Notes: generated by a model not told the origin, from the sequence alone. Counted from the stretch's first letter, positions 1 to 47,217 are shown. The stretch is DNA of 47,217 nt from Candidatus Uhrbacteria bacterium CG_4_9_14_3_um_filter_50_9 (GCA_002791295.1 PFWU01000030.1:1-47217), one strand, 5' to 3'. Made by a program: numbers and translations.

Positions 1-630
1 GCGAAGAATCTTACAAAACAATGAGTAACATCTGGGTCAGACCCGCCCATGCCGGGTGAAGATCAGATGCCCTTCTTCCTCCCCATGGAGGACGGTAGCT
101 ACCAGTACCTGGCCACGGTCGAGCCCGACGGCGAGGCCTACTCGCTCATGCGGATCTACCTGATCAACGCCCTGACGGGTGAACGCCAGGTGTACCGCTT
201 TGACAAGCCGGGGCGCCCCAGAAACTTGCAGGGTCCGCGCAAGGTCATCTCCTACGCCAAGTCTCTTCCGAGCTACGTCTGGGTTGAAGGCTCTGGCAAG
301 GATCAGAGCGGTACCTACCGCCTGGTCGAACCGAGGCCAGTGACCCCCGAAGGCAAGGACCGCATCTTCTGGATGCTGTCGATCACCCCCGCCGACTATG
401 CGAGCGTGTTCGCCACAGTCTTTGTCGACTCGGCCACCAACGAGGTCCACGGTCCCTTCCTGACCCGCGAGGCAACCTTCGCATGGCTCCGGGGAGAGGA
501 GGTCGACATCAACCAGATGATCGAGACCGGAGACACACTGACAAGTGTCGAAGGAATGTGCAGCGGAATCGAAACCATCTGGATCGACAACTGCCACGGC
601 CTTCGTCCCCCACTCGGCACGACCCGCTAG
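1..630 (+). CDS. Hypothetical protein, open to the left window edge; needs a frame change at about 54-59. The uninterrupted ORF is 49..630.
   Basis: GC-rich ORF 49..630. Frame 3 from the window edge (EESYKTMSNIWVRPAHAG) ends at TGA 57-59, exactly where frame 1 continues as GEDQMPFFLPME. A terminator hairpin follows. Confidence 0.55.
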
Positions 631-643
631 CGGAAACCAAACG

Positions 644-672
644 AACCCCACGCAATGCACGTGGGGTTTTCT
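644..672 (+). terminator. Rho-independent terminator
   Basis: AACCCCACG-loop-CGTGGGGTTTTC. Confidence 0.8.
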
Positions 673-705
673 CATACCCATCTTCCTCCTGTACACTTGA
701 GTTCT

Positions 706-927
706 ATGCTTTATGCCCTTCGCATTTCCTATCCAGTCATTCTTCTTTATTTCCTTTTTGCTGCATCTATCTACGTTGATTTCCAAAGCAACTACAAAGG
801 ACTGGCCTTTATGATCTTTGCTGTGGGATGCATTGGAACACTCTATCAAAAAACGTGGCACAAGTACCTAACAATCTGTACAATGCCTGTGTATGACAAA
901 AAGCTTCACTCCGCACATGACCATTGA
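706..927 (+). CDS. Small membrane protein (hypothetical)
   Basis: ORF MLYALRISYPVILLYFLFAASIYVDF... with hydrophobic segments; overlaps the start of the next gene. Confidence 0.5.
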   Translation: MLYALRISYPVILLYFLFAASIYVDFQSNYKGLAFMIFAVGCIGTLYQKTWHKYLTICTMPVYDKKLHSAHDH

Positions 928-1957
928 AAAATGGTTCTTCTTGCTCCTAACCACGGTCGTGGTGTACTTGTTCTGGCAGGTGCTGGAACCGTTTATACTT
1001 GTCCTGCTCCTTGCGGGCGTCGTCGCAATCATTCTCTCTCCGGTTGAACATCGACTTCGAAAGATTGTAAAAATTCCACGACTCTCTGCGGCTATTATGT
1101 CGCTTGGAGTCTTCTTCCTCATTTTTATTCCTTTGCTTGTCACACTTGTCATCATGGCCACGCAGGCCTCAGAACTCGTGCAGACCGCAACAGAAAATCA
1201 GTCCTGGCTTGAACACCTCGATCCTGCCACATCCCCGTTTATTCAATCCCTTCCAGAGCCCGTACAGAATGAAATAAATGCCATTGATCTTTCTGAAATA
1301 GGACGTTCTGTTGCCACTTGGGCCTTTGAAAATGTTGGAAGTTTATTCTCAAGTACAACCAAACTCGTCCTCAATACATTTATTTTCTTCTTGTGTCTCT
1401 ATTACCTTCTTGTTGACCGTAAGAAACTTTACGATGAAGCGCTCATGCTGAGTCCGCTTGAAGATAAGATCGATTCAAAAATTCTCAAGCGTGTTGTTGG
1501 AACGGTGCGTTCAGTCGTGTTTGGTGTCCTCTTGCTTGCAATCATCCAGGGCATCATTGCTGGAATCGGGATGACGATTTTCGGTGTCCCAGGCGCCTCA
1601 ATCTGGGGAGCTCTTACAGCTGTATCCGCCATGGTTCCGTTCGTTGGAACAGGCCTTGTTCTCATCCCAGCCATTCTCTATCTCTTTTTTACTGGCTCAA
1701 CAGGTACAGCAATCGGACTCTTAATCTGGTCCGTCATCTTTGTCTCCATGGCAGACAATCTCATTGGTCCTTACCTCATCGGTGGCACCACACACATGCA
1801 TTCATTCCTGGTTCTGCTCGCCGTCCTCGGTGGACTCTCGGCATTTGGATCCGTCGGAGCCATTGCTGGACCAACGATTTTAGCCGCCCTGCTGGCACTC
1901 ATAGAACTCTACAAATCAGGAATCCTGACGACAAGAAAATTACAAGAAACGACTTGA
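893..1957 (+). CDS. AI-2E family transporter (PerM/YdiK-like)
   Basis: 354-aa multi-TM protein with the family C-terminal pattern (VPFVGTGLVLIPAILYLF ... GTTHMHSFLVLLAVLGG). Confidence 0.85.
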   Translation: MTKSFTPHMTIEKWFFLLLTTVVVYLFWQVLEPFILVLLLAGVVAIILSPVEHRLRKIVKIPRLSAAIMSLGVFFLIFIPLLVTLVIMATQASELVQTATENQSWLEHLDPATSPFIQSLPEPVQNEINAIDLSEIGRSVATWAFENVGSLFSSTTKLVLNTFIFFLCLYYLLVDRKKLYDEALMLSPLEDKIDSKILKRVVGTVRSVVFGVLLLAIIQGIIAGIGMTIFGVPGASIWGALTAVSAMVPFVGTGLVLIPAILYLFFTGSTGTAIGLLIWSVIFVSMADNLIGPYLIGGTTHMHSFLVLLAVLGGLSAFGSVGAIAGPTILAALLALIELYKSGILTTRKLQETT

Positions 1958-1965
1958 TCAAAAAG

Positions 1966-1995
1966 AACACCGACCTCACGAGGGTCGGTGTTTGA
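1966..1995 (+). terminator. Terminator after the AI-2E transporter gene
   Basis: AACACCGACC-loop-GGTCGGTGTTT. Confidence 0.7.
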
Positions 1996-2000
1996 ATTTG

Positions 2001-2028
2001 AAAAGCACAGACCGTTCGTCTGTGCTTG
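2001..2028 (-). terminator. Terminator of the 2044..3609 gene
   Basis: AAGCACAGAC-loop-GTCTGTGCTTTTC on the minus strand. Confidence 0.75.
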
Positions 2029-2043
2029 TGCGTTGGAGTTGTC

Positions 2044-3609
2044 TCAGGGCATCTTGAGCGGTGTGCTGCGATACCCAGGAGCGAGCGTTCTCATCAGGCG
2101 TTGAAAGGCCTGGAAGAGCTCAAAGTCGTCCTGGTGGACGGGATGGCTCTCTTCGTAGCCGGCGTGGTTGAAGAAGAGCTGGTAAACCTCGCGCACGTCA
2201 CGGCCATCGAAGCTCATGTAGCCCCCCTGACCTGACGACGCATCTGCACCCATGGCGTAGAGCGCCACGCGACAGGCCATCTGCCGGTCGAGGATTGTGC
2301 GCAGGTCACCGTTCGAGCCGATCTGACCGCCTGCCCCCCATCCAATCAGGATCACGGCGCTGTGCTTGGGATCGAGCAAGATGTGCTCGGGCCGGACAGA
2401 GGCATGAACCAGCTTGGCCTTGTGGGCGAAGATGAGAGCCTGGAACAGGTCACTGAAAACCCAGCCAACAACTGGGAGCGGAAGTGCGTGCGAACGTGAC
2501 GCATACTGCTCCACCGCCTCTTCGAGCGTCCACGTGAACCCGGATCCGATCCGGAACACACCCTGAGCACCCTTGAGGGGTTCGGGGATACGACGAAGAT
2601 GGTAGTCGTCGTCGCTTGAAGCGCGTAGTTGTTCGACGAGTGCCTGCTCGGCAGCCACCCACTCCTGATCTGTGCCCACCCCTTCGACGAGAAGAAGATG
2701 CTGCGTCTCACCTGCCTCGTCCATGCGGCCGAGAGAGACGACCTTGACCGGATCCCTGACGATCTCGCATGCGATGAAGAGCGTGAGGTCTCCGACCAGC
2801 CTGCGGATGTAGCCGCTCCGCCGCGTACCGTCAGTGAGGAACCGTCGCTCCGGGAGGTTGGTGACCTCATGAGCGTCGAGCAGCCGATCGGCTCGCTCGA
2901 AGAGCAGAATCATCTCCGTAAGGGTCGATGCGACACCAGTCAATACAGGGGTCATGAACAGATCAGGATGCTGAAGGAAGAACTCTGCCACCTCTGGCTG
3001 ATCAAAAGCATCTTGGTTCATCAGAGCCAGGACACCGTAGAGTGGCACCCCCGTCTGTTCCCGGGCCTCGAGGAGAACGGGATGAACCGTTCCTCTGCAC
3101 CACCTGATGATGGTTTCGTCGGTGAGCGGGATGAAGAAGCCAGGTCGGCTCTTGGTATCCTCGCTGAGCGACGCATCGACAAGCTCGCCTGTCACCCAGT
3201 TGAGACGCCGAAGCGTCATCAGGATGGGTTCGAAGCATCCCCTGCGACAGAAGGGGCAGGCCTCCTCCACCTCGAAGGTGTAGAGGTGACCATTGACCTT
3301 CAGACCGAGCTCACCACAGCTATCACACACGAGCGTGCGGGGGCCAAAGGCCTTGAGAAGCTGCACGAGCCGCGTCACCCGAGATGCGGGAAGGCCTGTG
3401 ATCTCAGCCTGCTCGGCCTTGCGCTCGACGTCATCGACCTCGATCAGGCCGACGTCAGCGAAGGTTGGTTCAGGCCCCACCAAAGCACCGAGAAGAAGAC
3501 GCGTGTCTTCTTCGGGACGCTCGAGCGTTCTGGTCGCACCCAGAACCAATGCGTGCAGCAGTCGATCTGGGATCGACAGAGAGCTTGCGTCGGTCAATGA
3601 GTCACTCAT
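2044..3609 (-). CDS. Protein with N-terminal zinc ribbon and C-terminal protein-kinase-like (predicted pseudokinase) domain
   Basis: CDSCGE...CPFCRRGC zinc-ribbon pattern; LVHASVRPEHILLDPKHSAVILIGWG resembles a degenerate HRD...N/DFG region. SD AAGGAG upstream of ATG. Confidence 0.65.
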   Translation of the reverse strand: MSDSLTDASSLSIPDRLLHALVLGATRTLERPEEDTRLLLGALVGPEPTFADVGLIEVDDVERKAEQAEITGLPASRVTRLVQLLKAFGPRTLVCDSCGELGLKVNGHLYTFEVEEACPFCRRGCFEPILMTLRRLNWVTGELVDASLSEDTKSRPGFFIPLTDETIIRWCRGTVHPVLLEAREQTGVPLYGVLALMNQDAFDQPEVAEFFLQHPDLFMTPVLTGVASTLTEMILLFERADRLLDAHEVTNLPERRFLTDGTRRSGYIRRLVGDLTLFIACEIVRDPVKVVSLGRMDEAGETQHLLLVEGVGTDQEWVAAEQALVEQLRASSDDDYHLRRIPEPLKGAQGVFRIGSGFTWTLEEAVEQYASRSHALPLPVVGWVFSDLFQALIFAHKAKLVHASVRPEHILLDPKHSAVILIGWGAGGQIGSNGDLRTILDRQMACRVALYAMGADASSGQGGYMSFDGRDVREVYQLFFNHAGYEESHPVHQDDFELFQAFQRLMRTLAPGYRSTPLKMP

Positions 3610-3698
3610 GCCATCTCCTTGAGATGAGAGGGTTCATTGTGTCTAGCAGCCCTTGGGTATACCCCAGAGCTTCATAAACACAGTGATTGAAACCTCCA

Positions 3699-3730
3699 CC
3701 GGAATGTGAGCTGAGCAGCTCACATTCCGG
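3699..3730 (-). terminator. Long terminator-like hairpin
   Basis: CCGGAATGTGAGCTG-AG-CAGCTCACATTCCGG. Confidence 0.6.
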
Positions 3731-3757
3731 AAGAATGTCGTTGATCCGACGAACGGA

Positions 3758-4849
3758 TCAGGCGGTCTGGATGCCGGCGAAGGGGCCGGCCCTGACCTCG
3801 CGGGTCGTGGGGCCATTCCTGGTCATCTCGATCACGCTGTGCAGGTCGAGCGGTATGAGCGTGAAGATGATCTCGGGCTCCTCGCGCCAGTGATCGGGAT
3901 CGTGCGGGTCCAAGGTGACGCGCTGGTCGACTGTGCGACCGGCACCGACCTCCATACGCTCGGGCGCACCGACCCGGCGGATGGCAGGCCGATGATCCAG
4001 CAGCCCTTCGGGTTCGATGCTGCGCGTCAGTCCTCTGAAACCGTCGCCGCCGAGGGACTGCGGCTCGAATGAGGACTCGAATCCCCCACGGAACGCCGAG
4101 GTGCGAATCTGCGGCTTTGCATGCTTCGAGAGGAAGACAGCGATGTCGATCCCCTCGCTGCGCCTCTCGCCGATGAGCTGCTGAGCCACGCCCTTGCCAG
4201 AGCTGGTGGGCACCAGCACGAACTGCTGGATCTTGCCGTCCTCGCCACGCCAGCCGTCACGCCAGAACGCCCCCCGTTCGATGTCCGAGATGAAGTTCTG
4301 CGGGTCCCAGCGGAAGCCACACTCCGTGCAGAAGCGGTGAGCGTCGGCGAAGGGAGTGCCATGACGGGGGCAGGTGTTGCGGTAGAACTCGAGCACGGGC
4401 TTGCTCGGACCGACGTACAGGTCACGACGCATGCTGCTCGAGGTGGGCAGTCCACTGACAGCGTTCAGACCCTGCACGCCCATGAGCACGGCCACGTTGT
4501 GGCTGTGGTGACCCATGGCATTGAAGTCGAACCACATCTCGCGAGGCATGGGGAAGCCCCGTGCGTCGACGAGGATCCGAATCATGTCGCTCGGGTCACG
4601 GGTGACCTGACTCTCGGTGAGCCCCTGGTCCTGCCAGTGGAGCTCCGTGCTGGGGATGCCGAAGAAGAAGACGGCCTGCATCGAACCCATGGCGGTGAGC
4701 CAGTGCCCGGGGACCTGGTCCTTGTAGTCACTGGCATCGAACACATGCCAGGGATGGGAACGCACGAGGCCTGTGCTGCCATCATCTCGCTTGGGGGCCA
4801 GATGGACGGCCACCTGAAGCGTGTCTGCTCGCATGACGTGGGTCGTCAT
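3758..4849 (-). CDS. Hypothetical protein with zinc-ribbon motif
   Basis: 363-aa GC-rich ORF; CPRHG...CTECGF motif; SD ACGGAG upstream. Confidence 0.65.
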   Translation of the reverse strand: MTTHVMRADTLQVAVHLAPKRDDGSTGLVRSHPWHVFDASDYKDQVPGHWLTAMGSMQAVFFFGIPSTELHWQDQGLTESQVTRDPSDMIRILVDARGFPMPREMWFDFNAMGHHSHNVAVLMGVQGLNAVSGLPTSSSMRRDLYVGPSKPVLEFYRNTCPRHGTPFADAHRFCTECGFRWDPQNFISDIERGAFWRDGWRGEDGKIQQFVLVPTSSGKGVAQQLIGERRSEGIDIAVFLSKHAKPQIRTSAFRGGFESSFEPQSLGGDGFRGLTRSIEPEGLLDHRPAIRRVGAPERMEVGAGRTVDQRVTLDPHDPDHWREEPEIIFTLIPLDLHSVIEMTRNGPTTREVRAGPFAGIQTA

Positions 4850-4941
4850 CGGTACTCCGTTGGTTGTGTCCTTACGGACGGGTGAGGGGGAAATTACTTT
4901 CCATCCACGGCTCGTTTTATCAAAACAGGCCGTAAATGGAA

Positions 4942-4967
4942 AGGAGGAGTCTTGCGTGACTCCTCCT
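4942..4967 (-). terminator. Hairpin terminator of the 4991..6424 gene
   Basis: AGGAGGAGTC-TTGCGT-GACTCCTCCT. Confidence 0.55.
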
Positions 4968-4990
4968 CGTAGGGGGGGTGGCCAGTAGGC

Positions 4991-6424
4991 CTAGCTCAGG
5001 GAGCCGCGGGAATCGCGACCACCGGGACGGTGCGCCGCGGTGCGGCCCTCGATCGCGTCGAAGCTGGAGGGACGGCCGGCGGTGCGGTAGGCACTGGTGC
5101 CCGGCCAGGTGATGGGCTTGCCGCGCCGCTGCAGGGCCAGGATGTACTCGGGGCAGATGTCGGCCGGCTGCTTCGGGAGCTCGAGAACACCCAAGACGAA
5201 CCCGGCGATCGAGCGCTCCTGGTCCTGGGCGTCCACGGGAACGTCCAGCTCGAGCTTCTTGATCATCTCCTCGAAGCTGCCGGCACCGACCAAGCCCGGG
5301 AGGGCAGCGTCGCGCAGCAGCTCGGCGTCCATGACCAGATCCTTGCCGATGGTCCTCGCCGCGGGGATGCCGAGACCGGCGAACACGCGGTTGAACTCGT
5401 CGATCAGTGCGCGGGCGGCGCTCACCACCGGCATGGGATCGGGGTACTCGATGCCGGAGGAACCACTGCGGATTGCCAACACGATGTTGGCGACGTCGCC
5501 GGACTCGTCCTTGTGTAGCTGCCGGTAGGCATCGAGCTTGCCCTGAAACTCCGCGAGCCTCGGCCAGAGGGTCGCGACCTTCTCGACGAAGCAAGCCTTG
5601 TCAGCCTCGGGCACCGAGGTGATCGAGCCGTCGAAGGCTGCGAGCACGTCCGCGTAGCTGCGCCGGGTCTGGGCGCGCTTGAGCGTGTAGTAGAGCTCCG
5701 GCGCGGGCAGGTCCATGGCCTCGGCGTGCTCGAGCACGCGCTTGGTCAGGACCGGCAGGATGCGATCCACACCCAGGGCCCGGGTCAAGGCCCCGCGGAT
5801 GGCAACGACGGCGTCGGCCGAGGAGAACTTGGCCACGCCGCCGGTCGCGAGCGCACTCAGGAGCGAGTCGCCGTCCTCGGGGAGGCTCGGCAGCAGGCTC
5901 ATGTCGACTGCAGCACGAGGCGTCGGAGCCGAACCGGCCACGGGGGTCGGCCCAGGGATGACGTTCGTCGGGGTCTCGAAGGCCTTGAGGACCTTCTTGA
6001 CGCCGAGGGTCACCTTGGCGTTGAAGCCCTTCTCGCCGGAGCGGGTGAAGAGGCTGACGATCTCCTCCTCCTCGAGCACACCTTCCTTGACCATCTCGAG
6101 GATGGTGTCGCTGTCGCCGTAGCCATCGAAGGCGGCGAAGATCTGGGCCGTGGTGAGGTCGGTTGCGGCAGCGAGCGGGGCGAAGGTGCTCTCGAACTCG
6201 CTGGAGAACTCGGACGGCGGCGGTGCGTCGAGGTACTTCTCGACCAGCTTCTCGGCCGCGGCCTTGGAGATGGTCCAGGCCTTCTGGACGGCCTTGGTGT
6301 CGCCGTACTCGTTGACCTTGGCCTTGAGACTGGCCTCGTCGGTGACGCCGTCGACTTCCATCTTGGCGATGCCCTTGGCGCTGACGCCGAAGGTCTCGAG
6401 GGTGGACTGGAGTGCGGATTCCAT
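4991..6424 (-). CDS. Hypothetical protein
   Basis: 477-aa GC-rich ORF with SD (AAGGAG) before ATG; coherent protein composition compared with overlapping-frame ORFs. Confidence 0.65.
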   Translation of the reverse strand: MESALQSTLETFGVSAKGIAKMEVDGVTDEASLKAKVNEYGDTKAVQKAWTISKAAAEKLVEKYLDAPPPSEFSSEFESTFAPLAAATDLTTAQIFAAFDGYGDSDTILEMVKEGVLEEEEIVSLFTRSGEKGFNAKVTLGVKKVLKAFETPTNVIPGPTPVAGSAPTPRAAVDMSLLPSLPEDGDSLLSALATGGVAKFSSADAVVAIRGALTRALGVDRILPVLTKRVLEHAEAMDLPAPELYYTLKRAQTRRSYADVLAAFDGSITSVPEADKACFVEKVATLWPRLAEFQGKLDAYRQLHKDESGDVANIVLAIRSGSSGIEYPDPMPVVSAARALIDEFNRVFAGLGIPAARTIGKDLVMDAELLRDAALPGLVGAGSFEEMIKKLELDVPVDAQDQERSIAGFVLGVLELPKQPADICPEYILALQRRGKPITWPGTSAYRTAGRPSSFDAIEGRTAAHRPGGRDSRGSLS

Positions 6425-6473
6425 GTTCTGCTCCTTGACAGGGTGGGTAGTCGGATAATCCGACCTGTTGAGG

Positions 6474-6528
6474 TTGCCATTTGGCGCTCTGAATACGTCT
6501 CAAACGTATGCAAGGCGCCAAATGGCAA
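6474..6528. repeat. Long nested inverted repeat upstream of the 4991..6424 gene
   Basis: TTGCCATTTGGCGC (6474-6487) / GCGCCAAATGGCAA (6515-6528), with inner ATACGT/ACGTAT. Confidence 0.9.
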
Positions 6529-6764
6529 GAATCTTTAATGAGCAGAATAACGGGCAAGAATAGACGAAAACTCTTTTTTTGTCAATACTTTGGATCAAGC
6601 TTAGTGTCGATCACACACTAAAAATAGTTGATGTAGTAAATCCTGTCAACATTGTGAGACTTTGCACAATTGACCTAAAAATGCAGCCTATTAAACAAGG
6701 AGAAACGATCGACTTCGTGTAAAAGGAGCTAAGGTGCTTTTGTTGGATTTTTTGAATTTGAAAA

Positions 6765-6786
6765 CCGGACCCGTTAAGGAGTCCGG
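6765..6786 (-). terminator. Terminator of the MopE/FG-GAP gene
   Basis: CCGGAC-loop-GTCCGG followed on the minus strand by TTTTC; preceded by GCTCATC/GATGAGC hairpin. Confidence 0.65.
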
Positions 6787-6812
6787 CTGATGCTCATCGC
6801 GTGTTGATGAGC

Positions 6813-9800
6813 TTAGAGTCCCGTTCCGAGGAACAGGTAGGTGGCGCCGGCAGCGGATCCGCCGTCGTCGTCGCCGAGGGCACAGATGAGGACGTCGTCG
6901 TAGCCGTCGCCATCCACGTCACCCGCAGCCTCGAGACACTCACCGGCGTTGTCACCAGCGCTTTCGCCCTGGAGTTCACCGTCGATGGTGCTGATCGTGG
7001 CCGTGACACTCACCGGGCCGAGCCAGACGTAGGCGGTTCCTGCGTCCGCACCCGCTCCATCGTCGCCGAGGGCGCTGACGATGAGGTCGTTGTCGCCGTC
7101 GCCGTTGACGTCTGCCACGGCTGCGTCGGTTCCGAACTCGTCGTTCGAGCTCTGTCCCACAAGCTGCAAGTCCGCCGTCGAGAGACTGGCGTCCAAGGCG
7201 CTCACGGGCGTGAGGAAGAGGTACAGAGCCCCTTCGCTCGTGCCGGTGTCGTCGTAGGCGGGCACGCCGACCATGAGGTCATCGTAACCATCCGTGTCGA
7301 CGTCACCGGTCATGAGGTACGCACCTGCGGCATCGCCGGCCACTTCACCGGTGAGGGTGTAGTTGACGACAGATGCGATCGTTCCCGAGGTCGTACTGAG
7401 CGGTCCCTCGAGGATGTAGACGGCTCCGGCGTTGCTCGCAGCGTCGTCGTTCCCTGGGGCTCCGATCAAGAGGTCATCGCCACCGTCGGCGTCGATGTCC
7501 GTGATGACGAGTGACGACCCCGCCTGATCACCAGAGGCGCCGGTGAGGAAGATCGCGTACTCGTCGATGGGTTCAGTGCCGGTGTTCACCGGACCGAACT
7601 CGATATAGACACCGCCGGCACTGGTGCCACCGGAATCCTCCATGGGGACACTGACGACGAGGTCGTCGTAGCCGTCGTGATCGAGATCGCCCACAGCGAC
7701 TGCCGCACCCGTCTCGTCTCCGGAACCGATTCCCGAACGGGTCATGTCGGCATCGGCGTCGCTCATCGAGCCCGAGAAGGGGCCCATGAAGACGTGCATG
7801 CGACCTGCACTCGAGGAGACGCCGGGGGCGCCGACCACGAGATCATCGGAACCATCTCCATCGAGGTCACCGCAGGCAAGCGAGCTACCGAAGTAGCCAC
7901 TCGAAGCGGACCCGTAGATCCGCGCGCCCGCCGTGGAGGCACTCACCGTCCCCGAGCTCACGGAGCTCGAGAACACGACGTACACGGCTCCACCCCGGGT
8001 GGTTCCCGAGCCGTTCTCGTGCGAGGCGAACACGATGTCTGGGTCGCCGTCGTCGTTGAGATCGCAGCCACCCAGCAAGGGGCCACCGGCTTCATCGCCG
8101 CTTGCCTCACCCGTCCACTTGCTCCCCGCGTCTGCGAGAGAGGACGTGCCGGAGAACCCACAGGTGTTGGGGGTTCCATCGCAGTCGTTGTCGAGCCAGT
8201 CCCCGCAGACCTCGGTCTCGCCGGGGTTCACGGAAGCTTCGGTGTCGTCGCAGTCACCCGTGTCGGACGTGAAACCACTTGGGGCCACACAATCCTCTGC
8301 AGTGCTCGCACTCGAATCACCGTACCCGTCGCCATCGCCGTCGGTGTAGTAGGTCGTGAGGACGCCTTCATCGATGCTGGTGTCGCAGTCGTTGTCGACG
8401 TAATCACACACCTCGGTCTTGCCAGGACTGACGGCGGACGTGCTGTCATCGCAGTCGGTATTGTCCGTGACGTAACCCGTGGGAGCGGAGCACCCCGTGA
8501 CCGAGTAGATCGCGTCGCCGTAGCCGTCGGCGTCGGCGTCGAGATAGTAGTCCACGGCGTCCACAGCATCCGACTCGTCGGTCGAACCGTCGCAGTCGTC
8601 ATCGTGGCCGTCGCAGTACTCGTCCGCACCGGGGTTCGTGCCTGCGTCGGTATCGTCGCAGTCGGTGTCGTCGCTCACGTAGCCCGAGGGCTGCGTGCAC
8701 GCTTCTTCCGTATCAGACACGTCACCGTAGCCGTCGGCGTCATCGTCGGCGTACCAGGTCGTCCTGTCGATGACGTCGGACTCGTCGATGAATCCGTCAC
8801 AGTCATTGTCGACCGTGTCGCACTCTTCGGCGGCATCAGGGCTGATGGCCGATGTACTGTCGTCGCAGTCGTCGGCATTGGTGACGTAGCCGGTCTCGTC
8901 TTCACAGGTCACGAGTGAACTGTCCGGATCACCGTACCCATCAGCGTCGGCGTCCAGGTAGAGGGTGTCGGGCGAATCGACCGTGCCGTCGCAGTCGTTG
9001 TCGATCAGATCCCCACAGTCCTCACGGACACTGGGATTGATGTCGGCGTTGGTGTCGTCGCAGTCCTGGTTGTTCTCGACGTAGCCAGCCGAAGCTTCAC
9101 AGGCGATCTCGGTGTAGTAACTGTCTCCGAACCCGTCACCGTCCGTATCACCGTACCAGGTCTCAGCCGTGCTGAGATCCAGATTGCCGTCATCGTCATC
9201 GATCTGCATGTCGCAGTCGTTGTCGATTCCGTCGCAGACTTCGGTTGCATCCGGGTTGATGGTGGCGTTGGTGTCGTCACAGTCCGAGGAGGACGCGACG
9301 TAACCCATGGGCTGAGTACAGGCTTCGGCCCACGTATCCGAAGCACCGAAGGTGTCGGAATCCGCGTCCTCGTACCAGGTCAGGAACAGCCCTTCGTCGA
9401 TCGCGCCGTCGCAGTTGTTGTCCACGTAGTCGCAGACTTCATCTGCGATGGGACTGATCTCGGCGTTGCCGTCGTCACAGTCTCCCGCAGTCGCAGCGTA
9501 GCCTTCCGGCATGCCACAGGCTTCGATCGTGTAGTCCTCGTTCCCGAAGCCGTCAGCGTCGCTGTCGGCGTACCAGGTATTCATGACCCCGTCGTCGATC
9601 AGGCCATTGCAGTTGTTGTCGATCGCATCGCAGATCTCCGTCGCACCCGGACGCACACTGGCGTCGGTGTCGTCGCAGTCTTCGGTCTCGGTGTATCCGT
9701 CGCCGTCGGCGTCGATGCCTGGAACGTATCCAGTGTCCGGATCGAATGCGACCTTGCCGGTGTCGCAGCCACCGATGGAAAGGACGATCGCCAGCACGCT

Positions 9801-9839
9801 CACGCACCAGCAACCGTTTCGAGTGTTCATGTGAGACAT
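6813..9839 (-). CDS. Secreted lipoprotein: about 8 MopE-type metal-binding repeats plus 7 FG-GAP (integrin-like) repeats
   Basis: Lipobox-like VLSIGGC; eight DCDD...P.A.E.CD..DN.CDG.ID modules; seven D.DGDG.DDL..GAPG repeats. SD AAGGAG before ATG at 9839. Confidence 0.85.
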   Translation of the reverse strand: MSHMNTRNGCWCVSVLAIVLSIGGCDTGKVAFDPDTGYVPGIDADGDGYTETEDCDDTDASVRPGATEICDAIDNNCNGLIDDGVMNTWYADSDADGFGNEDYTIEACGMPEGYAATAGDCDDGNAEISPIADEVCDYVDNNCDGAIDEGLFLTWYEDADSDTFGASDTWAEACTQPMGYVASSSDCDDTNATINPDATEVCDGIDNDCDMQIDDDDGNLDLSTAETWYGDTDGDGFGDSYYTEIACEASAGYVENNQDCDDTNADINPSVREDCGDLIDNDCDGTVDSPDTLYLDADADGYGDPDSSLVTCEDETGYVTNADDCDDSTSAISPDAAEECDTVDNDCDGFIDESDVIDRTTWYADDDADGYGDVSDTEEACTQPSGYVSDDTDCDDTDAGTNPGADEYCDGHDDDCDGSTDESDAVDAVDYYLDADADGYGDAIYSVTGCSAPTGYVTDNTDCDDSTSAVSPGKTEVCDYVDNDCDTSIDEGVLTTYYTDGDGDGYGDSSASTAEDCVAPSGFTSDTGDCDDTEASVNPGETEVCGDWLDNDCDGTPNTCGFSGTSSLADAGSKWTGEASGDEAGGPLLGGCDLNDDGDPDIVFASHENGSGTTRGGAVYVVFSSSVSSGTVSASTAGARIYGSASSGYFGSSLACGDLDGDGSDDLVVGAPGVSSSAGRMHVFMGPFSGSMSDADADMTRSGIGSGDETGAAVAVGDLDHDGYDDLVVSVPMEDSGGTSAGGVYIEFGPVNTGTEPIDEYAIFLTGASGDQAGSSLVITDIDADGGDDLLIGAPGNDDAASNAGAVYILEGPLSTTSGTIASVVNYTLTGEVAGDAAGAYLMTGDVDTDGYDDLMVGVPAYDDTGTSEGALYLFLTPVSALDASLSTADLQLVGQSSNDEFGTDAAVADVNGDGDNDLIVSALGDDGAGADAGTAYVWLGPVSVTATISTIDGELQGESAGDNAGECLEAAGDVDGDGYDDVLICALGDDDGGSAAGATYLFLGTGL

Positions 9840-10279
9840 TGCTGTCTCCTTATCAGCGAAAGGCGCTTTCTGCGCCCAAATAAGGGCCATTGTAACAAGC
9901 GTCATGCCTGCCCGTGATGACCCGCGCCCAACCTCCGAAAGGCGCGATTCACCACAACAAAAACCTCATGAAAACCTCCTTTATTCAATGAATCATGAAT
10001 AACTGAGGGAACATGAGGCTTTGTTTCTGTGCTATTTATGGCTGCACAAGTGGCCCTAATTGACCACTCAATCTAACGAATCAGGTGCGGAATGTCAATA
10101 CTTACTTACTTCAACATCCCAGCTAAAGCTGGAATGGCCTCGTGTGCGTGAGGCTTCAAACGGGCGTCAATCTGATCTGGAAGAATTTCTAGCCTCATGA
10201 TTCCAAGTCCAATTGGCTTCATAACCCACCTGCCCCATGACGAGACCATGAACGAGCGAAAACGTTTTGACGTCCTTTT

Positions 10280-10894
10280 TTAGTGACGCTCCAAAAGAAT
10301 ACGTTCTGTGGTTTCGACAATGACCTGTGTCTGCGGATCGATCTCGAGATTGACCCGATCTCCTACCTGTTTGTCGCCGAAACGTGTGAGCTTCAACGTC
10401 TCTGGAATAAACCAAACCTGAAATGTCCCCTGTGACTTATCGGCATCAACAACCGTTAAGCTCGCCCCATCAAGTCCGATAAACCCTTTTGAAAAAATAA
10501 ATCTCATCCACTCGGGAGCCACTTTAAACGTCATCACCTTGTTGTTATCGCTCTCTTCAAGAGAGACGATCTCCGCCATGGTCGAAACATGTCCACTCAT
10601 GGGATGTCCTCCAATCTCATCTCCCATCTTTGCCGATCGTTCGATGTTTACCCGGTCGCCTTGCTTGAGCTCACCGATCGTCGTCTTCGCAAGTGTCTCC
10701 TGCATCGCATCAAACGTCGCTCGCACACCATCAATTTTTGTGACGGTAAAGCATGTGCCGTCAATCGAAACACTTGCTCCGATTTTGAGTCCCGTGATCA
10801 GCGAGTCTGGAAGCTCCACGACAAACGTCTTAAGCCCTGGCTTGTCTTCCATCTCCACCACAGGACAAAGCGCCTGAATGATTCCTGTATACAT
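10280..10894 (-). CDS. ribE: Riboflavin synthase (alpha chain)
   Basis: MYTGIIQ start; GEIGGH-like 'GDEIGGHPMSGHV' and 'GLDGASLTV' signatures in two lumazine-binding repeats. Confidence 0.9.
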   Translation of the reverse strand: MYTGIIQALCPVVEMEDKPGLKTFVVELPDSLITGLKIGASVSIDGTCFTVTKIDGVRATFDAMQETLAKTTIGELKQGDRVNIERSAKMGDEIGGHPMSGHVSTMAEIVSLEESDNNKVMTFKVAPEWMRFIFSKGFIGLDGASLTVVDADKSQGTFQVWFIPETLKLTRFGDKQVGDRVNLEIDPQTQVIVETTERILLERH

Positions 10895-10960
10895 ACGCTT
10901 GGTAGCTTGCCGGAAGCAATATATTTTGTAAACAGAAAAGAACCCTGGTGGGTTCTCGTG

Positions 10961-11899
10961 TTACGGAGGGCTGACCTTGAGAAGTATCAAGATCTGATCG
11001 ATGGCCTGAGCCATCTCCTCGGGACCCCGAGTACTGCCTGGGCCGCGTGCGTTACCCATGACGGTGTCTCCGCCACCGAATGCGGCCTCTGGCTCCTGCT
11101 CACTCAACCTTCTCCCAATCTCGGGAACAGGAAACCAGTAGGTGACCGGGGCGTAGCGGCAGAGTGTGTAGTACCAACGCCCACTCGGCGTCTGACGAAC
11201 ACTTGCGAAGGCGCGAACCTGGCGTCGTGCCAACTTCATGCGCGCATGTGGTCCGATCTCACGTACCATCTCCCAGCCCGCACCCCTGTGCAGGGTTTCG
11301 TAGTCGTCTTCAATGGAGACAGACTTTCCACGTGCTGAAGCGAAGTCGTCGATGCGACCTGCGATACTCTCAAGCACTCCCATATGCTCCCCAGGATCCT
11401 TGCGATCAAGGGCCCCACTCATCCTGAAGTCCCAGTAGGGCTGGAAGATCCAGGCGGCCTGGCGCACGATCTCCATGTCGCGCGGCAAGTCCACGAGACC
11501 CGCACGCTTGTCCATGGTATCGACGTGACCGAAGAGCCTATTGAGTGCAGGGTTGACCATCGGCGCAACGATGAAGTGGTGCACGAAGGCGTAGTAGCAC
11601 AGGGCCACATCTGGATCACAGTCGTTCATCCAGACATGCACTTCTTCGTCCCCTGTGGGCATGAGCAGCGTGAGGAGACCATCATGGATCCAGGAGCGAA
11701 CCTGCATGGCCGATGAGAGCATGGCAGGTCTTGGTGGACCTGCATGATGATCGAAGTTGAAGTGCTGGCTCTGGAGGTCATAGCACGGAGGTGCGTTGAC
11801 GAATCCATCCACGGCGATGGAGCGGCGGGGCATCTGAGTCTTGAACGCCTCCCAGTTCATGGGAGGACGTGTGGGCTCCATGTGAAAGACGATGGGCAA
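10961..11899 (-). CDS. Hypothetical protein with FDHH motif (weak DHH/MYG1-like resemblance)
   Basis: 312-aa ORF, TTG start after SD AGGAGG; motifs FNFDHHAG, DCDPDVALCYYAFVHH, HVDTMDKRAG; own promoter. Confidence 0.55.
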   Translation of the reverse strand: MPIVFHMEPTRPPMNWEAFKTQMPRRSIAVDGFVNAPPCYDLQSQHFNFDHHAGPPRPAMLSSAMQVRSWIHDGLLTLLMPTGDEEVHVWMNDCDPDVALCYYAFVHHFIVAPMVNPALNRLFGHVDTMDKRAGLVDLPRDMEIVRQAAWIFQPYWDFRMSGALDRKDPGEHMGVLESIAGRIDDFASARGKSVSIEDDYETLHRGAGWEMVREIGPHARMKLARRQVRAFASVRQTPSGRWYYTLCRYAPVTYWFPVPEIGRRLSEQEPEAAFGGGDTVMGNARGPGSTRGPEEMAQAIDQILILLKVSPP

Positions 11900-11935
11900 T
11901 GAACCCTCCTATGCCAGTGAGTCTGGCAGGAACCC

Positions 11936-11964
11936 AACCTACTCTTTCTCTCGTGTAGGGTCAA
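11936..11964 (-). promoter_or_regulatory. Sigma70-type promoter of the 10961..11899 gene
   Basis: Minus strand TTGACC - 17 nt - TAGGTT. Confidence 0.6.
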
Positions 11965-11983
11965 CTTATGTAGAGATTCCTGA

Positions 11984-12124
11984 AATAAGAAAACCTCGCG
12001 TGCGTAGCGAGGCTGTAGAAAAGATCCTGGTCACAGACACTGATCGGACGAGCGGCCATGGAAGGAGGCGATGCGATGAAGAAACCGTGTGTCTTATCGG
12101 CGCATGGACCAGGAAAAGGTTGGT
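11984..12124 (-). ncRNA. Candidate independent small RNA
   Basis: Minus-strand TTGACA-17-TAGGCT at 12159..12131; terminator CCTCGC/GCGAGG + TTTTCTTATTT at 12012..11982; no ORF with an SD inside. Confidence 0.5.
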
Positions 12125-12130
12125 ACAAGG

Positions 12131-12159
12131 AGCCTAACCGTGCAAGCACCTTGTGTCAA
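12131..12159 (-). promoter_or_regulatory. Promoter of the candidate small RNA
   Basis: TTGACA - 17 nt - TAGGCT (minus). Confidence 0.6.
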
Positions 12160-12192
12160 GATACACATACACCAAAAAAGAAAAGACGGATG

Positions 12193-12453
12193 TTAGTACA
12201 TCCGTCCGTGCGAACCCCCCTTGCGCAAGCGCTCGGCCGTGGGCTCGTAAATCATGGTGTGGTGCACGACCATCTTGCGACCGCACCGAGAACATGTGAT
12301 GTGGAACCCGTCTCCCTCAAGGAGTGTTTCCTCTGGATACGGGCCGTAGCTCAGGTCGTTCTCAACGACCATGAGCTCGCACATGCACCAAGGGTTCGTG
12401 CAGTGGAGCGTAAGGCTCCAAGAAGGAACTGATGTGCAATGAACGATCTTCAT
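12193..12453 (-). CDS. Small zinc-ribbon protein
   Basis: MKIVHCTSVPSWSLTLHCTNPWCMCELMV...CSRCGRKM; SD GGAGG before the internal ATG at 12453; terminator downstream. Confidence 0.7.
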   Translation of the reverse strand: MKIVHCTSVPSWSLTLHCTNPWCMCELMVVENDLSYGPYPEETLLEGDGFHITCSRCGRKMVVHHTMIYEPTAERLRKGGSHGRMY

Positions 12454-12866
12454 CCGAGCACCTCCTTGAGCTTGAGAATGGCGAGGTAGTGATCGAAGGC
12501 CATGACGCACGACTTAATCGTGCCGAGAGACATCACATGGATACTCTCTGCATCCGAATCCGCCTTTGCGCTCCGCAGCAGATCCGTCGTGACACGAGCC
12601 CAGAAGACATGTGCGGCACAGTGCAGAGGGCGCGGATCACGATCTGGATCATCGAGGACACACAGTGGCGTGAAGTCGTCTTCATCAAGATGAATCCCGA
12701 CCTCTTCCATCAACTCACGCTGAACAGCCTTGAGCACGGTCTCACCAGGGTCCACGCGCCCTCCGGGGAAAGCAAGCTTGCCCTGGAAGGGGTCCTTCGC
12801 GCGCCGGATGAGCAACACCTGTTCTCCATCCGTCAGCACCGCATCGACCGTCAGTTGCATGTTCAT
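12450..12866 (-). CDS. NUDIX hydrolase
   Basis: Nudix box GGRVDPGETVLKAVQRELMEEVGI. Confidence 0.92.
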   Translation of the reverse strand: MNMQLTVDAVLTDGEQVLLIRRAKDPFQGKLAFPGGRVDPGETVLKAVQRELMEEVGIHLDEDDFTPLCVLDDPDRDPRPLHCAAHVFWARVTTDLLRSAKADSDAESIHVMSLGTIKSCVMAFDHYLAILKLKEVLG

Positions 12867-12881
12867 GGTGTTCTCCTTGAA

Positions 12882-13115
12882 TTAGTGATGAAGCCGACGA
12901 GTCACTACCGGAGGCAGTGAACTCCACTTGAGCCTCAGATCCGTTTCGCAGACAGGACACTCGACGTAGGGAAGCCGTTCACCGTTGTCGCCCGCGTAGT
13001 AACAGGCGTCGAATGTTCCAACCTTTACGTCGCCCTCCTCAACGAGCAGTTGAGACTTACACGAGTGACAGGTCACTGTCAGACTCCAGGGACCAGGGCT
13101 TGAGAGAACCTTCAT
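12882..13115 (-). CDS. Small zinc-ribbon protein, apparent paralogue of 12193..12453
   Basis: MKVLSSPGPWSLTVTCHSCKSQLLVEEGDV...CPVC; SD GGAGG upstream. Confidence 0.7.
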   Translation of the reverse strand: MKVLSSPGPWSLTVTCHSCKSQLLVEEGDVKVGTFDACYYAGDNGERLPYVECPVCETDLRLKWSSLPPVVTRRLHH

Positions 13116-13212
13116 TGTTGCCTCCAGTTGGAATGAACGATTGCGATCTCCTCAATCGCAAGGCCATCATGGCAGTCATCAAACATTATCTCTATAAAAA
13201 ATCGTTTCAAAA

Positions 13213-13241
13213 TTGACAAATTACAAAAAAATGCTTATTCT
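13213..13241 (+). promoter_or_regulatory. Sigma70-type promoter for the TrmB-like/Hsp20/VanW operon
   Basis: TTGACA - 17 nt - TATTCT. Confidence 0.75.
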
Positions 13242-13257
13242 TAGGCACAGAATAAGC
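13233..13257. promoter_or_regulatory. Operator-like inverted repeat overlapping the -10 box
   Basis: GCTTATTCT - 7 nt - AGAATAAGC. Confidence 0.6.
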
Positions 13258-13294
13258 TTAAATTTCTACGAAATTCGTCGTAAGAACCACACAT

Positions 13295-14089
13295 GTGTCA
13301 CTTTCCCCTAACGAAAATAAAGAAATCTCTGAAGTCTTGAGGGACTTTGGTTTTAATGAAAAGGATGAACAAGTGTATTTGTGCCTTCTTTCTAAAGGAC
13401 AGACCACCCTTTCTCCTTTAGCCTACGAACTTGGACTTCCTGTAAGCACGGTCCAGTCAACGATTAAGCGCTTGGTTGATAAGGGAGTCGTCGACGTAAG
13501 TAAACACAAGACCAGAAGTCTGTATGAGGCAAGTCCTCCGAACGTCTTTAAACACATCCTTAAGGAGCAAGCGAAAGGAATCGCTGGGATTATCCCCCTT
13601 CTCGACAAACTTAGTTCAGACCCCCTGACAACACCTCGACTACGAGTGTTCCAGCGCGAGCGCATCACGGAAATTTTGAACGCATCCTTAGAATGTAAAC
13701 ATAAAGTGGTGTATGAGGTCATTTCAGCAAAAGACTTCCAGGATGTCATTGGAGAAAAATATCATTACACCAGACGCCGCGTACAAGCGGGAGTTGAACT
13801 CAAGAGTCTGCGTGTCCGTTCACGGGAAATAAAAAAGTACAACACACGGATTCATACCCGTGAACGACGCGAGGCTCGTTTTCTTCCTCCAGAACTTGAT
13901 TTTCGATCTAGTTTTTTGTTCTGGGATAACACGGTCGCTTTTTTATCAACCAAGTCAGAAGGGCTCCACTGGATGGTAGAGAGTGAATCCGTTCGTGAAA
14001 TGTATGAGCAGCTATTTAAGTTGTTATGGTCTGTCTCAGGAAAGATGGAAACGCTAGCCTCAGAGGGTTCAACTAAGGTACAATTGTAA
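13295..14089 (+). CDS. TrmB-family transcriptional regulator
   Basis: N-terminal winged-helix (FGFNEKDEQVYLCLLSKGQTTLSPLAYELGLPVSTVQSTIKRLVDKGVV); GTG start. Confidence 0.8.
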   Translation: MSLSPNENKEISEVLRDFGFNEKDEQVYLCLLSKGQTTLSPLAYELGLPVSTVQSTIKRLVDKGVVDVSKHKTRSLYEASPPNVFKHILKEQAKGIAGIIPLLDKLSSDPLTTPRLRVFQRERITEILNASLECKHKVVYEVISAKDFQDVIGEKYHYTRRRVQAGVELKSLRVRSREIKKYNTRIHTRERREARFLPPELDFRSSFLFWDNTVAFLSTKSEGLHWMVESESVREMYEQLFKLLWSVSGKMETLASEGSTKVQL

Positions 14090-14093
14090 CGTT

Positions 14094-14486
14094 ATGAGTG
14101 AATTCCAAGGATCACTCAGTAGTGCGCACAACGAGTGGCTTTCGCAAAACGAAGGGCAGCTTGCTGTTGATGTTGTGGAAACAAGAGAACATCTTATTGT
14201 CCGCTCAGCTATCGCTGGCGTGACCGCTGATGAGCTCGATATTTCCCTCTCGGAAGATACGCTCACCATTCGTGGGGCACGCGAGCATGGCTGCAGTGAA
14301 ACAACCGATGACAACACCCACGTACAAGAGTGTCACTGGGGTGCCTTCTCTCGATCAATCATCCTTCCAGCTCATGTCGATCCAGACGTTGTGACAGCAA
14401 CATTGAAACGAGGCATCTTAACCATCCGCATGAAGAAAGTTGAGATGGATAGGCATGTGCCTGTTCTTGAAATTGAAGATCTATGA
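14094..14486 (+). CDS. Hsp20/alpha-crystallin family small heat shock protein
   Basis: ACD features: GVTADELDISLSEDTLTIRGARE ... GAFSRSIILPAHVDPDVVTATLKRGILTIRMKK. Confidence 0.9.
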   Translation: MSEFQGSLSSAHNEWLSQNEGQLAVDVVETREHLIVRSAIAGVTADELDISLSEDTLTIRGAREHGCSETTDDNTHVQECHWGAFSRSIILPAHVDPDVVTATLKRGILTIRMKKVEMDRHVPVLEIEDL

Positions 14487-16402
14487 GTACCCCTGAACAC
14501 CTGTCAGACCTCCTCTCAGACAAAAAAGTGGGAGGTTTTTGGAAAACGACAAGACTCCCAATAATCGTCGTTGTTGCGTTGACTATCTTTGCCGTGTCCG
14601 CCGCATATGTTTGGGCAGAGAGCTACAATGGTCGCATGCCCCCAAGGTCTTCTATCGGTGACATCACTCTTGGAGGAATGACGACAAGCGAAGCAGAACA
14701 ACGTATTCAAGAACGTGTCGACGCCATTCTTACCACAGGCATCACGGTTGTGATGAACAGCCAAGAAAAACAACTCCCTCTTGTCACACTTGTTTCAGGA
14801 GACCTAATTGAAGATGTCCATTTTTCCATCAATGAATTTGTGGATCAGCTCGCAAACACACGCCACCCAAACCCCATTCTCAACATTGGCTATCTCCTCA
14901 CAGAAATCATCGATCCAACACGCACAACTGTTTCTGTTGAACTACAGCGAGGTCAGCTCACCCAAAGTCTTCTCAATCTCTACCCAAACATACAAACCCT
15001 TTCTATCCCAACAACGTTCGATGTTACTTATTCAGAATCTGAGGAACGTTGGCTGGTTGAAGCAAAGGAAGGAGAACCTGGTATTGAGTTTCAACTAGAT
15101 CTTTTCTTTTCTGATCTTGAATCACAGCTCTCGCAGTTAAATGGAGGTTCTGTTGAGCTTGAGCTGCTGGATGTCTCCCCTTCTGTTTCGAAAGATGAAG
15201 CTCAGAAACAAGCCGAACAGGTAACTGCTGTGCTTGATCGCGCACCTTATGTTATTGCGTTCACGGAAGACGAGAAAACATGGGATCTCACAAGTGTGAG
15301 CTTGGCAACCATGCTGATCCCAACTCATACCGAAACAATCAGTCTCGATGCAGATTTATTCTTTCAGTGGTTTACAACAATCTCTGAGGAAGTAAACCAA
15401 GCCGCTGTCAACGCACGTCTTGAAGTTAAGGATGGACGGGTAACTGATTTTGTAGAAAGTGAAGAAGGGCGTGAGGTAGATGGAGAAACAACCTATCAAC
15501 GTGTTCTCGTCGCGATACTCTCAGGGAAAAATAAACCTATAAATCTCGCAATGGTTGTTGAAGAACCAATGGTAAAAACAGGTGATATCAACGATTTAGG
15601 AATTACGGAAATCCTAGGAACAGGAACTTCAAGTTACCGAGGAAGCCCTACCAATCGTCGACACAATATCCAAAATGGTGTTGATCTTCTCAATGGACTC
15701 CTGATTGCCCCAGGGGAAACATTCTCTCTTATTGAGGCGCTCAGACCCTTTACGTATGAAAACGGTTATCTTGCAGAGCTTGTCATCAAGGGCGACAAAA
15801 TCGAACCAGAGCTGGGTGGTGGGTTATGTCAGATTGGAACCACCACGTTCCGTGCAACCATGAACGCAGGATTGCCGGTCACAGAACGTCAAAACCATTC
15901 CCTCGTCGTTTCTTACTACAACGACCCAGCGAATGGAAATCCGGGAACAGATGCAACGATCTATGAACCCGCCCCCGACTACAAATTCACCAACGACACG
16001 GATCACTACATTCTCTTTCAAGCAGAAAACTTTACAGAGACGCAGGACCTACGCTTCACTTTTTGGGGAACATCTGATGGGCGTAAAGGCACCTACGAAC
16101 CTCCAGTCGTTACGCGCTGGATTCCTGTTGGAGCAACACAGTACATTGAAACAGAAAATCTGGAACCTGGAGTAGAACAATGTCAGGGAGCACATATCGG
16201 AGCCGATGCGTCCTTCACCTATACCGTCACACATGCTGATGGAACAATTGAAGAAACGGTCTATACATCTCACTATCGTCCACTCCCACAAATTTGTTTG
16301 ATTGGTGTTGATCCTGAAGTCACTGAAGAAGACGAGACCCTGCTGGACGAAAATCTGTCAGAAGAATCTATGGGGGAAGTAGATTCTACTGAAACGGAGT
16401 AG
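14483..16402 (+). CDS. VanW family protein
   Basis: RRHNIQNGVDLLNGLLIAPGETFSL...GGGLCQIGTTTFRATMNAGLPVTERQNHSLVVSYY; N-terminal TM segment. Confidence 0.88.
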   Translation: MSTPEHLSDLLSDKKVGGFWKTTRLPIIVVVALTIFAVSAAYVWAESYNGRMPPRSSIGDITLGGMTTSEAEQRIQERVDAILTTGITVVMNSQEKQLPLVTLVSGDLIEDVHFSINEFVDQLANTRHPNPILNIGYLLTEIIDPTRTTVSVELQRGQLTQSLLNLYPNIQTLSIPTTFDVTYSESEERWLVEAKEGEPGIEFQLDLFFSDLESQLSQLNGGSVELELLDVSPSVSKDEAQKQAEQVTAVLDRAPYVIAFTEDEKTWDLTSVSLATMLIPTHTETISLDADLFFQWFTTISEEVNQAAVNARLEVKDGRVTDFVESEEGREVDGETTYQRVLVAILSGKNKPINLAMVVEEPMVKTGDINDLGITEILGTGTSSYRGSPTNRRHNIQNGVDLLNGLLIAPGETFSLIEALRPFTYENGYLAELVIKGDKIEPELGGGLCQIGTTTFRATMNAGLPVTERQNHSLVVSYYNDPANGNPGTDATIYEPAPDYKFTNDTDHYILFQAENFTETQDLRFTFWGTSDGRKGTYEPPVVTRWIPVGATQYIETENLEPGVEQCQGAHIGADASFTYTVTHADGTIEETVYTSHYRPLPQICLIGVDPEVTEEDETLLDENLSEESMGEVDSTETE

Positions 16403-16784
16403 TCCTTATCCACAATGCTGCTTGCATGTTCGTTGCTCAGAGAAGTAAGATCGGGACGTGAACAAAAAAGACCCGGCAGAGCCGGGTCCCGATCATTCCA
16501 TACAATGACCTGCAGGCAAGAAATTTCAGACGAGGAGAAATCGAGCCGGAGCCTGATGTATCCACGCTATGAAATCCCATGCTTGTCGTGCCTGCAGATC
16601 ACTGAGTGCAATGACAATGGAGAGCAAGAACGTGACTTAAGATAACACCCAAGTCTATACATCACGGTTAAATTTGTCAAGGGTTAACACCAAGACTATG
16701 TTAACCCATTTTGACGGCCCCCGCAAGGGAGCCGTATTTGTTTGCCATAACGACTCTATTTTTGTCAGTTTCTGATGAAAATAT

Positions 16785-16818
16785 AGCTAAAAACAGGCTT
16801 GAGCGCCTGTTTTTAGCT
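16785..16818. terminator. Hairpin terminator
   Basis: AGCTAAAAACAGGC-loop-GCCTGTTTTTAGCT. Confidence 0.75.
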
Positions 16819-16905
16819 ATCAATTTTTTAGAATTTGGATGAAAATGAATCTTAAAGTATCAATTCATCCAGAGACCATCCAGTGTTTCTCCACTGACTT
16901 TTCCC

Positions 16906-17526
16906 CTATTTGATCACTTTATCGACCAAACCATACTTTACTGCCTCGGCCGCAGACATGAAATTATCACGTTCCGTATCTTGTTCTACCCTAGTTTTCT
17001 TCTGCCCTGTGTGCTTCGCCAAGATGTTATTGAGCTGGTCCTTAATCTGCAAAATACGTTCTGCATGAATTTTGATATCGGTTGCTTGCCCCTGTACCCC
17101 ACCGAGAACCTGATGAATCATCACCTCTGAGTTCGGAAGTGAGAAACGTTTTTTTGGTGCCCCAGAAGCCAAGAGCACAGCCCCCATTGAGGCTGCCATG
17201 CCAATACAGATCGTGGAAACATCTGGTTTCACATACTGCATGGCGTCATAAATCGCGAGACCAGAAGTGACGGACCCACCTGGCGAGTTGATATAAAGCT
17301 TGATGTCAGCCTTCTTATCCTGACTCTCTAAAAAAAGCATCTGAGCGATAATCAAGTTGGCCACAGTGTCATCAATCGCTGTCCCAAGAAAAATAATCCG
17401 ATCTTTCAGGAGACGTGAATAGATGTCATAGGCCCGCTCCCCCATGTGTGTCTTTTCAATAACGGTCGGGATGAGGATTTGATCCACCACTGGTGTCTCG
17501 TTCGAACTGAGTGAGTATGTATTCAT
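16906..17526 (-). CDS. clpP: ATP-dependent Clp protease proteolytic subunit
   Basis: [47 protein letters not shown] signatures. Confidence 0.97.
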
Positions 17527-17555
17527 AAATATTGCATTACAACGCCCCTACTGTA

Positions 17556-18533
17556 CTACGATCGTACGACCTTTTCCACCTTCCACCTTCCTTCTCGCTC
17601 AATCAAGTGCGCATTCTCGAGGGTAAACCCAGCCGCACGCTTATGCCCCCCTCCACCGAATGCGCGTGCGATCTCAGAAACATCTCGATCGAGCGAACGC
17701 ATGCTGACCTTCACTCCCCCATCAGTGGTCTCACGCAAAACAAACAGTGTTCCTGTGTCTGTCACAAGATTCAAAAAGTTCGAGAGTCCATCAATCTCAT
17801 CATCCGTCACTTGATTCTCCTCAATATCTTTTCGTGTCAAACACGTTGAGATGTAGCCAAACTCTGGATGCTGAAACAAGCGTTCAAGTGCCACCCCCCA
17901 GACACGCAATGCTGAAATGGAACGATTTTGAAACATGGCGCGGATCACATCTTGTACGCGCGCCCCACGCATCACAAGACTTGATGCGGTATCAAGCGCT
18001 CGCTCATTCGTGGCTGCATTTGAAAATGCTGTTGTATCAAAGCAGAGTCCTGTCAGCAGGCAGGTTGCTGCGTCTTTACTTGGGACAATTTGATTGTGTT
18101 CAAAAAATCGATGAACTACTTCTGCGGTCGCTGGTGCATCAACAAGCACCTGATTCACGTGGCCATACCGTGTGTTTGTTGTGTGGTGATCGATATTCAC
18201 AACTGTTGGTTCACCTGGAATAAGCTCAAGAAGCGACTGAACAAATGTCTCATCAGAGCAATCAAACACCACAAGAAGGTCAATGGACGCATCGTGAAAC
18301 ACCGATCGATCTGTCGTGCACAAACTGATGTTTGGTAACGATTGATATTTCTCAGGAACGGGCTCTGCGACAAAGACAGGAACACGCTTCCCTAACCCAA
18401 TGAAAAAATCAGCGATCGCAAGCGAAGCCCCAAGACTATCTCCGTCAATACGCTCATCAGAAACAAGTACCGGGTTTGTCGCACTTAGGAGAAGATCGTA
18501 AATTTGTTTGTGGATATAAGATTCCATAAGCAA
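17556..18533 (-). CDS. DHH-family phosphoesterase (NrnA-like)
   Basis: DGDSLGASLA, NIDHHTTNTRYG, and C-terminal DHHA1 GGGGHKRAAGF. Confidence 0.92.
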   Translation of the reverse strand: MLMESYIHKQIYDLLLSATNPVLVSDERIDGDSLGASLAIADFFIGLGKRVPVFVAEPVPEKYQSLPNISLCTTDRSVFHDASIDLLVVFDCSDETFVQSLLELIPGEPTVVNIDHHTTNTRYGHVNQVLVDAPATAEVVHRFFEHNQIVPSKDAATCLLTGLCFDTTAFSNAATNERALDTASSLVMRGARVQDVIRAMFQNRSISALRVWGVALERLFQHPEFGYISTCLTRKDIEENQVTDDEIDGLSNFLNLVTDTGTLFVLRETTDGGVKVSMRSLDRDVSEIARAFGGGGHKRAAGFTLENAHLIEREGRWKVEKVVRS

Positions 18534-18628
18534 ATTAACCTACCGCACCCAAAACGGCGCGTCAACCATATCATGTCGCTTGCGAGCATTATCGCATGCT
18601 ATAATGCTCGCACCTGTAAATTAAGGAT

Positions 18629-20893
18629 ATGCACCTGACGAAACTCGAACTCCAAGGATTCAAGACCTTCGCAAAAAAGACACAACTTTCCTTCCTTGCA
18701 CCAAGAGAGGATCGAAAACCCATCACCACCGTGGTGGGTCCAAACGGTTCAGGAAAATCCAACCTCGCTGATGCGATCCGATGGGTCCTTGGCGAGCAGA
18801 GTTTGAAACTCCTTCGAGGAAAGAAATCGGAGGATATTATTTTTTCTGGATCTGAGGGACGTGGACGGGCTGGATTCGCAGAAGTCAGTCTCACATTCAA
18901 TAACGAAGATGGGGCCATGCCCATCGACTACAGTCAGGTTGTCATCACCCGACGTTTATTTCGTGATGGAAATTCAGAGTATCTCCTAAATGACTCAAAG
19001 GTTCGTCTCAATGACATTCAACTTCTCCTTGCACAAGCAAACGTTGGTCAGCGGTCCTACTCGGTCATTGGACAAGGCATGATTGATCATATACTTGTCT
19101 CAACCCCAGAGGAACGCAAAGCCTTTTTTGATGACGCAACGGGAGTCAAACAATTTCAGATCAAACGCCATGAGGCCATGTTGAAGCTTAAACGCACGCA
19201 TGAAAATTTAGCGGATGTCGAAATGCTTCTCACAGAAATCGAGCCACGCCTGCGTTCGCTCAAACGACAAGCCAGTCGACTGGAAAAACGTGGAGAGGTT
19301 GAAGCACAGCTGCACACACTTGAAGAACAGTACTATGGAGCTCAGTGGTGGACCCTTGTTGACCAGCTTGAAGAAGTCCGCCAAAGGTTCAGCACAGCTG
19401 AATCAGAAATCCACACAGAACGTGCTGAGCTGAAAGCCCTTGAGCAAGAGGCTGAAAAAATCGAACGGACAGACACTCAAGAAGATACAGGGCTTCAAAC
19501 ACTACAACAGCAATACCGAACGCTTCAGCGCGAACGGAACACTCTGCGTGATGAACAATTCAAAACGGAAAAAGAAATCGAACTTACCAAAGTACGTGCA
19601 CAATCGAACTGGGCACCGCTTCCACTGATTAAAATTCTTGACGAGGTCAAAGCCCTCACGACCGGACTTAAAGGATTGCGAACGATTCAAGCCCTTCCAG
19701 AAATTCTAAAAGCCATTGACGCACTCCTCCATCGTTCACAAGACCTCTCAAAACGTCTAGAGCGACCAAATCCACAGGATATTAAACCCGATCCAAAGCT
19801 CACCAAGACACTCAAAGATCTGAAGGAGAAGGAAACACACCTGGTGGATCAACTCAAACAACTGGAGCAAGAAATCGACTCCTACGCCACCAAAGAAAAA
19901 ACCGTGCGCACAGAACTGATTGAATCGCAGCGCACCCTGCGTGAGAAACAGACACAAATTCACCTCCTCGAAAACCGCCGCAATACCCTTCAGATTGATC
20001 TCGCTCGCTATGAGGAACGTCAGCAAAACCTCATTCGTGAAATGGATGAGTTTATGAAGGATCGGGCGGTGAATGTCCGAACCGAACGTGGAACAACTGA
20101 GACGATAGGCCAAGAGGCCTATGCGGAAATTCAGCGCCTGCGCTACAAACTTGAACTCATTGGTGGAATCGATCCTGAAATCATCCAGGAATATGAAGAA
20201 ATTCGTGAACGCTATGAATTTCTTGATGTACAAGTGAAGGACCTACATGGAGCCCTGCGTTCAACCGAAAAAGTTATCAAAGAACTCGACGAACAAATCT
20301 CTAAACAATCCAAAAAGGCGTTTTCGAAAATCAACAAAGAATTCCAGCGGTACTTTAAACTCCTCTTTGGCGGCGGATCTTGTGCACTTGTAAACGTGAC
20401 ACGTGAAGAGATTGACGAAGACGAGCAGGAAGGCGTGACCCCTGAACGAGCATTTGCTGACACGGGTGAAGCTGAGCGTGAAAAAGAAGATCGGATTGAA
20501 GAGGAGCTCGAGAAGCACCAAAGTCCAATCATCGGTGTCGACATCCAAGCCACTCCGCCAGGGAAACGTATGAAGGCCCTCAACCTGCTCTCAGGTGGCG
20601 AGCGTGCCCTCACGTCGATTGCGCTCGTGAGTGCCATCATGGCCGTGAACCCCGCACCGTTTGTGGTCCTCGATGAGGTGGATGCAGCGCTTGATGAGTC
20701 GAACACCACACGGTTTGCAAATATCCTCGAAGAACTCTCCGCAAATAGCCAATTCATCATCATCACCCATAACCGTGCGACCATGGAAAAGGCCGACCTC
20801 CTCTATGGAGTCACTATGAGCGACGACGGTGTCTCAAACCTCCTGAGCGTGCACCTGGAAGACGTGGCCCAAGGCAACACAGCCAGACGATAA
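18629..20893 (+). CDS. smc: SMC-like chromosome segregation ATPase, compact, apparently hinge-less
   Basis: Walker A GPNGSGKSNLADAIRWVLGE; signature LLSGGERALTSIAL; Walker B PFVVLDEVDAALDE; coiled-coil arms; 754 aa only. Confidence 0.9.
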   Translation: MHLTKLELQGFKTFAKKTQLSFLAPREDRKPITTVVGPNGSGKSNLADAIRWVLGEQSLKLLRGKKSEDIIFSGSEGRGRAGFAEVSLTFNNEDGAMPIDYSQVVITRRLFRDGNSEYLLNDSKVRLNDIQLLLAQANVGQRSYSVIGQGMIDHILVSTPEERKAFFDDATGVKQFQIKRHEAMLKLKRTHENLADVEMLLTEIEPRLRSLKRQASRLEKRGEVEAQLHTLEEQYYGAQWWTLVDQLEEVRQRFSTAESEIHTERAELKALEQEAEKIERTDTQEDTGLQTLQQQYRTLQRERNTLRDEQFKTEKEIELTKVRAQSNWAPLPLIKILDEVKALTTGLKGLRTIQALPEILKAIDALLHRSQDLSKRLERPNPQDIKPDPKLTKTLKDLKEKETHLVDQLKQLEQEIDSYATKEKTVRTELIESQRTLREKQTQIHLLENRRNTLQIDLARYEERQQNLIREMDEFMKDRAVNVRTERGTTETIGQEAYAEIQRLRYKLELIGGIDPEIIQEYEEIRERYEFLDVQVKDLHGALRSTEKVIKELDEQISKQSKKAFSKINKEFQRYFKLLFGGGSCALVNVTREEIDEDEQEGVTPERAFADTGEAEREKEDRIEEELEKHQSPIIGVDIQATPPGKRMKALNLLSGGERALTSIALVSAIMAVNPAPFVVLDEVDAALDESNTTRFANILEELSANSQFIIITHNRATMEKADLLYGVTMSDDGVSNLLSVHLEDVAQGNTARR

Positions 20894-20924
20894 ACCAAAA
20901 AATCCCATATGGGATTTTTTGGTT
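20893..20924. terminator. Bidirectional terminator
   Basis: Perfect palindrome AACCAAAAAATCCCATATGGGATTTTTTGGTT. Confidence 0.85.
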
Positions 20925-20950
20925 AAATCGAAAAGAGAGCCAGTTGGCTC

Positions 20951-21388
20951 TCAGTTGTCGTTGATCCGCGTGAGAATCAAGTCATTGCGTCGGTTGTACG
21001 CCCATGTGTGGGCCTCTTCGTAGGAGTCGAAGGCTTTGAAGCAGACGTGCTCCGGACAGACCTCATCGTCACCGATAGAGGTGACCCCATCCTGGGCATC
21101 TCGCCGCCAGAAGATGGAGTCCTGATCCATCCACACGTACTTGACGACGATGTCGTGATCTTCGTACTTGGTGATCTCCCAGACGGAGACGTGGTCGACG
21201 TCGAAGACCTGGCCGATGAAGACGCTATCGCGATCAATCCAAAGCGTGTGCTTGACCCGCTCGACGAGAAGGATGATCTTCTCGAAAGGCTGGGTCAGGA
21301 ACCAGAACCACAGACATCCCACCAAGCAACCCGTCAGGACGCCTAGCAGATACCTGACTGAGACAGGCCTCTTTTCTTCTGAACTCAT
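20951..21388 (-). CDS. Hypothetical single-pass membrane protein
   Basis: GC-rich ORF, N-terminal TM (LLGVLTGCLVGCLWFWFL); GGAGTGAGC-ATG start. Confidence 0.65.
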   Translation of the reverse strand: MSSEEKRPVSVRYLLGVLTGCLVGCLWFWFLTQPFEKIILLVERVKHTLWIDRDSVFIGQVFDVDHVSVWEITKYEDHDIVVKYVWMDQDSIFWRRDAQDGVTSIGDDEVCPEHVCFKAFDSYEEAHTWAYNRRNDLILTRINDN

Positions 21389-21540
21389 GCTCACTCCAGT
21401 GGGTGACGGGTACGCTGGCCTCCCGCCAGATGGCTTCCTTTCAGATGCTCCTGCATGCGACCATTCGCAAACAGAAAACTAAACGGAAATAAAGAAGCAC
21501 CGATCATACCATAATCGAATGATTCTGACAAGATCGGTGT

Positions 21541-21570
21541 GGCGGTCCTGGATCGTTTTCCAGGACCGCC
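21541..21570 (-). terminator. Hairpin after the 21579..21914 gene
   Basis: GGCGGTCCTGG-loop-CCAGGACCGCC. Confidence 0.5.
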
Positions 21571-21578
21571 CGCTGGGG

Positions 21579-21914
21579 TCAGCTCACGATGGCGACGTAG
21601 TAGATGTCCCCGCCGGTGGGATTGTTGTCCCAGAAGACGGCGTGCATGTCCGTGCGCACGACCTTCCAGGTTTCATCTGCGAACGCCGTCGCCTCGACCC
21701 CGACGGTGGGGCTGAGGCGCACGCGAACTGCGCCTTCGAAAAAGGATGCCTCGCAGCAGCCGTTATCGAAGCTCAGGTTTCCTTCCTGGCTCCCCTGCTG
21801 CCACTCTCCAGGATCTCCACTCAGGTAGTCCGTCTTCGAGTGGCTCACTCGAAGACGGATGTTCCCACTCGGGAGGGCCTCCTGCTGCTTCCTCACCCAT
21901 TCGAGGATGTCCAT
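21579..21914 (-). CDS. Hypothetical protein
   Basis: 111-aa GC-rich ORF followed by a hairpin. Confidence 0.55.
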   Translation of the reverse strand: MDILEWVRKQQEALPSGNIRLRVSHSKTDYLSGDPGEWQQGSQEGNLSFDNGCCEASFFEGAVRVRLSPTVGVEATAFADETWKVVRTDMHAVFWDNNPTGGDIYYVAIVS

Positions 21915-22065
21915 CGTGAACCTTGTTGGTGGGAAAATCCACCGGGTGCTATCTGCCTTTACTCTGATCCAAGAGAGAATCTCAAGGAAGGTTCAGCAGT
22001 CGCACCAACCTATTCGCAAATAACTCACGAGCAGGTTGGTGTGACCAATGGTGGAGAGAAGTTTT

Positions 22066-22162
22066 CCTCAACTGACGCGCTGAACGATAGTTCAGCGATT
22101 CGGTTGAGGTCTCAAGTGATACACACACTTGAGCCGTACCCACCAGGCCGATTCCTGGTGGG
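22066..22162 (-). repeat. Three-hairpin intercistronic repeat, copy A
   Basis: CCTCAAC...GTTGAGG / CTCAAGTG...CACTTGAG / CCCACCAGG-CCGATT-CCTGGTGGG; followed by extra hairpin GGTGGTTCGAACGCGTCTGTTCGAACCACC (22168-22197). Confidence 0.95.
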
Positions 22163-22213
22163 GGTGAGGTGGTTCGAACGCGTCTGTTCGAACCACCACG
22201 TTGGGGCAGCTTT

Positions 22214-22657
22214 CTAGCGCACCAACTCGAGAGGCCGGCACATCTCGGGATCCTTGGGACTCCCGAGAAACTCGACGATCTGTTCCATGGCGTTGGGACC
22301 CACGAAGATGCGGATCTCTCGCATCAGACGACCAGTGGTTCTGGTCGTCTGCCCGATCGGGACCTGCGTCCGCGATTCGGCATGGATGACTTCGAAGGTG
22401 TCGCTGCCGACCATCACGTCGGTGGCGGGCAACATGCCCTCCTCCGGGATGTGCACCTCCACACCGAAGCGGAAGGAATGGATCAAGCCGGAGTAGATCG
22501 TCTCGATGCCGCTCGCCACGTGGGTCGATTTGCGCACAACGTAGCTGACGTCCGTGCTCAACCCCTCATACTCGAGGTCGACAACGAGGATCAGCCCATC
22601 GTTCGCCTCCTCGACATTGTACTTCGGGTGCAGCCTAGCAACATGCTTCTGGTCCAT
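22214..22657 (-). CDS. Hypothetical protein
   Basis: GC-rich ORF; SD GAGGAGTGAGC-ATG; repeat copy A just downstream. Confidence 0.6.
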   Translation of the reverse strand: MDQKHVARLHPKYNVEEANDGLILVVDLEYEGLSTDVSYVVRKSTHVASGIETIYSGLIHSFRFGVEVHIPEEGMLPATDVMVGSDTFEVIHAESRTQVPIGQTTRTTGRLMREIRIFVGPNAMEQIVEFLGSPKDPEMCRPLELVR

Positions 22658-22743
22658 GCTCACTCCTCTGGGGTTATGCTGCCTCGTTGAGACAGCTTCT
22701 TGTTCAGCTCAGAACTGGTCGATCAAATCTCTGAGCCAGTCAA

Positions 22744-22920
22744 ATATTTTTCCTCCTCAACACAGTACTCGACGTGCCACGTGATCCAAGATGGTTGGAC
22801 GCTGCGTGGATAATTCGAGAGCTGTGTTGAGGAGCCCCGTAAAACAAGTCTCCTTTGAGTACTCGTGACGGGGCAGGCTGTGCGAACGAGACTCCTCGTT
22901 GGGGTGTCTCGTTCGCACGG
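22744..22920 (-). repeat. Diverged multi-hairpin intercistronic element, copy F
   Basis: CTCCTCAACACAG...CTGTGTTGAGGAG, CCCCGT...ACGGGG, GTGCGAACGAGAC...GTCTCGTTCGCAC. Confidence 0.6.
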
Positions 22921-22938
22921 CTAGCTGTGGAGGTCGGA

Positions 22939-23301
22939 TCAGGCTGCGAGCGGAACCTGGAGAAGACACTCCACTTCCCGCAGCAGTCCCCTTGGCTGGA
23001 TGGTGAGGGTGTGGGTGTTCTGGCGCTTCTCGAGCTCACGCTGGGCGAGCCTGAGACGCTCGTCCGCATGTGTGAGCACGTCCTCGTCGACGTGAGGCAG
23101 AAGGATCACCTCACTGTAGGCGGTCACGGCCTCATCGTGATGCCGACGAGCCTCATCGAGGCGACGGCGGGCTTCGATGCCCTTCCTCGCATCGCGGAGC
23201 TTGGCCTCCGCGTGCTTGTTGGGATGGCCCGACCGACGGGTGTTGAGCGCGATCTCCGAGAGGTCGCTGAGGTGGCGGAACAACTTTTCGACTTCCTTCA
23301 C
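22939..23301 (-). CDS. Hypothetical helical/coiled-coil protein
   Basis: 120-aa ORF, GTG start with SD CCGGAG. Confidence 0.55.
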   Translation of the reverse strand: MKEVEKLFRHLSDLSEIALNTRRSGHPNKHAEAKLRDARKGIEARRRLDEARRHHDEAVTAYSEVILLPHVDEDVLTHADERLRLAQRELEKRQNTHTLTIQPRGLLREVECLLQVPLAA

Positions 23302-23325
23302 GTACAGCTCCGGTAGGTGGGTGGT

Positions 23326-23562
23326 TCAGGCTGCGACCGCTTGGCGGTGCGCCTGAAAGTGGAAGATCGCCTCGACATCACCGAAGTAGATGTCGGAGAT
23401 GTGCGGGAGGTCGGGGTCGACCTCCAGGTTGAAGTGGGCGGTGTACCCACGCTTGAGGACGGGACGACCTCGATGAACACCACGGCCACGGATCTGCACA
23501 TTGATGATGTGCCCCGAGGCCATGGCCCTCTCGATCACCCGCTTGGCGTCGATAAAGGACAT
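23326..23562 (-). CDS. Hypothetical protein
   Basis: MSFIDAKRVIERAMASGHIINVQIRGRG...; SD GGGAG before ATG 23562. Confidence 0.55.
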   Translation of the reverse strand: MSFIDAKRVIERAMASGHIINVQIRGRGVHRGRPVLKRGYTAHFNLEVDPDLPHISDIYFGDVEAIFHFQAHRQAVAA

Positions 23563-23601
23563 GAATGCTCCCAAACCTCAGGAGAGGTTGGTCTAGTGTT
23601 T

Positions 23602-23695
23602 CCTCAACTGACGCGCTGAAACGTGTTCAACGATTCGGTTGAGGTCTCAAGCGCGTAATGCTTGAGCCGTGCCCACCAGGCCGATTCCTGGTGGG
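23602..23695 (-). repeat. Three-hairpin intercistronic repeat, copy B
   Basis: Near-identical to copies A, C and D. Confidence 0.95.
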
Positions 23696-23708
23696 GAGAG
23701 TTGGGGTG

Positions 23709-24128
23709 CTACTCGGCGTCGTAGTCGAGCCCGACGACGTAGACCAGGACAGCCACCTTCTCGCTGTCCTGCTCGACGATCTCGAGCAGAAGGTGTTCCT
23801 TCCAGGCTTCGGCGAGCTCTTCGACCGCCTGCCTGGCGACCTCGATGCTTTCGAAGACCTGCTCATCGTCCAACCGGAGGCGGAAGGCGATGAGGTAGGG
23901 GTTGTAGCGGCGGCGGTGCCTCTGCACCACCATGTCGATGAAATGCACCAGCCTGAACTGGGACATCTCGCTCGACCTCACCCAGCCCACACACTCGGCG
24001 AATGCACCGAGCGAGGACGGGATCAGATCGGCCAACCTCTCGGCTGTCTCCTGCCACATCTTGGCAGCTTCGGCCTCGAGACGCTGCTTTTCCTGCAGCG
24101 CCTCGACGAGGGTGCGTTGGGGGGTCAT
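23709..24128 (-). CDS. Hypothetical protein
   Basis: 139-aa GC-rich ORF; SD AGGAG before ATG; flanked by repeats B and C. Confidence 0.6.
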   Translation of the reverse strand: MTPQRTLVEALQEKQRLEAEAAKMWQETAERLADLIPSSLGAFAECVGWVRSSEMSQFRLVHFIDMVVQRHRRRYNPYLIAFRLRLDDEQVFESIEVARQAVEELAEAWKEHLLLEIVEQDSEKVAVLVYVVGLDYDAE

Positions 24129-24177
24129 GCCTTGGCTCCTGGGAAGTGGTGGTCGAATGACCAGGCGAGGATGGATT

Positions 24178-24271
24178 CCTCAACTGACGCGATGAAACGT
24201 GTTCAACGATTCGGTTGAGGTCTCAAGCGCGTAATGCTTGAGCCGTGCCCACCAGGCCGATTCCTGGTGGG
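24178..24271 (-). repeat. Three-hairpin intercistronic repeat, copy C
   Basis: Almost identical to copy B. Confidence 0.95.
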
Positions 24272-24286
24272 CGGGAGAGAGTCTTC

Positions 24287-24688
24287 TCAGAGCGGACGGG
24301 GGGTCGTGTCGCTCCGAGTGGGCCGCTCGAACGGGAGGATCTTGCCCTCCACATCGAGCTCGTCGCCCTCGGGGTCCTCGGGCTCCTTGGGTACCCGAGG
24401 CTGAACCTTGAACCGTATGTTCACCCGACCGACGGTGAATTCCGCCTCGTCGATCTTGGTGACCATGAGAAACATGAGCCACCCCGTCATGACGACGAGG
24501 GGTGACAGCAGTCCCCAGGGTCCTGAGACCCTGAGGATGTAGATGGTGACGATCGAGGCGATCCCGATCGCGACTCCGATGATGCCCATCTTCCGACCCG
24601 TTTGGTTTCGGAAGAGGCAGGAGAGAAGCGCCACGCCCCATCCGAAGAACCCAATCTGGGTAATCCCTGAGATCACCGTTTCGAGCAT
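24287..24688 (-). CDS. Hypothetical membrane protein (2-3 TM)
   Basis: GVALLSCLF, IIGVAIGIASIVTIYIL, VVMTGWLMFLMV hydrophobic segments; SD AGGAGG before ATG. Confidence 0.6.
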   Translation of the reverse strand: MLETVISGITQIGFFGWGVALLSCLFRNQTGRKMGIIGVAIGIASIVTIYILRVSGPWGLLSPLVVMTGWLMFLMVTKIDEAEFTVGRVNIRFKVQPRVPKEPEDPEGDELDVEGKILPFERPTRSDTTPRPL

Positions 24689-24734
24689 TGTGCCTCCTGC
24701 TCGGTGTAAGACAGACAGCTTCCCTATGAAGCTT

Positions 24735-24798
24735 CCTCAACTGATCTCTCGAGCCTGCCTGCCAGTAGGCGGGTCTGAACTCGAGTGCTCGGTTGAGG
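24735..24798 (-). repeat. Diverged CCTCAAC/GTTGAGG hairpin element, copy E
   Basis: CCTCAACTGA...GGTTGAGG with a different interior; followed by a CCCCGGC...GCCGGGG stem. Confidence 0.6.
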
Positions 24799-24923
24799 AC
24801 CCCGGCGTCGACGAGTGAGTGATGCGTGAGCATCGTGTCGGCCGGGGCAGGTCGTTTAGAGGCCCCGGCGACTTCACAAGTCGAGCCGAGGACTCATCCC
24901 CTGTCGCGCAGGGGTAGCGCAGT

Positions 24924-24959
24924 TCAAAACTCGTAGAACAGGAGCGGACGGAAGTGCAT
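24924..24959 (-). CDS. Putative 11-aa micropeptide MHFRPLLFYEF
   Basis: Perfect SD GGAGG six nt before ATG; stop TGA; followed by hairpins as for the larger genes of the block. Confidence 0.35.
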   Translation of the reverse strand: MHFRPLLFYEF

Positions 24960-25386
24960 GGACTCCCTCCTTTAGTGGTGACGGTAGGGTGCAGGCACCG
25001 TCTGAAACCTGTTGCTTTCACACCAACAACCAGCTGTTTACTGGCCACTGGCGAAAGTCATCTGTTTTTCGTTACAGACAACGGGATACAGGCGCGGCCT
25101 GTCCAACGAGTCGATCTCAGCCGACCAAAGTGCAGATTGACCTCCATCTGCAAGAGGAAGACTTCGTTTAACTCAGCTGAACTGAGGGGCCCAAGTCAGA
25201 AGGCCTGTTTGTTGAGTTGGTTTGCCAGACCTCAGAGCCTCATCAACGTTGGCTCCCATGCTTTAGCGCGACCCTTCGGAGTGTTGCCACTCCCCGACGC
25301 CTCGAGTTACCCCGAGCGGTTGCTTCCAACAGCCTCGCTTCGTACTCAGGTATCACTACCCTTTCCTAACTCTCTGTTGGGCAAAC

Positions 25387-25415
25387 CGGCATAGTGCGCC
25401 GGGTCATTTTTTTAA
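25387..25415 (+). terminator. Possible terminator of an unidentified plus-strand RNA
   Basis: CCGGC-loop-GCCGG(GTCA)TTTTTTT. Confidence 0.4.
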
Positions 25416-25718
25416 TCCACGACTGGTCAATGACCCCAGGTTCAGACCTACACCGAAATGCAGCCGTTAACCCTCCAGTCGCTTCCTTTTATATGATGGG
25501 CTGAGCCCTCCTTGTATTCCGTGATCCACCCACGGAAGGGTTGCGGCCACCTGACCGCTTACTCGGCGGTGGATGCTGAGCCAGCCGAAGCTGGAGAGTT
25601 TGCGCTGGCCCACGTGGGCGAGCACGAGGAGCTTAGGGCGGCTCCTCAACGGACACGGCGAGTCTGGCTCGTCGGTTCAGTTGAAGACCGTTGCTTGGAT
25701 GTGCTACTGTGACATCGT

Positions 25719-25970
25719 ATGGATCAAGAGAGAACACTCAATGATATCCTTGAGATCGTAGGTTACCTCAAGGACAATATGGTTACTCGAGATGAACATC
25801 GACAGTCGTTGTTTGAGTTGAGATCAGATATCATGAGTCATGTTGATAGCTTTATTGGCCTTCACCAAAAACTCGACATTGAACTCGCTGCACTTCGTGC
25901 AAAGTCCGACCGGCTTGAGGGATTCGTGAAACAGCTCGCTGCGCATGCGAATATCAAACTGGAATTCTAG
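25719..25970 (+). CDS. Small hypothetical helical protein
   Basis: 83-aa ORF; promoter-like TTGAAG-17-CTACTG just upstream; terminator at 25977-25998. Confidence 0.65.
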   Translation: MDQERTLNDILEIVGYLKDNMVTRDEHRQSLFELRSDIMSHVDSFIGLHQKLDIELAALRAKSDRLEGFVKQLAAHANIKLEF

Positions 25971-25976
25971 AGTCAG

Positions 25977-25998
25977 CACCCCGCAAGGGGTGTTTTTT
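25977..25998 (+). terminator. Rho-independent terminator
   Basis: CACCCC-GCAA-GGGGTGTTTTTT. Confidence 0.85.
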
Positions 25999-26394
25999 GT
26001 TTCCACCAATCCACTCACGAGATGAGCTCAATCAATGACTCAGCTCATGGGGATGCTCATGAGTGGGTTGGTGGGTTCATCTTACAAAACCAGAGAAGAA
26101 GTGATGCAGTGACAAGAGCAAGCTCTGGTGTACATCGTGGAAATCGGGGGTGTGAAATCGAGTAAGCCAGGCCTAGTCGAATCACTTGATTTCCCGAGCC
26201 AGTCTTCTGCTGTTGCAGTCGAACTGGACACGTTTCTCTCTCCTCCTTGGCAGACCTCCCCTCAGGGAGCCACCAAGTTGGATAGAGGATCTTCATCCGG
26301 ATTTTTGAGATGAACCTTTCAGAACATCTGAAGATTCAGAAGCTCTGAGTGGCGCCCGACGAATGTCGGGCTGAGCGAGCGGCGGCCCCGGCTG

Positions 26395-26544
26395 CTAGTC
26401 GGGGTTGAAGTCGTGCCAGAGATCCTCGAGCGGATCCGACTCGACATCCTCCCCCGTGTCAGGGCCGAAGATCTCATCGAGGAGCTCGTCCTCGATGAGG
26501 TGGTTATCCGTGATGAGGGTAGGAACGATGTCGAAGGCGACCAT
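26395..26544 (-). CDS. Small acidic protein (49 aa), not in the ORF track
   Basis: MVAFDIVPTLITDNHLIEDELLDEIFGPDTGEDVESDPLEDLWHDFNPD; SD GGAGG before ATG. Confidence 0.6.
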   Translation of the reverse strand: MVAFDIVPTLITDNHLIEDELLDEIFGPDTGEDVESDPLEDLWHDFNPD

Positions 26545-26609
26545 GGAATCCTCCATTGGTGGGGGTGATTGCAGAACGCTGCAGACGGTATCTGCAAGGT
26601 TCTGTCATC

Positions 26610-26672
26610 ACGGTGTAAGGAACGGGCCAGCGAGTTGCCTGAACAAGCTCAGATTCACCGGCCATCCTTGAG
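26610..26672 (-). repeat. Second repeat family, copy 1
   Basis: Minus: GGATGGCCGGTGA...CAACTCGCTGGCCCGTTCCTTACACCG. Confidence 0.8.
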
Positions 26673-27134
26673 ACTCAAGTGTCTAGTTCCCGAGCTTGTC
26701 GACGGACGAGTGCTTCAGTTTCAGGGATGTTTAGTTGGTGAAGGTACCGCCTCAGAACCTCCGAGCTCTCTCAGAGATTCAGTTGGCGGGATCGATTCAT
26801 GCGTTGAATCGACCCTGCGTGAGATGACCAGTAGACGCTGGTCGCGCGATCCTCGCAGAGATCAACTGCCACACCCAATGCCGACTCAAGGGATGTGGTG
26901 GTGGTGGGAACCCAGTCGGGGGTCATAAGGTAGGCATTTATGTCTGCGCGTTCCTACTCGCGCTTGGGTCAGGTATCTGTTTTCTCCTTTGCGGTATATT
27001 TCCGCGGTGAAGATTCCCTTTCCTTAACCGGCCTGCGACGAACCCGAGGGTGTCGCTTCGCTGGGGTCAAGGGGTTTGGGGAATCGGTGTATCCGCACTA
27101 TGTTTTTCGTCCCGTGCGGATTGGGACTAGCAGG

Positions 27135-27695
27135 CTACTTCGCGGCGGCGGCCTGCTGGGGGGCGGGGGTGGCCTCGAGGGCGGCGATCCGCTCCTCGAG
27201 CCGGGTGACCTCCTTGGCCTGGCGGGCGAGCTCGCGCAGGCGGTAGTCCGCCTCGGCGAGCAGGTCCCGGGTGAGCTCGGCGCGCTGACGCTGGGAGCGC
27301 TTGAGGCCGTTGCCGGCGAGCAGGCTCTCGATCGAGTCGAGCCGGCCCGAGACCAGCATCATCATGCTCTCGACCGCCGACTCGACGTCCAGATCGACGT
27401 GCGCCTTGCCCGTGCCGGCGAGGCCGGCCTCGCGGAGGGCCTCGACCGCCTTGTGCCGCAGGGCGCGGTACTTGCGGGACGCACCCTCCATCTGGCGATG
27501 GAGGCGCTCGAGCTGGGTGGGCTTCTTCTCGGTGGAGGTCTTCTTGGTCTTGGTGGTGGGGGCCAGGGCGGGGGTCTTGGTCTTGGGAGCCAGGGCGACC
27601 TCCAGGATCTGCATGGGGTGCATCGACTCGACGAGGGCGAGGGCCTTGCGGGCGGAGGCGAGGCGGGCGGCGGTGGGGGTCAGGGTCTTGGCCAT
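27135..27695 (-). CDS. Hypothetical Ala/Lys-rich helical protein
   Basis: MAKTLTPTAARLASARKALALVES...; SD AAAGGAG before internal ATG 27695. Confidence 0.65.
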   Translation of the reverse strand: MAKTLTPTAARLASARKALALVESMHPMQILEVALAPKTKTPALAPTTKTKKTSTEKKPTQLERLHRQMEGASRKYRALRHKAVEALREAGLAGTGKAHVDLDVESAVESMMMLVSGRLDSIESLLAGNGLKRSQRQRAELTRDLLAEADYRLRELARQAKEVTRLEERIAALEATPAPQQAAAAK

Positions 27696-27782
27696 GGTGG
27701 AACTCCTTTCGGGCACGGCCCGAAGGTGGTGGGAAGGGGTCATGCCGGCCAGGCACGACTCCGAGGGTAAGGAAGGGATCTT

Positions 27783-27887
27783 CCTCAACAGAGTGTCTGA
27801 ATAAATGTCTTATGTTCAGAAGCTCAGTTGAGGTCTCAAGTGATGCGTACACTTGAGCCGTGCCCACCAGGCCGATTCCTGGTGGGG
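27783..27887 (-). repeat. Three-hairpin intercistronic repeat, copy D
   Basis: CCTCAAC...GTTGAGG, CTCAAGTG...CACTTGAG, CCCACCAGG...CCTGGTGGG. Confidence 0.95.
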
Positions 27888-27899
27888 GTCAGAGCGGGG

Positions 27900-28136
27900 T
27901 CAGTGGCCACCGAACGTCACAGAGACTTCGGCGGCGTCGAGATAACAGCCGGGGTTGTGGTAGTCACACACCCCACCGTCGACCTCGCAGTCGACCTCCC
28001 ACTTCCCCGTCACCTCGAAGGTGACGATGATCGAGTACTCGACGTACTCGATCACATGGCTGCCCGGAAGCAGCCCGTGGACGAACTTGGGCTCATGCCC
28101 ATCCTTGACGAGCACGACCCAGGTCTTCTTCCACAT
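27900..28136 (-). CDS. Hypothetical protein
   Basis: 78-aa ORF, SD AAAGGAG before ATG; repeat copy D downstream. Confidence 0.6.
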   Translation of the reverse strand: MWKKTWVVLVKDGHEPKFVHGLLPGSHVIEYVEYSIIVTFEVTGKWEVDCEVDGGVCDYHNPGCYLDAAEVSVTFGGH

Positions 28137-28196
28137 ACGCTCTCCTTTTGCCGATATGTTCCGGCTAGGGGGTTTCTATCGTCGAGCACTTGTTCA

Positions 28197-28240
28197 ACGC
28201 GCGGGGAGGGTAGATCTGTGTGGATCTACCCTCCCCGCGT
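28197..28240. repeat. Long perfect hairpin in the leader of 27900..28136
   Basis: CGCGGGGAGGGTAGATC-loop-GATCTACCCTCCCCGCG. Confidence 0.85.
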
Positions 28241-28259
28241 GTTGGCAGTGATTAGAACC

Positions 28260-28320
28260 GGTGTAAAGAACGGGCCGGCGAGTTGTTGATCTTGCGATCA
28301 GGCTCACCGGCCATCCGTGG
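28260..28320 (-). repeat. Second repeat family, copy 2
   Basis: Minus: GGATGGCCGGTGA...CAACTCGCCGGCCCGTTCTTTACACCG. Confidence 0.8.
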
Positions 28321-28351
28321 GGTGCAATTGCTTGCGCGCCAGGGATGTAAC

Positions 28352-28426
28352 AAAAAAAGCTGATTGTTGATTCGTTCTGGTAGGAAAGATTCAACAATCA
28401 GCCAAAAAGCCTTCATGGCTTTTTTC
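28352..28426 (-). terminator. Tandem terminators in the leader of the small-gene block
   Basis: Minus: AAAAAGCC-ATGAA-GGCTTTTT, then GCTGATTGTTGA...TCAACAATCAGCTTTTTTT. Confidence 0.7.
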
Positions 28427-28505
28427 AATACTCTCTCCCCAGAGAATAGGTAATTGTAGGGTTCACAGATGAAAGGCTCTTCTTCCTCTCATCCTTGATG
28501 CGCAC

Positions 28506-28534
28506 ACTCTACCTCATTTTGACCATTTTGTCAA
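28506..28534 (-). promoter_or_regulatory. Promoter reading into the small-gene block
   Basis: Minus: TTGACA - 17 nt - TAGAGT. Confidence 0.65.
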
Positions 28535-28718
28535 GAGTGTCTGACATTATTTATAGTAAATTTAGCCATTTTTTATGTTAAGAACTCCAGAATTGCCGTT
28601 CAGGTGTTTATATATTCCTGCAAAACCCTCACTGCCTGAGGAGGGTGATTTATCACCAAAATCTTGTAATCAGATTGATGCCAGAACCGACACGTTCTCG
28701 TATTTCCTAATTGATTGA

Positions 28719-28747
28719 TTGACAATCTAGGTGAAATCCCCTACTCT
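28719..28747 (+). promoter_or_regulatory. rpsP promoter
   Basis: TTGACA - 17 nt - TACTCT. Confidence 0.65.
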
Positions 28748-28792
28748 CTCAGCACCGTCAAACGCTCAACTGACGAAACTTAAGCAAACAAC

Positions 28793-29272
28793 ATGTTATC
28801 AATCCGACTTTCACGTGTAGGAAAAAAGAAGGCCCCTGTCTACCGAGTTGTTGTGATGCCAAAGCATCGCGACCCATGGGCCAACAATGTAGAGATTCTT
28901 GGTCACTACAACCCACGTAAGACCCCCAGCGAACTGGTCTTAAAGGTAGATCGCGTCAAGTACTGGCTCAGCCAAGGAGCTGAAGCGACCAACACTGTCT
29001 GGAACCTCTTTGTAGACGAAAAGATCGTTGAAGGAGAAAAGCGCGGGGCAACCCACATCTCTCAAAAGCGCACCGGCAAGATGGAAGCGAAGGCTGCTGA
29101 AGCAAAGGAAAAAGAAACCGCTCTTAAGGCAAAGGCTGAGGCAGAGAAGGTAAAAGCTGCTGAAGAAAAAGCAGCTGCTGAAGCGGCGGCTGCACCTGAA
29201 GAAGCTCCTGCCGCAGAAGCTCCCGCTGAGGAAGCAAAGGAAGAACCTGCTCCTGAGGAAAAGACAGAATAA
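28793..29272 (+). CDS. rpsP: 30S ribosomal protein S16 with Ala/Glu/Lys-rich C-terminal extension
   Basis: MLSIRLSRVGKKKAPVYRVVVMPKHRDPWANNVEILGHYNPRK. Confidence 0.95.
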   Translation: MLSIRLSRVGKKKAPVYRVVVMPKHRDPWANNVEILGHYNPRKTPSELVLKVDRVKYWLSQGAEATNTVWNLFVDEKIVEGEKRGATHISQKRTGKMEAKAAEAKEKETALKAKAEAEKVKAAEEKAAAEAAAAPEEAPAAEAPAEEAKEEPAPEEKTE

Positions 29273-29280
29273 CGTTCATC

Positions 29281-29308
29281 AAAAAATCCCCCGAGGGGGA
29301 TTTTTTTT
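29281..29308. terminator. Bidirectional terminator
   Basis: AAAAAATCCCCCGAGGGGGATTTTTTTT. Confidence 0.85.
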
Positions 29309-30602
29309 ACTCTTCTGACAATGATGCTCTGATGGCTTCAACGTCTTTTTTAGCTTGCTCGTAGAGTGGATGATCAACATCCTGAGTAAGAGCCTCGAGC
29401 ATCTGTTGGACTCGCTCTGACTCACCCTTAAGCTCCGCCCAATTCTGGTGTCTGTAACCACCATTCCCATAGTACTGAGCATCATGTCTAGTATTAAGGT
29501 ACGTCTCGACTGACGAACGAAGATCCTTACTCAATATCTCAAACTTTTTTAGTGTCTCTTGTCTCTTTGTGTATTCTATCAACCTCTTCTGGGCTTCATT
29601 ATAGTTTCGACGTTGCTCCTCCAGCCAATCTTTTTGACTCCTTACATGTCTTTCTGTGTCAGAAACAATGCGGTCTAATCGATTCTCTTCTCGTGCCCAC
29701 GTCTCTACAGCACCGTTCCGCAGCCATAGAACATTTGTTGGTTTTGTCTTTGCGTGTGCATCGCGCTCATTTGTTACCTGCTGTAAGTGTTCATCTAATT
29801 GTTGGTCCACTTTTTTCTCTAAAATATCGTCAATGCTAAAGTCAAGTTTTGGGCCCTGAATATCCAGAGCAACCTTAAAGGGTCGAGTGGCGATATCAAG
29901 AATCCTCTCTGCATCTGTCAACGCCCTCTCTATATCACGAGAAGAGCCGATCCGTTTTGACATCGTACCCACCCAATCATCCACACTGTACATTTGCGAT
30001 TGATAGTCTCTATCTCCTCTTTCTAAGGAACCTATGTCATATGGCTGTAGTTTGGGAGCTGTTGGAATGGAAACCTCCTCCGCCAGTGCAAGTATGCCTT
30101 CTGTTCTTTGCTGGATCTGTGACTTCGCCTCATCCCGGCTATTTTCCAGTTCTTCAAGCTTCTGATCATTTTCAGCTTTTTTCTGTTCAACGCTTTCTTG
30201 ATATTCACGAACAATATCGCGCAGTAACTCTGCAGAACCATCAACATCTCCATGCAATAAGATATGCTCTACAGCCAACATACTCGCACGCACGTTCACC
30301 TCCCCTAACATTGCTTCCACTCGTTTAATACGGCCTTGCAGCTCACGAACACCTTCCTCGCTTTTTTCGATGAGTGCGTCCGTCACCGGCTGTGTGTCTG
30401 CCATCCTACGTAAAACACCTAGCCGGAGCCGTGCTGTATCCAACTCCAAAGAATAACCATCGATTTCTTGTTTGATCGAATCGTATTGTTTTAACTCCTT
30501 TTCAATATCCCCTTTTTTTTCTAAACGCTTACGAACAGGCTCTTTTACTCTTCCAAGTGCCTCTCCTCTTCCCTCCGGTATATACTTTAATATATCAGAC
30601 AT
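29307..30602 (-). CDS. Hypothetical coiled-coil protein
   Basis: 431-aa ORF rich in E/K/R/Q heptads. Confidence 0.75.
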   Translation of the reverse strand: MSDILKYIPEGRGEALGRVKEPVRKRLEKKGDIEKELKQYDSIKQEIDGYSLELDTARLRLGVLRRMADTQPVTDALIEKSEEGVRELQGRIKRVEAMLGEVNVRASMLAVEHILLHGDVDGSAELLRDIVREYQESVEQKKAENDQKLEELENSRDEAKSQIQQRTEGILALAEEVSIPTAPKLQPYDIGSLERGDRDYQSQMYSVDDWVGTMSKRIGSSRDIERALTDAERILDIATRPFKVALDIQGPKLDFSIDDILEKKVDQQLDEHLQQVTNERDAHAKTKPTNVLWLRNGAVETWAREENRLDRIVSDTERHVRSQKDWLEEQRRNYNEAQKRLIEYTKRQETLKKFEILSKDLRSSVETYLNTRHDAQYYGNGGYRHQNWAELKGESERVQQMLEALTQDVDHPLYEQAKKDVEAIRASLSEE

Positions 30603-30671
30603 AGAATAAATACTGTGTTATAATTGCTTTAAAGATAACATATTCTATAACAAGATAAAAATCTGAAATCT

Positions 30672-30839
30672 ATGCTGAAGAAAAATCAAACCATTTCAAA
30701 AGCTACCATCAACACACACACAAAAGAACTTCAAAATCTCCTAGGTGACATCAAAAAGGAGCTGACCTCCTTGCAAAAGAGCAAAACATCTCTTTTGGCA
30801 AACATCACAAAACTTGAAAAACAAATGAAAAGCGAGTAA
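30672..30839 (+). CDS. Small hypothetical protein (55 aa)
   Basis: MLKKNQTISKATINTHTKELQNLLGDIKKELTSLQKSKTSLLANITKLEKQMKSE; below the ORF-track cutoff. Confidence 0.5.
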   Translation: MLKKNQTISKATINTHTKELQNLLGDIKKELTSLQKSKTSLLANITKLEKQMKSE

Positions 30840-30867
30840 TAATCAGGAGCATGTCTCCTGATTTTCT

Positions 30868-31905
30868 ATGTCACAGCCAACACGCAAACAACAATTTGAA
30901 TCGCTCTTTCCAAAAGAGCCATCATTCCGCTTCAAGCAAATCCAGAAGGGACTTTTTTCTGATGCAGAAAGCTGGAAGGACCTCACCAGTCTCCCCGCAC
31001 AGATGCGTGAGTCACTTGAAGCGATCCCTTGGATGTCTGTTCGCAAAGAGCAGGTGCTGATAAGTGGAAACGGCGATACCCATAAAGCCTTGTTGATGGT
31101 TGAGGGTGAAAAAGAAATCGAAACCGTCCTCATGAAGAATCCTCGTGGGTCATGGACGATCTGTGTGTCTTCACAAATTGGCTGTGCGATGCGCTGTGGA
31201 TTTTGTGCCACCGGAAAGATGGGTCTCACCCGAAGTTTGATTGCTGACGAGATCATCGACCAATATCGTTTCTGGCAGGAGTACCTCACCGCACACCCTG
31301 AGCTTTCTCAACACATTAGCAACATCGTCTTCATGGGCATGGGTGAGCCGCTCGCCAACTACGAAAACGTCCGAGAGACGCTCAACACTATCTTGGAATA
31401 TACAGATATCGGAAGAACACGCATGACCGTTTCAACGGTTGGAGTCCTCCCCCGCCTTGAGCAAATCCTGACCGATGACCAGTGGCCGCATGTGCGTCTG
31501 GCTGTTTCCCTGCACAGTGCAGTTGCGAGCACTCGAAAGCAAATCGTTCCAACCTCCTACGATGAATTCCTTCCAAAGCTGGAGGCGTGGTGCCATGCGT
31601 ATTTAGAAAAATTTGGAAACCGCCGACACCATCTCACATTTGAATACGTGATGCTTAAAGGAGTAAACGATACCCCTCTGCATGCGCAGGCGCTTGCGAA
31701 ATTTGTAAAACGAATTGGAAAAGTGCGCGTGAACCTCATCCCTTACAACCTGACCGGCGTCGAGTTTGAATGCAGTACCCCAAAGGCCATCGAAGCATTC
31801 GTCAAACATCTCAAGTCAAACGGTGTTACCACTACCACTCGCAAAACCATGGGCGATGACATCGCCGCTGCGTGCGGACAATTGATTGTGCTCAAGAAAC
31901 AATGA
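30868..31905 (+). CDS. rlmN: 23S rRNA (adenine2503-C2)-methyltransferase
   Basis: Radical SAM CAMRCGFCATG; FMGMGEPLANYENV; STVGVLPRL; SLHSAV. Confidence 0.96.
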   Translation: MSQPTRKQQFESLFPKEPSFRFKQIQKGLFSDAESWKDLTSLPAQMRESLEAIPWMSVRKEQVLISGNGDTHKALLMVEGEKEIETVLMKNPRGSWTICVSSQIGCAMRCGFCATGKMGLTRSLIADEIIDQYRFWQEYLTAHPELSQHISNIVFMGMGEPLANYENVRETLNTILEYTDIGRTRMTVSTVGVLPRLEQILTDDQWPHVRLAVSLHSAVASTRKQIVPTSYDEFLPKLEAWCHAYLEKFGNRRHHLTFEYVMLKGVNDTPLHAQALAKFVKRIGKVRVNLIPYNLTGVEFECSTPKAIEAFVKHLKSNGVTTTTRKTMGDDIAAACGQLIVLKKQ

Positions 31906-31912
31906 ATTCAAT

Positions 31913-31941
31913 TTGACAATCCCATCGAGACTGGCTAGAGT
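31913..31941 (+). promoter_or_regulatory. Promoter of the riboswitch transcript
   Basis: TTGACA - 17 nt - TAGAGT. Confidence 0.75.
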
Positions 31942-31960
31942 GGTTTTACAATTGAAGAAA

Positions 31961-32065
31961 CGTATAAAGAGTGCAGCGAGGGATCTAGCCCAATGACCTG
32001 CCCGCAACCTTTCGAGCAATCGAAACAGGTGCGAAATCTAGCCCCATTGTGGGAAAGATGCCGAG
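31961..32065 (+). promoter_or_regulatory. SAM riboswitch (S-box, SAM-I or SAM-I/IV-like)
   Basis: AAAGAGTGCAGCGAGGGATCTAGCCCAATGACCTGCCCGCAACC...CAGGTGCGAAATCTAGCCCC...GGGAAAGATG matches S-box core motifs; promoter upstream, terminator downstream. Confidence 0.8.
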
Positions 32066-32076
32066 TCCATTTTTTG

Positions 32077-32110
32077 TTGGGCGCCTTTCCATGATGGGAA
32101 GGCGTCTCTT
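32077..32110 (+). terminator. Expression-platform terminator
   Basis: GGCGCCTTTCC-ATGAT-GGGAAGGCGTCTCTTTTTTT. Confidence 0.75.
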
Positions 32111-32140
32111 TTTTTGCATGCATATTCATAAGGAGTCCAC

Positions 32141-32608
32141 ATGATCCTCTTCCAGCCCTGCCCGTACCACTTCCCCGATCTCTGGAAGGCCGAGCAACTG
32201 GCCATGCCTGAGATCACACCCGCACACCTTCAAGCCGTCAAAAAAATCTATCGACTTCCAGAAGATGGTGATGAGGGGGCCGACATGTACTTCGCTCGGC
32301 CCTCTGTCCTCGCTGAGGCCTACGCCAGGCTCCAGTTCCAGGATGCGCACGGATTCCTCGTCGAGGATAACCGCCTGATCCTCATTGATGGGACGGTGTG
32401 GGTCATCGAAAGTCTGTGCGACCTACGTTTTGCTCAAGAGCGCGACGAGTCCATCCAGCTCTTCGAGGAATGCTTCCAGCGAGCACGGACGTTCGCGCTT
32501 CCAGAAGAAACTCCCAGGCGCGGCTTCCCAAGCGGAATGGCGCACGGCGACATGCGTCGCACGCTGTGCCGTCCCTGTGCGCAGGACACCTGGCCGCCGA
32601 GCAAGTAA
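32141..32608 (+). CDS. Hypothetical protein downstream of the SAM riboswitch
   Basis: 155-aa GC-rich ORF; SD AAGGAG before ATG. Confidence 0.65.
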   Translation: MILFQPCPYHFPDLWKAEQLAMPEITPAHLQAVKKIYRLPEDGDEGADMYFARPSVLAEAYARLQFQDAHGFLVEDNRLILIDGTVWVIESLCDLRFAQERDESIQLFEECFQRARTFALPEETPRRGFPSGMAHGDMRRTLCRPCAQDTWPPSK

Positions 32609-32688
32609 AACACTGGTCGTGAACACGCCACGACCCTTTCCTTCACCTTACGACATTCCGTCGTGATGTGAAGCCGAAGGAGATCCCC

Positions 32689-33135
32689 ATGGCCATCGTT
32701 GCTGAACAACGTCACGCAATCGAAACGCTGCTCGAGAGCATTCCCACGGACGTTCTGAACCACTGCCGATCCCTCAAGGGTAAGACCCTGCGTGAGATCA
32801 CGTCACCCGAGGGACTTCCTCTCCGCTTCCTCGGTGTGAGCCGAGGCATCGGGCACAACTCAGCTCGACGTGAGTCGGTTGGCGTCTTCGCCATCGACCG
32901 AGGCCATTCCCACGCACGGAAGATCGAGATCCCCGCAGAGGAGATCCAGCTGTGCGAGGCCTTCGTGCTCGTACGTGATGCCGAGGCCAGGGAGCGTAGC
33001 GGTCACATCCTCGAGTCTTCGGCCTTGCAGGCTGTGCAGCTTCTCGACGTCGTCCGCTTTGGTGACCGGCAGGAGGCGGGCATTGTCTCGTTCGAGCTGG
33101 TGCCGAACCACGTCGAGCTCTACGTCGCCTGCTAG
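32689..33135 (+). CDS. Hypothetical protein
   Basis: MAIVAEQRHAIETLLESIP...; SD AAGGAG before ATG 32689. Confidence 0.6.
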   Translation: MAIVAEQRHAIETLLESIPTDVLNHCRSLKGKTLREITSPEGLPLRFLGVSRGIGHNSARRESVGVFAIDRGHSHARKIEIPAEEIQLCEAFVLVRDAEARERSGHILESSALQAVQLLDVVRFGDRQEAGIVSFELVPNHVELYVAC

Positions 33136-33165
33136 AAACAGTGGGTAAAAAAACGACCCTACCCA

Positions 33166-33190
33166 CCTTCGCCGAGGCTTCGGCGGGCAA
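33166..33190. repeat. Dispersed intergenic palindrome (CCTTCGCCGAGGCTTCGGCGGG type)
   Basis: Palindromic core CGCCGAGGCTTCGGCG located in the loop of a CGACCCT/AGGGTCG stem. Confidence 0.6.
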
Positions 33191-33220
33191 GCACGAGGGT
33201 CGCTCTATACCTCCTTCATA

Positions 33221-33241
33221 GCCCTTCGATAAACTCAGGGC
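33221..33241. repeat. Dispersed palindrome GCCCTTCGATAAACTCAGGGC overlapping the trmD stop codon
   Basis: GCCCT...AGGGC inverted repeat of the 'CCCTTCGACAAGCTCAGGG' type. Confidence 0.6.
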
Positions 33242-33912
33242 AACAGGGGGTATTTCTTTTTGGATTGTTTCTCTCGCCACTCGGCGATTTTTTTATGATC
33301 ACCACTGAGCAGCACCTCAGGCACCTTCCACCCATTGTATTCATCCGGCTTGGTGTATTGAGGGTGCTCGAGATATCCCTCTTCACTGTGTGACTCTGTT
33401 TCAAGCGAGGGATCCTGTACCACACCAGGGACCATGCGTGCGATCGCATCGATCATGACCAAGGAAGGAAGCTCGCCACCAGTCAGAACGTAGTTCCCGA
33501 TCGAGAGGGACTCGTCGGCAATGTGATCCACCACACGCTGGTCGATCCCCTCATAGCGCCCGCACAAAAAAATCAATTGATCATATCCAGCTAATCGCTC
33601 GGCATCACGCTGGGTAAAAGGTTTTCCACTCGCAGCCGTCACAATGACCCGTGTTTTCTTAAATCGCTTCTTGATTTTTTTCACTGCGCGATCAAACGGT
33701 TCAACCTTCATAACCATTCCAGCCCCACCTCCATAAGGGGTGTCGTCAACCGTGTGATGTTTATCGTTTGTATGCCGGCGCAGATCGTGACCTTTAATCG
33801 AGATCAGCTTCTTTTTTTGCGCACGACCAAGAATCGAAGCCTTTGCATAAGGACCAATGACCTCAGGAAAAATGGTCACGACATCAAAGTGTGTTCCTCT
33901 GTTTCCAAACAT
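33235..33912 (-). CDS. trmD: tRNA (guanine37-N1)-methyltransferase
   Basis: FDVVTIFPE, DDTPYGGGAGMVMK, LCGRYEGIDQRV, SIGNYVLTGGELPSLVMIDAIARMVPGVV. Confidence 0.96.
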   Translation of the reverse strand: MFGNRGTHFDVVTIFPEVIGPYAKASILGRAQKKKLISIKGHDLRRHTNDKHHTVDDTPYGGGAGMVMKVEPFDRAVKKIKKRFKKTRVIVTAASGKPFTQRDAERLAGYDQLIFLCGRYEGIDQRVVDHIADESLSIGNYVLTGGELPSLVMIDAIARMVPGVVQDPSLETESHSEEGYLEHPQYTKPDEYNGWKVPEVLLSGDHKKIAEWREKQSKKKYPLLP

Positions 33913-33914
33913 AG

Positions 33915-35024
33915 TTATCTGTGCGCACTCCCAATCGCTTCGGTGATCGAATCGAATCCGTCGCGCGTTAGTAATTTCACGAGACCTTTATTAATCTCCC
34001 CAATGAGCTGTGGCCCCTCAAAAATCATTCCCGTGGCAAGCTGCACAAGTGAGGCGCCGGCACAAATCTTCTCATACGCATCTTCCGCACTAAAGATCCC
34101 TCCTACCCCAACGATAACATACCGACCCTGTGTTGAACGGTACGCATGACGAATCAACTCTGTGGAGGCCTGTTTTGTGGGTGCTCCACTTATGCCACCA
34201 GCACCAGCTTGCACAAGCTCTGTCTGGTCAATTTCTTTGCGAGAACGTTCCTTTGTGAGGTTAGAAAGAATCAAACCATCAACTTGATGTAGATCAATGA
34301 CCTCGCAGAGCGCATCGAGTTGCTTTGTTGTAAGGTCAACAGGCAGTTTAAGAAATAGCGGCTTTGTCAGCTGTAGCTGATCTACCCGTGAGAGCAATCG
34401 TTCAAGAAGATCTGGATCTACAAATGTTTCTCCACCATAGGCATTCGGGCAACTGACGTTGATAACAATGAAATCACCCGTCTGACTCAACACCTTAAGT
34501 GATTGAATATAGTCATTAATTCCTTCATTCACCCCCACAGATGCGGCGTCATTGGTCTTTGCTACACTGATCCCTATGGGAATCTCAAATGATTGATCAC
34601 GAAGTCGGCGTTGAATCTGATCTGCGCCATCGTTTTTCAGTCCGTAATAAACAACGAGTCCTTTGCTCTTTGGCAGTCGCCAGAGGCGCGGCTTTGGATT
34701 CCCCTCGCAAGGACGTGCCGTCACTGAACCCACCACTTCAAAACCAAACCCCACAGATGGAATCACTTGTGTCAGCTCTGCATTCTTATCAAACCCCGCT
34801 GTGAGCCCAACGGGATTCTTAAAACGGATTCCACAGACGGTTTGCTCGAGCATGGGGTGACGATAGACCATCAAGGTTGAGAGACAGGTTCGTCCCGCAT
34901 GAAACCGTCCTAACCGATGCCCCAAACGACACATCTGGTCGTGCACCATTTCTGGATCACGACGGAAAAACCACGGCTTCAGGAAGTGCTGATAAACAAA
35001 ACGTTGTGTTCTTGTTGCAAACAT
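33915..35024 (-). CDS. pyrD: Dihydroorotate dehydrogenase (class 2/quinone type)
   Basis: FKNPVGLTAGFDKNAE, NVSCPNAYGG, KLPVDLT, GVGGIFSAEDAYEKICAGASLVQLATG. Confidence 0.94.
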   Translation of the reverse strand: MFATRTQRFVYQHFLKPWFFRRDPEMVHDQMCRLGHRLGRFHAGRTCLSTLMVYRHPMLEQTVCGIRFKNPVGLTAGFDKNAELTQVIPSVGFGFEVVGSVTARPCEGNPKPRLWRLPKSKGLVVYYGLKNDGADQIQRRLRDQSFEIPIGISVAKTNDAASVGVNEGINDYIQSLKVLSQTGDFIVINVSCPNAYGGETFVDPDLLERLLSRVDQLQLTKPLFLKLPVDLTTKQLDALCEVIDLHQVDGLILSNLTKERSRKEIDQTELVQAGAGGISGAPTKQASTELIRHAYRSTQGRYVIVGVGGIFSAEDAYEKICAGASLVQLATGMIFEGPQLIGEINKGLVKLLTRDGFDSITEAIGSAHR

Positions 35025-35077
35025 AAAATAAAACCGACCACCATCATGGTAGCCGGTTTTAATTGTTTGATCTAGCT

Positions 35078-35422
35078 TTAGATCCCGAGGTCATCTACAG
35101 ACGTGTCGTCGCTTCCGCCGAAGTCGTTGCTTCCTCCCATGTCATCTTCACGACGTGGGCGGCGAGAACCTTCTGGCTCATAGATCTTGAGGTTGACGCG
35201 AGCATTTTCCTTCGCACCAACAATCTTGAGCAATGTACGGACAGCGCGAGCCGTCTGACCCTGTCGACCGATCACATAACCCATATCTTCTGGGTTGATG
35301 TGGAGAGTAATGAGGACACCGCGTTCGTCAACGATACGCTCAGTGCGCACGTCATCTGGATTGTTGACAATCCCACGAACAATGTACTCAACAAACTCCT
35401 GATCGAATTCTTTGTCAGCCAT
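35078..35422 (-). CDS. khpA: KH-domain RNA-binding protein (KhpA/YlqC-like)
   Basis: EDMGYVIGRQGQTARAVRTLLKIVGAKENARVNLKI; start at internal MADKEF. Confidence 0.85.
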   Translation of the reverse strand: MADKEFDQEFVEYIVRGIVNNPDDVRTERIVDERGVLITLHINPEDMGYVIGRQGQTARAVRTLLKIVGAKENARVNLKIYEPEGSRRPRREDDMGGSNDFGGSDDTSVDDLGI

Positions 35423-35713
35423 AGCTGTTGCATCGATTGTTATCAAATCAAGTGTCGTAACCCCCCGGACTCCTGTCGACCTAGGCGGCATGGTGCCTAC
35501 TCAGGCAGAGGATATTGAACGTTTAAATATTAGCAAAAAATAGCCTTCTGTCAATCTACACACCCTATCCCCAATGGCTATGCCGATGCCCTTGACACTA
35601 TTTCCCACCTTTATTACAATGCCGCCGCAAGTTACAAACAGATTCTAGTTGTTTTCAAAGGCTCTCCTGAGGGCAACCTCACGAGGGTTTTAAAATGTAG
35701 CAGGCAAAGATCA

Positions 35714-35742
35714 TTCACAACTGAATATCTCCAAATTATACA
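35714..35742 (+). promoter_or_regulatory. Candidate 16S rRNA promoter
   Basis: TTCACA - 17 nt - TATACA. Confidence 0.45.
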
Positions 35743-35826
35743 GTTTATCTACTGTGTGATTGTAACGTTTATTCCAAACGACACATTTGATATGTGTCAC
35801 AGCAGAGTCTAGAAACATCTAGATTT

Positions 35827-37323
<1,497 letters not shown>

Positions 37324-37467
37324 TAGGGAATATATTCAGTCTATGACTGAACAAGATCCTAGGTCGAGGTCAATCACTGATTGATCGGAACAATGTATTT
37401 GTGAGAATACACCCGGGATAACCGTTGCAATCACTTAGTAGAAAAACGATTTGGAGAAATCAGTTCA

Positions 37468-37497
37468 AAAACATCTGCCTCACGGCGGGTGTTTTTG
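37468..37497 (+). terminator. Terminator of the 16S transcript
   Basis: AAAACATCTGCC-TCAC-GGCGGGTGTTTTTGG. Confidence 0.7.
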
Positions 37498-37498
37498 G

Positions 37499-37527
37499 TT
37501 GACATTCAATGTTTTCTATTCTAGAGT
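37499..37527 (+). promoter_or_regulatory. Promoter for the 37586..37990 gene
   Basis: TTGACA - 17 nt - TAGAGT. Confidence 0.65.
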
Positions 37528-37556
37528 TCCGCTTCATCTTCACAAAGGAGGATGCG

Positions 37557-37604
37557 ATGAAACTCATCAAACAACAGGAGGCATCATGCCCTTCATTGAA
37601 GTGA
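37557..37604 (+). CDS. Putative 15-aa leader peptide MKLIKQQEASCPSLK overlapping the next start codon
   Basis: SD AAAGGAGG before ATG; contains the SD (CAGGAGG) and ATG of 37586..37990 in another frame. Confidence 0.4.
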   Translation: MKLIKQQEASCPSLK

Positions 37605-37990
37605 GAAACTGGCCCAAACGGCCACCGACTCCGGCAGACGCCATGGGAATCAAGAGTGCAAACTTCATCGCCTGGTGGCAGACGGAACTCGGTTGTGCCC
37701 TGCGCCGAGCATCGGCCATGGCCGATCTCCCAGGCGTCACCGAGGACAGCACGACCGTGACCTTCGGTGGCCCGTGTGTGGTACCCAAGGACAAGGTGCT
37801 TGGGGTCATTGTCACGGGTCTTTTCGACAGACCCGACCGCACCAAGGAGATGCGCGATCGCCTCGCAGACTACTTGGCCGATACGGCACTCCAGTACCTC
37901 TCTCTGGACTGGCGCGTCGAGGTGCTCGTCCACCCCTTCGACACTGAGCACGGCTCGTACGTGTCCAAGGCGGTCGACAACAACAGCTAG
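37586..37990 (+). CDS. Hypothetical protein starting MPFIEV (possible tautomerase-like fold)
   Basis: GC-rich ORF with SD AGGAGG before ATG; terminators downstream. Confidence 0.6.
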   Translation: MPFIEVRNWPKRPPTPADAMGIKSANFIAWWQTELGCALRRASAMADLPGVTEDSTTVTFGGPCVVPKDKVLGVIVTGLFDRPDRTKEMRDRLADYLADTALQYLSLDWRVEVLVHPFDTEHGSYVSKAVDNNS

Positions 37991-37991
37991 C

Positions 37992-38018
37992 AACCCTCAT
38001 ACACGGTGAGGGTTTTCT
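37992..38018 (+). terminator. Terminator
   Basis: AACCCTCA-loop-TGAGGGTTTTC. Confidence 0.7.
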
Positions 38019-38057
38019 GATACAAAAGAAAAACTGTCACATATGTGACAGTTTTTC

Positions 38058-38132
38058 TGGTGCCGAGGGTGAGAATTGAACTCACGACACGAGGATTTTC
38101 AGTCCTCTGCTCTACCACTGAGCTACCTCGGC
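38058..38132 (-). tRNA. tRNA-Phe(GAA), CCA encoded
   Basis: GCCGAGG...GACTGAAAATCC...GAGTTCAATTC...CCTCGGCACCA. Confidence 0.96.
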
Positions 38133-38154
38133 GAGAGCGGATTTCAAAATTCTC

Positions 38155-38231
38155 TGGTGGGCATGGGGGGACTCGAACCTCCGACCTCGTCCTTATCAGG
38201 GACGCGCTCTAACCAGCTGAGCTACATGCCC
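38155..38231 (-). tRNA. tRNA-Ile(GAT), CCA encoded
   Basis: GGGCATG...CCTGATAAGG...GAGGTTCGAGTCC...CATGCCCACCA. Confidence 0.96.
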
Positions 38232-38327
38232 TCACCAAAATGGGAACGACGATAGTGTACTGAAAATCCCCTCATGGGTCAAGCCGTTCAATGAATCAAA
38301 AACAGGCTAATCTCAGGCCTGTTTTCT

Positions 38328-38852
38328 TTATCTTGATGCTTGAATTTCTGTAGATGTTTCCTCTTCCTCACATGTCCGAACAGTCACGAGCCCATCATTA
38401 CTAACCTCAAGTGTAAAGCCCGTTCCTTTCTCACCAGATGTGCTTCCGTCATCCCAGACCACCTCTCCCGCAGGACTGATTGGGACAGCTTCAAGATATC
38501 CAGCCGTAACGAGTTGTGCCAAATTAACACATGTTGAATTCGCCGAAACATTTGTTGTGCAATAGTCGTTATAGGCATTACACCCGGTGGCCATAGCCCC
38601 ATCAACAATCATGTGCACGCCATTTCCTTGGATATTCTGAATAGATGAAAGGTGAACCCCCTCATGATCAACTTGATAAAGTTTGATCGCACTTAAAAGC
38701 TCCTGAACATCGTTCTGTCTGATAGCATCTCGCGCTTCGGCAAACCGTGTTGCTGGATCAAGAGCAACAAAAACAACTGATACCAAGATGCCTACAATAG
38801 CGATCACAATAAGAAGCTCGATCAATGTAAAACCTTTATGAAGGGAAGACAT
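38328..38852 (-). CDS. Type IV pilin / type II secretion pseudopilin-like protein
   Basis: Prepilin motif HKGFTLIELLIVIAIVGILVSVVFVALDPATRFAEARDAIR. Confidence 0.88.
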   Translation of the reverse strand: MSSLHKGFTLIELLIVIAIVGILVSVVFVALDPATRFAEARDAIRQNDVQELLSAIKLYQVDHEGVHLSSIQNIQGNGVHMIVDGAMATGCNAYNDYCTTNVSANSTCVNLAQLVTAGYLEAVPISPAGEVVWDDGSTSGEKGTGFTLEVSNDGLVTVRTCEEEETSTEIQASR

Positions 38853-39017
38853 AGGATTAAGTTCGTGCTACGTCGATCTATGAAGTGATTGGACAATAAA
38901 TGCGTCATGTTAGAACTTCGGAACATTCTCTTCTGCCACTTAATAGAAGTGTAGCATAAATATCGCCCCTCTACCTCGTTTCTCAATCGAGAGACAGAGC
39001 TACTCATCTCCTAAAAC

Positions 39018-39047
39018 ACAAAACACCTCACATGAAGTGAGGTGTTT
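39018..39047. terminator. Hairpin terminator
   Basis: AAAACACCTCAC-ATGAA-GTGAGGTGTTTT. Confidence 0.7.
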
Positions 39048-39049
39048 TG

Positions 39050-39126
39050 TGGTCGGGCTGGCGGGACTCGAACCCACGGCCTCCTGGTCCCAAACCAGGC
39101 GCTCTAGCCTACTGAGCTACAGCCCG
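39050..39126 (-). tRNA. tRNA-Pro(TGG), CCA encoded
   Basis: CGGGCTG...GGTTTGGGACC...GGGTTCGAGTCC...CAGCCCGACCA. Confidence 0.96.
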
Positions 39127-39128
39127 AA

Positions 39129-39204
39129 TGGAGCGGGTGAGCGGAATCGAACCGCCATCTTCAGCTTGGAAGGCTGACATAATTAGCCATTATACGACAC
39201 CCGC
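39129..39204 (-). tRNA. tRNA-Gly(TCC), CCA encoded
   Basis: GCGGGTG...GCCTTCCAAGC...CGGTTCGATTCC...CACCCGCTCCA. Confidence 0.95.
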
Positions 39205-39289
39205 TTGTTCTTCTTTCTACAAAGAGCGAGATGATTCTAGCCTAATTTGCGATCGAATGCAAGAGTCTGTATTGATCACATCTCTCATC

Positions 39290-39318
39290 TTGTTTGTGCT
39301 CTTTTACACTGTTATACT
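39290..39318 (+). promoter_or_regulatory. pyrB promoter
   Basis: TTGTTT - 17 nt - TATACT. Confidence 0.55.
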
Positions 39319-39358
39319 CCCCGTAGCTCTTACTTGGGGTATCCCCCCTGGAGGACCT

Positions 39359-40291
39359 GTGTCAGAGATTCAACACGTAATCTCGGTCGATCAGTTCACC
39401 CCCGAATGGATCGCTGAGTTGTTCGAACGAGCCAAGTACTGGAAGAGGAGTCTTTGCCGACCTGGAGGCGTGGCTTCCGCTGTGCTCTCGAGCCGTATGA
39501 TGATCTCGCTCTTCTACGAACCTTCGACGCGAACGCGTCTTTCGTTCGAAAGCGCCATGAACCGGCTCGGAGGTCGGGTCATCGGGACTGAGGACGCAGA
39601 ACAGTTCTCGTCGGCCACCAAGGGTGAAACGCTCGAAGACACGATCCATGTCGTCAGTGGCTATGGTGATGTGATCGTCCTGCGCCACAAGGAACGCGGA
39701 GCAGCTGTGCGAGCTGCGGCTGTGAGCACGGTTCCAATCATCAATGCGGGCGATGGCGATGGCGAGCACCCTACGCAGGCCCTGCTTGACCTATTCACGA
39801 TCCAAGAGACGGCAGGACCACCCAAGGATCAGCACGTCGTGTTCGTCGGCGACCTCAACAAGGGTCGAACGGTTCACTCCCTCGCGAGACTCCTCTCAAA
39901 GTACGGTACCAGCATGAGCTTCGTTTCACCTGAACATCTGGCGATTCCAGAGCACCTGTGTGGTGAGCTGGGACTCAGTTCTGCCTGTGAGTACCGGTCG
40001 CTCGACGTAGTCATTGAGCGCGCCACGGTCATCTACATGACCCGCACACAGAACGAGCGTCACCATGAAGGACAGGTGGGTGCCGGAGACGGAAGCGACT
40101 ACGGTCTGACCCGCGAGCTGGTCGCATGGATGCGTCACGATACAGTCGTTCTGCATCCCCTGCCCCGCAACAGTGAGATCCCAACCTGGTTCGACCAGGA
40201 TCCGCGTGCGCACTACATCGACCAAGCGCACCGTGGGGTTCCGCTACGCATGGCCCTCCTTGAGATGCTGCTCAACCCACTCCCTGAGTAG
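39359..40291 (+). CDS. pyrB: Aspartate carbamoyltransferase catalytic subunit
   Basis: FYEPSTRTRLSFESAMNRLGG, HPTQALLDLFTI, DLNKGRTVHSLARLL, HPLPRNSEI; GTG start with SD GGAGG. Confidence 0.92.
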   Translation: MSEIQHVISVDQFTPEWIAELFERAKYWKRSLCRPGGVASAVLSSRMMISLFYEPSTRTRLSFESAMNRLGGRVIGTEDAEQFSSATKGETLEDTIHVVSGYGDVIVLRHKERGAAVRAAAVSTVPIINAGDGDGEHPTQALLDLFTIQETAGPPKDQHVVFVGDLNKGRTVHSLARLLSKYGTSMSFVSPEHLAIPEHLCGELGLSSACEYRSLDVVIERATVIYMTRTQNERHHEGQVGAGDGSDYGLTRELVAWMRHDTVVLHPLPRNSEIPTWFDQDPRAHYIDQAHRGVPLRMALLEMLLNPLPE

Positions 40292-40292
40292 C

Positions 40293-40320
40293 AAAAACCA
40301 CCCGCACGGGGTGGTTTTCT
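40293..40320 (+). terminator. pyrB terminator
   Basis: AAAACCACCC-GCAC-GGGGTGGTTTTC. Confidence 0.8.
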
Positions 40321-40328
40321 GATTGTTT

Positions 40329-40457
40329 GAGACCTCTCTAAAAGTCGATGAGATTGCGACGTTCGGGCTGGCGATCGCTGAAAACGTCCTAGAGCGGACG
40401 TTGAAGCGATGCCTAGGTGCCTGAACGTCGCAAGATCGCGACTTTTAGAGAGGTCTC
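40329..40457. mobile_element. MITE-like inverted-repeat element
   Basis: Terminal repeats GAGACCTCTCTAAAAGTCG / CGACTTTTAGAGAGGTCTC; arms about 62 nt; flanked by GTTT direct repeats. Confidence 0.65.
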
Positions 40458-40459
40458 GT

Positions 40460-40939
40460 TTATAACTTCATGGTTGAGGCGGTAATAGCTGCAGCTATCG
40501 CATCTGCGGCATCATCTGGCTTTGGCACCTGTTCGAGACCAAGAAGTGTCTTAACCATCGTCTGCATGGCTGTTTTACCGGCTCGTCCATTCCCTGTAAG
40601 AGCTTTTTTTATTTGTGCAGGAGTGAATTCGCAAATTGGAATATCGGATTGAGCCACCATAAGCTGAGCCACACCTCGAGCTTCCGCAACCTTCATCGCC
40701 GTCGATGAACTTTTTCCAAAATACAGCTTTTCAATGGCAACAAGATCTGGCTCATGGTGTTCCAAAATTTCATCCAAATCTGTTGCCAAACTATGAAGCC
40801 GCTCTCCAAACGGCATGCCTGTGGGTGTGGTCGCAACGCCGTAATCAAGTAGGTGCAGGGTATGCCCTTCCACATGAATCACCCCAAACCCCATACGCCC
40901 ATAACCTGGATCCAGACCTAAAATAATGCGTTCCTCCAT
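40460..40939 (-). CDS. ruvC: Crossover junction endodeoxyribonuclease RuvC
   Basis: ILGLDPGYGRMGFGVI, AIEKLYFGKS, ALTGNGRAGKTAMQ, PDDAADAIAAAI. Confidence 0.95.
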   Translation of the reverse strand: MEERIILGLDPGYGRMGFGVIHVEGHTLHLLDYGVATTPTGMPFGERLHSLATDLDEILEHHEPDLVAIEKLYFGKSSSTAMKVAEARGVAQLMVAQSDIPICEFTPAQIKKALTGNGRAGKTAMQTMVKTLLGLEQVPKPDDAADAIAAAITASTMKL

Positions 40940-40941
40940 AC

Positions 40942-41670
40942 CTATGCTTCGTTCGTAAAAACAGTATCGACGTCGTCTAATTCCTCAAGAAGCTCCACGA
41001 GTTTCTCAAGCTTATTGTGATCGTCTGCTATAAGTGGGATCTCATCCTTGGCTCGATACTCCAAATCAACACCATCTGGTTTAATCCCAAACGCTTCAAC
41101 TGCATCCATTACCTTTTTCAAATCAGAAACCGCAGAAAGAATCTGCACAACCCCCTCAGACTCCTCTAGATCTTCCGCACCCGCATCAATGACCGCAAGT
41201 TCAAACTGATCACGGTCTAAAATGGTGGATGGGTCAGCGATCGTGACCACTCCTTTGTGCTGAAACATCCACATGACCGAACCCTGCTCTCCAGGATTAC
41301 CACCGTTTTTGTTCATCACAGTGCGGACTTCTGCATTGGAGCGGTTGCGGTTGTCTGTGAGGCATTGGATCAAAAGAGCAACTCCCCCTGGACCAAACCC
41401 CTCATAGACGACCTCCTCAATCTGCCCACCATCATCTCCCTCTCCTGTTCCTCGCTTTACCGCACGATCAATATTATCCTTTGGCATGTTCGCAGCCTTC
41501 GCTGCATCGGTCGCCACACGGAGTTGAAAGTTAAATTCCGGGTCTCCACCACCACCCGACTTTGCCGCAATTGTAATGGCCTTCGCAAGCTTGGTAAACA
41601 AGCTCCCACGCTTTGCGTCTGCAGCTCCCTTCTTCTTTTGAATATTGTGCCATTTGCTGTGTCCAGACAT
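40942..41670 (-). CDS. YebC/PmpR family protein
   Basis: [50 protein letters not shown]. Confidence 0.95.
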   Translation of the reverse strand: [242 protein letters not shown]

Positions 41671-41708
41671 ATCACGCAGATAGTAACAGAAATCCTGAGC
41701 CAAATCAA

Positions 41709-41738
41709 CCAAAAAACCACCATTTCAGGTGGTTTTTT
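41709..41738. terminator. Hairpin terminator
   Basis: AAAAAACCACC-ATTTCA-GGTGGTTTTTT. Confidence 0.8.
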
Positions 41739-41748
41739 GTCAGAGAGT

Positions 41749-44700
41749 CTATACCTCTGCTTTTTCTGCTTTCTCCTCTCCAATCTCTTTATTCTCAGAG
41801 AACGCTTCATCAATTTCGTCTTCAATGTCATGCCCAACACTCTGAACCTCTTCATGAAGAGTGCTCACGTTACCAATCAATTCCTGCTCCATATCTTCAT
41901 ACCCTGTTCCTGCCGGAATCAATCGTCCAATAATGACATTTTCCTTGAGTCCATCGAGTCGGTCGATCTTTCCTGTGACAGACGCATTAATGAGCACACG
42001 AGCTGTCTCTTGGAAGGATGCAGATGAGAGCCATGAGTCTGTTGAAAGAGAGATCTTCGTGATCCCGAGGAACAGCGGGTGGCTTGTTGCCTTCTTCTGT
42101 CCTTTAACAACCGTGTCATTGGCGTCCTCAAAGGTGGCCTTTTCGATTGTCTCACCAGGGAGAAGATCTGTATCACCCGGATCCTGCACTTTCACACGAG
42201 AGAACATCTGTCTGACAATGATCTCAATGTGCTTATTATTAAGTTTCTGCCCCTGGCTCGCATAGATGAACTGAATCTCGGTTGAGAGATACTTCTGCAC
42301 TGCATCTTGTCCTTTGAACTTGAACAGGACTTGCAAATCAAGATGTCCATCGGTAAGAGCGTCACCAGACTGGATCTCATCACCATCTTTCACATACAAC
42401 GTGTACCCAGGTGGAATGATGTACTCACGTATCTTCTTCTGTTCAAAGATGATGGTGACGGTGTTGGTCTTCTTGAACGCAATCGTTCCGTCGGCTGGGG
42501 CTGTGTACTCGGTCCCATTGCCTTTCTTTGCAATGATCTGTCCTCCCTTGACCTTGTCACCTTCTTTGACAAGCGCCTCACCTGTTTTTCCGTAGTTGAA
42601 CGATTCATCAGAAACTCCAATATACTCAATCTTCACAGTCTTCTGACCTGGTCGCATATCAAGAATCTGCTTTCCTGTTCCCGCTTGAACAATCTCGCGC
42701 TGAGCGGTTTCAACCGTGGCCTTACCGGAAACCTCTGCCATGATGGCTTTCTGTTTTGGATTACGAGCTTCGAAGAGTTCTTCCACACGTGGGAGACCCT
42801 GTGTAATGTCTTTTCCAGCCACACCACCGGTGTGGAACGTACGCATGGTGAGCTGTGTTCCAGGCTCACCAATTGACTGAGCAGCCATGATTCCCACAGC
42901 AGTTCCCATCTTCACAAGTTTGTTGTGAGCGAGGTCATAGCCGTAGCAACGCTGACAGACACCGCGGCGAAGCCGACAGGTCATCACAGAGCGCACATGG
43001 GCTTCCTCAAGCTCCTTGCTTGCAGACTCGATCTCTCGAACATGTTCTTCTTTCACTAATTCACCTGCGGGAACAAGCACCTTGCGACCTCCTGGTTTCT
43101 TCAAGTCAGACAAGGTGTAGCGACCCAAGATACGAATGAGCAGAGCCTCACCGATTTCATCCGATTCTTTCTTGGTGAGCACAACTCCCTCGTCATCCCC
43201 ACAATCTTCTTCACGGACGACAACGTCTTGAGCCACGTCTACAAGACGACGTGTCAGATACCCAGCGTTTGCCGTACGAAGCGCCGTGTCGGTTAGACCC
43301 TTACGCACACCGTGAGAAGAGATGAAGAACTCGAGTACGTCATATCCTTCTTTAAACGATGACTTCACAGGAAGCTCGATAATTTCTCCGGCAGGGTTCG
43401 CTACCAATCCTTTCATACCCACCATCTGTGTCATCTGACCCCAGGATCCACGAGCCCCTGACTCGATCATGGTTGACGCTGGGTTGTCCTTTGGAAGTGC
43501 CTTCTTTGCCTCATCCGCAACGCGATCCTTAATCTCATTCCATACTTTAATAATGGATGAATGTCGCTCTGTTCCCGTGAGAAGTCCCTGAGCGAAATAG
43601 CCATCAATCTCACGGACACGCTTGTCTCCTTCCTCAAGCAACGCTCCCTTTGCAGTGACGTCCGGAAGATCCGCCATACCCCATGAGTACCCTGCCTTTG
43701 TCGAGTATTCGAATCCAAGGTCTTTTAATCGATCTAGAAACGCAGCCGTCTTTTCTGAACCATGAAGCTCGAGATAATACTTCACGATCGCCGCAAGTGG
43801 TTTCTTTCCGAGCACTTCATTCTTAAACGGAACCTCTGGTGGAAACTGAAGGTTCACCATGATACGACCCGGCGTTGAAATAATCATGTCCCCTGTACGC
43901 AGGCGCACAACGACCCAGTCACGGAGACCGATCTTTCGCACCTGTGCGGCATAGAGCGCATCAGATTCATTTGCAAAGATCGGGAGTCCTTCTTTTGATT
44001 CTGGCTTTGGGGACGTCTCCATGGTGAGGAAGTAGATTCCCCACGCAATATCCTTTCCAGGAGTTGCCACAGGACCACCATGTGCTGGCTTCAGGAGGTT
44101 CTTGGTCGCAAGCATAATCTCACGTGCCTCGGCTCTCGCTTCTTCTGTGAGAGGTACGTGTACGGCCATTTGGTCTCCGTCGAAGTCTGCGTTGTACGCA
44201 TCACAAACTAGTGGGTGAATCATGATTGCCTTACCTTCAATCAACGTTGGGCGGAAGGCTTGGATACCAAGACGGTGAAGTGTTGGGGCACGGTTCAAGA
44301 GCACGAATGCATCACGTGTCACTTCTTCCAAAATGTCCCAGGTTTCTGAACGATCAGATTCAATGAAGCGGTTTGCACTTCGAATATTGTGTACGTATTC
44401 ACGCTCAATCAACTTGGAGATCACAAACGGTTTAAAGAGCTCAAGTGCCATCTTTTTTGGAATACCACACTGATCAAGCTTGAGGTGTGGACCCACCACA
44501 ATCACAGAACGTCCAGAGTAGTCGATACGCTTTCCGAGCAAGTTCTGACGGAAACGTCCTTGCTTCCCCTTAAGCTGGTCTGCAAGAGACTTCAACTGAC
44601 GCTTCTTACCGGTTGCCGCAATCACGGTCTTGGAGTGACGTGCACTGTTGTCGATGAGCGCATCGACAGCTTCTTGCAACATGCGCTTTTCATTTCGAGA

Positions 44701-45774
44701 AATCACCTCAGGCGCATTGAGATCAAAGAGACGTTTTAATCGGTTGTTTCGGTTGATGACACGGCGATACAAGTCATTCAAGTCAGAAGTTGCAAAACGG
44801 CCACCGTCGAGCGGTACCATTGGACGCAAGTCTGGTGGAATAATTGGAATCGCTTCAAGAACCATCCACTCTGGATCAATCTTGTTCAAGTGAAGAGACT
44901 TCAAGAGCTTTAATCTGCGAAGGAGTCGGTTGCGCTTGGTCTTCGTTGCCTCCTTGAGTTCTTCCTCGAGCTGATTCATGGTCTCTTCAACATTGATGCG
45001 CTTCAACATGGTTTTGACTGCCTCCGCCCCAATGTTCGCTTCAAAAATATGACCGTACTTCAAGGACCACTCATGATAAACCTGTTCGGAGATGATGCTC
45101 ATGACCTTGAGCTCCTTGAGGTCTTGCATCACAAGATCGTAATCCTCTTCCAACTCTTCAAACTTCTTGTCGCGAATCTCCTCAAGACGCTTCATTTCCG
45201 TCTTGATCGCCTTTGCATCATCACCAAACTTCTCTTCCAGGCGACCCATGTCGCGCTTGAACTCCCCTTCAATCATCTTCTGTTTGCTCTTACGTTCCTG
45301 TTTGACCTGTTCAGTCGTCATTTCCTTTGCTTCCTCGTTCACGTCTGTAATCAAGAAGCTAGCGAAGTAAATGATCTTTTCAAGATTTTGAATTGAAAGG
45401 TCTAGCACGGCACCAATCTTGGATGGCACACCACGGAGGAACCAGATATGGGTGATTGGCGCAGCAAGATCAATATGCCCCATGCGCTCACGTCGCACGA
45501 CTGAGTGGGTCACTTCTACACCACACTTGTCACAGATGATGCCTTTATAACGAATTTTTTTGTACTTTCCGCAGTAACACTCCCAGTCCTTGGACGGTCC
45601 GAAGATCTCTTCAGCAAAGAGCCCATTCTTTTCAGGTTTCTGGGTGCGGTAGTTGATGGTTTCAGGTTTGGTCACCTCTCCATAAGACCAAGATCGAATC
45701 GTCTCTGGTGAAGCAAGTCGAAGACGGATGGAGTCGAAGTCTGTGGATTTGAGGGTGTCGTGTTTCTTAAACAT
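41749..45774 (-). CDS. rpoC: DNA-directed RNA polymerase subunit beta'
   Basis: [40 protein letters not shown] zinc motif. Confidence 0.98.
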
Positions 45775-45799
45775 AGTATTGTTGGTAATCCATCTTCAA

Positions 45800-47217
45800 T
45801 TATTTGGCTTTCTTTTCACCAGGAAGCTCGACCTTGCTTCCGTCTTTGAGTAGTTCGACATCCATACAGAGTCCCTTGAGCTCACGCACAAGCACATTGA
45901 AGGATTCTGGGATGTTGACCTTGCGGATCGGTTCACCCTTAATGATCGACTCATACGCTTTCGATCGACCCGGCACGTCGTCGGATTTAATGGTGAGAAT
46001 TTCCTGCAGGGTATGAGCGGCTCCATAGGCCTCGAGCGCCCAAACTTCCATTTCTCCAAATCGCTGTCCACCAAACTGAGCCTTACCACCAAGCGGCTGC
46101 TGGGTGATGAGGGAGTATGGACCAATAGAACGTTGGTGCATCTTGTCCTCGATCATGTGCGAGAGCTTCAAGATGTACATGTATCCGACGGTTACCAGAT
46201 TTTCAAAGGCTTCTCCTGTGCGTCCATCGAAAAGTTGAAGCTGTCCAGATTCTGGAAGACCTGCACGCGCAAGCTCTGAACGAATTTTTTCTTCTGGAAT
46301 ACCATCAAGCACAGGAGTCACAACGTTGTAACCGTGTGCGTTTGCTGCAAGCCCCATGTGCATCTCAAGCACCTGTCCGAGGTTCATACGAGACACAATA
46401 CCAAGTGGGGTCAACATGATGTCGAGCGGAGTTCCATCCTCTGTAAACGGCATGTCGGACATTGTCACGATCTTTGAAACGACTCCCTTGTTTCCGTGAC
46501 GTCCTGCCACCTTGTCTCCCACCTGCATCTTTCGTAGGTCGGCAATCGTAACTTGAATGGACTTGATCACGCCTGGTGAAAGTTTATCTCCCTCTTCACG
46601 AGAGAAGACGGTTACGTTTACCACCTTTCCGTGCTCACCGTGTTCAAGGTAAAGAGAAGAATCACGCACATCGCGCGCCTTCTCACCAAAGATTGCTCGA
46701 AGCAATTTTTCTTCAGCAGACAATTCTGTTTCACCCTTTGGAGTAATCTTTCCGACCAAGATGTCACCAGACTTTACCTCCGCACCAACACGAATCACCC
46801 CCTCTGCATCGAGGTTCTTCAACTTTTCTTCTGAAACGTTTGGGATGTCAGAGGTCACGACTTCTGGTCCAAGCTTGGTGTCGCGAACGTCGATGGTGTA
46901 GTGCTCAATGTGGACAGACGTGAAGCGGTCATCTTGAACAACACGTTCAGAAATGATCACCGCGTCCTCATAGTTATATCCATCCCATGCCATGAATCCG
47001 ATCAGACAGTTCTGACCAAGTGCGAGCTCCCCTTGGTCCACCGCTGATGAATCCGCAATCACGTCGCCCTTCACAACCTGTTGGTGAATGTTTACGACTG
47101 GACGCTGGTTGATAGAGGTTGAGTTGTTTGAACGAAGGAATTTCTTCAACTCGTATTCGTGTACGTTTCCATCTTCATCGGTAATCTGAATGTGGTTTCC
47201 GTCTACGGTTGAAATTT
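45800..47217 (-). CDS. rpoB: DNA-directed RNA polymerase subunit beta, 5' end outside the window
   Basis: [79 protein letters not shown]; frame open to the window edge. Confidence 0.97.

Follow-up and report, generated by a model that had tools for sequence, protein, structure and literature searches.

A minus-strand block of orphan genes between smc and rpsP

What is a block of small orphan genes, punctuated by repeated folded elements, doing between smc and rpsP of a Candidatus Uhrbacteria genome? The window analysed here is a stretch of 47,217 nt from Candidatus Uhrbacteria bacterium CG_4_9_14_3_um_filter_50_9 (source genome 1.07 Mb, 98.96% complete), in which smc (18629-20893, +) and rpsP (28793, +) are separated by 7.9 kb reading on the minus strand. 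The block contains about ten small ORFs with hardly any recognisable domain (Table 1; ORF calls are our own simple calls and the genomes are MAGs), whose GC3 values of 0.77-0.97 compare with 0.48-0.55 in smc, rlmN and clpP. The gene on the opposite strand has a host-like GC3 of 0.46. A micro-ORF of the MHFRPLLFYEF type is also kept after the noncoding RNA in other arrays (MTYPLLFYDH and similar).

Table 1. Features of the smc-rpsP block, listed in the direction of transcription of the array (window coordinates)
Feature	Position	Strand	Details
Array promoter	28506..28534	-	TTGACA-17-TAGAGT; dyad TTGAC-N6-GTCAA over spacer
Leader box	28430..28447	-	ATTCTCTGGGGAGAGAGT
Promoter-proximal intrinsic terminator	28351..28402	-
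Orphan ORF	27900..28136	-	78 aa
Three-hairpin element D	27783..27886	-	H1 27783-27833
Orphan ORF	27135..27695	-	186 aa, coiled-coil-like; relatives in G005, G031 and G060 arrays
Small ORF	26395..26544	-	49 aa
Opposite-strand gene	25719..25970	+	83 aa; homologues in G005, G028, G012 and G033 arrays
Divergent H1 copy	25644..25686	-
Conserved structured noncoding RNA	25061..25488	-	no Rfam match
Micro-ORF	24924..24959	-	MHFRPLLFYEF, with Shine-Dalgarno
Element F	24735..24857	-	H1 24735-24798; C/G-rich upstream hairpin
Orphan ORF	24287..24688	-	133 aa, membrane-like; relative in G026 array
Three-hairpin element C	24178..24271	-	H1 24178-24220
Orphan ORF	23709..24128	-	139 aa
Three-hairpin element B	23602..23695	-	H1 23602-23644
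Orphan ORF	23326..23562	-	78 aa
Orphan ORF	22939..23301	-	120 aa, GTG start; relative in G005 array
Element E	22755..22920	-	H1 22755-22832; two upstream hairpins
Orphan ORF	22214..22657	-	147 aa
Three-hairpin element A	22066..22162	-	H1 22066-22109
Orphan ORF	21579..21914	-	111 aa
Orphan ORF closing the array	20951..21388	-	145 aa
Canonical stem and T-tract closing the array at its distal end	20935..20952	-

Three-hairpin elements and their common hairpin H1

The initial annotation described four near-identical elements of ~95-105 bp, each shortly after the stop codon of an orphan gene on the minus strand. All four (A-D) are present where it had placed them, at distances of 51, 13, 15 and 13 nt from the stop codons of the ORFs ending at 22214, 23709, 24287 and 27900, respectively. 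On the minus (coding) strand, these elements fold into three hairpins (-47 to -77 kcal/mol, flanks included); in element C, H1 takes a different fold at the minimum free energy. Transcript order is P3 (CCCACCAGG-AATCGG-CCTGGTGGG), a spacer with an ACGG end, P2 (CTCAAG...CTTGAG) and, one nucleotide further, H1, which is composed of an 11-bp lower helix in which CCUCAAC/GUUGAGG is conserved, a symmetric internal loop of 2-3 nt and a covarying upper helix. Blastn detected no further three-hairpin copies in the 1.07 Mb genome. A covariance model search identified seven H1 copies, all inside the block: those starting at 22066, 23602, 24178 and 27783, within the four elements already described, and those at 22755, 24735 and 25644, which the initial annotation had overlooked.

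The smc-rpsP interval is a fixed site across the family

The gene order clpP-dhh-smc-[interval]-rpsP-rlmN is common to the relatives, with array genes converging on smc and an interval of ~0 to 29 kb, the largest array being that of G016 (29 kb) and the interval being empty (75-130 bp) in G020, G003, L083 and L084; several of the named loci belong to genomes that also appear under a G handle and are hence not independent. According to the covariance model, H1 is present in 13 of 43 whole family genomes, and in 12 of these the interval contains every match; in the remaining genome (G007) the match lies on an unplaced contig, and the contig of smc stops 0.8 kb past that gene. Blastn of one element against 59 relatives gave matches in G005, G028 and G026, all adjoining smc. 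Three arrays (G005, G035 and G019) are cut by contig ends. H1 is missing from many cistron boundaries, for instance in G016 beyond 16 kb, and other hairpin types take its place in the G004 and G035 lineages.

Among 292 genomes of the class, a single true-looking H1 member was found outside the family, in G135, where the lower stem CCTCGAT/ATCGAGG is a compensated form of CCTCAAC/GTTGAGG and the hairpin abuts another one lying upstream, with a small gene coming after it. A match of the H1 model in G241 proved to be an ordinary U-tract terminator.

Throughout the family, the locus is therefore fixed between smc and rpsP and is no local oddity, and, as independent assemblies of many MAGs have it in common, the assembly error or contamination that might have undermined the initial annotation is no explanation. 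We found no description of the locus or its elements in the open-access literature, and neither the elements nor the noncoding RNA match an Rfam 15 family at gathering threshold within the block.

As intergenic imperfect palindromes, the elements recall REP-type repeats mobilised by a RAYT/Y1 transposase, and REP/BIME sequences are likewise intercistronic palindromic repeats that may stabilise mRNA. The copies are, however, not dispersed, H1 being confined to one locus and all copies of the window genome to one block, and Y1_Tnp is absent from G000, G016 and G031, even though the G016 array is the largest. Since several array genomes are devoid of a Y1 transposase, REP/RAYT membership fails, and we consider this origin scarcely credible.

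H1 covaries and most likely folds in the sense transcript

Selection on a folded nucleic acid, initially proposed from four copies, is borne out by larger alignments. In an alignment of 44 distinct H1 copies, pairing holds in 91.6% of cells (83.1% in shuffles), and the covariation score amounts to 0.262, against 0.140 in shuffles (0/500 shuffles) and at most 0.061 with partners slid. Compensatory changes occur in these copies at positions 8, 9 and 14-17, position 14 pairing in about two thirds of copies, and positions 1-7 vary almost only by G.U. The three-hairpin alignment (16 copies from seven genomes, fitted to the model) has two-sided changes in 26 of 32 pairs versus 11.7 expected, and all three stems covary.

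Element copies inside one genome are often 97-100% identical, as would be expected of repeats that have no function of their own and are copied along with genes, providing at most homology for array expansion or contraction. We regard this reading as very improbable in view of the cross-genus conservation with compensatory changes and of the covarying lower stem in G135, a member of another family.

Paired positions of the 49 clean H1 copies hold 42 G.U against 7 A.C on the sense strand, A.C there corresponding to G.U on the opposite strand. When counted as distinct genome/position/type events, which are partly non-independent, the ratio is 21 to 7 (p 0.006), and 23 to 11 (p 0.03) with three doubtful copies retained; P2 and P3 add 6 G.U and no A.C. 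Minimum free energies of H1 gave no clear preference, strand against strand (32 to 25), so that the two strands were told apart by the count of pair types alone. The sense-strand excess of G.U over A.C in H1 points to the sense transcript, rather than DNA, as the most likely folded molecule.

This strand bias bears on the main rival explanation, which owes its standing to a very similar anatomy, namely an integron-like system in which H1 would act like attC, each gene with its element forming a mobile cassette that recombines in the form of folded single-stranded DNA. Integron cassette arrays likewise have a promoter at one end, promoterless small genes each followed by a palindromic element, a fixed chromosomal site and high gene turnover; strict locus restriction, an element behind many genes, turnover at a fixed site and empty sites elsewhere fit this scheme, and the arms CCTCAAC/GTTGAGG recall R boxes, with AAC/GTT facing inward. 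However, attC stem ends follow the consensus RYYYAAC/GTTRRRY, which the ends of the H1 lower stem misfit.

Moreover, the attC substrate is a bottom-strand hairpin with extrahelical bases on its R''-L'' arm (PMC2727003). H1, in contrast, has no extrahelical base, its ungapped 18+18 arms pairing at 91.6% and at ~40% after a slide by one, and its pairing is, by an indirect comparison, better preserved on the sense strand (G.U 42 versus 7). As to the unpaired central spacer of attC sites, H1 has the 2-3 nt internal loop described above, and position 14 is paired in about two thirds of copies. Searches with PF00589 returned one tyrosine recombinase each in G000 (XerC-like), G005, G026, G061 and G033, and no IntI. 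The element is, in addition, mostly found in one family, unlike that of integrons. Without an integrase or extrahelical bases, and with the wrong strand bias, attC membership fails; an unknown recombinase could rescue integron-like recombination, which we thus retain as a quite unlikely explanation.

H1 lies between cistrons and is no ordinary terminator

H1 is intergenic in 47 of the 49 clean copies, as compared to 52% under random placement (p 1e-11), with median distances of 66 nt past a stop and 52 nt ahead of the next start, so that the association with gene ends, which copies placed elsewhere could have overturned, holds for 47 of 49 copies. A 5-nt arm that ends 1 nt before H1 and has its complement just upstream is found in 32 of 49 copies (5.7 expected). 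None of the 49 copies is followed by a U-tract; the initial annotation was thus right that a U-tract after the last stem is missing and that these are not ordinary intrinsic terminators.

Non-canonical, U-less terminators or roadblocks could still end the transcript of each cistron, and stable hairpins shortly past stop codons would suit this purpose. Yet the leader, the array end and the neighbouring genes use canonical U-tract terminators, and we saw no conserved promoter behind each element, so that termination there would silence the downstream genes. Such a role appears improbable to us.

In 4 of 49 copies, the GAGG of H1 is spaced from the following start as a Shine-Dalgarno sequence would be, and for these a translational role is possible; as a general role, Shine-Dalgarno sequestration was rejected on account of the median H1-to-start distance given above.

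A conserved promoter and leader precede terminator-poor arrays

The promoter motif TTGACAAAA...TGnTAnnnT is common to 11 genomes, and a GGGGAGAGAG box is invariant across eight aligned leaders. Seven genomes (G000, G016, G028, G031, G012, G026 and G004) have an intrinsic terminator ~100-140 nt past the promoter, placed ahead of the first gene as in attenuated or antiterminated operons. Beyond the leader, strict scanning revealed no or few sense intrinsic terminators inside the arrays. Taken together, the shared promoter, the leader terminator, the terminator-poor arrays and the terminator at the array end predict one long, conditionally expressed transcript, for which the promoter-proximal terminator is a possible attenuator and the GGGGAGAGAG box a candidate site for a factor or ligand relieving termination.

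The leader also makes antitermination the other serious rival: put/nut-like antitermination or pausing elements would keep polymerase moving through the array past the leader terminator. A promoter with a terminator close behind it and, after that, as much as 29 kb poor in sense terminators is the layout of an antiterminated phage late operon, such as lambda pR'-tR' with its strong promoter, terminator ~100-200 nt downstream and long operon, and multi-hairpin elements repeat along the unit. Unlike the lambda operon, the Uhrbacteria arrays have no identified antiterminator, no sign of a prophage and orphan cargo. Repeated sites would furthermore be needless in arrays without internal terminators, and known cis antitermination RNAs are located near the promoter, whereas most array leaders are devoid of H1 (exception, G023). 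We therefore judge antitermination unlikely.

A resident RNA and a changing set of genes

The ~400 nt RNA is kept in the arrays of G000, G012, G023, G026, G028, G031, G033 and G061 and in near-empty intervals. A 168-position model found it as a single copy in each of 12 family genomes and likewise in G109, which belongs to another family. Of the 12 family copies, 11 are housed in the smc-rpsP interval, that of G011 being on an unlinked contig. Compensatory changes affect 16 of 29 predicted pairs. Although the window genome gave neither a tmRNA nor a class A RNase P above threshold, an identity of the RNA with either is not supported; it resembles neither of them.

Among 111 array ORFs, 44 fall into 17 clusters, 12 of which are common to several genomes in variable order; one cluster is a family of tiny, Cys-rich proteins with HPxTGCxCxPxPxWxxxCxC-like motifs at their end. 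Within genera, the arrays vary in the genes they hold, with elements between the units, and no precise cassette junctions were seen among the compared arrays. Searches with 85 array proteins yielded only scattered Pfam, PHROG and PADLOC matches, chiefly phage-like dNMP kinases, located upstream of the promoter in three genomes. A phage origin was rejected: IMG/VR patterns and phage DNA gave no match, and the array proteins were barely recognised.

A model for the locus

As a whole, these observations support the modular array of orphan genes and structured elements that had been proposed from this one block, and we tentatively favour, as the best explanation at somewhat less than even confidence, a cassette-like operon prone to turnover, in which RNA processing or stabilising elements set the cistrons apart. 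The block would be one transcription unit at the fixed smc-rpsP site of Candidatus Uhrbacteria, in which turnover-prone small, GC-rich, mostly orphan genes follow a conserved promoter and its promoter-proximal terminator. In the transcript, cistron boundaries would tend to have one or two gene-proximal hairpins (H2, corresponding to P3 and P2 in elements A-D) and, one nucleotide further, H1. H2 may shield the upstream cistron at its 3' end. H1, in turn, is a putative recognition site for an RNase III-like endoribonuclease or an RNA-binding protein, whose action would separate or insulate neighbouring cistrons. Any gene-plus-element unit inserted would then function without having to fit its neighbours.

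A mechanism at the mRNA level is the most economical reading. H1 fits the ~20-bp imperfect hairpin between cistrons that is typical of RNase III sites, the single transcript being deduced from the promoter and terminator layout. The R sites of phage T7, hairpins cleaved by RNase III in the phage mRNA, are similar in being ~20-bp hairpins with an internal loop, located between cistrons of one transcription unit; H1 differs from them in its conserved 7-bp lower stem, in the extra hairpins 1 nt away and in its chromosomal orphan genes, and its cleavage is putative. RNase III usually requires no conserved 7-bp sequence, and CCUCAAC/GUUGAGG thus suggests a partner more specific than RNase III; our analysis found none.

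A further proposal, which we hold to be doubtful, is that the locus is a recombinase-free platform with one regulated promoter and exchangeable orphan genes, in which the boundary RNA would make each gene autonomous and the resident ~400 nt RNA would take part in control or upkeep. If so, genes could be gained, lost and reordered without breaking their neighbours. Overall, the locus adds a covarying RNA element family, a structured noncoding RNA and a conserved leader resembling an attenuator, and it offers a testable case of gene modules accumulating without an integrase. Despite the genome reduction of Patescibacteria, this family maintains, at one site and under a conserved promoter, up to 29 kb of orphan genes that change fast, a source of candidate lineage-specific functions, possibly in host interaction.

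A conserved RNA and micro-ORF in the smc–rpsP interval

The minus-strand gene array between smc and rpsP shares its interval with a conserved, structured RNA of ~400 nt, which is present as a single copy per genome, is sited in the smc–rpsP interval in 11 Uhrbacteria genomes and is also contained in nearly empty intervals; the window copy had no match in Rfam. Downstream of this RNA lies a conserved micro-ORF, encoding MTYPLLFYDH, VTFPLLFYES, MTYPLLFYDV and others in relatives. In the window's own genome (G000, 99% complete), neither a tmRNA above the Rfam threshold nor a class A RNase P RNA match was found.

Features of the window and of related loci
Feature	Location	Strand	Remarks
Structured RNA	window 25061-25488	-
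Micro-ORF MHFRPLLFYEF	window 24924-24959	-	Shine-Dalgarno present
Array leader	window 28351-28447	-	invariant GGGGAGAGAG box
Additional array repeat	window 26611-26681, 28259-28330		CGGTGTAA.GAACGGGCC.GCGAGTTG...CACCGGCCATCC
~200 nt repeat	L044 10585-10825, 13595-13825, 14580-14705		G016 array; GACGTGC..CACGATTGGGAAACGGGGCAGC...; highly structured
HPxTGCxCxPxPxWxxxCxC proteins	L044:2491-2709, L032:16500-16972, L034:10946-11131
Y1-transposase-like gene	G028:C7:18192-18509		between array and smc
High-GC orphan genes	window 2044-11899, 49-630		between core genes
MopE/FG-GAP-like repeat protein	window 6813-9905		about 1000 aa
SAM riboswitch	window 31959-32064	+	RF00162, 51 bits

Repeats, small proteins and leader of the arrays

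Analogous intergenic hairpins occur in the arrays of two relatives (G004 and G035; loci L053 and L054); the conserved lower stem of these hairpins differs and reads CTTTTCCAGA/TCTGCGAAAG. All three copies of the ~200 nt repeat, which looks like another RNA family, lie distally in the G016 array (29 kb). Furthermore, one family of small proteins (53–72 aa) carries the tabulated Cys/His-rich motif at its C-terminus.

Elsewhere in the window, the further high-GC orphan genes include the MopE/FG-GAP-like gene; several members of this group seem to have hairpins at their ends, without the core hairpin H1.

Finally, the upper part of the leader terminator contains a pyrimidine stretch (TCTTTCC/TTTCTCC) complementary to the invariant leader box, and this complementarity suggests a possible antiterminator pairing between the two.
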